NCBI RefSeq assembly: GCF_020630935.1 | Contig: NZ_JAHDIG010000011.1 | Span: forward strand, 1-54,796 | Length of the DNA: 54,796 bases | Direction of reading: 5' to 3' | Origin: Bernardetia sp. | GTDB lineage: Bacteria > Bacteroidota > Bacteroidia > Cytophagales > Bernardetiaceae | Shown: one piece after another, positions 1 through 54,796 of the stretch | Position numbering within the stretch: the first letter of the stretch is position 1 | Layout of the letters: the number at the start of each line of letters is the position of its first letter | Notes under the pieces: generated by a model | What the model was told of the DNA's origin: nothing | Seen by the model: the letters and a program-made list of their open reading frames with translations, nothing else | Database searches by the model: none | Program-made: the position numbers and the translations under genes

Positions 1-77
1 TAGCTAATCCGAAAAAATATGGGACAAGATAAGGATGGAATCTTGCGCTAGAAAACCATTCTTAAACAAGTTCTACG
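1..77. other. Left window edge with partial repeat-end sequence
   Basis: Non-coding stretch downstream of the alkB-like gene. Bases 58-70 read ATTCTTAAACAAG. The same 12-mer (ATTCTTAAACAA) forms the right arm of the inverted-repeat element near 26.2 kb, and the flanking bases (TTCTACG here, TTTCTAGG there) are also similar. It may be one end of a related repeat whose rest lies outside the window. No ORF is present. Confidence 0.35.
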
Positions 78-689
78 TTATTTATAAGCTCTTAGTGTAA
101 CAGAAATTCTTCGTTTTTTGTATTTCTGAAAATGGGGAACTTCATGGGTATAATTTTGATTTGTTTCCCACGGTATCACCAATACATCGCCGTCTTTTAC
201 TTCATAGTCTTGATATCCTTGTCCTCCATAAGGTCTTAGTCTAAAAATTCTTTCCTCTCCAAGTGAAACCGTTACAATCGGACTTCCTTCTTCCAATCCT
301 TTTATTGAATCCCTATGTTTTCCAATATAGTGTTGATTCTTGCCCTCATACCAGTTTAGCAGCAGACCATTTAATCGCTCATCAATATTTTCTTGACACC
401 ACATCAGATATTTTTCATCTATTCTATCTAAAGGTAAGGCATTGTTTTTTGAGCCTGTATATTCATAGTTCTTTCCATACGCTTGTTGCCACCTTGGTGT
501 TTTTATCTTTTTTCCATGAATTACCACTTCATGAAATTCTGCAGGATGCTCGTTCCATAATATATCAAATTCTGTTTCATTCAACTTAAATATCTCAACT
601 TGATAATACATCAAGATATAATGCTCTTCATCCAAGTATATTTTTTTATACTTCGAAGAGTTATTTTGAAAAAAAACTAATTGTTTCAT
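78..689 (-). CDS. AlkB-like 2OG-Fe(II) dioxygenase (alkylated DNA repair)
   Basis: This 203-residue protein looks like an AlkB-family oxidative demethylase, which repairs N-alkylated bases using Fe(II), 2-oxoglutarate and O2. The NWYEGKNQHYIGKHRD stretch (residues 112-127) gives the Fe-binding H125-x-D127. A distal His follows at H182 (THEVPH). R194 and R200, six residues apart, match the 2-oxoglutarate/substrate arginines. TPRWQQAYG near residue 64 resembles the PRxxxxYG element of ALKBH2/3-type enzymes, so that branch fits better than classical E. coli AlkB. It starts 18 bp after the sbcC stop codon on the same strand, so the two are probably cotranscribed as a DNA-repair operon. Family assignment is strong; the exact substrate (DNA or RNA) is not decided by the sequence. 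Confidence 0.88.
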   Translation of the reverse strand: MKQLVFFQNNSSKYKKIYLDEEHYILMYYQVEIFKLNETEFDILWNEHPAEFHEVVIHGKKIKTPRWQQAYGKNYEYTGSKNNALPLDRIDEKYLMWCQENIDERLNGLLLNWYEGKNQHYIGKHRDSIKGLEEGSPIVTVSLGEERIFRLRPYGGQGYQDYEVKDGDVLVIPWETNQNYTHEVPHFQKYKKRRISVTLRAYK

Positions 690-707
690 GTCTATATCTT
701 TTTTTCC

Positions 708-3700
708 TTACCCAGCTATAAATTTAATAAGACTCCCTTCAGTCTGATTTTTCTGAATATGCAGATGCGTTCGGATTTCTTGTTGCAGACTTTCTACGTG
801 TGAAATAATACCAACAACTTTGTTTTCTTTTTGCAGACTTTGCAGCGTAGAGAGGACGATTTGAAGCGAATCATTATCTAAAGAGCCAAAACCTTCATCT
901 ATGAAAAAGAACTCTTGCTGTTTTCGCATGCTTTCCGAAAGTGCGAGCGCAACGCACAATGAGGCTTGAAAAAGCTGTCCTCCTGAAAGCGTTTTGATAG
1001 CTCTAGTTTTGCCCTCACTTAAAAAATCTCTAATCTCAAATTCGTTGTTTTCATTCAAAATAAGTTCTAAAGAATGATGTGTAAGCTCTCTAAAACGGAT
1101 GTTTGCCAAATTGCACAAATTCCTCAAATATTCTGTGGATGCAAAATCCACAAAACCACCACTTCCTCCCTTAAAAAGCTTGGTAAGCGTTTGTAAATTG
1201 TCTTGGCGTTGCAAGAGTTTAGATTGCTTTTGCTCTAGCTTTTCTTTTTCTATTGTATCTTTTTCGGCTTTTTTGATGTCTTGCAGGATGAGTGTTTGCT
1301 GTGAGCTATCTTGTTTTTGTTTGGCTGTAAGGTCTTTAATTTCCTTCACTACTTTTTCAAACGAATCGCTTTCATAACTTTTTCCTTCAGTTTGTTTTTC
1401 TAGTTTTTCGTATTCGGTCTGTGTGGTTTTTAGATTAGTAAAAAAGGTTGTAATTTCTTTTCGCTCATTATCTGTATCGATGTTTTGCTTCAAAATAGCT
1501 TCAATATCTGCTTGAGTTCGCTGTTTCTGTGCTATTTGGTTTAGTTTTTCTAATTTTCCCTCAATTTGTTTTTGGTTATTTTCTACTTCTTCATTTAGGC
1601 TAGAGAATTGAGAATGTATAGATTTTAGTGTTCCTTCTAACTCACTTTTTTGGTGGAAAAACTGCTTTTCTTGTTCTTGATTTTTCAAAAATGCTTGCTC
1701 TGTTTTTTCTGCATTTTGCTTTATTTCTACAATAACTTTTTCTAATGCTGAAACTAAAAAATCGGCATACGTTTGACTTACCTTTTCAGAGTTTCGTTCC
1801 AGTTCTTTTATCTGTCCTGTCTGTGAAGCATATTCTTGTTTTATTTTTTCGATTCCTGTTTTGTATTTTTCTATCTCTGCTATTATTTTTTCGGCTTCTT
1901 GTTCGGATGTTATTAGATTTTTTTCAGCGTTTTTGATTTGATTTTGAATGTCTTTTTGCTGTTTCTGAATTTTCAAGATTTCATTTTTAGATAAATTTTT
2001 CCACTCTTCTAAAAATAGTTTTTGATGATTTTCAAACTCTGCTTTGGCTGTGGCTTGCTTCTGCATTTGCTTTTCCAAAGCCTGTTTTTTTTCTGCAATT
2101 TTTTCTACAAAACGAGTGAGTTCTACTTCCTGTTTTTGTAATGTTTTAAGGTCTTGTTCAGTTTCTTTTTTCTGTTGTTTGAGAGATTTTAAGTTACTAT
2201 CAATATTTTTTACGTCCAAAATATTGGGGTGCGATTCCGAACCACACACAGGACAAGGCTTTCCATCTTCCAACGAATGCACAGCTTGATGAAGTCCTTT
2301 TTGCATCGTTAGTTTTTCGATTTCTTGACTAATTTTTTCTAGCTTTTGCGTTATTTCGTTTTCAGAAAGTTGTAGTTTATTTTTTTCAATATCTGATTTT
2401 TCAGTTTCTAGTTTTGTTATTTCTGCTTTTGTAAGTTCTACTTCTGTATGTGTTTCTGACTGATTTTTTGAAAATGTTTCATTTTTATCTAGCCAAATAA
2501 ACGCATTTTGTAAATTTTCCGTATCAATAATCTGACTTTTAAACTCTGCAATTTTTTCTTTTTCTTTACTAATTTCTGCTTTAATTTCTTTTGATTTTTC
2601 TTCTGTTTTGGCAATTATTTCTGTTCCTTTTTGTATTCTATCACTGTTTGTTTTTATTTTTTCTTGTGCCTCTTTGAGTTTGATAAGTTGAGAGATAGGT
2701 TCTATTTGCTCTAGTTTTTTTGAAATCTCTTCTTTTTGAATAACAATTTCCTTTTGCTGCTCAACGGCTTTATCATAGCTTTTTGTAGCTTTTTGAAGAT
2801 TATTTTGAGTTTCTTTTTGTTGCTCTATGGTTGAGTGTAGATTTGTATGCAGTCGTTTTTGGTCTTTCAAATCATCTTCAAACTCATTTTTTATTAAAAT
2901 AAACTGATTCAGATTTGCTTCTCTTTGTTTTATAGTTTCTTCTTTGGCTTGTAGTTTTTGAAGTTCATTGAGTTTGCTATTTTTCTCCTCAAAAATAGTT
3001 TTGATAATTTCTAACTGACTTTTCTGTTCATTTTTCTGATGAATTTGTATTTCTTGTTCTTCTATGAGTTTTGTCAGAGTAGCTAACTCTTGCTTTTTTA
3101 TTGTGATAAAATCATCTGTCAAGTACTCAAATTGATGGGAAATAATATTTTCATTGAGTTCAATTTGACTTTTGGTTTCTTTGAGCAAACTACGTGTAGA
3201 TTCGCCCAAATCATATTCTTGCAACGAAAAAATATCTTTTATCATGTCTATCCGTGCAGCAGGCTTGAGTTGTAAAAACTCAGCAAACTGTCCTTGTGGA
3301 ATAATAACAGTTCGCTTGAAATTATCATAAGAAAGACCAATGGCTTTTTCTACTTCTTCAAATTCTATGGTTTGCCACTCTTTTCCTACTTTTTTAGCTG
3401 CTCTTCGATTGTAATTCGTTACAGTATCAAATTTTTTAGAGTTTCGTTTGGCTATAAATTCACATACAAAATGCTCTTTTTCTTTTCCTGCTAAAAACTC
3501 AAAACTAATTTCGACGACATCACTGTCCAAATTCATCATATTGTAGTACCTGTTGTCGCCACTAATATTGAGTTTGTCTGTCTTTCCAAAAACAGCAAAG
3601 GTTATGGCTTCCAAAATACTAGATTTTCCACTGCCCACCTTACCAAAAATACCGAAAATACCAGCTTCTGAAAGTGTATCAAACTTAATAGTATGCTTTT

Positions 3701-3746
3701 TTTTGTAGGAATACAGACCGTTGATAGAAAGTGAAATAGGAAACAT
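708..3746 (-). CDS. sbcC: SbcC/Rad50-like exonuclease subunit
   Basis: This 1012-residue SMC-like ATPase is the SbcC subunit of the SbcCD nuclease, which cleaves hairpins and processes DNA ends. An N-terminal Walker A (GKVGSGKSS, about residues 35-43) is followed by a very long Lys/Glu/Gln-rich coiled coil. The zinc hook CPVCG sits at about residue 497, close to the middle, as expected for dimerisation. The C-terminal ATPase half has the ABC signature LSGGQ (about residue 917) and Walker B FFFIDEGFGSLD (about residue 945). Length fits the family. The nuclease partner sbcD is not adjacent on either side, which is unusual since the pair is commonly an operon. The downstream neighbour is the alkB-like gene (18-bp gap). 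Confidence 0.95.
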   Translation of the reverse strand: MFPISLSINGLYSYKKKHTIKFDTLSEAGIFGIFGKVGSGKSSILEAITFAVFGKTDKLNISGDNRYYNMMNLDSDVVEISFEFLAGKEKEHFVCEFIAKRNSKKFDTVTNYNRRAAKKVGKEWQTIEFEEVEKAIGLSYDNFKRTVIIPQGQFAEFLQLKPAARIDMIKDIFSLQEYDLGESTRSLLKETKSQIELNENIISHQFEYLTDDFITIKKQELATLTKLIEEQEIQIHQKNEQKSQLEIIKTIFEEKNSKLNELQKLQAKEETIKQREANLNQFILIKNEFEDDLKDQKRLHTNLHSTIEQQKETQNNLQKATKSYDKAVEQQKEIVIQKEEISKKLEQIEPISQLIKLKEAQEKIKTNSDRIQKGTEIIAKTEEKSKEIKAEISKEKEKIAEFKSQIIDTENLQNAFIWLDKNETFSKNQSETHTEVELTKAEITKLETEKSDIEKNKLQLSENEITQKLEKISQEIEKLTMQKGLHQAVHSLEDGKPCPVCGSESHPNILDVKNIDSNLKSLKQQKKETEQDLKTLQKQEVELTRFVEKIAEKKQALEKQMQKQATAKAEFENHQKLFLEEWKNLSKNEILKIQKQQKDIQNQIKNAEKNLITSEQEAEKIIAEIEKYKTGIEKIKQEYASQTGQIKELERNSEKVSQTYADFLVSALEKVIVEIKQNAEKTEQAFLKNQEQEKQFFHQKSELEGTLKSIHSQFSSLNEEVENNQKQIEGKLEKLNQIAQKQRTQADIEAILKQNIDTDNERKEITTFFTNLKTTQTEYEKLEKQTEGKSYESDSFEKVVKEIKDLTAKQKQDSSQQTLILQDIKKAEKDTIEKEKLEQKQSKLLQRQDNLQTLTKLFKGGSGGFVDFASTEYLRNLCNLANIRFRELTHHSLELILNENNEFEIRDFLSEGKTRAIKTLSGGQLFQASLCVALALSESMRKQQEFFFIDEGFGSLDNDSLQIVLSTLQSLQKENKVVGIISHVESLQQEIRTHLHIQKNQTEGSLIKFIAG

Positions 3747-3822
3747 AGAAACAAATTTTGATGTATGATTTTAGATTGAAATCTAACTTTTACTTTGCAA
3801 ATCAAATAATTTTAATAATTAG

Positions 3823-4680
3823 TTATTCTGTCTTTTCTAAGTTTATTTTTACTGTAGAAGTAAAATTCACTTTCATATTACCAAAATTCATGTTGATAGC
3901 TCCATTTCCTTGGCTTGTTTGGCTTCCTTGTTTTTGTAAATCATCTGCTCTCATTTTGATATTCAAAACTATCTCTCCTTCTGTAAAATAGCCTTTTTCT
4001 ATGTCAAAAATATATTCTCCTTTGCCTTTTATTTCTGGCTTTTCGTCTTCTGCTATTTTATTTTCTAGTGTCATATCTTCGTATTTGTCTATCAGAATAT
4101 CATTTTCTAAGGTGTATAAATTTTTGTTGATAGATTTGAGTTTGAGCGTTTGGAAACCTGTCATGATAATTTTCCCATTAGAGGTAGGTACAGGCATTTG
4201 AGCTTCTATTTTGACAGATTCTCCAACTTTTAAATCTTTAGTTGGAATAGGTAAAATTCCTGTGTGAAATAGTTTCATCTCTTCGCTTATCTCTCCGTCT
4301 ATTGTTCCATCAGGATTTAACCCTTTTACAGACATATCCGTAACCTTGCTTTTGTCTGTTTTCATATTTTGTAGTAGCACCTCGCCCATTTCTCCCATAT
4401 CCATATCTTCTAAAGTCAAATCAGCTTTGCCATCTTTTGTAGGAGTAACAATTAATTTTCCTGTGGCTGTATTGCTAATTCCAAAGGCTGAAAAAATGCC
4501 TCCTATCGGACTAATTTTTGTCTTTTGAGTAAAATTATAGGTCAGTTTGTCAAAATTTTGAAACTTCCATAGAATGGCTTGCTCACTTTCAGCATCTGAA
4601 CAACTTGTAGAAAATAGAGCTAAAAAAATGATGCTACTAAAAAAGAATAAAATAGTATGATTATGTATTGGCTTTTTCAT
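3823..4680 (-). CDS. Putative lipoprotein, DUF6263-like
   Basis: The frame is open upstream to 4794, but the ATG at 4680 is preferred. It begins a lipoprotein signal: Lys-Lys at positions 2-3, a hydrophobic stretch, then FSTSC with the lipidated Cys at about residue 27. The mature part (about 258 residues) starts with a short acidic linker. It then has a WKFQNFDKLTYNFTQKT motif and beta-rich, Thr/Lys-rich sequence, resembling uncharacterised Bacteroidota surface lipoproteins such as DUF6263. No catalytic motif is visible. It lies 76 bp upstream of sbcC on the same strand, so read-through is possible, but nothing suggests a shared function. The predicted location is the periplasm, anchored to a membrane. 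Confidence 0.75.
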   Translation of the reverse strand: MKKPIHNHTILFFFSSIIFLALFSTSCSDAESEQAILWKFQNFDKLTYNFTQKTKISPIGGIFSAFGISNTATGKLIVTPTKDGKADLTLEDMDMGEMGEVLLQNMKTDKSKVTDMSVKGLNPDGTIDGEISEEMKLFHTGILPIPTKDLKVGESVKIEAQMPVPTSNGKIIMTGFQTLKLKSINKNLYTLENDILIDKYEDMTLENKIAEDEKPEIKGKGEYIFDIEKGYFTEGEIVLNIKMRADDLQKQGSQTSQGNGAINMNFGNMKVNFTSTVKINLEKTE

Positions 4681-4724
4681 TGTGATGATGATATTTTTTC
4701 GATGAATAAATCCGTAATGTAAAG

Positions 4725-4772
4725 ATAAAAAAAGCCTTTCAAAATAGCTGTATAAGTTATTCTGAAAGGCTT
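4725..4772 (-). terminator. Intrinsic terminator of the hibernation-factor gene
   Basis: A perfect 10-bp stem (AAGCCTTTCA at 4732-4741 with TGAAAGGCTT at 4763-4772) is followed, reading the minus strand, by a run of seven Ts. It sits 45 bp after the stop codon of the gene at 4817-5116, inside the region just upstream of the lipoprotein start. Confidence 0.85.
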
Positions 4773-4816
4773 CTGATGTATCTGTATTAATCAACTAAGA
4801 TAAGTTTAAGTTGAGA

Positions 4817-5116
4817 TTAATACGTACTTGACTTTTCTTTAAATTTCTTTATTTGGCGACGCAGTGCCTCTACTGTATTGTCAGTAGCTGCTTCGAAAGT
4901 CTCATCTGCTTCTTTTGCAAAAAGTGTAGTTCCGGGTACGTTCAGACGAATTTCGATGACTTTTTCTTTTTTAGGGTCTCCTTTTTCCGAACGAACATAT
5001 ACTTCTCCATTAAGAATGCCATCGTAGAAAGTTTCTAATTTATCTACTTTTGTTTGAATAAATTCGCTTAGTGTTTCACTTCTGTCATTATCGACATAAT
5101 ACATTTCTAACTTCAT
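4817..5116 (-). CDS. hpf: Ribosome hibernation-promoting factor (HPF/RaiA family, short form)
   Basis: This 99-residue protein matches the short HPF/YfiA family, which binds the 30S decoding centre and inactivates or dimerises ribosomes in stationary phase. It shows the family's beta-alpha-beta-beta-beta-alpha pattern. The helix EFIQTKVDKLETFYDGI is followed by strand EKVIEIRLNVPG, the acidic FAKEADETFEAATDNTVEALRRQIKKFKEK helix region (described by its key residues D and E followed by R and K), and a basic end. There is no C-terminal dimerisation domain, so this is the short type. It is monocistronic: a strong terminator follows and a 183-bp gap precedes it. Confidence in family is high; activity as 100S former versus inhibitor is not resolved. 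Confidence 0.88.
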   Translation of the reverse strand: MKLEMYYVDNDRSETLSEFIQTKVDKLETFYDGILNGEVYVRSEKGDPKKEKVIEIRLNVPGTTLFAKEADETFEAATDNTVEALRRQIKKFKEKSSTY

Positions 5117-5299
5117 AAAAATTGAGGTTAAGGTTAAAAAAATGAAATATTATATTTTAATTTCTTCAATAATTGTAAAATATGTGTAACTCTCGCTCGC
5201 CTTGCCTTATCTTCTATTTCAATCTACACAAATCGTAGAATAAAAACAAGAATGTATCTATAAAGTTTGATATTTTTTTTCTTCATTTTTTGGTGTGGC

Positions 5300-7681
5300 T
5301 TACTTTTTTTTCATGGGTAGAGAAAACGAAAATATTGTTCCTTTTCCTTCCTCACTATCTACCCATATTTTTCCTCCATTTGTTTCGACAAATTCTTTAC
5401 AGAGCTTCAAACCGATTCCAGTTCCTTTTTCTTTATGTGTACCAAGTGTTGTGAAATTTTCTTCTCTAAATATTTTGGTTCTACTGTCTTCAGGCATTCC
5501 TATACCTGTATCTGCTACACGTATAATCATAAAGTCATTGGCTGTTTCTTCTGATTTTATAAGAATGGTATCTGATTTACGGCAAAACTTTACAGCATTA
5601 GCAACTAGGTTTCGGATAATTAGGTCTATCATATTTTTATCTGCATATACCATAGTTTCTTTAGGTATATAATTCATAAATGATAAATCTTTATTGTTTA
5701 GTTCCTTATTGAAAAGATTTTCTTTATTTATAACTAATTTGTAAATGTCAAAGGTTTCTGGGTCGGCGTGCAGACCACTCATTTGGCTTTTTGCCCAATA
5801 GACCAAATTATTTAGTAAATCAGAGGTATAATTTACATTCTTGATGATTTCGGGCAGAAAATACTTTAATTCAGTTTCTGAAATTCCTCCTCTTTCAAAT
5901 AAATCCAAAACGCCTTTCAACTGTGCAAACGGACTACGCAAATCGTGAGAAATTATAGAAAAGAGTTTATCTTTTGTATCGTTTAACTTTTGTAATTCTA
6001 GTTCTTTATTTTTTAGGTCACTTACATCAGTTACAAAAACCGTTATATATTTGAGCTTTTGGTTTTCATCAAATACAGGAAAATATTTGCCATAAGAGTG
6101 TATTGGTTCTCCAATAGGTAAGGCTAAATAATCTGTAAATTCTATTACATTGCCTTCCAATGCTTTATTGATGTAGTTTGTATGAATGTCTATTATATTT
6201 TTAGGAAGAACTTTAGTGTAGTGGCTGCCTTCTATCTGTGAAATGGGTAAGAAAAAATTATCTTCATACATTTTATTTGCTACTAAATAGTTACCTTTTT
6301 CATCTATCATAGCTACAAAAATGGGTAAATTATCTATAATACCTCTCAAAATCATTCGCTCCATATTGACAACCTCCAATTTGAGTTTGTTATTTTTACC
6401 TTCTTCTAGTTGCTTTTGATTATTGATAATTTGGTTTCTCATTTCTATCTCCTTCTCAGCCTTAGAGAGTAAATTCTGAACCACCCGTTTATTTTCTTTT
6501 CTAAGAATACGAATATGGTCGCTTAAAGCAATAGAGAAAAGCCAAATTTCCATTACCACTCCAAAATAAATTATATTTCTTGTATAGATAGAATAGAAAA
6601 CAAACCCATTTATAACAGCAAGGTAGATGATTATAGAGACAAACATAAATGTCCAACCCAATACATAAAAAAGGGCTTGCTTTTTTCTTTTAAACGTAAG
6701 CCAGTAAGAAATAAAAAGAATAATAGCTGCATTTATACACAATACAATTTGAAATAAAAACTGTATTTTATAGGTCGGAACAAACAAATTGGCAAAACCT
6801 GTCAGTAAAATTAGTACCACACCTAATAACATTAGGTAATAAAAACGCCTATATTTCCTTAGTTCTAGATATTTTATTGTAATCAGACTTACTGATAGTT
6901 GTACAGGAGCAATCCAAGAAAGTGTATGTGTATATATCCATTGACGAACTTGAAAACTGTCAAAAGCCTCTACCCAAAACGGATGACTATTTATAAATGT
7001 AACTGCTAAACAAACTCCAAAGAGATACATCAAGTAATACAGATAAATAATCTTTCTCGTGGCAACACCTAGAAAACTATTAAATAGAAACATAAGAAGT
7101 AATGCCCCTACAAAACCTGCTGTGATATAGCCTGAAATATCTTTATCTTTTCCTAAGGCTTGTAATGAACCTACCAATAGTGGAACATCGATGCTTTGCC
7201 CTGTATGTATCCTAACATAAAAAGTTTTTACTGATTTATCTCCTGCTTTTTGCAAAGGCATCCAAAACTTGTTAGTGTCATACGGTTTATTTTTACGAGG
7301 TCTTAATACTCCTGTTTGGATGAGTTGGTAGTTTGTGTTGGTGGAGTCAGAAAAATAGAAGTCAATTTCCCATAAAAAAGTAGTATTGATAGCAAGCCAA
7401 CTATCTACATCTGTATTGTTTTGAGTTGTAAAGACAAACCAAAAATCGCTATTGCTAGCTCTGTGTGTAAAAATAGAGGTATTATGCTTCTTAAATTTTC
7501 CAGCTTGGGCTAGTTGTTGTATTTCTTGGAAAGATAGTTTGTTTGTTGGGTCTTCTAAAAGTGAAACTTGTTCTCCAATATTGAGTAAGTCTGTGGCATG
7601 TTCCAATATAATCACATTATCCTCTCCAAAAGAAAGGGTAGTGATAAAAAAGAAACACCATACAAAAATAACTCTAAACAT
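5300..7681 (-). CDS. 7TMR-DISM sensor histidine kinase with PAS domain
   Basis: This 793-residue kinase begins with a signal peptide (FVWCFFFITTLSFGE). An extracytoplasmic 7TMR-DISMED2-type beta-sandwich domain follows (about 30-165), a likely ligand/carbohydrate sensor. Next come about seven transmembrane helices (about 180-385), a coiled coil, and a PAS domain (about 440-555). The HisKA domain has phospho-acceptor H579 in FSIISHDLRSP. The HATPase domain has N-box NLVANAVKF, G1 DTGIGMP and G2 GTGIGLKL. It has no receiver, so the partner response regulator is elsewhere. It stands alone between the hpf promoter region and the hybrid kinase, all on the same strand. The input signal is unknown. 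Confidence 0.92.
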   Translation of the reverse strand: MFRVIFVWCFFFITTLSFGEDNVIILEHATDLLNIGEQVSLLEDPTNKLSFQEIQQLAQAGKFKKHNTSIFTHRASNSDFWFVFTTQNNTDVDSWLAINTTFLWEIDFYFSDSTNTNYQLIQTGVLRPRKNKPYDTNKFWMPLQKAGDKSVKTFYVRIHTGQSIDVPLLVGSLQALGKDKDISGYITAGFVGALLLMFLFNSFLGVATRKIIYLYYLMYLFGVCLAVTFINSHPFWVEAFDSFQVRQWIYTHTLSWIAPVQLSVSLITIKYLELRKYRRFYYLMLLGVVLILLTGFANLFVPTYKIQFLFQIVLCINAAIILFISYWLTFKRKKQALFYVLGWTFMFVSIIIYLAVINGFVFYSIYTRNIIYFGVVMEIWLFSIALSDHIRILRKENKRVVQNLLSKAEKEIEMRNQIINNQKQLEEGKNNKLKLEVVNMERMILRGIIDNLPIFVAMIDEKGNYLVANKMYEDNFFLPISQIEGSHYTKVLPKNIIDIHTNYINKALEGNVIEFTDYLALPIGEPIHSYGKYFPVFDENQKLKYITVFVTDVSDLKNKELELQKLNDTKDKLFSIISHDLRSPFAQLKGVLDLFERGGISETELKYFLPEIIKNVNYTSDLLNNLVYWAKSQMSGLHADPETFDIYKLVINKENLFNKELNNKDLSFMNYIPKETMVYADKNMIDLIIRNLVANAVKFCRKSDTILIKSEETANDFMIIRVADTGIGMPEDSRTKIFREENFTTLGTHKEKGTGIGLKLCKEFVETNGGKIWVDSEEGKGTIFSFSLPMKKK

Positions 7682-7828
7682 AAGCTGACAGAAAAAGCAA
7701 CATGTAATTGTTAGGTTAAGGCTTTGTTTAAAACACCCTAATTATCTAAACAGTGCTAAAATATGAAGAAATTAGTAAAATAGTTGCTATATGAAATAAA
7801 ATTTAGTTGTTTTTTTACCCTTCCCATA

Positions 7829-7875
7829 TGAAAAAGAAAACATACAGAAATTGTTCCTATTTCTGTATGTTTTCT
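7829..7875 (-). terminator. Intrinsic terminator of the hybrid kinase gene
   Basis: A perfect 16-bp stem (7835-7850 with 7860-7875) has a 9-nt loop. On the minus strand it is followed by TTTTTC. It lies 62 bp beyond the stop codon of the kinase at 7938-11846, and separates that gene from the 7TMR-DISM kinase. Confidence 0.85.
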
Positions 7876-7937
7876 AAAGGTTGTCTAACTATTTTTTATC
7901 TTGATTTCATGTAGTATGTATTCATTCTAATTAAAGA

Positions 7938-10900
7938 TTATACTTTCTGTTTCTGAATATGTTTTTTGATGAGTTTCATCAGAATGACATAGTCCACTGG
8001 CTTTGTCATATAATCATTTGCTCCAATTTCAAGACATTTTCTTCTATCTTCATCTAATGCTTTTGCTGTTACGGCAATAATGGGAAGGTTTTTCCACTTA
8101 TCTTGTTTTCGGATATTTTCGATGGTTTCAAAACCATTCATTATTGGCATCATAATGTCCATCAATACCAAATCTACTGTTTCTTCCTCCAATATCTCTA
8201 AGGCTTCTTTACCATTGAAGGCTTCCAAGATATCGGCATCATGGTTTTCTAGTGCAGAAGTCATGACAAAAACATTTCGAATATCATCATCTACAATCAA
8301 GATACGTTTTCCTCTAAGGTCATCGCTACTTTCCTCATCAGCCTCTTCTGCTAAGTAGGACTCTAAACTCTTATTTACAATAGAATCAAAGTCGTCGCTA
8401 TTTACAGCCTTAAAATGGTCGTTGCTATCATCTCTTTCTTCGAAAGCAGTAGTCGCTTTAGTATCTTCTTCTTCCGACTGAGCATTAACAGCACTCTTAT
8501 CAGTATTTTTTTCTTTATTTATATTTGGATTTTGCTCATGAACTTGATGTAAAAATATTTTAGCTTTTTCTAAAAGTTCTGCATAGGCTTTTGGATGTTT
8601 GATAATTACACTTACCGAATAAAGTCGCATTTCTTCTTTTTCAGAAGCAGTAAGGTCTTTTCCAGTATAAATAATGACAGGAATATTGAGATTGTGTTCT
8701 TTTATGAATCTACAAAGCCCCATTCCAGTGCCTTTTTCTAGCTTCAAGTCAGCAATTACGATGTCATAATTTCCTGCTTCCAATTCTTGTTTGGCTGCCG
8801 TTTCGGTCGTAACTCCTTTACAAACCACGCCTTCTTTATCGAAGAGTTCTAACAAGTAATTTTGTTGAAACTCGTCATCTTCCACAATGAGCATTTGCTT
8901 TGTAGATTTGTGAGAAATTCCTGTAAGGCGCAACACTTCATCACGAACAGCTTTAGACTCAATCGGTTTTTGAAGATAGCCGACAGCTCCTTTTTCCAAG
9001 AGTTCAATATTTTTATCTCTTGCCGAAACAATCGTAATCGGAATATGACGATACTTTGGTTTTTCTTTAATTTGTTCTAAAAGTTCTGTGCCTGTAATAT
9101 CTGGCAAACCTAAGTCTAAAAGAACTCCTAAAGGGTTAAAATATTCGATATCTTTCCAAAACTCTTCTCCAGTTGTGGCAATGACACTATTAAACCCAAG
9201 TCCACGACTAATTTCGACCAAACTATTAGCATAATCTACATTGTCTTCTACGATGAGAATAATATCATCACCTTCTTTTAATTTTTCTCTGTCATCTTCA
9301 ACGGTAAGTTGGGCTACTCGTTTGAATTTGCGCTCGGCAGCTTTTTCTTTTACCACAGCTACATCGTCAGCATTTGAGCGAGTCTTAATTTTTGGCTTGC
9401 GTTTCTTGTCATACACAACATCTAGTCTGCGCTTCTTGGCATCTTCTTCACCAATATGATTTTCTATTGGCAGAAGCATATAAAATTCACTTCCTTTTCC
9501 GTGTTCGCTACTCAAATGAACTTCACCACCTAGCATACTGGTAAGTTCACGAGCAATAGAAAGCCCTAAACCAGTTCCACCAAATTCTCTTGAAACCGAA
9601 CCATCAACTTGTTGGAAGGCTTCAAAAATAACCTTTTGCTTATTGGCTGGAATTCCGATTCCTGTATCGATAACTGATATTTTGATAGGTAATTTATCGT
9701 GGTTGCTCTTCGAAACACGCAGTGTAATGCTACCTTTTTTAGTAAACTTAAAGGCATTTGATAGAAAGTTTTTCAAAACTTGGCTGATTTTGTCTCGGTC
9801 GTTGAAAAGCTCAATACCTGCATTATCTTCTACAATGAAATCCAATTTCTTTTGGCGTGCCATTTCTTCAAACAATGGCTTCAAGTGTGACAAGAGTTCA
9901 GAAGTATGGAAGTGATAAATATTGACACTCATTTTTCCAGCCTCAATCTTAGAAATATCAAGAATGTCATTGATAAGATTTAATAAATCGTTGCCTGACT
10001 GATAGACAATACTACATTTTTGTACTTCTTTTTCTGACAAATTCTTAGAAGAATTTCGACGAAGCATATCAGAAAGCAAGATAATAGAATTGAGAGGTGT
10101 TCGGAGTTCGTGCGACATATTTGCCAAAAACTCTGATTTGTATTTGCTGGCTCTGCCTAGTTCTTCTGCTTTTTCTTCTAAATCAGTTTGAATAACAGTA
10201 AGTTGCTCATTACGGATTTGTAATTCTGTACGCTGTTTTTCTAACTGTTCTTGTTGTTGTTGAAGCTCTTCATTGGTTTGCTGAAGCTCTTCGGCTTGTT
10301 GTTGCATTTCCTCATTTTGTTGCTGCAACTCTTCAGATTGCTGCTGAACGTGCATTTGTTCTTCTTTCAAGAGTGCGTTTGCTTTTTCTATCTCTTTAGC
10401 TTTAGATTGAGCTTCTCTCTTGGCAGCCTGTGCTACTTCAAAAAGATTTTTGATGCGCTCACTTTGCAAAGCAGAATATAAGTGAGAAGAAATAAGTTCT
10501 GCCGAACTAGAAATAAGCTGTTTTTTGAGTTCTGTAAACGGCTCAAAACTAGCGAGTTCAATCACGCCACAAAGTTCATTTTCATAGAGAAGAGGAAACG
10601 TATAAGTAGAGGAAGGACTTTTACTAATTGTTCCTGTTGTGATATGTTGAGAATTATCTGGAATATTTTTGAGCATAATAGGTTTTTTCTCATAGGCTAC
10701 TTGTCCTACGACTCCTTCTCCCAAATGATATTCGTGAGAAAGTCTATCTCTATCTGTGAAAGCATACGAACTATACAATTTGAGTGTTCTGTTTTCTTCA
10801 TCATAAATATATAACACTGCACAACCTACTTGTAAAAACTCTCCTAAAAAACTAATACTTTTCTGCCCTACTTCTTTTGAAGTAAAATGTCCAGAAAGCA

Positions 10901-11846
10901 GTGTATTAAGTTTGTTCGAACCTTCTTTCAGATAATACTGGTTTCTCAAAGAGTATGTCATTTCATTGAGGGCAATACTCAAATCATCTTTATTTCCACG
11001 TACGTTGAGTTGTACATCATAATTTCCTTGTGAAATGGCATTTGCCTTATCTACAATTTGCTTCAGACTTTTTACAATTTCATTAAAACTTTGTCCTAAC
11101 TTACCTATTTCATCATTTCTACCTCTAAGTCTAAATTCTACATTTTCTAAATCTCCTAAAGCAACTTGCTCTGCCTTTTCTTCTATAATTCTGATAGGAC
11201 GACTGATTTGTCCTCTTATCCAAAACGGAATAATTAGCGTAATGATTAATACTAAGCCTCCAAAAATACCCAAGTAAGTAAAGGTTTTACGAACCACTCT
11301 TTCGTTGTCTGTCTGTACTTGGGCAGCTATTTCTTCTTTGGTTTCGATAAGATTATCTAAGGTGGCTTTTAATTCTTTAGATTGTCTATCTAGTTTTCCA
11401 TAAATAAGCGCACTAGAACGCTGCAAATCTCCCTCATCTATGGCATATACCAAAGCTGCACGACGTAAATCTTTAAATTCTTTCAGAGAAGCTACAAACT
11501 TACTATACAGTTCAGTTTCTGCTTGTGATGTCATTTTCCCTTCCAGCTGTTCTGTCCATTTTTTTATTTTTTCCTCGTCTTCCTCTATATCTAGTCTAAA
11601 CGTTTTACGTTGAGGTAGCGAATCAGACAAAATTACATCTCTTGTCTTGACAAGTGTCATAGGATAGGCTTCTGCAATGTGTGTAAGTAGGCGCAATCCT
11701 TCAAAATGCACTTCTGATATTTCATGAGAACGCTCACGTAAATCTTCTACATACTTCAATGTTAGGACAGACATCACCCCTACCATTATTGTAATGATGA
11801 GAAAACTTATTGTTATTTTGCTTGATAAACTATTCAACCATTTCAT
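7938..11846 (-). CDS. HAMP-GAF hybrid histidine kinase with three receiver domains
   Basis: This 1302-residue hybrid kinase has two transmembrane helices (about 10-30 and 193-213) flanking a helical 4HB-type periplasmic sensor, then HAMP (about 215-270) and GAF (about 315-460). A Gln/Glu-rich coiled coil made of repeated EELQQQ units follows (about 470-560). HisKA carries H579 (NMSHELRTP), and HATPase has DTGIGIP and GTGLGLSI. Three receivers follow: REC1 (phospho-Asp in LLDLGLPD), REC2 (Asp in IVIADLKLEKG) and REC3 (LMDIMMPIMNG). An acidic Ser/Asp/Glu linker of about 70 residues precedes REC3. REC2 is the most divergent: its conserved Lys region reads IIKHPKAY. Such multi-REC kinases often act as phosphorelay integrators. 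A strong terminator follows and the gene is probably monocistronic. Confidence 0.94.
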   Translation of the reverse strand: MKWLNSLSSKITISFLIITIMVGVMSVLTLKYVEDLRERSHEISEVHFEGLRLLTHIAEAYPMTLVKTRDVILSDSLPQRKTFRLDIEEDEEKIKKWTEQLEGKMTSQAETELYSKFVASLKEFKDLRRAALVYAIDEGDLQRSSALIYGKLDRQSKELKATLDNLIETKEEIAAQVQTDNERVVRKTFTYLGIFGGLVLIITLIIPFWIRGQISRPIRIIEEKAEQVALGDLENVEFRLRGRNDEIGKLGQSFNEIVKSLKQIVDKANAISQGNYDVQLNVRGNKDDLSIALNEMTYSLRNQYYLKEGSNKLNTLLSGHFTSKEVGQKSISFLGEFLQVGCAVLYIYDEENRTLKLYSSYAFTDRDRLSHEYHLGEGVVGQVAYEKKPIMLKNIPDNSQHITTGTISKSPSSTYTFPLLYENELCGVIELASFEPFTELKKQLISSSAELISSHLYSALQSERIKNLFEVAQAAKREAQSKAKEIEKANALLKEEQMHVQQQSEELQQQNEEMQQQAEELQQTNEELQQQQEQLEKQRTELQIRNEQLTVIQTDLEEKAEELGRASKYKSEFLANMSHELRTPLNSIILLSDMLRRNSSKNLSEKEVQKCSIVYQSGNDLLNLINDILDISKIEAGKMSVNIYHFHTSELLSHLKPLFEEMARQKKLDFIVEDNAGIELFNDRDKISQVLKNFLSNAFKFTKKGSITLRVSKSNHDKLPIKISVIDTGIGIPANKQKVIFEAFQQVDGSVSREFGGTGLGLSIARELTSMLGGEVHLSSEHGKGSEFYMLLPIENHIGEEDAKKRRLDVVYDKKRKPKIKTRSNADDVAVVKEKAAERKFKRVAQLTVEDDREKLKEGDDIILIVEDNVDYANSLVEISRGLGFNSVIATTGEEFWKDIEYFNPLGVLLDLGLPDITGTELLEQIKEKPKYRHIPITIVSARDKNIELLEKGAVGYLQKPIESKAVRDEVLRLTGISHKSTKQMLIVEDDEFQQNYLLELFDKEGVVCKGVTTETAAKQELEAGNYDIVIADLKLEKGTGMGLCRFIKEHNLNIPVIIYTGKDLTASEKEEMRLYSVSVIIKHPKAYAELLEKAKIFLHQVHEQNPNINKEKNTDKSAVNAQSEEEDTKATTAFEERDDSNDHFKAVNSDDFDSIVNKSLESYLAEEADEESSDDLRGKRILIVDDDIRNVFVMTSALENHDADILEAFNGKEALEILEEETVDLVLMDIMMPIMNGFETIENIRKQDKWKNLPIIAVTAKALDEDRRKCLEIGANDYMTKPVDYVILMKLIKKHIQKQKV

Positions 11847-12223
11847 ATACTATACAGACGTTTAATTTTTGCTTGTTGGGTAGGAGAAATAGAAAACAGA
11901 TACTTTTAGGTATGATGATATTTATTTCAATCTTTAAATAAATCAATTCGGCTCAAATATCTTGCTTGTTTAGCCAAACAAAACCTTTTTTTCGACGAAT
12001 ACCAAATCAAAATCTGTTTATTTTTTATCCGAAAAATAATATAGCTTTTTCCCTTTTATTTTGCAAAAAATATTAATTCATAAATTCATTTAATCGTCGA
12101 AGTTCTGCCTTACTAACCATAACATCTTATTTATTTTACTTATTTTTGTTTTGGAGCAAATGAATTGAGTAGTCTGATTTTCATTTACCATTTATAATTT
12201 ATCATTCATAATATAGGAACGAC
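11847..12223. other. 377-bp divergent intergenic region (hybrid kinase / cdaA)
   Basis: AT-rich non-coding region that must hold the promoters of both divergent genes. For cdaA, a TATTTTTG at 12141-12148 fits the Bacteroidota -7 consensus TAnnTTTG, but no TTG was seen at the usual distance upstream. No clear -7 motif was found for the kinase. A small GTTT/AAAC hairpin is present near 11965. I see no ORF or RNA gene. Confidence 0.4.
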
Positions 12224-13048
12224 TTGTTTTTTTGTTTCAATATCGGTTTTTTGGAAGTCAAGTGGGTAGATATTTTTGATATTCTTCTTGTTGGTATCTT
12301 GATTTATAATTTCTATCAGCTTGTTAAGGGAACAGTAGCACTTCGTGTTTTTATTGGCTTTTTGTCGCTCTATTTTCTGTATCTGATTGTACAGGCAACT
12401 GAAATGGAACTCTTATCTTCTATTTTGGGACAATTTATGGGCGTAGGAGTAGTCGCTGCTGTGGTTTTGTTTCAAGACGAACTGCGTCGTTTTTTACTTT
12501 TAATAGGAAAAGCCCCAACCTTTAACTCCGAATTTTGGAATAAAATCTTTGGAAAAGATGATATAAATATACGATGGAATATTGATGCAATTGTAGATTC
12601 TACAAAAGATATGGCTCGCACAAGCACAGGCGCACTCATCGTAATTTCTCGCTTCGATGATATGGATAAATATGCTCAAACAGGCGATATTATTGATGCC
12701 AAGATTTCAAAACGCATTATCTCTTCTATTTTCTTCAAAAATAGTCCTTTACACGACGGAGCAGCAATTTTTTATAAAGGAAGAATTATGGCAGCTCGTT
12801 GCCGTTTGCCACTTTCTACCAACGAACAAATACCTGCTTCTTTAGGAATGCGCCACCGTGCTGCCATTGGAATGAGTGAGGGAACAAGTACGCTTATTTT
12901 GGTAGTTTCGGAAGAAACAGGACAAATTTCTATTGTCAAGAATGGAAAAATAAGCAAAAATCTTTCTCCCCAACAAACTCGTCAGATGCTTAACGAATAT
13001 CTTTCTGCTGAGAAAAAAGAAATTGATGATGTGGCATTGCCGAGTTAG
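12224..13048 (+). CDS. cdaA: Diadenylate cyclase (c-di-AMP synthase, CdaA type)
   Basis: This 274-residue protein is a membrane diadenylate cyclase that condenses two ATP into c-di-AMP, a regulator of osmolyte and K+ balance and of wall homeostasis. Three N-terminal transmembrane helices (about 12-95) precede the DAC domain, with catalytic LHDGA (about residue 178) and the ATP-binding RHR motif (GMRHRAAIG, about 211). The start is TTG at 12224. An in-frame stop lies at 12209, no ATG is available before the conserved IGFLEVKWVDI segment, and AGGA sits 5 nt upstream of the TTG. The gene converges with the SSS symporter with only 2 bp between them. The usual folP neighbour of Bacteroidota cdaA genes is not seen here. 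Confidence 0.93.
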   Translation: MFFCFNIGFLEVKWVDIFDILLVGILIYNFYQLVKGTVALRVFIGFLSLYFLYLIVQATEMELLSSILGQFMGVGVVAAVVLFQDELRRFLLLIGKAPTFNSEFWNKIFGKDDINIRWNIDAIVDSTKDMARTSTGALIVISRFDDMDKYAQTGDIIDAKISKRIISSIFFKNSPLHDGAAIFYKGRIMAARCRLPLSTNEQIPASLGMRHRAAIGMSEGTSTLILVVSEETGQISIVKNGKISKNLSPQQTRQMLNEYLSAEKKEIDDVALPS

Positions 13049-13050
13049 TT

Positions 13051-14535
13051 TTATTTCTTAGCCAACAAAAGCCCTAAAAATGTAAGTCCTCCATTTATTA
13101 AAATGGCTTCAAAACCAATTTTATAGTTTCCTAAGAACGTAAAATAATTAGGATTATTAACAAAATAGACAATAGCATATGTCAGAATAGGAGAAATTAT
13201 GCAAATAAAAGGTGTAAAATTATCTTTTATCTGAATTTTGGTAAACATTCCGAAAGCATATAACCCTAGTAGTGGTCCATACGTGTAGGTTGCAGCTGTA
13301 AAAATTCCATCTATAACAGCTCTATCATTATAATAATGAAAAGCCAAAATTACAGCAAGCAAAACAGCAGCAAAACCCACTTGTACTTTTAGGCGAGTAG
13401 ATTTTTTTTCTTGTTCACTTTTTTTGTAATCCTTTTCTGTCATTGCTGTTTGATATTCTTCAAAACCTAAAAAATCAACACAAAAAGATGTAGTAAGAGC
13501 TGTCAGAGCCGAATCTGCACTAGAATATGCTGCTGCAATAATTCCTATCAAAAATAAAATTCCTGCAAGTGCTGGCAAGTGTTGTTGAGCAATAATAGGA
13601 TATAAATCATCTGTTCGTTCTGGAATAGCAATTCCTTTGCTTTCTGCATACATATATAACAACACACCCATCACAAGGAATAACAAATTGACAAAAACGA
13701 GTACAATACTAAACCAAAAGATATTTTTTTGAGATTCGCCTAGTGTTCGGCAAGAAAGATTTTTTTGCATCATATCTTGGTCTAGCCCTGTCATTGTGAT
13801 GGCAATAAAAGCTCCTGCCAAAAATTGCTTGTAGAAATTTTCAGGCGTATTGATGTCCCAAAAAAAGATTTTACTCATTTTGCTACCCGAAACGGAAGTA
13901 TAAATTTCTGAAACTGAAGTCAGTCCTAGTTCTTTACCTATTATTACAATCGTAATTCCGACAGCAAGTAGCATAAAAAGGGTTTGAAGTGTATCTGTCC
14001 AAACAATCGTTTTGATGCCTCCTTGAAAAGTGTAGAGCAACACTAAAATAATAGTAACTAAAACAGCTATTTCAAAAGGAATCCCTAAAGGTTCAAAGAG
14101 AAAAATTTGCAATACACCAGCAGCTAAAAACAGACGAAAAGCTGAACCAATCACACGAGACAAAATAAAAAAACTTGCTCCTGTTTTATAAGACCAAAAC
14201 CCAAAACGGTTGTTCAAATATTGGTAAATGGATGTTAGATTATGTTTGTAATATAGAGGAAGCAATACCGTTGCAATGACTAAATACCCTAAAAGATACC
14301 CAAAGACAATTTGCATATAGCTAAACGCATTTATGCCCACCTTCCCTGGTATAGAAATAAAAGTTACTCCAGAAAGTGATGCTCCAATCATTCCGAAGGC
14401 GACTAAATACCAAGGTGCATTCCGATTGGCTGTAAAGAAAGTTTCGGTAGTTGCGCCTCTTGAAGTTCGCCAAGAAATAAAAAATAGAACACCAAAATAG
14501 GCAATCAGTACGAATAGGGTAGTTTGTGGAGACAT
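13051..14535 (-). CDS. Sodium:solute symporter (SSS family)
   Basis: A polytopic membrane protein with about 13 hydrophobic segments and SSS-family hallmarks: RTSRGATTETFFTANRNAPW after TM1 and FGMIGASLSGVTFISIPG in the second segment. Other matches are the TYTFQGGIKTIVWTD-like loop (LLYTFQGGIKTIVWTDTLQ region) and AAAYSSADSALTALTTSF late in the core. These fit Na+-coupled uptake of an organic solute. The frame is open to a TTG at 14595, but the ATG at 14535 (MSPQTTLF) places the first helix at the usual distance from the terminus and gives 494 residues; an ATG at 14541 is also possible. The substrate cannot be told from sequence. It converges with cdaA, and no terminator is visible between them. 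Confidence 0.88.
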   Translation of the reverse strand: MSPQTTLFVLIAYFGVLFFISWRTSRGATTETFFTANRNAPWYLVAFGMIGASLSGVTFISIPGKVGINAFSYMQIVFGYLLGYLVIATVLLPLYYKHNLTSIYQYLNNRFGFWSYKTGASFFILSRVIGSAFRLFLAAGVLQIFLFEPLGIPFEIAVLVTIILVLLYTFQGGIKTIVWTDTLQTLFMLLAVGITIVIIGKELGLTSVSEIYTSVSGSKMSKIFFWDINTPENFYKQFLAGAFIAITMTGLDQDMMQKNLSCRTLGESQKNIFWFSIVLVFVNLLFLVMGVLLYMYAESKGIAIPERTDDLYPIIAQQHLPALAGILFLIGIIAAAYSSADSALTALTTSFCVDFLGFEEYQTAMTEKDYKKSEQEKKSTRLKVQVGFAAVLLAVILAFHYYNDRAVIDGIFTAATYTYGPLLGLYAFGMFTKIQIKDNFTPFICIISPILTYAIVYFVNNPNYFTFLGNYKIGFEAILINGGLTFLGLLLAKK

Positions 14536-14662
14536 TTGCATTGGATAGCACACCATTTGGTGTGTGAATAGTTTTTTTAGAAAAGAAAAATCCAAATTTA
14601 CAATAAAGAGGAGAATACTTAAAATCCTTATTTATTCTAACTAATAAACTCTTTGTTTTTGG

Positions 14663-14670
14663 TATCTTTG
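14663..14670 (+). promoter_or_regulatory. Candidate -7 element for the acyltransferase
   Basis: TATCTTTG matches the Bacteroidota TAnnTTTG -7 consensus and lies 27 bp upstream of the chosen ATG at 14698. No TTG is present 19-21 bp further upstream, so only half of the promoter is supported. Confidence 0.35.
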
Positions 14671-14697
14671 AATTTTATATTTCAAACTATAATTTTA

Positions 14698-15768
14698 ATG
14701 ATTCTAGCAGATAATATCCATACCAAAAGTAATAGTTTGGGTTTCTTACGCTCTCTTTTGGCTTCTATTGTTGTCGTACATCATGCCTTTCGTTTACGTT
14801 CTAATGAACCCTATTTTTGGGAAGATTTTTTTCCATTATCATTTGGGACATTAGGAGTATATGGCTTTTTTGTGATTAGTGGTTATCTCATTACGGCTAG
14901 TTTCGAACACTCTAGCTCTACTGTTAATTTTGTATGGAGGAGGCTATTACGCATTTTTCCAGCTTTTTGGATATGTTTGTTGCTCACTATTTTTTTGTTT
15001 GCCCCCCTAACACATTATTTTACTTATGGTAGTTTAGAAAACTACTTTACTGGTTTTGCTTCTCCTCCCCTTTCATATTTCTACAAAAATATATTTTTAT
15101 CCATCAATCAAATTGATATTAATAACATAATGCAAAAAAATGTAGGAGCAGGAAATATGTTAGGAGCAGTATTTAATGGTTCGCTTTGGACACTAATACA
15201 CGAGTTTCGTTTATATATTATTACAGCATTGATTGGTATAGTAGCATTTTATAAAACAAAAAAATATTATGTGTTTTATATTATATATTTTCTATATGTT
15301 GTTGTTCATTATGCTGACCCTGTAGAGGGAAGACTTTTCTTTAAATTATATACTGATAAAGCTACTATTATTCTTCCGATTTATTTTTTTGCAGGCAGTA
15401 CGCTTTATCTCCTTCGAAACAAGATAAAAATAAACTATATTCTACTCAGCTTAGCTATTTTGATTACCATCATAGCACACTATACAGGTTTATTTTACTA
15501 TATTTTTCCATTTTCGCTTACTTACATTCTGATATGGTTGGCTGTCAAATTACCCTTTAAAGATTGGGAAAGAAAATATGGTGATTATTCTTATGGGATT
15601 TATATCTATCATTTTGTTATTCAACAGTCTTTATTAGTTGCAGGATTTACGTATCTGAATACTATCTCTTTCTTTTTATTATCGTTTTGTATAGCTCTTT
15701 TTTTTGCTTATTTAAGTTGGAAGTTGATAGAAAAACCATCTTTAAAACTAAAGAATAAGTTTTCATAA
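14698..15768 (+). CDS. Acyltransferase 3 family membrane protein
   Basis: This protein of about 356 residues has ten or so transmembrane helices and the Acyl_transf_3 pattern. An N-terminal FLRSLLASIVVVHHAFRL carries the conserved His pair, GFFVISGYLITASF follows TM2, and the RRLLRIFPAFW element leads into TM3. YGDYSYGIYIYHFVIQQ is the C-terminal signature. Such enzymes transfer acyl groups to sugars of O-antigen, capsule or exported glycans. The reading frame extends to a TTG at 14653, but the ATG at 14698 follows a -7-like motif and sits closer to the conserved start. The gene is monocistronic, with a shared terminator 3 bp after its stop. The acceptor is unknown. Confidence 0.9.
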   Translation: MILADNIHTKSNSLGFLRSLLASIVVVHHAFRLRSNEPYFWEDFFPLSFGTLGVYGFFVISGYLITASFEHSSSTVNFVWRRLLRIFPAFWICLLLTIFLFAPLTHYFTYGSLENYFTGFASPPLSYFYKNIFLSINQIDINNIMQKNVGAGNMLGAVFNGSLWTLIHEFRLYIITALIGIVAFYKTKKYYVFYIIYFLYVVVHYADPVEGRLFFKLYTDKATIILPIYFFAGSTLYLLRNKIKINYILLSLAILITIIAHYTGLFYYIFPFSLTYILIWLAVKLPFKDWERKYGDYSYGIYIYHFVIQQSLLVAGFTYLNTISFFLLSFCIALFFAYLSWKLIEKPSLKLKNKFS

Positions 15769-15771
15769 TCA

Positions 15772-15805
15772 AAAAAAGCAAGTCCGTTTCCGAACTTGCT
15801 TTTTT
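15772..15805. terminator. Bidirectional terminator, acyltransferase / aconitase
   Basis: A stem of 12 bp (AAAAAAGCAAGT at 15772-15783 with ACTTGCTTTTTT at 15794-15805) ends in T-runs on both strands. It lies between two convergent stop codons (15768 and 15845) and can serve both genes. Confidence 0.88.
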
Positions 15806-15844
15806 GTTTTATAAAATTTCACAGACTAAAGTCTATGCTACATT

Positions 15845-18115
15845 TTAAGCATTTTGCTTCTTAATCAAATTCAAGGCAGACCCTTCTTTGAACCACTCAA
15901 TCTGACTTTGATTATAAGAATGGTTAAGTTTGATAGTATCTGTTGAACCGTCCTTGTGTTTTACTTCCAATGTAAGTTGTTTGTTTGGAGCAAATTCATT
16001 CAAATCTGTAAATGTGAATGAATCATCTTCTTGAATCAAATCATAATCTGCTTCATTGGCAAACGTAAGACCAAGCATACCTTGTTTTTTAAGGTTTGTT
16101 TCGTGAATACGTGCAAAAGATTTTACAATCACAGCCACAACGCCCAAATGACGAGGCTCCATAGCAGCGTGTTCTCTTGAAGAACCTTCGCCATAGTTAT
16201 GGTCACCCACAACGATAGAAGGAACTCCAGCAGCTTTGTAAGCTCTAGCCGTAGCAGGAACAGCACCATATTCGCCAGTAAGCTGATTCTTTACATTGTC
16301 GGTTGCTTTATTGAAAGCATTTACAGCACCGATAAGACAGTTGTTAGAAATATTATCTAAATGTCCACGGAAGCGTAACCAAGGACCAGCCATAGAAATA
16401 TGGTCTGTCGTACATTTTCCAAACGCTTTGATAAGTAATTTAGCATCTTTGATGTCTGTACCGATAGGCTCAAATGGAGTAAGAAGTTGCAAACGCTCCG
16501 ACTCTGGAGAAACTACTACTTCTACATTAGAACCATCTTCTACTGGAGCTTGGAAACCTGCATCTTCTACATCAAATCCTTTTGATGGAAGTTCGTCTCC
16601 TACTGGCTCGTCTAGTAATACTTCTTCACCTGTTTTGGTTTTGAGTTTGTCTTTGGTTGGGTCAAAGTCCAAACGACCAGAAATAGCAATCGCTGCTACC
16701 AATTCTGGAGAAGTTACGAAGGCATGTGTATTTGGGTTACCATCTGCACGCTTTGCAAAGTTTCTATTAAATGAGTGAACGATAGAGTTCTTTGGCGCAT
16801 TTTTAGGGTCTGAATATCTTGCCCACTGTCCAATACAAGGACCACAAGCGTTTGTAAATATTTTAGCTCCTAATTCTTCAAAAGTACCTAATAAGCCATC
16901 TCTTTCAGCTGTGAAGCGAACTTGTTCCGAACCTGGGTTGATTCCAAACTCTGCTTTTACTTCAATGCCTTTGTCCACAGCTTGTTTTGCAATAGAAGCT
17001 GCTCTTGATAAATCTTCATACGAAGAGTTAGTACAAGAACCAATAAGTCCCCATTCTACGTCTAAAGGCCAGCCATTTGCTTCAGCTTTTTCTTTTACGT
17101 CTGTTCCTGCTTCAGAAGCAATATCTGGAGAAAAAGGACCATTCAAATGAGGTTTTAATTCGCTCAAGTTGATTTCGATAACTTGGTCGAAATATTTTTC
17201 TGGGTTAGCATATACTTCGTCATCACCTGTCAAGTATTCAGCTACTTCGTTGGCTGCATCTGCCACAGCATCACGACCTGTTGCACGGAGATAACGCTCC
17301 ATAGATTCGTCGTAACCGAAAGTAGAAGTAGTTGCTCCAATTTCTGCACCCATATTACAGATAGTTCCTTTACCTGTACAAGACATAGATTTTGCACCTT
17401 CTCCGAAATACTCAACGATAGCACCCGTTCCACCTTTTACAGTAAGGATTCCAGCTACTTTCAAGATAACATCTTTTGGCGCAGACCAACCAGAAAGTTT
17501 TCCAGTAAGTTTTACACCAATAAGTTTTGGAAATTTGAGTTCCCAAGGCATACCTGCCATCACATCCACAGCATCAGCTCCACCAACACCAATGGCTACC
17601 ATTCCAAGACCACCAGCATTTACAGTATGAGAGTCTGTACCAATCATCATTCCCCCAGGGAAAGCATAGTTTTCTAATACTACTTGGTGGATAATTCCTG
17701 CTCCTGGTTTCCAAAATCCGATACCGTATTTGTTAGAAACAGAAGAAAGGAAATCAAATACTTCTGAGCTTGTTTTGTTGGCGTGAGCTAAATCTTTAGC
17801 AGCACCTTCTTTTGCTTGGATAAGGTGGTCGCAGTGAACTGTTGTAGGAACAGCTACCTTGTTTTTTCCTGCTTGCATAAATTGCAAAAGAGCCATTTGA
17901 GCTGTCGCATCTTGACAAGCAATACGGTCTGGTGCAAAATCCACATAATCTACTCCTCTTTTAAACGCCGTTGTAGGCTCTCCATCCCAAAGGTGGTTGT
18001 ATAAAATTTTCTCTGCTAAAGTTAGGGGTCTGCCTACCACTTCTTTTGCTTTATCTACACGAGATTTAAGGTTCGCATAGACGCTTTTCATCATATCTAA
18101 ATCGTAAAGAGCCAT
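15845..18115 (-). CDS. Aconitate hydratase (mitochondrial-type)
   Basis: This 756-residue aconitase interconverts citrate and isocitrate in the TCA cycle through a [4Fe-4S] cluster. Cluster cysteines appear in [15 protein letters not shown] and in [35 protein letters not shown] and [21 protein letters not shown] are family signatures, and the swivel domain has [20 protein letters not shown]. The length and the N-terminus ([14 protein letters not shown]) fit the mitochondrial-like clade common in Bacteroidota rather than AcnA (about 890) or AcnB. It lies downstream of gltX on the same strand but is separated by a terminator and 322 bp, so it has its own promoter. A hairpin-forming repeat lies in that promoter region. 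Confidence 0.96.
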
Positions 18116-18224
18116 TTGGTTTATTTTTTATTTTAAAAGTAAAAGAATTTCAAAGAGATAACTACTACTTTAAAAAATAGTTGGAAATAGTTAAAAGTAG
18201 ATAGTTTTTGAGAAAAATTATTAG

Positions 18225-18272
18225 GATTGATGTGTGTTTTTGTTTCAACTAGAAAATTACACACAACTAATC
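18225..18272. repeat. Imperfect inverted repeat upstream of aconitase
   Basis: GATTGATGTGTGT (18225-18237) is nearly complementary to ACACACAACTAATC (18259-18272), with a 21-nt loop. It lies about 110 bp before the aconitase start codon, within the 322-bp gltX-aconitase gap (18116-18437). The remaining sequence there is AT-rich with repeated AAATAGTT-like words and no ORF. It could be a regulator site or a leader hairpin; neither is proven. Confidence 0.35.
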
Positions 18273-18377
18273 AAATTATCAATTTCTTTGCTTGTTTGAC
18301 TATTAATTAGAATGATTCTAAAATAAGATAGTTGTATTTTGTTTTTTTATAGTCTTCGTTTTAATAACGGACATAAC

Positions 18378-18416
18378 AAAACAAGCCCTAATCCTATAAA
18401 AATAGAATTAGGGCTT
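18378..18416 (-). terminator. Intrinsic terminator of gltX
   Basis: A 10-bp stem (AAGCCCTAAT at 18383-18392 with ATTAGGGCTT at 18407-18416) is extended inside by CTAT/ATAG. On the minus strand it is followed by GTTTTGTT. It lies 21 bp beyond the gltX stop codon. Confidence 0.8.
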
Positions 18417-18437
18417 AAGATTTTATTAAAAAACAGC

Positions 18438-19979
18438 TTACGCTTTTACTTCAAGCTCGTCTATTGCTTTTTCAATTCTATGGATAACTTCTTCTTTTCC
18501 TAAAAGAACAGCAATTTCCATCAAATCAGGTCCTGAACCTGCCCCAGTCAGAGACAAACGCAAAGGAAGCATCACAGCACCCATTTTGACACCTGCGTTT
18601 TTAGCAGCGTCGTTTACGAGTTGTTTGGTCTGTGTCTCGTCTTCTAAAGAATCTGTATTTTTCAAGATTTCTACCAGTGCAGAAAGTCCTTTTACTGCAT
18701 CAGCATTCCATTTTTTGGCAACTAACTGCTCATCGTATTCAGAAGGAGCTTGCAAAAATACTTTAGAACCTTCCCAAAAGTCACTCAAGAAAACAGCTCT
18801 TTCTTTTAGCATTTCGGCTAGTTTTTCTAAATAAGTTCTGTCAGCCAAAGAATTAGAAACTATCATTGATGCTAAATAATCGGCAATTTCGCTGTTAGGC
18901 TTGTTGCGTAAATACTGCTGATTGAACCATTTTGCTTTATCAAAATCAAATCTTGCTCCTGCTTTATTTACTCTAGCAATATCAAATTTTTCGATGAGTT
19001 CTTCCATTGAGAAAATCTCTTCATTGTTCCCTGGGTTCCATCCTAAAAGTGCTAAAAAGTTTACCACAGCAGCAGATTCAAATCCCCACTCTCTAAAACC
19101 TTCAAATTTATCTTCAATTCCATTTCCATTCCACTCTAAAGGAAAAACTGGCATACCAAATTTTGCTCCATCACGCTTAGAGAGTTTTCCATTTCCGTCT
19201 GGTTTCAAAATCAAAGGCAAGTGAGCAAATCTTGGCATGGTATCTTCCCAACCTAAATAGCGATACAAAAGTACGTGCAACGGTGCAGACGGCAACCACT
19301 CTTCCCCACGAATAACGTGCGTAATTTTCATCAAATGGTCATCAACAACGTTTGCCAAGTGATATGTCGGCATTCCGTCAGATTTCAATAAAACTTTATC
19401 ATCAATAGCTGAAGAGTGAACTACTACCCAGCTACGAATCATGTCGTTTAATCTTACCTCTTCTTTACGTGGAATTTTGAGACGAATTACATAAGGCGTT
19501 CCATTTTCCAAAAGTTTTTTTGTTTCATCTTCTGGCAAAGTCAAAGAATTACGCATTTGTGTACGAGTAATACTGTTGTATTGAGGAGAAGCCACACCTG
19601 CATTTTTGAGGCGTTCTTTCATTGCCTCTAACTCTTCTGATGTATCAAAGGCATAGTAAGCATGTCCTTTTTCTACAAGCTGCATTGCATAGTCTTTGTA
19701 CATATCTTTTCGCTCCGACTGGCGATAAGGTGCATACTCTCCTCCGTGCTTAGGACTTTCAGTTGGCGAAATTCCCACCCACTCTAAGGCTTCCATAATA
19801 TATTCTTCTGCTCCTTCTACAAAACGAGTTTGGTCGGTATCTTCAATACGGACAATAAACTCTCCACCATGTTTTTTGGCAAACAAATAATTAAAAAGGG
19901 CAGTACGAACTCCTCCAATATGCAATGCACCTGTTGGAGAAGGCGCAAAACGAACTCTTACATTAGTATCTTTACTCAT
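18438..19979 (-). CDS. gltX: Glutamyl-tRNA synthetase
   Basis: This 513-residue class I aminoacyl-tRNA synthetase charges tRNA-Glu. The HIGH box is in FAPSPTGALHIGGVRTALFN near the N-terminus, and the KMSKS box appears as KLSKRDGAKFG. HVIRGEEWLPSAPLHVLLY before it is typical of discriminating or non-discriminating GluRS. The C-terminal helical anticodon-binding region ends with the conserved LPLRLSLTGAGSGPDLMEIAVLLG signature (a V or R variant of the family's LR-A-TG-GP). Length is standard. The gene is monocistronic, with a terminator just after it and a possible -7 element about 50 bp before the ATG. Confidence 0.97.
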   Translation of the reverse strand: MSKDTNVRVRFAPSPTGALHIGGVRTALFNYLFAKKHGGEFIVRIEDTDQTRFVEGAEEYIMEALEWVGISPTESPKHGGEYAPYRQSERKDMYKDYAMQLVEKGHAYYAFDTSEELEAMKERLKNAGVASPQYNSITRTQMRNSLTLPEDETKKLLENGTPYVIRLKIPRKEEVRLNDMIRSWVVVHSSAIDDKVLLKSDGMPTYHLANVVDDHLMKITHVIRGEEWLPSAPLHVLLYRYLGWEDTMPRFAHLPLILKPDGNGKLSKRDGAKFGMPVFPLEWNGNGIEDKFEGFREWGFESAAVVNFLALLGWNPGNNEEIFSMEELIEKFDIARVNKAGARFDFDKAKWFNQQYLRNKPNSEIADYLASMIVSNSLADRTYLEKLAEMLKERAVFLSDFWEGSKVFLQAPSEYDEQLVAKKWNADAVKGLSALVEILKNTDSLEDETQTKQLVNDAAKNAGVKMGAVMLPLRLSLTGAGSGPDLMEIAVLLGKEEVIHRIEKAIDELEVKA

Positions 19980-20029
19980 AAAGGTAATTTTCTATATGTT
20001 GTATTTTGATAGATTTCTATTTTGAAGCA

Positions 20030-20037
20030 CAAATTTA
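20030..20037 (-). promoter_or_regulatory. Candidate -7 element for gltX
   Basis: The minus strand reads TAAATTTG, matching TAnnTTTG, about 50 bp upstream of the gltX ATG. No TTG was seen at -33 spacing, so this is tentative. Confidence 0.3.
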
Positions 20038-20312
20038 CAAAAAATAATATGGCTTCTGTGTAGTTTTTATTTTAACTTGCTATTAGACTTTTGGGTTCAT
20101 TTATTTACCTTTCAACTTGATATTTTTAAATCAGCAGAAAATTTTATGGTAGCAAATTATAAGTAGTTAGCTGGTATAATTTTGTTATTTTCAAAAGCTA
20201 GTGCAATTTTATAAAAAGTTGAATTTTAACTTTGTCAAGGGTCTTTTCGAAGAAAAAAACAGACCTTGACAATAGTTTTTATAAACTAAATTGTACTACT
20301 CAACTACTTAAA

Positions 20313-20960
20313 ATGGCATTTTTACTTTTGACTTTTATAGTTCTTTTTGCTTGTACGAAAAGCCAAGAGGGAAATAGACAAGAAAAAATGAATAATGATG
20401 CTACTAAAAATGAAGGTGTACAAATAGATAAAGAGGCTTCTAAATCATCTCACACAATTTTTTACATATCAGATTCTACTTATTACTCTCTTGAGTTTCT
20501 AGCAGGGCTAAAAAAAACACATCCTTATAAAACAGTTTCTCTGAACCAAGATTCTATTATCATAAATAACGACCAAAAAAGTATAATACTTTTCCCTCAA
20601 GATTTACCACTTAATAATAATGTCAGCTATCAAAAATTAGAAGAAGAAAAATTATATTCATTAAAGCTAAAACGTATAAATTACTCTAGCGTTGAATATG
20701 ACTATAAAGAAAAGGTAGGTAGTGAGATTCGTTCTAGTTTTACAGGAGTAGCACATCTAAGAGGAAATTTCTACACAGGGTCAGCAGGTTTTATTGAAGA
20801 CAAAAACAATAATACTTATGGAACTTATGAATATATTTCAAACTTCGATACTTGCCAAATAAGTATTCACATTGGAAAAGGTTATATTCAAAAATCTTTT
20901 TTTACTTATTATTGCGATTCAAGTAATAACATGGATAGCCCTATTTTACTAAAGCTATAA
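20313..20960 (+). CDS. Putative lipoprotein of unknown function
   Basis: I do not recognise a family. The frame is open to a TTG at 20232. The ATG at 20313 is chosen because it directly begins a hydrophobic segment ending in FIVLFAC, a lipobox with the Cys at about residue 14. Its weakness is the lack of basic residues before the hydrophobic core, so the longer start (242 residues, with Lys/Arg in the extension) remains possible. The mature protein (about 200 residues) has an Asn/Lys/Glu-rich linker, then beta-strand-rich sequence with a YKEKVGSEIRSSFTGVAHLRG stretch suggestive of a small beta-barrel or sandwich. It ends 12 bp before the DUF1801 gene, so the two may be cotranscribed. Confidence 0.6.
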   Translation: MAFLLLTFIVLFACTKSQEGNRQEKMNNDATKNEGVQIDKEASKSSHTIFYISDSTYYSLEFLAGLKKTHPYKTVSLNQDSIIINNDQKSIILFPQDLPLNNNVSYQKLEEEKLYSLKLKRINYSSVEYDYKEKVGSEIRSSFTGVAHLRGNFYTGSAGFIEDKNNNTYGTYEYISNFDTCQISIHIGKGYIQKSFFTYYCDSSNNMDSPILLKL

Positions 20961-20972
20961 ACCAAAGAAAAA

Positions 20973-21401
20973 ATGTCAGAAAATAAAACCAAACCCACTC
21001 AAAAAAGCGTTGAAGAATTTTTGAATAGCATAGAAAATGAGCAGCGCAAAAAAGATGCTTTTGAAGTATTAGAACTTATGAAATCTGTAACTGGACTAGA
21101 ACCTAAAATGTGGAGCGATAGTATGGTAGGTTTTGGTTCGTATCACTACAAATATGAAAGTGGACGAGAAGGCGATTATATGATTACTGGTTTTGCTCCA
21201 CGAAATTCAAACCTTTCAATTTATATCATCAACGGATTTGAAAAGTATCAAGACCTTTTGGAAAAATTAGGCAAGCACAAAACGAGTGTATCTTGCCTGT
21301 ACATTACAAAATTGGAGAAAATTGACAAAGATATTTTGAAGGAAATTATCACAGATTCATTCAACTATATGTGTGAGAACTATCCTACAACGACTGATTA
21401 G
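20973..21401 (+). CDS. DUF1801 domain protein
   Basis: This 142-residue cytoplasmic protein fits the DUF1801 (YdhG-like) family, which has an alpha/beta fold of unknown biochemical role. It shows the N-terminal helix pair (SVEEFLNSIENEQRKKDAFE), then the SVTGLEPKMWSDSMVGFGSYHYKY segment that resembles the family's W-G-hydrophobic-Y core. ITGFAPRNSNLSIYI and LEKLGKHKTSVSCLYI follow, with Ser-Cys before the last strand. It starts 12 bp after the preceding lipoprotein gene. No catalytic residue can be assigned with confidence. Confidence 0.85.
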   Translation: MSENKTKPTQKSVEEFLNSIENEQRKKDAFEVLELMKSVTGLEPKMWSDSMVGFGSYHYKYESGREGDYMITGFAPRNSNLSIYIINGFEKYQDLLEKLGKHKTSVSCLYITKLEKIDKDILKEIITDSFNYMCENYPTTTD

Positions 21402-21419
21402 AAAAAATAGAAATTTGAT

Positions 21420-23597
21420 TTATTCAATTGGAATAATATCTTCATATTCTGTAAAACGAATCGGATTGAGCGAGGTAACTTCTCTGTTTACGATGGCAAA
21501 GCCTGTGATGTCTCCACTAGTAGCGATGAGAGGGAAAAACTCTAACTCATAATACAAATCTTCAAATTCAGAATTTTTGATATTCGAAACCATTGTAAAG
21601 GTTTCTCCACCTAAAGCACGTTCGTAGTAAGGCTTCCAATATTCTAACTGTTCTTGTGATAAGATTTCTAATATATTTGAACCATTAGGTACTTCTGTTC
21701 CCTTCAAACGACGTAGCATTGCAGCATACGAACGGTTTAAAACTTTTATATTGTACTCTCCATCCAAAGCCAAAATCATACTCTTTGTACTGTTTACGAC
21801 AGCCTCATAATTAGTCAGTCGTTCTCTCAAATCTCCTTGAATGCGTTCTAATTCTTCTTGTGTAGTAGTTAGTTCTTCCATACTCTGACGCATCTCTTCC
21901 TCTTGCGCTCGCATTTGTTCGGCATACATCTGCGACTCTTGTAAGAGTATTTTGGTACGCTCATTACTTCTTACATTGGCAAGTGTAGCAGCAATACTTT
22001 CAGAGAGTTTAATAACAAAAGCAAGCTGATATTCTTCAATAACTTTAAAGGAAGCAAGTTCAATCACTCCGTGTACTTCATCATTTGAAATCAAAGGAAC
22101 AATCAGCAAATAACTTGGCGTAGCTTCCCCCAAACCAGAGGTAAGACGAATATAGTCTGGCGAAATCTGATTGAAATATAAATATCCTTTTTCCATAACT
22201 GCCTGTCCTAAAAGCCCTTGTTCGGCAGGAATAGATTGTTTTATGAATTTTTGTTGATTGTAGGCATAGGCAGCCTTCAAAACTAGATTTGCTTTGGCAT
22301 CTTCACTATCGCCTTCTCTTTCTAAACTATAAATTCCACCCTGATTTGCTCCCAAATAGTGTACTAAGTTCGAAATAAGTTGATACGAAAGAGCTTGCAT
22401 ATCTTGTGCGTGTTGACGCAAAATATCAGAAAACTTGGCTGTTCCCTCATTTGCCCAGTTTCGGCGTTTGTCTTCTTCTGCATTTTGTTTGAGGTCGTTT
22501 CGCATTTCCAAGAGTGCATACCCTAAAGAATCTTTTTTACTTCTGACTTCAAACTCTTGGTCAAAATTTCCCTTTCCTACTTGCGTTGCAAAATCCGTAA
22601 TCTTTTCCAACCCTTGTGAAAAACGACTCAAATCTTGAATAAGGCTACCTACTTCGTCGTGAGAGGAAGCTAAAAGCGTACGAGAAATATCTCCTGCTGA
22701 CAAACGATTAATAAGTCGGCGAATTTTGAGCAGTGGATGCAAAGATGTTTTGACAACAAACCAAAAGCCCAAACCAATCACAATAGCATTGATGAGAAAC
22801 AGAGCTATCATCCAATAACGCAAACGTACTTGGTCGTAATGTAGTCTAGTAGAAAGAGAGTTTTCCAAGTTTTTATTGAGCAAAACCAGTTTTTCAGCAT
22901 TGCGAATAATATAATTTACATCTGGAACAATGTTTCCACTCAAGACATTATCAAACTGATATTCCATCCTTCTATAATTAATGGAAAGTGTTGCATTAGC
23001 ATCATTTTCTTTAAAAGAATTATTGAAAGTAAGCGACAAATTTCCTAAGTCGCTTCCCAAATCTCCATCTATGTTGCCTATATCGCCCAAAGAAAACAGG
23101 TCTTCTTCTATTGGTAGCTGTGAGTCTGAACTTACGGCACGTTCTGGCACATAGTACACCAAAACGCTATCGTGGTGCAACTGGCTCGTAGTTCTTATTT
23201 TTGTAAATCTTTTGTCAAATTCTCTCCACAGACGTTGAAAGGCAGTAAGTTGATTTTTAATATCTTCAGAGACAGGTTCAACTTCTATTTCTTCATCAAA
23301 ACGAGCTTTATAAACTCCTCCATTTTGAAGGATTTCAAGATTTGAATTGATAGAATGTACTCGGTTATTAAGGTCGTTGAGGTCAGTTTGTTGATTTCCA
23401 TTTACTACATTTCGCAAATAAAAAATGGCTTGTTGGATAGACATTCCGTTGCGCTGAGCTATGTCTAGCTTTGTTCCGTCATCTAGGATATTGCTGTCTA
23501 ACTTAAAGACTAAAAAATAATGAAGCACCAACATTACAAACAATCCTGAAAACAAGATTGCCAATTTCTGACTAATTTTTAAATGTCTTACATTCAT
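21420..23597 (-). CDS. HAMP-GAF-PAS membrane sensor lacking a kinase domain
   Basis: This 725-residue protein has an N-terminal transmembrane helix (about 12-32), a helical periplasmic sensor region, a second helix (about 262-282), then HAMP (about 285-340). GAF follows (about 385-540, with GVIELASFKV), a coiled coil rich in EELTTTQEELERIQ, and a C-terminal PAS domain (about 595-710). It stops shortly after PAS at RFTEYEDIIPIE, with no HisKA, HATPase, GGDEF, MCP or REC domain. Its HAMP-GAF-coil part resembles that of the hybrid kinase at 7938-11846 (both carry GVIELASF). It may pass signals to a separate kinase through the coil, or be a truncated paralogue. No frameshifted kinase remnant is visible downstream before the DUF1801 gene 18 bp away. 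Confidence 0.85.
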   Translation of the reverse strand: MNVRHLKISQKLAILFSGLFVMLVLHYFLVFKLDSNILDDGTKLDIAQRNGMSIQQAIFYLRNVVNGNQQTDLNDLNNRVHSINSNLEILQNGGVYKARFDEEIEVEPVSEDIKNQLTAFQRLWREFDKRFTKIRTTSQLHHDSVLVYYVPERAVSSDSQLPIEEDLFSLGDIGNIDGDLGSDLGNLSLTFNNSFKENDANATLSINYRRMEYQFDNVLSGNIVPDVNYIIRNAEKLVLLNKNLENSLSTRLHYDQVRLRYWMIALFLINAIVIGLGFWFVVKTSLHPLLKIRRLINRLSAGDISRTLLASSHDEVGSLIQDLSRFSQGLEKITDFATQVGKGNFDQEFEVRSKKDSLGYALLEMRNDLKQNAEEDKRRNWANEGTAKFSDILRQHAQDMQALSYQLISNLVHYLGANQGGIYSLEREGDSEDAKANLVLKAAYAYNQQKFIKQSIPAEQGLLGQAVMEKGYLYFNQISPDYIRLTSGLGEATPSYLLIVPLISNDEVHGVIELASFKVIEEYQLAFVIKLSESIAATLANVRSNERTKILLQESQMYAEQMRAQEEEMRQSMEELTTTQEELERIQGDLRERLTNYEAVVNSTKSMILALDGEYNIKVLNRSYAAMLRRLKGTEVPNGSNILEILSQEQLEYWKPYYERALGGETFTMVSNIKNSEFEDLYYELEFFPLIATSGDITGFAIVNREVTSLNPIRFTEYEDIIPIE

Positions 23598-23863
23598 AAT
23601 TGATAAGCAATGTCTAGCATATTATACAAACTGAGCTAAAAGATACAAAAAGAATTTAGCAGATTCAATTTTCTATCTTGAAATTTAGTGTTTACAACAC
23701 AAAAAAACATCTACTGTTACCCTATAAAAAAGCGATTTCGATAAATAACGCTAAAAAACAAGTAGAACTCATAGTTTTTGATTACTTTCACTCAACTATT
23801 TTATAGAAAAAGACTTTTTAGAAACTAGAAACATCCTCTGATTAGATTTTTATTATAAGTAAT

Positions 23864-24829
23864 ATGATTTGGAACAATAGCTTAGGCATCACAGAAACTA
23901 TTTTTATTCTTGCTTTTATGCTTTTATATGGTATCTATATTTTTAGAACCTATAAAAAGGCGAACTACCTTCGCACAACCTCAAAATATGTTTGGTTGAA
24001 ATTTGTACTTAGAAGTAGCTACATTATTCTGATGATATTGGCTTTGTTAGGACCTTCTTTTGGAGAAACAAAGCAAGATGTAAAGAGTGTGGGGAAAGAT
24101 ATTTTTTATTTGGTGGACTTGTCTCGTTCAATGGATGCTATTGATATTCAACCTTCAAGAATGGAACGTATCAAGCACGAACTCAAAGGCATTACTTCTG
24201 CATTTGCTTCTGACAGACAAGGAATTATTATTTTTTCATCGGAAGCCTTTCTACAATGCCCTTTGACAAGCGACCAAAGTGCATTAAAGTTGATTTTAGA
24301 ATCCTTAAACACTGGTCTTGTACCAAGTGGAGGAACAGACTTTGCCCCCCCTTTAAAAATGGCATTGGAAAAGTTTGAAAGTGATAAAGAAACCAAAACC
24401 AATTCAAAAATTATTATTATGATAAGTGATGGAGAAGACTTTGGAGAAGAAACAGATGATGCCATCGACGAAATAGAAGATTTAGGTATCAAACTTTTTG
24501 CTTTGGGAATTGGAACAGAACAAGGAGGTAAAATCCCTTCTGGAAGTGGATTTAAAAAAGACAAACGTACTGGAGAAACTATTATTACAAAACTCAATCC
24601 TTCTGATTTGCAAAACTTAGCCGACCAAACAGGAGGCAAGTATTTTGAAATTGGAGAAACTCAAAATGATGTACAACGTCTGATAAATGCTGTTCAAGCC
24701 ATTCAAGGAGAAGTTAGAGGTGTAAAACAAATAGATACAACTACCAATAAATATTATTACTTTCTCTATGCAGCTTTGTTTTTAGCTATTATTGATGTTC
24801 TGTTTACTATCAAAGTTATTAAAATATAA
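23864..24829 (+). CDS. BatB-like VWA domain membrane protein
   Basis: This 321-residue protein resembles BatA/BatB proteins of the Bacteroidota aerotolerance cluster. Two N-terminal hydrophobic helices precede a VWA domain with a complete MIDAS-type motif DLSRSMDAID (about residue 87) and the later T of SGGTDF and D of ISDGEDFGEE. A transmembrane helix (YYYFLYAALFLAIIDVLF) ends the protein. The usual Bat neighbours (moxR-type ATPase, DUF58, other bat genes) are absent from the window, so this is an orphan. It is followed 10 bp later by an HExxH lipoprotein on the same strand, suggesting a two-gene unit. The role in the envelope is inferred from family only. Confidence 0.85.
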   Translation: MIWNNSLGITETIFILAFMLLYGIYIFRTYKKANYLRTTSKYVWLKFVLRSSYIILMILALLGPSFGETKQDVKSVGKDIFYLVDLSRSMDAIDIQPSRMERIKHELKGITSAFASDRQGIIIFSSEAFLQCPLTSDQSALKLILESLNTGLVPSGGTDFAPPLKMALEKFESDKETKTNSKIIIMISDGEDFGEETDDAIDEIEDLGIKLFALGIGTEQGGKIPSGSGFKKDKRTGETIITKLNPSDLQNLADQTGGKYFEIGETQNDVQRLINAVQAIQGEVRGVKQIDTTTNKYYYFLYAALFLAIIDVLFTIKVIKI

Positions 24830-24839
24830 TTAAAATAAT

Positions 24840-26009
24840 ATGCACAAATTAACACTTGTATTTATCTGCCTACTCTTATTCTCTTGCAATAAAGAAAAAA
24901 ATACTCATTCAATTAAGGAGCAAAAAACAGTTGAAATAGACATAAACAAAACTATTGAGACGTTTATGATTCTACGTTCTATTTCTGATGATGACCCTCT
25001 GTTTCAATATCGTGATTCAACTTATAAAGGTAAGCCAATTATGTATGAGGCAAGAAAGGTATTTTTAGATTATAAGAACCATCCAGCTATCGAAGAAACA
25101 CAAAAGTTACTAAAAGCTACGAGTAGTACTGGAGATTTAATTCTACAAGGATTGCTATATTTTGAAGAACTGCCATCTACAAATCAAAAATTTGAGATTG
25201 ATTCTAAGTTTTGGCAAACAAAAGAAGATACATTAGCCAACTATATTTCAGTAATTAATAAATTTTACAAAGAGGCAAAAGTAGAAGAGTTTATCAATAA
25301 CAATAAGAATTTTTATGATAATGCAAAAATAGAAGCAAAATCTTATTTAGATGACAATCTGATACCTACAATGGAAGAATACTTCGGAATTCAAAACTAT
25401 GCTTATAAGATGCTACTTATACCAAACTCTCCATTCGGAATGGGGTTTGGAGCAAGTGTAAAATCAGATAAAGGCAACATATTTTATCAAATTATTTCTC
25501 CTGCAAATGATATTGAATGGAATAAAAATTCAACTTACGCTACTTATGGTTTTTCAGGAAAGGGAGCAAATGAATATTACAGAGACATGGTTGTACACGA
25601 ATTTTGTCATCCATTTGTAACACCATATCTAGAATCTGATAAAATGAAATCAGAAATAGCTAAAACGGATTCATTATTTATTCCTAAACTTGATTCCATA
25701 ATGTCAAAACAAGGATATGGTTCTTGGTGGGGATTTGTAAATGAACATCTTGTAAGATTGGGAGAAATCAGAATTGCTAAAGCAATGAAAACTCAAGATT
25801 TAGATGCGATGAGGAAGACCAATATAAACGAAAATGGTTTTATTTTATTACCAGAAGCAGAAGAATTAATCTTGAAATATGAAAACAATAGAGATAAGTA
25901 TGCTACATTTCAAGATTTTATTCCAATACTGATTAATCAACTTGAAACGTTTAATAAACAACAAATAGATAATAAGTTGCAACAATTGAAAAAAGATATA
26001 AAACAATAG
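24840..26009 (+). CDS. DUF4932-like lipoprotein with HExxH zinc-protease motif
   Basis: This 389-residue predicted lipoprotein has signal MHKLTLVFICLLLFSC, with the lipidated Cys at residue 16. The mature domain resembles DUF4932 proteins of Bacteroidota. The VVHEFCHPFVTP element (H253, E254, H257) is a classic HExxH zincin motif. A downstream WWGFVNEHLVRLGEIRIA helix offers a Glu as possible third zinc ligand. A Gly-rich FGMGFGASVKSDKG strand precedes it. It starts 10 bp after the BatB-like gene, so the two are probably cotranscribed. Peptidase activity is inferred from motif only; no substrate is known. The C-terminal part is helical and Gln/Lys-rich. Confidence 0.75.
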   Translation: MHKLTLVFICLLLFSCNKEKNTHSIKEQKTVEIDINKTIETFMILRSISDDDPLFQYRDSTYKGKPIMYEARKVFLDYKNHPAIEETQKLLKATSSTGDLILQGLLYFEELPSTNQKFEIDSKFWQTKEDTLANYISVINKFYKEAKVEEFINNNKNFYDNAKIEAKSYLDDNLIPTMEEYFGIQNYAYKMLLIPNSPFGMGFGASVKSDKGNIFYQIISPANDIEWNKNSTYATYGFSGKGANEYYRDMVVHEFCHPFVTPYLESDKMKSEIAKTDSLFIPKLDSIMSKQGYGSWWGFVNEHLVRLGEIRIAKAMKTQDLDAMRKTNINENGFILLPEAEELILKYENNRDKYATFQDFIPILINQLETFNKQQIDNKLQQLKKDIKQ

Positions 26010-26418
26010 CACGATGACTTCATAATTCAATTAGAAATTTCGCAAATAGGATTTCTGACAAAGGTTTATATTTTAAGTTATATATACGGAGTTAAAAACC
26101 TATCAAATGTTATTCATTCTGAATCTATACCTAAAAGTTGTTTAAGAATAGAAAAATAACCGTCGTTGAGGCTCAAAATGCAGCTATCAACGAGGATAAA
26201 ATTCCCTCAACAACGGTTTAAAACCCCATTTACGATTGATGAAACACATTCTTAAACAACTTTCTAGGGTAAACACACGAAAAAAGCATGGCTATAAATC
26301 AAATAGATAGAAGATACTTTTTACTTTGAAAAATAAAGTTTTTTTTAAAAAAACTAATTGGATTAGTATAAAAACCTTAGTGCTTTTACTCTCTTTCAGA
26401 TACAATGAAAGGAGAGAA
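26010..26418. other. 409-bp convergent intergenic region
   Basis: This gap lies between the HExxH lipoprotein (plus) and the SpoIIE-type sensor (minus). It holds the 139-bp inverted-repeat element described separately (26130-26268). It also has a T8A7 palindrome (AGTTTTTTTTAAAAAAACT, about 26337-26355) followed by CTAATTGGATTAG, which can form hairpins. Either could end transcription from both sides. No ORF or RNA gene is evident. Confidence 0.5.
26130..26268. repeat. 139-bp nested inverted-repeat element (MITE-like)
   Basis: The outer arms are CCTAAAAGTTGTTTAAGAAT (26130-26149) and its near-perfect complement at 26248-26268 (one mismatch or indel in about 20 bp). Inside lie a second pair, CCGTCGTTGAGG (26160-26171) and CCTCAACAACGG (26205-26216), which differ at one base. 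No coding capacity and no clear target-site duplication are seen. The right outer arm recurs at 58-70 at the start of the window. Terminal inverted repeats, a short non-coding core and a second partial copy suggest a MITE-like element, but a large structured terminator or RNA is also possible. Confidence 0.55.
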
Positions 26419-29400
26419 TTATAGATTAATTGCCATTATTGTAATATCATCTCTTTGCTCTTCTTCTTCTCTAAAGTTTTCAAGGTCTTCTAAAAGTAAA
26501 CTCTCTTGCATAGAAATTGGAAGGTGTGTCCATTCAGAAACTTTATCTAAAAAGCGTTTTGTTCCATATTTTTTACGGTCTTTGTTGGGTTGGTCTATAA
26601 GTCCATCAGAAGTAAGGAAAAGAGTCGTACGTGGTAACAAAGTAAGATGATGTTCTTCGAATGGTTTCTTTTTACGCTGAATACCACCAATAGAGCGAGA
26701 TGTACCACGTAGTTGTACGATTTCCTTATCTGCTTCTTTGTAAATCAGAGGGCGTTTTGCTCCACAAAAATCAAGTTCTATATTTCCATTTTCTAAATAT
26801 GTATAGCGAATCAAAATAATATCCATTCCGTCTGTATTACTTCCTTTTTTGCCTGTCTGACGTAGTGAACGACGTATTTCATTATCCAAATGTTCTAACA
26901 TATCAGCAGGTGAGGTGATTTCCTTTTCATACAAAATTTCTCGTAAAAGGGAGCTTCCTACCATAGACATAAATGCCCCTGGAACACCGTGTCCTGTACA
27001 ATCTACAACAGCAGCATATTGAAACCCTTCACTATAACCAGTCCAGTAAAAATCACCACTTACAATATCTTTAGGTTTATAAATAATGTAGTGTTCTCCT
27101 ACCGAACGTTTAATTTCTTTTTCTGTTGGCAAGATAGATTCTTGAATGGTTTGAGCATAGCGAATAGAATCTGTAATTTCTTGGTTTCTGCGCTCAATAA
27201 GTTGGTATGCCTTAATATTAGAAAGAGCAATCGCCGTAGCTGAAGCAATAGATTGTAAGAGCAAAATATCTTGTTCTGAATAATCTAGTTCATAGAAAGT
27301 TTGAACTGTCATGACGCCAAACTTTTGTCCCTCTGCAATTAGAGGTACATAGATTACAGCATAGGGCAAGTCTCCTTTTTCTATTGTTATGTTATGTTCT
27401 TCAAACTTTTCTTTCCATACTTTAGCAACATTATTTATAGTAATCGTTTTTTCTTCCATCAAACATTCTACTGAAGGATGGTTCTTATCTTCCAAAGAAT
27501 CTGAATGAGGTTCTAGTATTTTACCTTTTTCAAAAAAATCATCGAAGTCAATCGTATTCCTTTGTTCGTTCAACAGTCCAACTCCAAAGCCTTCTGCTGG
27601 CATCAGTCCAATAACTCGCTGAAAAACAGCTGATGTTAGCTCTTTAGTATCAAGAATTGACGTTATCTCATGTGTAATATCACTCAGTTCTTCTAATCTT
27701 TTGTTGGCATTTTGGAGTGATTTTTTTTGTCGCATCACCTCTTTATTTGCCTTCTTCAGATATTCAGCTTGAGAAGCAAGCTCTTCTTTCTGATTGAATA
27801 CTTCTTGGCTCTGACTTAAAAGCTCCTTTTGTTGTGCTTCTAACTCTTCTGTTTTTTGACTAATTTCTTGGGTACGTTCTGCAATAATTGAATTGAGTTC
27901 TTTATTTTTCTTTTTTAGATTTCGTTCGTGTAGATAGGTAAATCCAACAGCAAGCAAAAACACAAGTCCCACATAAATGATGTATGCCCACCAACGCTGA
28001 TACCAAGCTGTTGAAACTTCAAAAATTCGTGTAACAATATTACTTAACTCTCCCGTTTTATTTTTTGCTTGTATTTCTAAAGTATATTCTCCAGATGGCA
28101 AGATATTGAACTCTATTTCATCTTTTGCTGTCCAAGGCGACCAATTTAGCGAAGAAGGTAACAAACGGTATCTATATTGAAGTTCTTCATTTTGCCCGAA
28201 AGCTGTACTAACTAGCTGCACAGAATAATTATTGAAATCAGTAGACAGTTTATGTTTTCCATAATTTGAAACTAATGAATCTCTAATTTTAGTATAACGA
28301 ACAAAAATAGATAGGGAATCCTTTGGTAAAGCAGAGTTTTGTGTATAGTCATACCTATATACCCCTTCAGAGGTAGCTACCCAAGTAAATATTGGTTTAA
28401 TAAAATCATTCTCTATAAGAGTATATTTATTGTCCTCATAAATATCATTAAAATCAGTATTGGAAAGATTTAAAAAAGCACTTTCTATGGCTTCATTGTC
28501 TTGATAACATAAAAGTTGATTATCTTTTACCATCCAATAAGCATTTGCCACACTTCCATTTTGGTTTTTAGGATAATGAGCAAAACTTTCTATGAGCGAA
28601 ACATCAGAATGAATAGCATTTTTTGCTTGAAAGTTAGGATTTTTCTGTGTATTGTTTGCAATAACAGCCGAAATAAACTCATCTTTGAGTGTATCCAAAT
28701 AAAAAATTCCTCTTGAAGTTGCTACAAAAAGTTGCTCATTATTGACGACTAACTGTCTTATTTCTGCTTTTGGAAGTCCGTTCAACGAATCATAAAAGGT
28801 AGCTTGATAATCTTCTGTTGATTTATCTATTTTGACAATACCTTTATATTCTGTTTCAGCCCAAATCTGATTTTGGTTTAAAAGTACAGTTCGCTTTAAA
28901 GGTTCTTCTAAAGAAGTGCCTTCTATCTTGAAAGCAGTATTCATTTTTTTCAGCCCTTCAGAAGTAGAAATATAGACTATGCCAGTTTTGTCCACTAAAA
29001 GATGCTTTGCCTCCAACTCACTTATCTTTTCTATCTTTTTTCTAAGAGGATTATAGGCAAAAATTCCAGCTTGCCCTGCAATAAGTAATTTAGGATTTTT
29101 TGGGTCGTAGTCATATATTTTCAAATCCCAAACTTGTCCCAAGACTTCTTTTACACCTTCCCATATTTGCAATTTAGCATCATAGTAAAACAAACCTTGC
29201 CCAGTAGCAGCATACAAAACTCCATCAAAACGAGTTATTTTATTTACTTTTCCCAATCTACTCTCTTCCCCAAAATACGTATAAGCCCATGAAGTTTGAA
29301 CATGTGCTACTCCTTGGCTAAGAGCTACCCATAAGTTTCCATTTTTTTCAGCATACAGATTCCAAACTGCATTGTCTTGCAAGCCTTTTAGGTCTGAAAT

Positions 29401-30318
29401 ATGATTTTTCCATTTGCCATTTTTATCTATAAGCACGATACCCTCAGTAGCCGTTCCAATAGCAAACTGTCCGTTTGACAAAGCTGCCAAACTATGGATA
29501 GCATTTTTTTGAAAGAAATCATTTTTTTCGACTTCAAACCTACTTATTTTGTTAGTGGTAGTGTGGTGAGTATAGAATAAACCTTCCTTAGTAGCAATTA
29601 GAGTAACATTGTCAGCATATTCTACCATTCCCACTATTAAATGGTTATAAAGTAAGTTGGTATGCTCTAAATTATTGAGATAGTTATTGGTATATTCAAA
29701 AATACCTAGTTTAGCTTCCTGTACATAGAGTTTGTCGTGGATAACAAAAGCTGATAAAAAAGTATTTGCTCTTGGTTGAATAATCCTAAATTCTTCATTT
29801 TTGTAAATAAAAATAAAATCTTTAGTGAGGAAAAAAACTTCTTCTCCCAACACTAACGTTTTCCAAACATCTTTAAAATTTCTATATTTTTCTGGCATTT
29901 TACTAAACAAAGAAATATACTTTGTATTGCCTAAAGAGTCTAAATACGCATATCCAACATCTCCTACTCCACCAATATACACTCTATCAGAAAAGCTAGA
30001 ATAAGAAAGCGAACGCACTACACCTGTTCCTCCAATTTTGGTACGCTCCCATCTTTTACCATCGAACGATAGTAAATGCGTTGTATTTCCAATATAAACA
30101 ATGCCATTTTTGTCTTGTGTAATTGCCCAGTTTTGAGGGGAAGCACTATATTCTTTTGGAGAAAAGTTTTTCACAAAAAGCCACCCTGCCTCTTGGTAAG
30201 GCACATTTTGCGTATTTTGTTCTTGTGTACTGCTTTGCTGAGCAAAAGAAAGTGTGGAAGATAAAATACTGATACCGAGAAAAGTAAAAAATATCAGATA
30301 AAAAAATGTCTGTTTCAT
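26419..30318 (-). CDS. Beta-propeller/GAF sensor with SpoIIE phosphatase domain
   Basis: This 1299-residue protein has a signal peptide ending about residue 26 (STLSFAQ). A periplasmic two-component-type propeller spans about 30-690 (reg_prop-like blades such as NLWVALSQGVAHV). A Y_Y_Y domain follows (LQYRYRLLPSSLNWSPW), then one transmembrane helix (about 772-795) and a coiled coil. GAF spans about 865-1020, and the C-terminal PP2C/SpoIIE phosphatase about 1050-1299. Metal-binding aspartates are in VSGDFYW, VVDCTGHGVPGAF, TSDGLID and QRDDITIM. The architecture resembles hybrid two-component sensors of Bacteroidota but ends in a Ser/Thr phosphatase rather than a kinase, pointing to partner-switching output. 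No anti-sigma factor or STAS gene is nearby. Confidence 0.92.
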   Translation of the reverse strand: MKQTFFYLIFFTFLGISILSSTLSFAQQSSTQEQNTQNVPYQEAGWLFVKNFSPKEYSASPQNWAITQDKNGIVYIGNTTHLLSFDGKRWERTKIGGTGVVRSLSYSSFSDRVYIGGVGDVGYAYLDSLGNTKYISLFSKMPEKYRNFKDVWKTLVLGEEVFFLTKDFIFIYKNEEFRIIQPRANTFLSAFVIHDKLYVQEAKLGIFEYTNNYLNNLEHTNLLYNHLIVGMVEYADNVTLIATKEGLFYTHHTTTNKISRFEVEKNDFFQKNAIHSLAALSNGQFAIGTATEGIVLIDKNGKWKNHISDLKGLQDNAVWNLYAEKNGNLWVALSQGVAHVQTSWAYTYFGEESRLGKVNKITRFDGVLYAATGQGLFYYDAKLQIWEGVKEVLGQVWDLKIYDYDPKNPKLLIAGQAGIFAYNPLRKKIEKISELEAKHLLVDKTGIVYISTSEGLKKMNTAFKIEGTSLEEPLKRTVLLNQNQIWAETEYKGIVKIDKSTEDYQATFYDSLNGLPKAEIRQLVVNNEQLFVATSRGIFYLDTLKDEFISAVIANNTQKNPNFQAKNAIHSDVSLIESFAHYPKNQNGSVANAYWMVKDNQLLCYQDNEAIESAFLNLSNTDFNDIYEDNKYTLIENDFIKPIFTWVATSEGVYRYDYTQNSALPKDSLSIFVRYTKIRDSLVSNYGKHKLSTDFNNYSVQLVSTAFGQNEELQYRYRLLPSSLNWSPWTAKDEIEFNILPSGEYTLEIQAKNKTGELSNIVTRIFEVSTAWYQRWWAYIIYVGLVFLLAVGFTYLHERNLKKKNKELNSIIAERTQEISQKTEELEAQQKELLSQSQEVFNQKEELASQAEYLKKANKEVMRQKKSLQNANKRLEELSDITHEITSILDTKELTSAVFQRVIGLMPAEGFGVGLLNEQRNTIDFDDFFEKGKILEPHSDSLEDKNHPSVECLMEEKTITINNVAKVWKEKFEEHNITIEKGDLPYAVIYVPLIAEGQKFGVMTVQTFYELDYSEQDILLLQSIASATAIALSNIKAYQLIERRNQEITDSIRYAQTIQESILPTEKEIKRSVGEHYIIYKPKDIVSGDFYWTGYSEGFQYAAVVDCTGHGVPGAFMSMVGSSLLREILYEKEITSPADMLEHLDNEIRRSLRQTGKKGSNTDGMDIILIRYTYLENGNIELDFCGAKRPLIYKEADKEIVQLRGTSRSIGGIQRKKKPFEEHHLTLLPRTTLFLTSDGLIDQPNKDRKKYGTKRFLDKVSEWTHLPISMQESLLLEDLENFREEEEQRDDITIMAINL

Positions 30319-30539
30319 ATACGGTAATAAGTATGGGTATAGAACAGAGAAAGGCAGAATAAGTTTTGAAAATTTCGATTTAAAACATCAGATTTATTAA
30401 AGAATAATTTTCCCTACTTACAAACTACTCTCAATTTTGTATCAAAATTCAAATTGATTTCATTATTTCGTAAATTTAGGCTGTTAATTCTGCATTCAAA
30501 TATTAGCTACGCTGATTGTTTCACAATTCTAAAATCTAA

Positions 30540-32216
30540 ATGTATATGACCATACAAAACGCAACACAAAAAGGAAAAACACCCACTGGAACGACTCTCA
30601 ATACAAAAGGCTGGCAGCAAGAAGCCGTCTTGAGAATGCTCTACAACAACCTTGACCCAGATGTAGCCGAACGTCCAGAAGACCTAGTAGTTTATGGAGG
30701 AATTGGAAAAGCTGCACGCAACTGGGAATCTTTTGACCTCATTGTAAAAGCTCTCAAAAATATGAGTGATGAGCAGACACTTTTAGTTCAGTCTGGAAAA
30801 CCAGTAGCTATTCTTCCAACACACAAAAATGCTCCTCGTGTCTTGATTTCTAATTCTATGCTTGTTCCTCGCTGGGCAAACTGGGATCACTTCAACGAAC
30901 TAGACAAAAAAGGCTTGATGATGTACGGGCAAATGACAGCAGGTTCTTGGATTTATATCGGCACACAAGGTATTGTACAAGGAACGTATGAAACCTATGC
31001 CGAACTGGCTCGCCAACACTTTGGAGGTTCTTTGAAAAATACGCTCAACGTAACAGCAGGACTTGGAGGAATGGGTGGCGCACAGCCTTTAGCTATCACA
31101 ATGAATGAAGGGGTTTGTCTAGCTGCCGAAGTCGAAGAATGGAGAATCGATAAACGCTTAGAAACTCGTTATTTGGATGAAAAATATTTTGATATTGATA
31201 AAGCGATTGATGCAGCATTAGAATATAAAAAAGAAGGCAAAAACATTTCTATCGGAGTAGTTTGTAACATTATTGATTTGCTTCAAAGGCTCATTGATAG
31301 AAACATAACACCAGACACGCTGACCGACCAAACCTCTGCCCACGATGCTTTGAATGGTTATTTTCCAGAAAATATGAGTGTAGAGGAAGCCAACACGCTT
31401 AGAGAAACCAATCCAGAAAAATATACAGAACTCTCTTTGGACACCATGGCACACCACGTAAAACAAATGTTGGAACTTCAAAAACGTGGAGCAATTACTT
31501 TTGATTATGGAAATAATCTTAGAGGACAAGCCAAAGACCAGAGAAAAGTAGAAAACGCTTTTGATTTCCCTGGATTTGTTCCTGCTTATATTCGTCCGTT
31601 GTTTTGTGAAGGAAAAGGACCTTTTCGTTTTGTAGCTCTTTCTGGAGATGAGCAAGATATTTTCGAATGTGATAAGGTTTTGTTGGAGTTATTCCCTGAA
31701 AACGAATCGCTACACCGTTGGATAAAAATGGCACAAGAACGCATTGCTTTCCAAGGCTTGCCAGCTCGTATTTGTTGGCTTAGTATGGGAGAACGAGAAA
31801 AAGCTGCACTCGCTTTCAACGAACTTGTAAAGAATGGAACACTAAAAGCTCCTATCGTCATTGGAAGAGACCATTTGGATAGTGGTTCAGTGGCTTCTCC
31901 CAACCGAGAAACCGAAGCGATGCTAGACGGTTCGGATGCTGTGGCAGATTGGCCTATCTTGAATGCGCTTATCAATACGGCTGGTGGTGCTACGTGGGTT
32001 TCGCTTCACCACGGAGGAGGCGTAGGAATGGGTTATTCTATCCACGCAGGAATGGTAATTTTGGCAGATGGAACAGAAGAAGCACACCAAAGACTAAAAC
32101 GTGTCTTGCACAACGACCCTGCTATGGGAGTAATTCGCCACGCTGATGCAGGATACCAAAAAGCGCAAGAGTGGGCAGAAGAATTTAATCTGAATTTAAA
32201 GAAGAATTTGAGTTAA
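30540..32216 (+). CDS. hutU: Urocanate hydratase
   Basis: This 558-residue enzyme converts urocanate to imidazolone propionate in histidine degradation, using NAD+ as a bound electrophile. Evidence includes [19 protein letters not shown] near the N-terminus, the NAD-binding [13 protein letters not shown]-type loop ([16 protein letters not shown]), [15 protein letters not shown] containing the active-site Cys, and [19 protein letters not shown]. Length matches the family (about 555). A second ATG two codons later is an alternative start. No hutH, hutI or hutG gene is adjacent, so the pathway genes are dispersed or elsewhere. A clear terminator follows. Confidence 0.97.
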
Positions 32217-32228
32217 TTTTAATCTACG

Positions 32229-32269
32229 CACCTAATTTGAGTTCTGGTGCTTGAATTAGGTGTTTTTTT
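32229..32269 (+). terminator. Intrinsic terminator of hutU
   Basis: CACCTAATT (32229-32237) pairs with AATTAGGTG (32254-32262), followed by seven Ts. It lies 12 bp after the hutU stop codon. Confidence 0.88.
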
Positions 32270-32396
32270 AAAAGAGACTAGGACATGCTATCGTCGTTGA
32301 AAAGTCGTTGTCAATGAGAAGTTAAGTTTCCATATCTCAAAGATGGTATTGACCTCGTTTTATGGTAGAATAAATAGTTTTATTTGATGAAGTATT

Positions 32397-32852
32397 ATGA
32401 AAACAAAACTTCCCTTGCTTATTCCAATCATTATCTTATTTAATAGCTGTGTTTTCGATGATTCGTTTGATGTAGCACTTCTTGACGACTTTAAGAGTTT
32501 TCAAAAAGTTATTCAAGATAATCCAAGTCAAATTAAGGATGAGTATGGTTGGATAATTGAGTCAAACTTTGATAGGTTATTTGACTTTACAGATGAAAAT
32601 TTTAAAAATAAATTTATAGAACTTTATAAACAGAATAAAATAACAAGAATTGAAGTTCTGAATGAAAAATGTATCTCTTTTAGAATCAGACCCAACTACA
32701 ACAACTCATTCTTAAAGTCAGAGTGGAAAGAATTATGGGTTATTTATAACGGAGAGTGTGAGTGTGTTTGTCTAGACAAGGCTAATGCCTTAGAAATTGA
32801 AGATAATTGGTATAAAATAATAACAACAAAGAAAAGATATATAGGTGGATAA
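32397..32852 (+). CDS. Small putative lipoprotein, unknown function
   Basis: This 151-residue protein is of no family I recognise. It has a lipoprotein signal (MKTKLPLLIPIIILFNSC) with the lipidated Cys at residue 18, followed by an acidic FDDSFD segment. The rest is a mixed alpha/beta domain. It contains FDRLFDFTDENFKNKFIELYKQ, then a WKELWVIYNGECECVCLDKANALE strand pair with three closely spaced Cys that might be disulfide-bonded or metal-binding. It ends near the convergent SDR gene. The gene has clean ATG and stop codons. The upstream spacer (32270-32396) shows no known motif. Confidence 0.65.
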   Translation: MKTKLPLLIPIIILFNSCVFDDSFDVALLDDFKSFQKVIQDNPSQIKDEYGWIIESNFDRLFDFTDENFKNKFIELYKQNKITRIEVLNEKCISFRIRPNYNNSFLKSEWKELWVIYNGECECVCLDKANALEIEDNWYKIITTKKRYIGG

Positions 32853-32903
32853 ATCGATCTTTACAAGTTTGATGCACTACCCAGCATTTTATGTGGGTAA
32901 AAT

Positions 32904-33947
32904 TTATCTATAGCTCTCCCCAATCCACTCCACTGTTTCATCCAACATTCTAAATTCTACATCTAATTTTACTTTTATTTTCTGATTAGAATGTGTAACA
33001 GTTCTGTCGGCAGCTTCTAAAGAATCTTTTGTAATGATGGGCGAGCTTCCACTCACAAAACTCCACGCTTTGGCAAGTCTCCAACCGTATTTCTTTACCC
33101 AGTTCGGTACTGGCTTATGAGGAGGTTTTTTATTGAGTGCTTTTGCAATTTTGGGCATAAGTTCAGAGTAAGGAACTGTTCCTCCGTTCAAAATATAGCG
33201 TTCGTTATGAAGCTCTGATTTATCTAAGAGCGAAACCGTCATTTCAGCTACATCACGCACATCTACAAAGTTGCTAAAACCTCCTCCGTAGTACGCTTTT
33301 TCACTTTTTATGTACTCTATAAGTGCTGTACTGCTTCTTCCATTTTCATCATAACCCAAAATAAATGATGGATTAACTATTACTACATCAAGTCCTTCGG
33401 CTTGCCCTCGCCATACCTCTAACTCTGAAAGGTGTTTTGTAAAAGCATACGCACTAAAACCAGTATATTCGGGTGTCCAGCGTGCTTTTTCGTCTATAAA
33501 AGTAATTTCGTTTATTTTCCCATTCGCCTCTATTTTTATATTCTGACTTTGCTGTGAGGCAAGAGGCTGTCCTAGTGCAGCTACCGAACTTATCTGACAA
33601 AAAAGTTTGACATCACTTGCCAAAGCTGCATTAATCATATTTTTTGTTCCTTCTACATTGGTAACGTGCATTTTATTCTTATCTCTAGGGTCAAAAGAAA
33701 CAATAGCAGCTCCGTGAATCACTCTATCTATGTTTTTCATTATCTCATCCAAAAAAACAACATCCAACAAGTCGCCATCTACCCACTCTAAAATTGAAGT
33801 TGGGTAATCTTGAAGTTTTGTAGATATTTTGCTGTTTTTTCGCTTGAGAGCAACAATTTTAATATCCTTATCTTGATTTTCACTTATTAATTCTTCTACT
33901 AAATAACTTCCTAAAAAACCTGTTGCTCCTGTGATAAAATAATTCAT
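32904..33947 (-). CDS. NAD(P)-dependent epimerase/dehydratase (extended SDR)
   Basis: This 347-residue extended short-chain dehydrogenase/reductase has the Rossmann GATGFLGSYL at residues 7-16. DGDLLD binds the adenine side, HGAAIVSFDP follows beta-4, and catalytic YxxxK is seen as YAFTK (about residue 170) after the SSVAALG Ser. It resembles dihydroflavonol-4-reductase-like and NAD-dependent epimerase proteins common in Bacteroidota. The substrate, perhaps a sugar nucleotide or a small ketone/aldehyde, cannot be told. It is monocistronic, with a 246-bp gap upstream that contains a nested inverted repeat. Confidence 0.9.
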   Translation of the reverse strand: MNYFITGATGFLGSYLVEELISENQDKDIKIVALKRKNSKISTKLQDYPTSILEWVDGDLLDVVFLDEIMKNIDRVIHGAAIVSFDPRDKNKMHVTNVEGTKNMINAALASDVKLFCQISSVAALGQPLASQQSQNIKIEANGKINEITFIDEKARWTPEYTGFSAYAFTKHLSELEVWRGQAEGLDVVIVNPSFILGYDENGRSSTALIEYIKSEKAYYGGGFSNFVDVRDVAEMTVSLLDKSELHNERYILNGGTVPYSELMPKIAKALNKKPPHKPVPNWVKKYGWRLAKAWSFVSGSSPIITKDSLEAADRTVTHSNQKIKVKLDVEFRMLDETVEWIGESYR

Positions 33948-34114
33948 CTTTGAATAATGATTAGTGATAAATGATTAATGAATTTCGTAAATACGATTTT
34001 ATTCTAATCAATTAATGATGAACAAAACTACAAAATTTAGAATCACTATCTTTCGAAAATATATTTGTCTTAATTCTTAGCTTGGTAAAATTTGAACTAT
34101 TCTTTAATTATCCA

Positions 34115-34161
34115 TTAGTTTATTTATGGTCTGCTCTAGCAAGACTGAGCTAATAAACTAA
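34115..34161. repeat. Nested inverted repeat with tRNA D-arm-like core
   Basis: Outer arms TTAGTTTATT (34115-34124) and AATAAACTAA (34152-34161) are perfect complements. Inside, GTCTGCT (34129-34135) pairs with AGCAAGAC (34138-34145) with one bulged A. On the minus strand the centre reads TAGCTCAGTCTTGCTAGAGCA, very like a tRNA D-arm. No acceptor stem, anticodon stem or T-stem can be folded around it. It lies between the SDR gene and the small secreted protein gene. Confidence 0.45.
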
Positions 34162-34193
34162 GGTCAGTAACGATAACTGTAATAGGTAAAATA

Positions 34194-34655
34194 TTATTTA
34201 TACTTATCAAAAACCTTTTCTAATTCTTCTATTTTTTCTCTAATTTCTTGACGACAGCAATTACCTGTTCTTTTCCATTCTACTGTCGTCTCTTTTTCTT
34301 CCTCAGTTATGATTATTGAAATTGGAAATAATAGATAATCACAAGGAGTAGCATAAATGGTAGAGTCAATTTCAGCTTGATAACTCTTCAATTTTTCTGT
34401 TGGAATATTAGAAATTTTTTTGACTATCAGCTCATCATTCAATTCAACTATTTTAGTGGTATTAAAAATATTGTTTTCGAAGTTATAGCAGGTATCAATT
34501 TCGATTTTCTCATTTGAGATACGAAAAGCAATACGTTTACAATCTCTGTTACTGTATTCTCCACTTACAATGATTATACTCCTGTTGTCTGAATATTCAC
34601 TAAAGTTTAGAAGTATGAAAAATGGTGTTAAGAAGGCAAAAATCAGTAATTTCAT
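34194..34655 (-). CDS. Small secreted or membrane-anchored protein, unknown
   Basis: This 153-residue protein is not recognised. The N-terminus (LLIFAFLTPFFILLNF) is a signal peptide or anchor without a lipobox Cys. The rest is a mixed beta/alpha domain with Cys residues in NRDCKRIAF, IDTCYNF, ATPCDYLLF and GNCCRQEI. The spacing would allow disulfides in the periplasm. It ends in a charged helix (EELEKVFDKYK). It precedes a nested inverted repeat and is oriented toward the SDR gene, but 246 bp separate them. The gene has an ATG start and a clean frame. No function is proposed. Confidence 0.6.
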   Translation of the reverse strand: MKLLIFAFLTPFFILLNFSEYSDNRSIIIVSGEYSNRDCKRIAFRISNEKIEIDTCYNFENNIFNTTKIVELNDELIVKKISNIPTEKLKSYQAEIDSTIYATPCDYLLFPISIIITEEEKETTVEWKRTGNCCRQEIREKIEELEKVFDKYK

Positions 34656-34870
34656 AGTTATATTGGATTTTATAAAAATATAGTTGCCAAGTAAATATAC
34701 ACGAAATGCCTATCTGTATCAATCCAATTTTTTGAGTCTTAACGTTTTGTAGATAACATTAAAGTTGTTTCGTTTTTTTTAACAGAGTGATATTAAGTAA
34801 TATGCTCAACTGCCATTAAATACTATAATTTTTTAGTAGTTTGGAAGAAAGAATTTCTTATTATTAGTTT

Positions 34871-35983
34871 ATGAAATACATACTTTTTTATACCGTCAAT
34901 GGTTTGGGGCTAGGACATCTTAGCCGTTGTTTGGCGATTGCTCGGCAACTCAAAAAGCAGGATGATTCGCTTGTACCTCTATTTTTTACAGCTTCGGAAG
35001 GCTCTCATTTGCTCTATCAAGAAGGATTTGCTTATTATAAAGTCCCTAGCAAGACGATAGCCAGAGAATCCAAACTTTTAAAACGTAACTTAGCCCTTTC
35101 TTATTCTGAAATATTGACTTCGCTCGTCAATACGTATCGTCCTGTGGCATTGGTAGTAGATACATTTCCACTTGGTTCGCTCAACGACTTGCTTTCTGTG
35201 TTGGGTTTGCCTCTAAAATGGAAAAAGTTTTTTATTCATAGAGAACAAATGAATATGAACAAAGAAAAAATAGCAACACAGAATTTTTATGACTACATCA
35301 TTGCGCCTCATAGCGAAGGAAGTGCAGAAATTCCTGTTCCAGATTCGAAGAGAGATGATTTGTTTTGGAGTAATGAGATTTTGATACGAGAAACATCAGA
35401 ACTACAAACTAGAGAAGAAATTAGAAAAAAGTTAGGCGTATCAGAAGATGAAAACCTACTTTTAGTTAATTTGGGAGGTGGAGGAGATGCCACAACACTT
35501 AAAAATTATGAACAGATTTTTGATTTGATTTTGAACTCATCTTTTTTGGAGGAAAAAATACGTTTGTTTGTACCAAAACCACCTTTAAACGTTTCAGATG
35601 CGCTTCATCAGCTCTTCTCAACACTGCCCTCTTCTGTTATTCTACAAACACACTATCCACTCATGGAACTGATGCCTGCCTTTGATTGTGCTATTTCAGC
35701 GACAGGCTACAATACATTTCATGAGCTTTTGGCTTGTCAAATTCCAACGATTTTCATTCCCAAATCAAGAGGTTACGACGACCAATATAGCAGAGCCAAA
35801 CGAGCTTTTGATGCAAAGGCTGCTTTGTTTTTGGAAGAAAATCAAATTCAAGCCGAACTCATCACAACACTACAAACGCTATTACACAAAAAAACAGAAC
35901 TCTCTCAAAATGCCTTATCTTTTCTCAAGACAGATGGAGCAAAGCGAGCAGCACAATTTTTGATAGAAAAAATAAAGAGTTAA
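34871..35983 (+). CDS. MurG-like glycosyltransferase (GT28-type)
   Basis: This 370-residue GT-B glycosyltransferase has the N-terminal Gly-rich loop NGLGLGHLSRCLAIARQL, as in UDP-sugar transferases related to MurG/MGDG synthase. A C-terminal GT28-type domain holds NLGGGGD (about residue 200) and the donor-binding segment DCAISATGYNTFHELLACQIPTIFIP (about 280, key residues S, G, N, E). The conserved SRAKRAFDAKAA follows. There is no membrane segment. The substrate is unknown; it is too divergent and too short to be called MurG. It lies 131 bp upstream of the receiver-SpoIIE gene and is probably not functionally linked to it. Confidence 0.85.
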   Translation: MKYILFYTVNGLGLGHLSRCLAIARQLKKQDDSLVPLFFTASEGSHLLYQEGFAYYKVPSKTIARESKLLKRNLALSYSEILTSLVNTYRPVALVVDTFPLGSLNDLLSVLGLPLKWKKFFIHREQMNMNKEKIATQNFYDYIIAPHSEGSAEIPVPDSKRDDLFWSNEILIRETSELQTREEIRKKLGVSEDENLLLVNLGGGGDATTLKNYEQIFDLILNSSFLEEKIRLFVPKPPLNVSDALHQLFSTLPSSVILQTHYPLMELMPAFDCAISATGYNTFHELLACQIPTIFIPKSRGYDDQYSRAKRAFDAKAALFLEENQIQAELITTLQTLLHKKTELSQNALSFLKTDGAKRAAQFLIEKIKS

Positions 35984-36114
35984 GTCTAAAAGTGAAAGCA
36001 AGTTGTTTTATTTTATTGAAAAATAGCAAATAGTTTTCTATATTAAAGGGACATAACTGAGTAGAAGTATATCTTCTATCTCTCTCACAACTTACAACAA
36101 CTATTTCTGTTATT

Positions 36115-37281
36115 ATGGACAAAAAAGTAATTCTTTGTGTTGATGATGAACTTATTATCTTAAATAGTTTAAAACAAGAACTATCTGAACGTTTTGCTGA
36201 AACAATGATAATTGAAGTGGCAGAAAGTGGAGATGAAGGATTAGAAATTATTGATTTTTTTAGAGAAAAAGGCAAGGAAGTTGTTTTGATTATTTCAGAT
36301 TATATCATGCCTCAAATGAAAGGAGATGAGTTTTTGATAGAAGCTCATAAGGTACTTCCCAATACAATGAAAATACTTTTGACAGGACAAGCAAGCCTAG
36401 AAGGAGTTACGAATGCTGTAAATAAGACAAATTTATACCGATATATCCCCAAACCATGGAAGACCAGAGACTTGATAATGACTGTTGAGGGAGCTATCGA
36501 AAATTATAATAAAGATAAATTATTAAAAAGTCAGAATAGACAAATACAATCTAGCATTCGATATGCAGAGCGTATTCAGTCGGCAGTATTACCTTCTTCT
36601 AAATACCTTTCAGAAGTATTTCCAAATCATTTTGTTTTTTACCAACCTAAAGATGTTGTGAGTGGAGATTTTTATTGGGCTAGGGAAGAAGGAAACAAGA
36701 CAATTATTGCTGTGGCAGACTGTACAGGACACGGTGTTCTGGGGGCATTTATGTCATTGATTGGACATCAACTGCTTAATCGTGCTATTGTGGATAAAAA
36801 AATTTATTCTCCAGAAGAGATATTGAAAAATATGAACACTGCTATTAGAAACGTTTGGAGCGAAAAACAAGTTAATAGTCGTGAAGGAATGGAAGTCGCT
36901 ATTTGTGTAATTGATAAAGAAGAAAAGAAACTTTCTTTTGCTGGGGCAAGAAGACCTATTTGTATAATAGAAAATGGTAGTCTTAACTATATAAAAGGAG
37001 ATAGAGCAGGCATTGAAGGAAAAGAAAATGCTTTTTATAGCAAGCACGAGTTTGATTTGAGACCTAATACTCAAATTTATTTATATTCAGATGGTTACCA
37101 AGACCAGTTTGGAGGCATACAAAATAGGCGTTTCATGAGCAAAAACCTAAGAGATTTGTTTGTCTCAATAGAAAATAAATCATCAAAGGAGCAACTAGAA
37201 GAGATTGCTTCTACATTTACAGAGTGGAAAAGAAACTACGACCAGATAGATGACGTTCTTGTTTTAGGTATTCATTTATAA
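36115..37281 (+). CDS. Response regulator with SpoIIE (PP2C) phosphatase output
   Basis: This 388-residue protein has an N-terminal receiver (about 1-125): acidic pocket CVDDE, phospho-Asp in LIISDYIMPQMKGDE (about residue 62), Thr in LLTGQA, Lys in IPKPWK. A short coil with SIRYAERIQSAVLP leads to a C-terminal SpoIIE phosphatase (about 150-388), with aspartates in VSGDFYWA, VADCTGHGV, YSDGYQD and QIDDVLVL. It likely dephosphorylates a serine/threonine on an anti-anti-sigma-type protein when the receiver is activated. It is the first gene of a 13-kb signalling cluster. Its receiver resembles the lone receiver at 42037-42435, hinting that both are read by the same kinases. Confidence 0.92.
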   Translation: MDKKVILCVDDELIILNSLKQELSERFAETMIIEVAESGDEGLEIIDFFREKGKEVVLIISDYIMPQMKGDEFLIEAHKVLPNTMKILLTGQASLEGVTNAVNKTNLYRYIPKPWKTRDLIMTVEGAIENYNKDKLLKSQNRQIQSSIRYAERIQSAVLPSSKYLSEVFPNHFVFYQPKDVVSGDFYWAREEGNKTIIAVADCTGHGVLGAFMSLIGHQLLNRAIVDKKIYSPEEILKNMNTAIRNVWSEKQVNSREGMEVAICVIDKEEKKLSFAGARRPICIIENGSLNYIKGDRAGIEGKENAFYSKHEFDLRPNTQIYLYSDGYQDQFGGIQNRRFMSKNLRDLFVSIENKSSKEQLEEIASTFTEWKRNYDQIDDVLVLGIHL

Positions 37282-37421
37282 TTTAACCTTAACTATATAA
37301 TTTTAACTAATACAATTTTGAAAGAAACTGACACAAAGATAATTCTTCCCCTTAGCTCTAACCCAAAAAAATTATCTACAAAATCAGTCATTAATTCCCT
37401 TTTTATGATACCCCTTAAAAC

Positions 37422-38081
37422 ATGGAAGATTTTAAAAATTCTAAATGGTTTCAACGGTTAGCTCTTGCTACTTGCTTTGGGCTAATAGTTGCTGTTTTTG
37501 CTTCTTTTTGGTGGCAAGAATGGCAATACCTTCTTCCTACTCCTATACCCGATGGATACCAAGAAGTTTTTGTAGGTAAGCAGATACCACAAGATGTTAT
37601 CTTACAAGTTACGCAAACTCAAAAACAAAACAACGCTCAAAAGAAACCTATTTTTCTACACTTTTTTAGTCCTTTTTGTCCTTGTTCTAAATTTAATATT
37701 GCACATATTAATTATCTTGTTGAAAGATATGGAAATGAAATAGACTTTTATGCTATCATATTCAATGATTCAGAATATGAAATGGAATTTATTGATTTTT
37801 CTGAAAAATATAATATTCCTATTCCGACTATCTTAGACCAAAACAACACCATTGCTGCTTCTTGTGGAGTATATTCAACCCCACAAGCTGCCATCATAAC
37901 TAGCGAAGGGAAACTATTTTACAAAGGGAATTACAATATCAGTAGATATTGCAACAACCGAGATACTAATTTTGCCGAACAAGCTCTAGGCGCACTCTTA
38001 GAAGGAAAAAATCCTCCAGATTTTGGAGAATTAGCTAACAAAGCATACGGTTGTGAGCTACCAGAAGACTATTTTCAATAA
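37422..38081 (+). CDS. Membrane-anchored thioredoxin-like protein with CPCS motif
   Basis: This 219-residue protein has an N-terminal transmembrane helix (about 16-32) and a periplasmic thioredoxin fold. The active-site-like sequence is FLHFFSPFCPCSKFN, a CPC pair with one residue between the two Cys instead of the usual CxxC. The cis-Pro loop is GVYSTPQAAII. It resembles DUF6436-type redoxins. Further cysteines are SCG just before the cis-Pro loop, SRYC and YGCEL near the C-terminus. It sits 46 bp upstream of the 5-PAS kinase on the same strand and may be cotranscribed, so it may modulate or sense periplasmic redox or metal state. That link is inference. Confidence 0.78.
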   Translation: MEDFKNSKWFQRLALATCFGLIVAVFASFWWQEWQYLLPTPIPDGYQEVFVGKQIPQDVILQVTQTQKQNNAQKKPIFLHFFSPFCPCSKFNIAHINYLVERYGNEIDFYAIIFNDSEYEMEFIDFSEKYNIPIPTILDQNNTIAASCGVYSTPQAAIITSEGKLFYKGNYNISRYCNNRDTNFAEQALGALLEGKNPPDFGELANKAYGCELPEDYFQ

Positions 38082-38127
38082 GGCAAAAATACTACTCCAA
38101 AAACACTCGTAAAAAAAAACACATAAC

Positions 38128-41100
38128 ATGAAACATAGAACTCCAACCTTATCCCCTACTCTAGAAAGACCAAAGTTTTATACTTTAGAGTTAGAAACTT
38201 ATTTGGAGCAGGTACAAGAAAAAGCTGATAAAATCTCTGATAAGTTTGTAGGTGTGTTCTTTATTTTAGGACTATGCCTTATGCCAATATATGAAACATG
38301 GACATTTACGATTGCCAACAGTCTAATAATTGCAGCACTTTATATGATAGCTCGCCTTGGACTTACTAATAAATCTATTTCTAGAATGGTAATTAGTGTA
38401 GTGTATGCGATTTTTATGCTTCAATTTATTGGTCAAATGCACGGCATGGCAGAAATGCACTTTTTCTTTTTTACCAATATTACATTATTAATAATCTATC
38501 AAGATTGGAAAATAATGATACCATACGGTGTCCTGACAATTTTGCATCACGCTCTTTTGGCGTACATACAAGTAGTATATGATATGCCTGAACTTGCAAA
38601 ATATTTTATTACTTATGGAGGAATGGATTTAGATGGAACTACACCCAATGTAACTTTATTTCAGTTATTTTTTCATTTTGGGTTAGTCGTACTAATGACG
38701 TTTGTGGCAGCTTGGTGGACTATTATTTTTAGAGAAAATAGTATTCGTCTTATGGAAAAGCAGTTTGAAGCACAGGCTCAAAATGAAGAGTTACGTTCTT
38801 CGGAAGAAGAGTTGAGACAGAATGCAGAAGAATTACAAAGTACAAACGACCAAATGCATGTCATTCAAAGAGAAATAGAAGAAAAACAAAAGTTATTGAA
38901 CCGTGCTGAAAAATTAGTGGGCTTGGCAAGCTATGAAATTGATTTGACTACGCAAAAATTAACACACTCTGATAACCTACCTTTTATCTATGGCGAAAAT
39001 AAGCTAAAAGATATGAAAAGAGTAATTGAGATTGCTCATCCAGAAGATGTTTATAAAGTAGTAAATATGCTACAAGATGCTGTACAAGGAAAAATAGAGA
39101 ATTACGATATTTCATATCGTTCGAAAGGAGAACAGTTTGAGGAATACAATCACTACAGAGCAGTCGGAGAGCTGATTAGAGATGCTATGGGCAATCCAGA
39201 AAAGTTAGTAGGAACAGTTCAAGATATTACAGAAAGCCTAAAAAAAGAAGAATACAACCAACTTTTGACTACTCTTATTGATAATACAGCCGATGCAATG
39301 CAGGTTGCTACCACAGATGGAAAATTTATCTACATGAATAAAGTAGGATTAGGACGTTTAGGACTGGAAGGAGAGGATATTACCAATTATACTACTGCTG
39401 ATATTGAATCTGTTTTTAAAGAAGAAGGAGTTTGGGAAAAACATGTAGAAGAAGTAAAGGCTGTCGATACATTTAAACTACAAAGTAAGAATATTGATAA
39501 ACGCACTGGTAAAGAGTTTCATGTTGAGGTTTCAATAAAACATACAGAAGTCAATGGAAAAGGATTTATGGTGGCTCTTTCTAGGGACACAACCGAACAG
39601 CAAAAAAGAGAACAGGAAGTAAAGACTAAAAATGAGCAACTGCGAGCATCAGAAGAAGTGTTGCGTAAAAACTATGAAGAGCTTCAGACAACACAAGAAG
39701 AACTACATCGCCAAACACAGCGTTTAGAACAAATTTTTGATGGTGTACCTGCCATGATTTATCAGTTCAAGATGGAAAAAGATGGGCAAATGTCGCTCCC
39801 AGTAGTAAGTAAGGGGGCAGAAGCAATCTATGGTTGCACCTCAGAAGAACTTATGAACGATGTTAGCTTAATTTTATCTTGTGTGCCAGCAGAAGATATA
39901 GCTATTTTTCAACAAAGTTTGGCAGAGTCAGCCCAAAACCTTACCACTTGGAATAATGACTCAAGAGTAGTAATAGACGGGAAAACAAAATGGGTCAGAG
40001 GAAACTCCAAACCTGTAAAAAATGATGATGGTAGTATTACGTGGAGTGGAATTATCCAAGAAATAACTAAGCAAAAAGAACTGGAAGAAGCTATAAAAGA
40101 TAAAAACTTAGAGTTACAAGCCTCAGCAGAAGAACTACGCCAAAACTATGAGCAACTCCAAAACACACAAGACCTTGTCAGTAATGCCTTTGCAGAGCTA
40201 GATGCTCAATTTACGGCTATCAGTACAACTCTTGGATATGTTGAAATGAATACAGATAGAAGTGTAGAACGAGTAAATAAATTATTTGCAGACTGGTTGG
40301 GTTACACTGTTGAAGAGTTACAAGGGCATAAACACATTGAGTTTATTCCAAATAATGAAGAAGACTTATTAAAATACGAACAACTTTGGGAACGACTAAG
40401 AACTGGCGAGACGGTTACAGAAATATTCAAAAGAAAAGCCAAAAACGGAGAAGAAGTTTGGCTTTATGGAGCATACTGCCCTGTCAAAGATAAAGACGGA
40501 AATATTTTCAAAATTATTAAAGTAGCTTCCAACTATAATAGTCAGAAAGAGTATGAAGACAAAATCAAGGCAGCCAATTATAGATTACAAAATCTTATCG
40601 AAAATGTAGGCGATTTAGTGTTTTTGTTAGATACTAACTTTGTCTTAAAGCAATATTATGCATCTTCAGATAAAGATTTGCTACTAAAACCTCAAGACTT
40701 CTTACAAAAGAAGATTACAGAGTTAGGTTTTCCTGATAAATCTTTACAGAAAATATTGGGAGCTTTAGAACAAACTATGTTAAATAAAGAAAAGGCAACA
40801 GTTGAATATAAATTAGAATTACCACACGGAACAGAATGGTTTAGTCTAATAGCCTCTCCTATTTTAAATGAAGAAAAAGAAATTGATGATATTCTATGCG
40901 TAACTCGTAATATAACGTATATCAAAAAAACTGAGTTAGCCGTACAGAAGCAAAACGAGTTATTATCCCAACAAAAAGAAAATATAGAAAAAGCTTTTAA
41001 TGAACTTCAAACTACCCAAACCCAGCTTATTCAAGCTGAAAAAATGGCAAGTTTAGGACAGCTTATTGCCAATATTGCACATGAAATAAATACACCTTTG

Positions 41101-41988
41101 GGAGCAATTCGTTCGTCAGCTATGAGTATTGAAGAAATTTTAGGAAAAACTTTGCCTCAATTGCCTTCATTCATAAAACAGTTAGATGATGATTTACTGC
41201 ATAGCTTCAACGAGTTTGTAAATGAATCTATTCAAAAAACAGACTTACTCTCCACCCGAGAAAAACGTACATTTAAGTACGACTTGATAGAACAATTAGA
41301 GGGCATGAAGATAGATAATGCAGAAAGGTACGCTGATTTGATTGTGGATATGAACATGCATAAGGAAAGTCATCTATTTGTTCCTTTTATGAAAAGCGAT
41401 AATACAGAAGAAATACTCAAAACAGCCTTTAACTTGTCCTCTATTGTCCGAAGCAACAAAACCATCAGAACAGCTACAGATAGAGCAGCTAAGATTGTTT
41501 TTGCTCTTAAAAATTATGCTCGCCAAGACCAAACTGGAGAAAAAGCAAAGGTTAATATCAATGAGAGTATAGAAACTACGCTTACTCTGTATCACAACCA
41601 AATCAAACATGGTATTGATGTTACAAGAGATTTGGATGAAATCCCTGAGTTTATGGGATATCCAGACGAACTTGTGCAAGTATGGACAAACATTATTCAT
41701 AATGCACTACAGGCCATGAACCACAAAGGACGTTTGTTTATTCAAAGTAGCGTGCAAGGCAACAACGTCTTAGTTGCTATTCAAGATACAGGAGGAGGTA
41801 TTCCAAAAGAAGTACAGGGGAAAATATTTGACGCTTTCTTTACTACTAAAGCAGCAGGACAAGGAAGTGGCTTAGGGTTAGATATTACTAAGAAAATTAT
41901 AGAAAAACACAATGGAAGAATTTGGTTTGCCTCCTTAGAAGGAGTTGGAACTACGTTTTTTATAGAAATTCCCCTTACAAATAATTAA
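38128..41988 (+). CDS. Five-PAS sensor histidine kinase with His-rich multi-TM domain
   Basis: This 1286-residue kinase has an N-terminal six-helix membrane domain (about 35-205) with a His-rich segment GQMHGMAEMHFFFF and a TILHHALLAY pair. A coiled coil follows, then about five PAS domains (about 265-375, 380-490, 530-650, 680-800 and 815-935). The DHp helix carries phospho-acceptor H985 (NIAHEINTPLGAI). An inserted segment with LLSTREKR and YADLIVDM separates it from DHp helix 2 (RAAKIVFALKNYARQ). HATPase follows (N-box NIIHNALQAM, DTGGGIP, GSGLGLDIT). There is no receiver. It is 48 bp upstream of the lone receiver gene. It shares the kinase core with three downstream kinases. The signal is unknown; the His-rich helices suggest metal or heme. 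Confidence 0.93.
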   Translation: MKHRTPTLSPTLERPKFYTLELETYLEQVQEKADKISDKFVGVFFILGLCLMPIYETWTFTIANSLIIAALYMIARLGLTNKSISRMVISVVYAIFMLQFIGQMHGMAEMHFFFFTNITLLIIYQDWKIMIPYGVLTILHHALLAYIQVVYDMPELAKYFITYGGMDLDGTTPNVTLFQLFFHFGLVVLMTFVAAWWTIIFRENSIRLMEKQFEAQAQNEELRSSEEELRQNAEELQSTNDQMHVIQREIEEKQKLLNRAEKLVGLASYEIDLTTQKLTHSDNLPFIYGENKLKDMKRVIEIAHPEDVYKVVNMLQDAVQGKIENYDISYRSKGEQFEEYNHYRAVGELIRDAMGNPEKLVGTVQDITESLKKEEYNQLLTTLIDNTADAMQVATTDGKFIYMNKVGLGRLGLEGEDITNYTTADIESVFKEEGVWEKHVEEVKAVDTFKLQSKNIDKRTGKEFHVEVSIKHTEVNGKGFMVALSRDTTEQQKREQEVKTKNEQLRASEEVLRKNYEELQTTQEELHRQTQRLEQIFDGVPAMIYQFKMEKDGQMSLPVVSKGAEAIYGCTSEELMNDVSLILSCVPAEDIAIFQQSLAESAQNLTTWNNDSRVVIDGKTKWVRGNSKPVKNDDGSITWSGIIQEITKQKELEEAIKDKNLELQASAEELRQNYEQLQNTQDLVSNAFAELDAQFTAISTTLGYVEMNTDRSVERVNKLFADWLGYTVEELQGHKHIEFIPNNEEDLLKYEQLWERLRTGETVTEIFKRKAKNGEEVWLYGAYCPVKDKDGNIFKIIKVASNYNSQKEYEDKIKAANYRLQNLIENVGDLVFLLDTNFVLKQYYASSDKDLLLKPQDFLQKKITELGFPDKSLQKILGALEQTMLNKEKATVEYKLELPHGTEWFSLIASPILNEEKEIDDILCVTRNITYIKKTELAVQKQNELLSQQKENIEKAFNELQTTQTQLIQAEKMASLGQLIANIAHEINTPLGAIRSSAMSIEEILGKTLPQLPSFIKQLDDDLLHSFNEFVNESIQKTDLLSTREKRTFKYDLIEQLEGMKIDNAERYADLIVDMNMHKESHLFVPFMKSDNTEEILKTAFNLSSIVRSNKTIRTATDRAAKIVFALKNYARQDQTGEKAKVNINESIETTLTLYHNQIKHGIDVTRDLDEIPEFMGYPDELVQVWTNIIHNALQAMNHKGRLFIQSSVQGNNVLVAIQDTGGGIPKEVQGKIFDAFFTTKAAGQGSGLGLDITKKIIEKHNGRIWFASLEGVGTTFFIEIPLTNN

Positions 41989-42036
41989 GAACTACTTACT
42001 TATTAAAATATCCACAAATTATTCTAATTATATATT

Positions 42037-42435
42037 ATGGCTAAAAAAAATAAAGCGATTCTTTGCGTCGATGACGACCCAATGATACTGATGAGCTTAA
42101 AGCTCCAACTCACACAAAGTTTTGATGGTCAGTTTGTCATAGAAACGGCTGAAAGTGGGGAGGAAGCACTAGAACTCATAGAGTTTTTGGTAGATAGAAA
42201 TATAGATACACTCCTTATTATTAGCGATTGGCTGATGCCAAAAATGAAAGGAGACGAACTACTCGTACAAGTAAAAGACCGTTTTCCGAAGGTAGGGCAA
42301 ATTATGCTCTCTGGGCAAGCCGAAAATGATGCTGTTCAAAATGCCTTTAAAAACTCTAATCTAAAGTATTTCATTTCTAAGCCTTGGAATAAGCAGGATT
42401 TAATTGATAAGGTAAATGAAGTATTACAAAATTAG
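42037..42435 (+). CDS. Single-domain response regulator
   Basis: This 132-residue protein is a receiver domain only: CVDDDP acidic pocket, phospho-Asp in LIISDWLMPKMKGDE (about residue 66), Ser in IMLSGQ, and Lys in ISKPWN. It resembles the receiver of the SpoIIE protein at 36115 (shared IISDxxMPxMKGDE, KPW and similar helices). It is placed between two kinases that lack receivers, so it is a natural phosphoryl acceptor or shuttle for them. With no output domain it may act by protein interaction or as a phosphate sink. It is followed 17 bp later by a perfect 16-bp hairpin. Confidence 0.93.
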   Translation: MAKKNKAILCVDDDPMILMSLKLQLTQSFDGQFVIETAESGEEALELIEFLVDRNIDTLLIISDWLMPKMKGDELLVQVKDRFPKVGQIMLSGQAENDAVQNAFKNSNLKYFISKPWNKQDLIDKVNEVLQN

Positions 42436-42452
42436 AAACACTACTGCAACTC

Positions 42453-42490
42453 AATTTCTGATAATCTATTTGTGTAGATTATCAGAAATT
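42453..42490 (+). terminator. Perfect 16-bp hairpin after the lone receiver
   Basis: AATTTCTGATAATCTA (42453-42468) and TAGATTATCAGAAATT (42475-42490) are perfectly complementary with a 6-nt loop. No T-run follows (ACTCATTAAAG), so it may be a weak terminator, a 3' stabiliser for the receiver mRNA, or a processing site before the next kinase. Confidence 0.6.
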
Positions 42491-42561
42491 ACTCATTAAA
42501 GTATTTTAATCAGAATATTTGATAAAGAATATAAAAGACATTCTCTACTTCCTTTCTACTC

Positions 42562-45525
42562 ATGAATAATAATGTAACCAAAACTATAAAACGCTTAGAG
42601 ATTGCCTATATCACAGCAATTAGCTTTGTCGCTATAGCTTTGATTATTGGTCAGTTCGTAACACAAAACTTTTTTGATAATCAAAAAGATGATGCGAAGG
42701 TAATTAATATTTCAGGTAGGCAGCGTATGCTAAGTCAGAAAATCACAAAGGAAGCTCTGATCTATTACAACAATAATTTAGATAAAAATCAGCAAGACAT
42801 CTTGCTCAATACTTTCCAACTTTTTGAAACTTCTCATCTCAACTTAATTAAAAAGTCTAATTCATTTGGTTTTTCAGAGCATTACGAAATATCCCCAAAA
42901 ATAAACTCATACTATGATAGTTTAGATATTTCTTTTCAAAAATTAAAGGAGAATATCAGTGTTCTTACAAGACAAAATGTAGATAGCTTGTCTAAAAAAA
43001 CAGCTCTCAATAACATTTTAGAGGCAGAAAAAGAATTTTTGCCCATCATGAACCGAATTGTTTTTGAATATGAAGCTGAAGCAAATGTAAAGCTAGATTT
43101 GCTTAGAAGAATAGAAATTGGAGTAGTAACATTGTCTATTCTTGTCCTACTTATTGTAGTCTTTCTGATTTTCCGTCCTGTTGTTAGAAAGACCAAATCA
43201 TCTATGATGCAAGTTGTAGAAATGAACAATGATTTAGAGGCTACAAATGAAGAACTTACATCAGCAGAGGAAGAACTTAGACAAAACTTGGAAGAACTAA
43301 AAACTTCTCAAGAAAATCTGATGAATTTGCAAGCAGAGCAGCAGAAGTTTATCAGTTTGGTAGAGCATGTAGATGCTTTTATTGCTATTACTAGCTTAGA
43401 AGGTAAAATAAAATACCTCAATGCAGCAGGCAAAAGAATGACTGGACTAGATGATGAGTATGAAGACAAAATTATTACTAATTTTTATGACGATGAAATT
43501 TTAAAGAAAGTCATAGAAATAGCTACCCCTTCTACTTTAGAAAACGGCGAGTGGAACGGAGAGTGCAACATTGTAAACACAACCACAAGTGAAGTCTTTA
43601 ATACATTAATAAGTACCTTCCTACTCACAGACTCTCATACGCAAAAACCTACTGCTAGAGCTATCGTTCAAACAGACATTACAAAACGTAAAAAAGTAGA
43701 AGAATACCAAAAATTGCTACACACTCTTATCAATAATATTTCTGATGCTTTACAGGTAGCAACTAAAGACGGGAAGTTTATCTATATGAATGAAGTAAGT
43801 CTAAACAGACTTGGCTTGGAAGGTAAAGACATAACAAAATATACTGTTGCTGATATAGAACCTGCATTTAAAGAAGATGGAGCTTGGGAAAAATATATAG
43901 AAGCTGTAAAGGCAGCAGGCACATTGGTTGTAAGAAGTAGAAATATTGATAAAAAAACAAACAAAGAATTTCCAGTAGAAGTATCTGTCAAATATGTAGA
44001 GATAAATGATAAAGGATTTATGGTAGCTATCTCTAGGGATATAACTGAACAGCTAAACAAAGAGCAAAGAATTCAGCGTCAGAATGAACAACTGAAAATT
44101 ATCCAAGAGTATTTACGTCAGAAAACACAAGAATTAGAAGTCATAAATATTGCCTTAAATCAAAGCACTATACTTTCTATTGCTGATAAGAAAGGACACA
44201 TTACAAAAATAAATGATAAATTCTGTAAAATCTCAAAATATACAGAAGCAGAACTCACAGGAAAAGACCATAATATCGTAAATTCTAATTATCATCCAAA
44301 AGAGTTTTGGCAGAAAATGTGGCAAACCATTACGAGAGGAAATACATGGAGAGCAGAAGTAAAAAATAAAGCAAAAGACGGTTCTATTTATTGGGTAGAT
44401 ACAGTCATAAACCCTCTTTTTAATGCAGATGGGAAGATTACAGGCTATTTGTCTATACGAAACTTAATTACAGATAAAAAACTTGCTGAGGAAAAGTTAC
44501 TCCAACAAAAAAATGAAATAGAAAGTGCCTACAAGGAACTCAAATCTGCACAAAAACAGCTTGTTCAAGCTGAAAAAATGGCAAGTTTGGGACAGCTTGT
44601 TGCCAATATTGCACATGAGATAAATACACCTTTGGGAGCAATTCGTTCTTCATCAGTAAGCATTGAAACAGTTTTAATAAAGGTATTGCCTGCTTTGCCT
44701 AATTTTATTCAAGCACTAGATGAAACTACTTTATCTACATTCAATAAATTCTTGGTAAAATCTATACATAAAAGAAATACACTCTCTAGCCGAGAAAAAC
44801 GAAGAATCAAATATAGTTTAGTAGAGAAGTTTGAAACACTAGATGTATGGGATGAGGAGTTTTATGCCAATTTGATAACTGATATGGGGATGTACGAAGA
44901 AAAAGAGCTGTTTATGCCATTATTAGATTCAAATCACCCCGAAGAACTCAAGAAGCAGATTTTTGAAATGCTCTCTGAACTCTCCATTGTTATCAGAAGC
45001 AATCATACTATCAAGGAAGCTACCAGAAGGGCTGCCAAAACGGTATTTGCACTCAAGAGTTTTGCTCGTCAAGAACATTCAGAGGAGAAACAAGAAGTAC
45101 ACTTAAATAAAACAATAGAAACCACTCTTACACTCTACAACAACCAAATCAAACAAGGGATAGATGTAATAAGAAAACTTGAAGACATTCCTACATTTTT
45201 AGGCTATCCAGATGAGCTTATGCAGGTCTGGACAAATATTATTCATAATGCTATTCAAGCCATGAAAGGCAAAGGAGAATTGTTTGTCTCTACCAAAAAA
45301 CAAGACGATAAGGTAACAGTATCTATTCGTGATACAGGAAGTGGCATTCCAAAAGAAATACAAGATAGAATTTTTGAAGCCTTTTTTACCACCAAGCCAA
45401 CAGGAGAAGGAAGTGGATTAGGACTAGACATCACTAAAAAAGTAGTTGCAAGACACGATGGAAAAATTTGGTTTGAAACCGAAGAAGGTATAGGAACTAC
45501 GTTTTTTATAGAAATTCCATTGTAA
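42562..45525 (+). CDS. PilJ-type/PAS sensor histidine kinase
   Basis: This 987-residue kinase has a transmembrane helix (about 17-37) and a periplasmic PilJ-like four-helix sensor with INISGRQRMLSQKITKEAL (about 49-67), as in nitrate/pilin-type sensors. A second helix follows (about 193-213), then a coiled coil and three PAS domains (about 265-380, 386-497 and 525-645). DHp has H685 (NIAHEINTPLG), the LSSREKR/YANLITDM insert, and helix 2 RAAKTVFALKSFARQ. HATPase is complete. The second PAS is strikingly like a PAS of the kinase at 38128. No receiver is present. It is 20 bp from the next kinase, with which it is probably cotranscribed. Confidence 0.93.
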   Translation: MNNNVTKTIKRLEIAYITAISFVAIALIIGQFVTQNFFDNQKDDAKVINISGRQRMLSQKITKEALIYYNNNLDKNQQDILLNTFQLFETSHLNLIKKSNSFGFSEHYEISPKINSYYDSLDISFQKLKENISVLTRQNVDSLSKKTALNNILEAEKEFLPIMNRIVFEYEAEANVKLDLLRRIEIGVVTLSILVLLIVVFLIFRPVVRKTKSSMMQVVEMNNDLEATNEELTSAEEELRQNLEELKTSQENLMNLQAEQQKFISLVEHVDAFIAITSLEGKIKYLNAAGKRMTGLDDEYEDKIITNFYDDEILKKVIEIATPSTLENGEWNGECNIVNTTTSEVFNTLISTFLLTDSHTQKPTARAIVQTDITKRKKVEEYQKLLHTLINNISDALQVATKDGKFIYMNEVSLNRLGLEGKDITKYTVADIEPAFKEDGAWEKYIEAVKAAGTLVVRSRNIDKKTNKEFPVEVSVKYVEINDKGFMVAISRDITEQLNKEQRIQRQNEQLKIIQEYLRQKTQELEVINIALNQSTILSIADKKGHITKINDKFCKISKYTEAELTGKDHNIVNSNYHPKEFWQKMWQTITRGNTWRAEVKNKAKDGSIYWVDTVINPLFNADGKITGYLSIRNLITDKKLAEEKLLQQKNEIESAYKELKSAQKQLVQAEKMASLGQLVANIAHEINTPLGAIRSSSVSIETVLIKVLPALPNFIQALDETTLSTFNKFLVKSIHKRNTLSSREKRRIKYSLVEKFETLDVWDEEFYANLITDMGMYEEKELFMPLLDSNHPEELKKQIFEMLSELSIVIRSNHTIKEATRRAAKTVFALKSFARQEHSEEKQEVHLNKTIETTLTLYNNQIKQGIDVIRKLEDIPTFLGYPDELMQVWTNIIHNAIQAMKGKGELFVSTKKQDDKVTVSIRDTGSGIPKEIQDRIFEAFFTTKPTGEGSGLGLDITKKVVARHDGKIWFETEEGIGTTFFIEIPL

Positions 45526-45545
45526 AATAAATATCATGAAACAAT

Positions 45546-47306
45546 ATGAGTATATATCAAAAACTCATCGATAACGGAGTTTCACATTTAGAAACACAGA
45601 TAGAACAAGAGGCAGGTCGTATAACAAATATGATGTTGTTAACAATGACCTTTGCTACTTTTGGAATAGGCATAGCATTTCTCATTTTCGCAATTCCCAA
45701 AAGTATTCTTTATGGCATATTAGCTGTGCTTTTTGCTGGTGTAACAGGACTTTTACTTAACAGACTAGGTTTCTTTAAGAGTAGTAAGTTCATATTTCTG
45801 ATGACATTTAATTTGGTAGGTCTTTACATCTCTCTGAAAATCAATTTTGGAGATTATATTCTTTTCATATTAAATCCTTTACTTATTGCTCCTTTTCTTA
45901 TTTTTACTCATAAAGAAAAAGTATGGAAATATTCATTGATAGCCTTGCCAATGCTATGTTATTCATTTTTATTTTATACAGATTTTACTGTATCTACCTT
46001 AAAAAAAGTAGAGATTCCAGCAGAATTATTATCTATCATTCAGATAAACGATATAATTACTGTATCTTTTATGATAGTAGCATTAATACAAGGCTTCGTT
46101 TATGCTATCAATAGACAACAGGCAGAATTGAAAAAGAGTATAGAAGCGTTAGAAGAAAAAAATAATCTCATAGAACATCAACAAGAGGAATTACAAAACC
46201 AAAACGAAGAACTCCAAACCTCTGAAGAAGAACTCAAACAAAACTTAGAAGAACTCAATGCTACACAAGAAGAGCTACGCAGACAAAAAGAAGAGGTAGA
46301 ACAAGCCTTTCTACAACTCAAAACTACACAAAAACAGCTTATTCAGTCTGAAAAAATGGCAAGTTTAGGTCAGCTTGTTGCCAATATTGCTCACGAGATA
46401 AATACGCCTCTTGGTGCTATTCGCTCTTCGGCAGGTAATATTTCTAATAACTTTAAAAAAAATCTATTAGAACTTGCTAGAATAGCAGAAACTGCCCCCA
46501 TAGAAACATCAGAGCTATTTATTGAACTTTTAGAAAAATCTAGCGACAAACTTGACCTTCTCACAACAAGGGAAAAAAGAAAAATACGTTTTGCATTATC
46601 TGATAGGTTAGAAAAAAAAGGAGTAGAAGAAGCAGAAAATTATGCTGATATACTTGTTGAGATGGGAATGCAAACCGAAGAAGACTTGTTCATCAAGTTA
46701 CTCAATTCCACCAATGGAGAAAGACTGATTGATATTGCTTTTCAGCTTTCCAATATTATTAAGTGCAATCAAACTATTCAAACAGCCACAAACAGAGCAG
46801 CCAAAATTGTCTTTGCACTTAAAAAATTTGCTCGTCAAGACCAAACTGACAAAAAAACACCTGTTAATCTAAATGAAAGCATAAATACCACTCTCACACT
46901 TTATCACAACCAAATAAAACATGGCATAGATGTATATCAAAATTTTGTACAAACACCAACGTTTATGGGGTATCCAGACGAACTTATACAGGTTTGGACG
47001 AATATCATCCATAATGCCATTCAAGCTATGAAGGGCAAAGGAAAACTAATCGTTTCTACTCATAATGAGCAAGATAAAGTATTAATTTCTATAGAAGATA
47101 CAGGTATAGGCATTGCGAAAGAAATTCAAGGTAAGATATTTGATGCTTTTTTTACAACTAAAGCCATTGGAGAAGGAAGTGGCTTAGGATTAGATATTAC
47201 TCGTAAAATTATTGAAAAACATAATGGCAAGATTTGGTTCGAAACCAAAGAAGGAGTCGGAACTACTTTTTTTGTGGAAATACCTACAAACCTAAAGAAT
47301 GAATGA
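45546..47306 (+). CDS. Multi-TM sensor histidine kinase (cluster kinase 3)
   Basis: This 586-residue kinase has six transmembrane helices (about 30-195) as its only sensor, a Glu/Gln-rich coiled coil, then DHp H283 (NIAHEINTPLG). The inserted segment has LTTREKR and YADILVEM, followed by helix 2 RAAKIVFALKKFARQ and HATPase (NIIHNAIQAM, DTGIGIA, GSGLGLDIT). It has no PAS, GAF or REC domain. Its stop codon overlaps the start of the next kinase by 8 nt (ATGAATGA), indicating translational coupling. The membrane domain is not one I can name. It is a paralogue of the other three cluster kinases in the catalytic part only. Confidence 0.93.
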   Translation: MSIYQKLIDNGVSHLETQIEQEAGRITNMMLLTMTFATFGIGIAFLIFAIPKSILYGILAVLFAGVTGLLLNRLGFFKSSKFIFLMTFNLVGLYISLKINFGDYILFILNPLLIAPFLIFTHKEKVWKYSLIALPMLCYSFLFYTDFTVSTLKKVEIPAELLSIIQINDIITVSFMIVALIQGFVYAINRQQAELKKSIEALEEKNNLIEHQQEELQNQNEELQTSEEELKQNLEELNATQEELRRQKEEVEQAFLQLKTTQKQLIQSEKMASLGQLVANIAHEINTPLGAIRSSAGNISNNFKKNLLELARIAETAPIETSELFIELLEKSSDKLDLLTTREKRKIRFALSDRLEKKGVEEAENYADILVEMGMQTEEDLFIKLLNSTNGERLIDIAFQLSNIIKCNQTIQTATNRAAKIVFALKKFARQDQTDKKTPVNLNESINTTLTLYHNQIKHGIDVYQNFVQTPTFMGYPDELIQVWTNIIHNAIQAMKGKGKLIVSTHNEQDKVLISIEDTGIGIAKEIQGKIFDAFFTTKAIGEGSGLGLDITRKIIEKHNGKIWFETKEGVGTTFFVEIPTNLKNE

Positions 47307-49065
47307 GTTAAGAAAAGTATTGCGTCTTATTGTCTATGGCGATGAAAATAGACAATATCCAGATACATATTTTGAGGAACAAAATTACCAGTGTGCAAGG
47401 CTTTTGCCCCTTGTCAGTATTGTCTTTATGTTTATTTGGTTGGGTTACATTCCCTTAGATAGAGAACTGTATCCAAATGTAGAAGGAATTCTTTATTTAA
47501 GAGTAGGCTTATCAGTTGTTAGTATTATTACTTTTGGATTGTATTGGATTCCATTTTTTAGAAAAAATGCCATCTATTTGATGAGCATTTTGGGAGCGTA
47601 TGCTGTTGTAAGTACAGCTATTATCACAGGACTTACAAAAGGAAATCCTTCATATATGGGAGGTTTTTGTATGGTCTTGGTTGCTTCTCTTTTTGTGCCT
47701 CTACGTATTGATGTATATTATTCAGTAATGCTCATTGCCCTACTTTCTTTTTTTGCTACTTTATCTATTTTGGATGTCAATATAATGGCAGATATCCCAA
47801 AATATAGTCTAAACGATTTGGTAAGTGCCGTTATTTTGGCTTTTATTTTTACTTTTTTAATGGACAGAGACAGACACTCTTACTATAAAAAATCAAAAGA
47901 TAGAGACAAACAACGCAAACAAATACAACAACAAGCTCTCTTAATCCAAGAAAATAATAAAGAACTAAAACAGTCTGAACACGAACTCAAACGGAACCTA
48001 GAAGAACTAAAAACCACACAAGAGGAGCTAAAAAAACAAAAAACAGAGGTGGAAAATGCTTATAAAGAACTTCAATTTACCCAAAAACAGCTTATCCAGT
48101 CTGAAAAATTAGCTAGTTTAGGACAGCTTATTGCTAACATTGCCCACGAAATAAATACGCCTTTGGGAGCTATTCAATCTTCTGCTGAAGGTGTTGAGAG
48201 TATTCTTTTAGAGACTCTTCCAGAGCTTCCTACGTTTCTCAAAAAACTAGATGACCAAATTACACCTGTTTTCAACAAATTTGTAGAAAAATCATCTAAA
48301 CAAACAGAATTACTATCGACACGAGAACAACGAAATGTAAAATATAAGCTGATAGACGAACTAGAAAGTTTAGGTTTTTCAAATATTGAGGGATACGCCG
48401 ATTTGATTGCCGATATGAATATGCAAGATGAAAAAGAATGGATAATTCAGCTCTTACAAACTAAAAATAGAGAAGAAGTTTTCGAAACAGCTTACCAACT
48501 CTCTAGTATTATACGAAGCAATCAGACTATTAAAGAAGCTACTAAAAGGGCTGGAAAAACGGTAATTGCCCTCAAAAATTTTGCTCGCCAAGAGTATTCA
48601 GAAGAAAAATCAGAAGTAGATATTAATCAAAGCCTAGAAACGACATTAGTACTTTATCACAATCAAATCAAACACGGAATAGATATAAAGCGAAATTTAG
48701 ATTATATCCCCTCTTTTTTAGGTTACCCAGACGAACTTATGCAAGTTTGGACAAATCTTATCCATAATGCGATTCAAGCTATGAAAGGTAAGGGAGAGCT
48801 TACCATTTCTACTCAAACAAATGACAATAAAGTGCTTATCTCCATAGAAGACACAGGAGGAGGAATACCAAAAGAAATCCAAAATAAGATATTTGATACT
48901 TTTTTTACTACAAAACCTATAGGTGAAGGAAGTGGGTTAGGGTTAGATATTACAAAAAAAATCATTCAACGACACGATGGCAAAATTTGGTTTGAGAGTG
49001 AGGAAGGAATTGGAACTACATTTTTTATTGAAATTCCTATTCATCAAAACAAAACAATTTCTTAA
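47299..49065 (+). CDS. Multi-TM sensor histidine kinase (cluster kinase 4)
   Basis: This 588-residue kinase has five or six transmembrane helices (about 33-190) ending in a basic DRDRHSYYKKSKDRDKQRK stretch. A coiled coil follows, then DHp with H283 (NIAHEINTPLG, same position as the previous kinase). The inserted LLSTREQR/YADLIADM segment, helix 2 RAGKTVIALKNFARQ and HATPase complete it (NLIHNAIQAM, DTGGGIP, GSGLGLDIT). The membrane domain differs from that of kinase 3 in sequence. The start overlaps the previous stop. It is the last gene of the kinase cluster, followed by a terminator-like hairpin before rimP. Confidence 0.93.
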   Translation: MNELRKVLRLIVYGDENRQYPDTYFEEQNYQCARLLPLVSIVFMFIWLGYIPLDRELYPNVEGILYLRVGLSVVSIITFGLYWIPFFRKNAIYLMSILGAYAVVSTAIITGLTKGNPSYMGGFCMVLVASLFVPLRIDVYYSVMLIALLSFFATLSILDVNIMADIPKYSLNDLVSAVILAFIFTFLMDRDRHSYYKKSKDRDKQRKQIQQQALLIQENNKELKQSEHELKRNLEELKTTQEELKKQKTEVENAYKELQFTQKQLIQSEKLASLGQLIANIAHEINTPLGAIQSSAEGVESILLETLPELPTFLKKLDDQITPVFNKFVEKSSKQTELLSTREQRNVKYKLIDELESLGFSNIEGYADLIADMNMQDEKEWIIQLLQTKNREEVFETAYQLSSIIRSNQTIKEATKRAGKTVIALKNFARQEYSEEKSEVDINQSLETTLVLYHNQIKHGIDIKRNLDYIPSFLGYPDELMQVWTNLIHNAIQAMKGKGELTISTQTNDNKVLISIEDTGGGIPKEIQNKIFDTFFTTKPIGEGSGLGLDITKKIIQRHDGKIWFESEEGIGTTFFIEIPIHQNKTIS

Positions 49066-49076
49066 AAATTAAGGAG

Positions 49077-49107
49077 TTGCAAAACAAAACTCTTTTTCGT
49101 AATTTTG
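49077..49107 (+). promoter_or_regulatory. Candidate promoter for the rimP operon
   Basis: TTG (49077-49079) is followed after 20 bp by TAATTTTG (49100-49107), fitting the Bacteroidota TTG-N19-21-TAnnTTTG consensus. Transcription would start near 49114, upstream of the hairpin at 49130, so that hairpin would be in the rimP leader. Confidence 0.5.
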
Positions 49108-49129
49108 TAACCAATTAAAGAAAAAAAGA

Positions 49130-49165
49130 AATGGAAGGCAGAAAAAGCCTTCCATTTTCATTTTA
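49130..49165 (+). terminator. Terminator-like hairpin before rimP
   Basis: AATGGAAGGC (49130-49139) pairs with GCCTTCCATT (49147-49156), 7-nt loop, followed by a T-rich stretch. It ends the kinase cluster or, if the promoter at 49077 is used, forms an attenuator-like leader of rimP. Confidence 0.75.
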
Positions 49166-49218
49166 TTTGTGTTTTGTCTGTCTGAAAACAGATTTTTATT
49201 CATAATTCTCACTGGTAT

Positions 49219-49821
49219 ATGTCCGATTCAAAAACAGCACAAATCAATTCTATTAAAGAAAAAATAAGTGATTTTATTCAAAAAGCAACTTCCCCAGAAG
49301 CAACACAAGAAGGAAGTCAGATGGCTGAATATGCTTTATCACAACATATTTTTTTGTTAGAAACTCAAATTTCCAAAACCAGAACGCCAAAAATAGTCGT
49401 AATTATAGATGGAGATAATGGCGTCGGAATTGCTGACTGTGCCAACGTGAGCCGTAAACTAGGAGCTTACTTTGAAGAGGAAAGTCCATTTGGAAAAGAT
49501 GAAAATGGAGAAGACAAAGCCTATAATTTGGAAGTTACTTCGCCTGGTATTGATTATGGTTTGCATATATTTAGGCAATATCCTCAACACGTAGGGCGTA
49601 CTTTAGAATTTGAACTAAAAGATGGCACAAAAAAACTAGGAAAACTACAATCTATTGAAGAAACAGAGGTAGATGGAGAAATAAAAAAGGTTTTTCAAAT
49701 TACAGAAGAATATCAAGTAGCTGAAGGAAAAAAAGGCAAACTCAAAACAAAATACAAACCTGCTACTATCAACTTTGATGAGGTCAAAGTAGCGTACGTA
49801 CAAATATCATTTAAGAAATAA
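49219..49821 (+). CDS. rimP: Ribosome maturation factor RimP
   Basis: This 200-residue protein is needed for 30S subunit maturation. The N-terminal alpha/beta domain shows VVIIDGDNGVGIADCANVSRKLG and LEVTSPGIDYGLHIFRQYPQHVGR, both RimP signatures (DxDxGVxxxDC and EVSSPG-hydrophobic-L equivalents). The C-terminal SH3-like domain holds FELKDGTKKLGKLQ. At 200 residues it is longer than the usual 150-160. The extra sequence is a Lys/Glu loop before the last strand (EEYQVAEGKKGKLKTKYK) and an insertion near EEESPFGKDENGEDK. It precedes nusA, the conserved order of this operon. The spacing to nusA is 62 bp with a small hairpin. Confidence 0.9.
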   Translation: MSDSKTAQINSIKEKISDFIQKATSPEATQEGSQMAEYALSQHIFLLETQISKTRTPKIVVIIDGDNGVGIADCANVSRKLGAYFEEESPFGKDENGEDKAYNLEVTSPGIDYGLHIFRQYPQHVGRTLEFELKDGTKKLGKLQSIEETEVDGEIKKVFQITEEYQVAEGKKGKLKTKYKPATINFDEVKVAYVQISFKK

Positions 49822-49844
49822 TAAAATTTGACTTTTAATTAATT

Positions 49845-49866
49845 AAACAAGGTTTTAACCTTGTTT
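49845..49866 (+). promoter_or_regulatory. Hairpin in the rimP-nusA gap
   Basis: AAACAAGGTT (49845-49854) is a perfect complement of AACCTTGTTT (49857-49866) with only a 2-nt loop (in practice a few terminal pairs open). It lies 18 bp before the nusA ATG. No U-run follows, so it is more likely a processing or regulatory hairpin than a terminator. Confidence 0.45.
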
Positions 49867-49883
49867 GAAGAATATATACAAAA

Positions 49884-51134
49884 ATGAGCATAGAAACTAC
49901 AACATTAATAGATTCGTTTGCAGACTTTGCAAGACTAAAGCGCATCGATCGTCCGACGATGATTCGTATTTTGGAAGATGTTTTCCGTACCCTTATTCGT
50001 AGAAAGTATCGTTCTGATGAAAACTTTGATGTCATTGTCAATATCGAAAAAGGAGACTTAGAAATTTGGCAATACAGAAATATCATTGATGATGATGAGC
50101 CAGAATACGACGAACAAACCGAAATTCGTTTGTCAGAAGCTCAAAAAATTGAGCCAGACTTCGAAGTAGGCGAAGATGTAGCCCAAGAAATAAAGATTGA
50201 GGACTTTGGACGCAGACTTGTCCAAACAGCTCGCCAAACACTTATCCAAAAGGTAAGAGATTTGGAAAAAGACTTACTCTATCAAAAATACAAGGAATAC
50301 GTAGGAGAAATTGTTACGTGTGAAGTCTATCAAGTTTTGAAACGTGAGGTAGTCTTGCAAGACAGTGAAGGTAAAGAATTGAGTTTGCCAAAAGGAGAAC
50401 AAATTCCTAAAGACCGTTTTCGTAAAGGTGATAGTGTTCGTGCTGTTGTTCATCGTGTAGAGATGCAAAATGGAAATCCAAAAATTATCCTTTCACGTAC
50501 TGCACCATTGTTTTTGGAAAAATTATTCGAATCTGAAATTCCAGAAATTGAAGAGGGAACAATCGCAGTCAGAAAAGTAGTCAGAGAAGCTGGCGAACGT
50601 GCAAAAGTAGCTGTAGAATCTTTTGACGACCGTATCGACCCTGTTGGTGCGTGTGTGGGAATGAAAGGTTCTCGTATTCATGCTATCGTTAGAGAACTTT
50701 GCAATGAAAATATTGATGTTATCAATTATACAGAAAACTTAGAGCTCTTGATTTCTCGTGCGCTTAGTCCTGCCAAAACAAGCTCTATGAAAATAGATGA
50801 GGACAACAAGCGTGTAGCTGTTTTCTTAAAGAGAGACCAAATTTCATTAGCTATCGGAAAAGGTGGGCAGAATATTCGCCTAGCAGGAAAGTTAGTAGAT
50901 TATGAAATTGACGTATTCAGAGAAGAAGCCATTGACGACTTTGAGGACGATGTGGACTTGTCAGAATTTAAAGATGCTATCGATGATTGGATTATCGATG
51001 AGTTTCATAAAGTAGGTTTCGATACAGCAAGAAGCGTATTGGAATACAACCGAGAAGACTTGATTCGTCGTGTAGATTTGGAAGAAGAAACGATTGATTT
51101 TGTCTTGGAAGTTCTTAAAAAAGAATTTGAATAA
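49884..51134 (+). CDS. nusA: Transcription termination/antitermination factor NusA
   Basis: This 416-residue factor binds RNA polymerase and nascent RNA. It has an N-terminal domain (about 1-130), an S1 domain (about 135-205, GEIVTCEVYQVLKREVVLQ), and KH1 with ESFDDRIDPVGACVGMKGSRIHAIVREL. KH2 follows, with KRDQISLAIGKGGQNIRLAGKL. A C-terminal extension (about 355-416) has a helix-hairpin-helix-like VGFDTARSVLEYNREDL. Length fits Bacteroidota NusA. It is downstream of rimP as in most bacteria. A short stem follows its stop, then a long gap before infB. Confidence 0.96.
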   Translation: MSIETTTLIDSFADFARLKRIDRPTMIRILEDVFRTLIRRKYRSDENFDVIVNIEKGDLEIWQYRNIIDDDEPEYDEQTEIRLSEAQKIEPDFEVGEDVAQEIKIEDFGRRLVQTARQTLIQKVRDLEKDLLYQKYKEYVGEIVTCEVYQVLKREVVLQDSEGKELSLPKGEQIPKDRFRKGDSVRAVVHRVEMQNGNPKIILSRTAPLFLEKLFESEIPEIEEGTIAVRKVVREAGERAKVAVESFDDRIDPVGACVGMKGSRIHAIVRELCNENIDVINYTENLELLISRALSPAKTSSMKIDEDNKRVAVFLKRDQISLAIGKGGQNIRLAGKLVDYEIDVFREEAIDDFEDDVDLSEFKDAIDDWIIDEFHKVGFDTARSVLEYNREDLIRRVDLEEETIDFVLEVLKKEFE

Positions 51135-51150
51135 TTATATAATTAGAAAG

Positions 51151-51187
51151 ACCCTAAGAGTAGAAAATGCTTTTAGGGTTTGTATTT
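51151..51187 (+). terminator. Probable terminator after nusA
   Basis: ACCCTAA (51151-51157) pairs with TTAGGGT (51173-51179), followed by a T-rich but interrupted tail. The stem is short, so termination may be partial and allow read-through to infB. Confidence 0.5.
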
Positions 51188-51235
51188 TCTTTCAAAAAAT
51201 CCATAAAAACGAAATAAAAAATATTTTTTTAAGAT

Positions 51236-51271
51236 TTTGGATTAATTTTTCTAAAAATTATCGTATTTTTG
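51236..51271 (+). promoter_or_regulatory. Weak candidate promoter for infB
   Basis: TATTTTTG (51264-51271) matches TAnnTTTG; a TTTG ends 24 bp upstream, slightly longer than the usual spacing. If used, the infB leader would be about 350 nt. Confidence 0.3.
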
Positions 51272-51481
51272 TATAATAATCTGTCTTTACTGATTTGAAT
51301 CATCTACTTTTTTGTGTTTAGCTTATTATTTATAAAAAATAATGAGTGAGTAAATTCTAGGTAAAAACAAGATTACACAATAAAACATTTATATTCAGTA
51401 TTATACATAAACTTAACATAGTTTATTCATCCAAACCCAATACCGTTTCAAAAAAAACTTAAATTAGTTTAAGAACAGACC

Positions 51482-51518
51482 CTCCTAAAATCACTAAAAT
51501 CAAAAATCAATTTAGGAG
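51482..51518. repeat. Inverted repeat in the infB leader
   Basis: CTCCTAAA (51482-51489) and TTTAGGAG (51511-51518) are perfect 8-bp complements separated by 21 nt. It lies about 115 bp before the infB ATG. Because the right arm contains AGGAG it could mask a ribosome-binding sequence, although it is too far from the start to be the infB site. Confidence 0.4.
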
Positions 51519-51631
51519 TCAAAAGTAGGCAACTCATCATTTTTTAGAATTTTATTGACCTTTTTGGCATAAGTATATTACAAAAAAATAATTTTCAGAA
51601 GATACGTTAATAGTCGCCCCACAAAAAATTT

Positions 51632-54600
51632 ATGGCAGAAAACAAAAAACAAATGAGACTCAGTCAAGTCGCCCGAAAGCTAAACATCGGACGCAATACT
51701 ATCGTTGAGCATCTACGAAAGAAAGGACATGACTTGAAAGGCAACCCCAATGAGCCTATCAGTCAAGAAATGTATGCAATTTTGGAAAAAGACTTTGAAT
51801 CTTCACTCAAAAACAGAAGAAAAGCATCTAATATCAAAATAGGAACTACTGCCTCAACAGGTAAAACTATTGATAAGGATACAAAGAAAAAGTCTAACAA
51901 AGAGGAAGAAAAAGAAGATACAGGGCAAGAAAAAGAATTAATTATAAAAGGAAATGTACAATCTAGCCCTGAACCTAAGAAGGAAGAAAAGAAGAAAGAA
52001 CCAGAAACATTTACGACTGATTCTCATCAGATGAAGGTAGTTGGAAAGGTAGATTTAGATAAGTTTAAGAAACGCAAGAGTTCTACCAAAAAGAATACTA
52101 ATACTGCTCAGAGCAAAACAACAACAACTCCAAAATCAGTAGAGAAAAAAGTAGAAAAAGTAGAAAAAACAACTTTTAAGAAAGAAGTAAACGATAAGAA
52201 AGAAGAAATCAAACCAAAGTCTATCGAAAGCAACTCTACAAAAGAGCCAGTAAATAAGAAAGTCAATACAGAGAGTGTAAAAGAAAGCCAAGAGAAAGAC
52301 AAAAAGCAAGATAAGAAAGCTACTGAAAAGCCACAGATTAAGTCTGAAAAAACAACAATTTCAAAAGAAAAAGAGGTATCAAAAAAGCCATCTGAAAATA
52401 TAAAAGCAGATAAGCCTGTAATTCCTTCTACTAAAAAGACAAAAGAAGAACCGAAAAAAGTAGTAGATGAAGAGGCAAATGATGACGAGTTTGTTTCCTC
52501 ACAAGGAGATAAATTACCAGGGCTTAAAGTGGTTGGAAAAATAGATTTATCTTCTTTTTCTAAAAAGAAAAAATCTTCTTCCTCTTCTGATAAATCGGAA
52601 GATGGAACTCGCCGCCGTCGTCGTCGTCGCCGTCGTCGTAGAGGTGAGGGAGAAAGCTCTTCTGATAGTAAGCCACAAGATTTGACTAAGTTAAACACAA
52701 AAGAAAAATCTGGAGCTACAGCTGATAAATCAGATGCTGATTCAAGTAGAAGACGTAAGAAAAAACGTAAAGAACCTTCTGAAAAAGAAGTTCAAGACCA
52801 AATCAAGGCTACTCTTGCTCGTATGAACACAGGTTCTGGAAAAGGAGGTAGAGGTGGCAAAAAATCTAGTAGAAAAGACAGACGTGAGGCTCGTGAAAAC
52901 GAACAAAACGAAGTACAAGAAGAAAAGAAATTACTCAATGTAACAGAGTTTATTCCAGCTAGTGATTTTGCTAACTTACTTGATGTATCTATCAATGAGC
53001 TTATCTCAAAAGGAATGGGATTAGGCGTAATGATTTCTATCAACTTGCGCTTAGATGCTGAACTAATTACACTTCTTGCTGACGAGTTTGGTTATGATGT
53101 AGAGTTTACATCTGCTGAGGAAGAAACAGAAGTAGTATTAGAGGTAGAAGACAAACCAGAAGACTTAGAACCTCGTGCGCCTATTGTTACCATTATGGGA
53201 CACGTTGACCACGGAAAAACAACGCTTTTGGATAATATTCGTAAAGCAAAAGTAGCTGCTGGAGAAGCAGGTGGAATTACTCAACACATTGGAGCATACA
53301 ATGTCGTCTTAGAAGAAGGAAAAGAACTTACATTCCTAGATACTCCAGGTCACGAAGCCTTTACAGCTATGCGTGCAAGGGGAGCAAAAGTTACTGACGT
53401 TGTAATTATTGTAGTAGCTGCTGACGATGGTGTGATGCCACAAACTAAAGAAGCCATCAATCATGCTCAACTTGCAGAAGTACCTATTATTATTGCTATC
53501 AATAAGATAGATAAAGAAGGTGCAAACCCTGATAGAGTAAAACAAGAACTTGCCGATATGAATGTATTGGTGGAAGAGTGGGGTGGAAAATATCAGTCGT
53601 ATCATATTTCTGCGAAGAAAGGATTAGGTATAGATGAACTTTTAGAAGGCGTTTTATTGGAAGCTGAAGTATTAGAACTTAAAGCCAATCCGAATAGAAA
53701 TGCCGTAGGAACTGTAGTAGAAGCCTCTTTAGACAAAGGACGTGGTTATGTGGCAACAACGATTGTACAAAATGGAACACTAAAAGTGGGTGATGTAATC
53801 TTAGCAGGTTCACACTTTGGTAAAGTGCGTGCCATGATAGACCATTTAGGAAAACGTTTGGATGAAGCTCCTCCTTCTATGCCAGTACAGATATTAGGTT
53901 TAGATGGTGCGCCAAATGCAGGAGATAGATTCAACGTAATGAAAACAGAAAGAGAAGCAAAAGATATTGCTACTCGCCGTGGACAAATTTTGCGTGAACA
54001 GTCTATCCGTGCTACCAAACGTCTTACACTTAGTGATATTCACAGACGACTTGCTATTGGTAACTTCCAGCAACTCAACCTTATCATCAAAGGTGATGTG
54101 GATGGTTCTGTGGAAGCATTGGCAGATTCATTACAAAAACTTTCTACTGATGAAGTGGAAGTAAATATTGTAATGAAAGGTGTAGGTCAGATTTCAGAAT
54201 CAGATGTAAACTTAGCCATTAGTGCAGATGCAATTATTATTGGTTTCCAAGTTCGTCCGTCAAGAAATGCTCGTGCATTGGCAGACCGTGAGCAAGTAGA
54301 AGTTCGCCTTTATTCAGTTATCTATAAAGCGATTGAGGAAGTCAAGTCGGCTATTGTAGGTCTTCTTGCTCCGAAAATCGAAGAAGATATTGTCGGAACG
54401 GTTGAGATTCGTGAGACATTTAAAGTCTCTAAAGTCGGTACGATTGCTGGTTGTATGGTTACAAGTGGAAAAATCAAGCGTAATAACAAAATTAGAATTA
54501 TTCGTGAAGGTATTGTTATTCACGAAGGAGAAATTAGTGCACTTAAACGCTACAAAGACGACGTACAAGAAGTCAAATCTGGATTTGAATGTGGTATTTC

Positions 54601-54739
54601 TATTAAAAACTATAACGATATTCAAGTTGGAGATGAGATAGAATCGTACGAAGAAAGAGAAGTAAAACGTACTTTTGAAGAACTCAAAAATACGAGTGCA
54701 ACTCCTAAGAAGGAAAAAGAACAATCAGAAGCTAACTAA
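51632..54739 (+). CDS. infB: Translation initiation factor IF-2
   Basis: This 1035-residue GTPase delivers initiator tRNA to the ribosome. An N-terminal IF2-N-like helix domain ([20 protein letters not shown]) is followed by about 380 residues of low-complexity Lys/Glu/Ser/Thr sequence. That region includes a run of 11 Arg (residues 327-337, coded 52610-52642) and repeated VVGKxDL(D/S)xFxK segments. A second IF2-N domain comes before the GTPase: G1 GHVDHGKTT (residue 523), switch [11 protein letters not shown]3 DTPGH, G4 NKID, G5 SAKKG. Domains II-IV are complete, with the C-terminal fMet-tRNA-binding domain ending about residue 1015. Length is typical for Bacteroidota. A terminator follows 24 bp after the stop codon. 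Confidence 0.97.
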
Positions 54740-54763
54740 AATTAGCTTTCATATATATAACAT

Positions 54764-54796
54764 AAAGCATTTCTATTTTTATAGGAATGCTTTTTT
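54764..54796 (+). terminator. Intrinsic terminator of infB
   Basis: AAAGCATT-CTAT (54764-54775) pairs with ATAG-AATGCTTT (54781-54793), followed by a T-run that reaches the end of the window. One internal T-G wobble interrupts the stem. Confidence 0.85.

Follow-up and report, generated by a model that had tools for sequence, protein, structure and literature searches.

A predicted helical domain splits the DHp hairpin of histidine kinases that sit beside one receiver subfamily

Four histidine kinases of Bernardetia sp., and relatives in several phyla, carry between the two DHp helices an insert that is predicted to fold into a helical domain at the hairpin tip and that marks a distinct histidine kinase class. 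The insert kinases sit beside one subfamily of receiver (REC) domains, an association that is new here. We infer, with a confidence somewhat above even, that the insert serves for docking and thereby insulates these kinases together with their own receivers, several sensors sharing them. Kinase-receiver specificity is usually put down to a few residues on the two DHp helices; if the docking proposal is true, a whole added domain at the specificity site would be a natural experiment on the evolution of insulation, and the insert class a possible source of orthogonal circuits.

Kinases of the cluster and their lengthened DHp

The window is the whole stretch of DNA analysed, positions 1 to 54,796 of Bernardetia sp. 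contig NZ_JAHDIG010000011.1 (GCF_020630935.1). An earlier note on this DNA had listed four kinase ORFs, all of which are present on the + strand. Kinase 1 (38128..41988, 1286 aa) combines PAS repeats with a split DHp and a CA domain, and kinase 2 (42562..45525, 987 aa) has PilJ and PAS repeats ahead of the same two modules. Kinase 3 (45546..47306, 586 aa) begins with a hydrophobic N-terminus lacking a Pfam sensor above cut-off, followed by split DHp and CA, and kinase 4 (47299..49065, 588 aa), whose ORF overlaps that of kinase 3 by 8 nt, likewise joins a hydrophobic N-terminus to split DHp and CA. Omitted from the earlier note was the cluster's single-domain REC, a free protein of 132 aa (42037..42435, + strand) that starts 49 nt after kinase 1 and belongs to the partner subfamily described below. 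It matches Response_reg (PF00072) at 69.1 bits (cut-off 30.2), with the acidic pair, the phospho-Asp and the Lys all present, and the REC part of a 388-aa REC-SpoIIE fusion (36115..37281, + strand) falls in the same subfamily.

The insert domain lies, on the + strand, at 46494..46715 in kinase 3, at 41182..41403 in kinase 1 (boundaries carried over from the kinase 3 model), at 44716..44949 in kinase 2, where it is 4 residues longer, and at 48247..48468 in kinase 4. From HisKA start to HATPase start we counted 203, 207, 203 and 203 residues in kinases 1-4, where two ordinary kinases elsewhere in the window, at 7938-11846 and 5300-7681, have 113 and 111, respectively; this makes a net insertion of 90-96 residues that bears out the lengthened DHp reported earlier; the 40-50 residues quoted then for an ordinary hairpin were compared here via the HisKA-HATPase spacing only. 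The aligned block of DHp plus insert (163 aa in the 45546 kinase, to which the other copies are 48-52% identical) contains the previously described His motif, L(S/T)(S/T)RE(K/Q)R motif, YA(D/N) segment and second helix, and DHp helix 1 is near-identical across the four window kinases.

In an alignment of 79 relatives, the phospho-acceptor His and one Arg of the (S/T)xRExR motif are both invariant (79/79 rows), and given this Arg the conservation of the insert exceeds chance. The distance from the residue preceding the His to the A of the ALK-type motif is 142 in 50 of 61 rows (range 140-146), the count covering those rows in which both patterns matched and leaving out 18. Relatives belonging to Cyanobacteriota, Thiotrichaceae and Bernardetiaceae retain the insert length.

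HisKA (PF00512) matched helix 1 of kinases 1-4 with 25.4, 22.0, 26.1 and 29.3 bits over profile positions 2-43, 2-23, 2-31 and 2-46 of 66, and kinase 4 alone exceeded the cut-off of 26.9. The model thus reaches little past helix 1: none of the four kinases has a full-length HisKA match, helix 2 not following directly after helix 1, whereas the ordinary window kinases match positions 2-66 and 2-63. Since helix 2 alone drew no match in Pfam, HisKA included, its assignment rests on the AlphaFold2 model, the alignment and partial NCBIfam matches, which begin at or near helix 2 (best 25 matches per protein). HATPase_c (PF02518) matched all four at 88.3-98.3 bits (cut-off 26.4), identifying the CA domain. 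In its workings an insert kinase would correspond to a HisKA kinase whose hairpin is split.

A compact fold without a named relative

Folded alone by AlphaFold2, the insert gave a compact helical domain (pLDDT 92.5, pTM 0.80). In a model of the kinase core (pLDDT 83.9), helix 1 spans residues 2-87 (His 54), long and unbroken to its end, and helix 2 residues 162-201; the four insert helices (90-105, 112-128, 134-143 and 150-157 in kinase 3) lie between them, at the tip of the hairpin. Both predictions agree with the earlier proposal that the segment parting the DHp helices forms a compact helical domain, as opposed to a loose linker.

No Pfam family covers the insert segment of the four kinases, and Pfam over the 79 inserts returned no consistent family (largest HTH_RNase_II, 8/79, best E 3.7e-4). 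Among the best 25 NCBIfam matches per protein none lay above cut-off in the insert, the sole match above cut-off, to the PAS model TIGR00229, falling outside it in kinases 1 and 2. A PDB sequence search with the insert gave a best E of 0.014 (BRR2, over 34 residues), Foldseek against the PDB 0/45 matches at E <= 0.001, and VIA-align a best Z of 4.0 (rmsd 3.1, 75 aligned, chorismate mutase), which is under kinship level. On the basis that Pfam holds no consistent family and the PDB sequence and fold searches no significant match, we rejected a named domain for the insert, although absence from the PDB match lists rules out no family. The description of the insert as unnamed therefore holds within Pfam, NCBIfam (best 25 matches per protein) and the literature searched, and in the same two profile collections, to the same depth, no match pointed to an already defined HisKA subtype. 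Titles and abstract openings in the literature searched, which left most subscription journals outside, contained no description of the insert or of its REC pairing.

Distribution and comparison with known kinases

The earlier note described the insert in four paralogues, a reach that proved too narrow: it recurs in kinases of several phyla, and the insert kinases form a multi-phylum class. Kinases with an AHELNNPA H-box (clade II), from Actinomycetota, Paraburkholderia and cyanobacteria, carry a homologous insert (profile comparison, E 9.6e-7), and the clade I insert profile did not detect them at E 1e-3. They form a separate deep clade in the quick tree that separates clades I and II, and their H-box differs from that of the window kinases; their distance from the His to the helix-2 Lys is likewise long (146-155 residues). 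In 6 of 15 clade II loci a REC fusion lies directly upstream, and the 3 records that carry annotation call it an FAD-dependent oxidoreductase. Thirty pattern matches in viral contigs included no relative.

The clade II kinases carry the label 'ATP-binding protein', and 6 of 8 annotated plasmid matches are named merely that. Annotation is poor, the HisKA match being disrupted by the insert, and it is easy to miss both these kinases and their receivers.

With HisKA-type kinases (PF00512 plus PF02518; structures solved for ZraS, KinB, HK853) the insert kinases have in common the H-box helix, the CA domain and the DHp-CA architecture, as structure matches to ZraS (Z 21.4, rmsd 8.8, 179 aligned) and KinB (Z 20.5, rmsd 2.3, 156 aligned) reflect; they differ from ordinary members in the additional 90-96 residues, predicted to form a helical domain, that part the two DHp helices. 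A cyanobacterial protein (locus L036; partial Pkinase, AAA_16, GAF) has the same insert core and adjoins a subfamily REC and a REC-cyclase. The four window kinases match neither Pkinase nor AAA and so do not show the N-terminal protein kinase domain of the HstK family. The insert goes unmentioned in an excerpt of a text on cyanobacterial dual Ser/Thr-His kinases (HstK family, cbSTKIII; PMC2176072). Kinases with a HEINNPVNFI H-box (a neighbour at locus L037) also have a long DHp hairpin, about 79 residues by eye count from the His to the comparable helix-2 point, but their extension is shorter and the (S/T)xRExR motif absent. We rejected CdgK as a characterised member on the basis that its deleted HK segment, 1130-1392 (His 1149) in an excerpt of PMC9927289, lacks the length that the insert requires.

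Insert kinases sit beside one REC subfamily

In four genomes of the same genus, an insert kinase occurs within 3 kb of 8 of 14 subfamily RECs versus 0 of 136 other RECs (PF00072 matches listed, with 6 of 156 left out); without the two window RECs, both of which are in the profile, the count is 7/12. Likewise, in six genomes of other groups a subfamily REC lies within 3 kb of 15/17 insert kinases versus 0/70 ordinary kinases, 3 clade II kinases being kept apart from the latter, and leaving out the six seed loci gives 9/11, where a contig end truncates one of the two misses. Because the REC profile was built from RECs beside insert kinases, these tests are not fully blind. Across wider genome contigs, a subfamily REC is near 60 of 75 insert-kinase loci (79 minus 4 at contig ends), in 38 of 42 hand-labelled organism groups, and 15 loci have none nearby. 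Clear score gaps (171.9 then 101.2 bits; 165.2 then 111.5 bits) also favour the pairing. A free REC plus a longer REC protein downstream occurs at 42/75 loci (hand count). Two Leptospira plasmid insert kinases have no annotated REC within the surrounding 3-4 kb.

The four same-genus genomes hold 28 insert kinases versus 14 subfamily RECs, and several insert kinases are encoded together in genomes of this genus. Of the 28, 8 lack a subfamily REC within 10 kb or on the contig; two of the genomes have REC fusions of REC-SpoIIE size at distances of 224-538 kb from any insert kinase. The earlier idea that the insert couples four sensors to one regulator gains support from gene context, namely the REC within the cluster, the ratio of 28 kinases to 14 RECs and the near-identical phospho-acceptor helices.

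Subfamily RECs have about 8 additional residues between acidic pocket and phospho-Asp, a spacing of 51 versus mostly 42-43. It is 51 in 60/65 subfamily alignment rows and in 14/14 subfamily RECs of the four same-genus genomes (16 rows, two repeated). The 3 of 7 REC fusions in which the pattern failed were left out of the spacing count. Among 21 other REC rows, 13 have 42-43, 3 have 51 and 5 have 48-50, the last showing that longer stretches occur outside the subfamily too; the three with 51 are REC fusions of 558-572 aa, and such fusions adjoin clade II insert kinases elsewhere.

In 56 kinase-REC pairs the insert is the least conserved part of the kinase (mean identity 0.43), and its identity follows that of the REC most closely (partial 0.349; CA 0.298), as it does after thinning to 27 pairs (0.364; next 0.233). 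DHp2 and CA also exceed 500/500 permutations, and the insert led in 155/300 half-samples and 196/300 thinned samples. This tracking is confounded by phylogeny.

Proposed function and alternatives

As insert kinases usually lie beside one REC type, the insert may be a docking piece that separates signalling lines. It would add a second contact surface for the REC subfamily, whose extra residues, in a docking geometry taken from HK853-RR468, would face the DHp tip. Kinases with differing sensors would then feed the same receivers while being shielded from all others in the cell. Within the window, phosphate from kinases 1-4 would pass to the free REC (42037-42435) and REC-SpoIIE (36115-37281), the latter then acting as a phosphatase on a partner-switching protein and the former perhaps serving as a shared intermediate or phosphate sink. 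A broader version, which we hold more tentatively, is that docking domain and matching REC residues co-evolved before the two deep kinase clades split, giving an insulated multi-phylum class in which sensor arrays converge on one or two receivers.

Alternatively, the insert could be structural or regulatory inside the kinase, lengthening or stabilising the DHp dimer or controlling CA, with no receiver contact, and the REC link could reflect shared descent with joint inheritance or transfer. The continuous helix 1 of the model suits a structural role, and since kinase and receiver are usually neighbours, co-inheritance alone would yield the pairing; that CA and DHp2 also follow REC divergence fits as well. 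Yet this account does not by itself explain the 51-residue REC spacing in both kinase clades, nor why the least conserved part tracks the REC best, both weak arguments, and we regard it as rather unlikely. We think it improbable that the insert docks or senses some other molecule, be it an auxiliary protein, a small ligand or neighbouring kinases of an array, and so tunes kinase activity inside the DHp: its compact, separate fold, its invariant Arg and the joint encoding of several insert kinases in the genus would fit, but no other conserved partner gene emerged, the REC subfamily alone having been sought systematically among neighbours, and no fold relative hints at a ligand site. That the segment is just a lengthy linker joining unrelated helices, or else a misalignment artefact, would accord with the failure of HisKA to match helix 2 alone, but is very improbable in view of the near-constant length in the 61 measured rows, the conserved motif, the recurrence of the insert in several phyla and the high-confidence fold in two predictions, which already contradicts it.

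Candidate ends of transcription units

A perfect 16-bp inverted repeat with a 6-nt loop (42453..42490, no strand assigned) lies 3' of the free REC and possibly marks the end of a kinase 1-REC unit. A consensus scan alone placed a terminator-like hairpin 3' of kinase 4 (49128..49158, + strand); over the whole region it found 8 such hairpins versus 6.5 expected in shuffles.

An extra helical segment splits the DHp hairpin of four kinases

The earlier note had correctly placed four kinases at 38128..41988, 42562..45525, 45546..47306 and 47299..49065 (all +; kinases 1 to 4), and the lengthened segment that it described is present in all of them. Each has a Pfam HATPase_c (CA) domain and a partial HisKA match (profile positions 2-23 to 2-46 of 66), with 203-207 residues from HisKA start to HATPase start versus 113 and 111 in two ordinary (insert-less) kinases of the window (7938-11846 and 5300-7681), which match HisKA nearly full length. 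The net insertion is 90-96 residues. A scan of genome contigs confirmed at least 525 relatives among 581 stretches, the best 80 of which gave 79 loci; in the alignment of these 79, spacing is near-constant (142 in 50/61 measurable rows) and one Arg of the (S/T)xRExR motif is invariant (79/79 rows).

The AlphaFold2 model of the kinase 3 core, computed with the 79-row alignment (mean pLDDT 83.9, pTM 0.60), shows the predicted architecture of the insert kinases: DHp helix 1 ends at residue 87, insert helices follow at 90-105, 112-128, 134-143 and 150-157, and DHp helix 2 (162-201) leads into the CA domain. A 91-residue piece containing the insert, folded alone, scored higher still (pLDDT 92.5, pTM 0.80). 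Taken together, the two predictions make the insert a compact helical domain sitting at the tip of the hairpin, which the earlier note had put forward as something to test by structure prediction of the 45546-47306 product. Neither Pfam nor PDB sequences nor PDB folds supplied a name, and the description "unnamed" holds within the Pfam, NCBIfam, PDB and literature searched: the insert is a real, conserved helical domain splitting the DHp hairpin, undescribed in these sources.

Insert kinases are scattered across phyla and the array is old

The 79 loci (from the best 80 of at least 525 relatives) fall in Cyanobacteriota, Bernardetiaceae and other Cytophagales, Thiotrichaceae and other Pseudomonadota, KSB1 and Desulfobacterales. 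Searches with the insert profile only were positive in 11/11 genomes of the window's family, 27/194 sampled genomes of its order, 4/296 of its phylum (the window's own counted) and 11/146 of the cyanobacterial phylum (seed genome counted). A comparably long hairpin is also seen in two kinases encoded on Leptospira plasmids. In a quick tree the Bacteroidota rows cluster together with a support of 92. Kinases 1 and 3 are each grouped with relatives found in other genomes, and a six-row group unites kinases 2 and 4 with such relatives. Because all four group with relatives from other genomes, the array is, as judged from this tree, old and not a fresh duplication.

Insert kinases have their own receivers

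A free receiver (REC) of 132 residues, absent from the earlier note, lies at 42037-42435 between kinases 1 and 2, and a REC-SpoIIE fusion at 36115-37281 carries a receiver of the same subfamily (191.7 bits); the PP2C-type output of this fusion is suggestive of partner switching. The free receiver starts 49 nt after kinase 1, and the two look like a single unit that closes with an inverted repeat (42453-42490); kinases 2-4, separated by a 20-nt gap and then an 8-nt overlap, look like a second. Also in the window are a propeller/Y_Y_Y/GAF protein with SpoIIE at its end (26419-30318, -), a HAMP/GAF protein (21420-23597, -) and, downstream of the array (49219-51134), RimP (Pfam match) and an apparent NusA (by eye).

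Among the best 80 of at least 525 relatives, a subfamily receiver is adjacent or fused at 60 of the 75 loci away from contig ends and in 38/42 organism groups, and the order kinase, free receiver, longer receiver protein recurs in 42/75 loci (hand count); all three longer proteins scanned contain a cyclase domain. Since the receiver profile was built from receivers adjacent to insert kinases, this 75-locus association is descriptive. Most, not all, receivers in two further tests lay outside the profile. For four genomes from the genus of the window, an insert kinase was no more than 3 kb away from 8/14 subfamily receivers versus 0/136 others (11/14 versus 2/136 at up to 10 kb). In six genomes of other groups, 15/17 insert kinases versus 0/70 ordinary kinases had a subfamily receiver within 3 kb, and 20/22 subfamily receivers were near an insert kinase; without the six seed loci, 9/11 insert kinases keep their receiver, one of the two misses being cut by a contig end. 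With the alignment and the survey, these counts establish the conservation, reach and genomic pairing of the insert kinases, and the insert sets apart a class of kinases with receivers of their own.

In the four same-genus genomes, 8/28 insert kinases had no subfamily receiver within 10 kb or on the contig, and two of these genomes encode receiver fusions of REC-SpoIIE size far from any insert kinase; a shared output would therefore have to involve more than adjacency. One locus (L160, G308:C93) has a free subfamily receiver and a receiver fusion, with no insert kinase found on the contig. Subfamily receiver and insert kinase occupy one ORF in L028 (5291-6850), L052 (2933-4948) and L057 (3461-4960), and likewise in L058 (3437-4951), L064 (203-1687), L070 (5798-7270) and L088 (2999-4945). 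Because of these fusions, some insert kinases may themselves receive phosphate.

A second clade carries a related insert

Kinases with an AHELNNPA H-box (clade II; the window type is clade I) have 146-155 residues from His to helix-2 Lys (15 loci) and occur in Streptomyces, Nocardia, Tsukamurella, Nonomuraea, Paraburkholderia and cyanobacteria, as well as in the genus to which the window belongs. By eye, their N-terminus resembles a cyclic-nucleotide-binding domain. The inserts of the two clades align in profile comparison (probability 91.3, E 9.6e-7), and under changed settings the comparison scored 28.1, while none of 30 column shuffles exceeded 10.4. A receiver fused to a larger protein lies directly upstream in 6/15 loci (L145, L147, L150, L151, L152 and L155), three of the other nine being under 3 kb and barely showing neighbours. 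The three annotated records all call the fusion an FAD-dependent oxidoreductase; it may be a redox enzyme under phosphorylation control. The genome that contains the window has the AHELNNPA kinase on contig C32 and the receiver fusion on another contig, C47; beside this kinase (locus L007), STAS-like (2556-2894, +) and RsbW-like (2972-3355, +) genes were recognized by eye, whose products are possible targets of SpoIIE output.

The insert may co-diverge with the receivers

Across 56 kinase-receiver pairs the insert is the least conserved kinase part (mean identity 0.43), and it tracks receiver divergence best (partial correlation 0.349), a value matched by 0/500 permutations, as for DHp2 and CA (DHp1, 20/500). 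After the set was thinned to 27, the insert still led (0.364 versus 0.233). Co-divergence of insert and receiver is suggested by these sequence comparisons, with a modest margin and with phylogeny still in the correlation. The phospho-acceptor helix is nearly identical in kinases 1-4 and their N-termini differ, as expected if they share receivers. We infer that the insert would offer an additional docking surface for receivers, which could provide both insulation and convergence of the insert kinases.

The subfamily receivers also have a distinctive spacing. Their second acidic residue precedes the phospho-Asp by 51 in 60/65 rows (50-52 in the rest), and phospho-Asp to Lys is 51 in 65/65. The control set combined receivers from the four same-genus genomes with one receiver belonging to an ordinary kinase of the window. 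In it, each of the 14 subfamily receivers (16 rows, two repeated) had a spacing of 51, versus 42-43 in 13, 48-50 in five and 51 in three of 21 other rows. These last three are receiver fusions of 558-572 residues, the type adjoining clade II kinases elsewhere, and four measured fusion neighbours of clade II kinases have 51 too. The additional length falls between strands 1 and 3, on the side of the receiver that, by HK853-RR468 geometry, we take to face the DHp tip.
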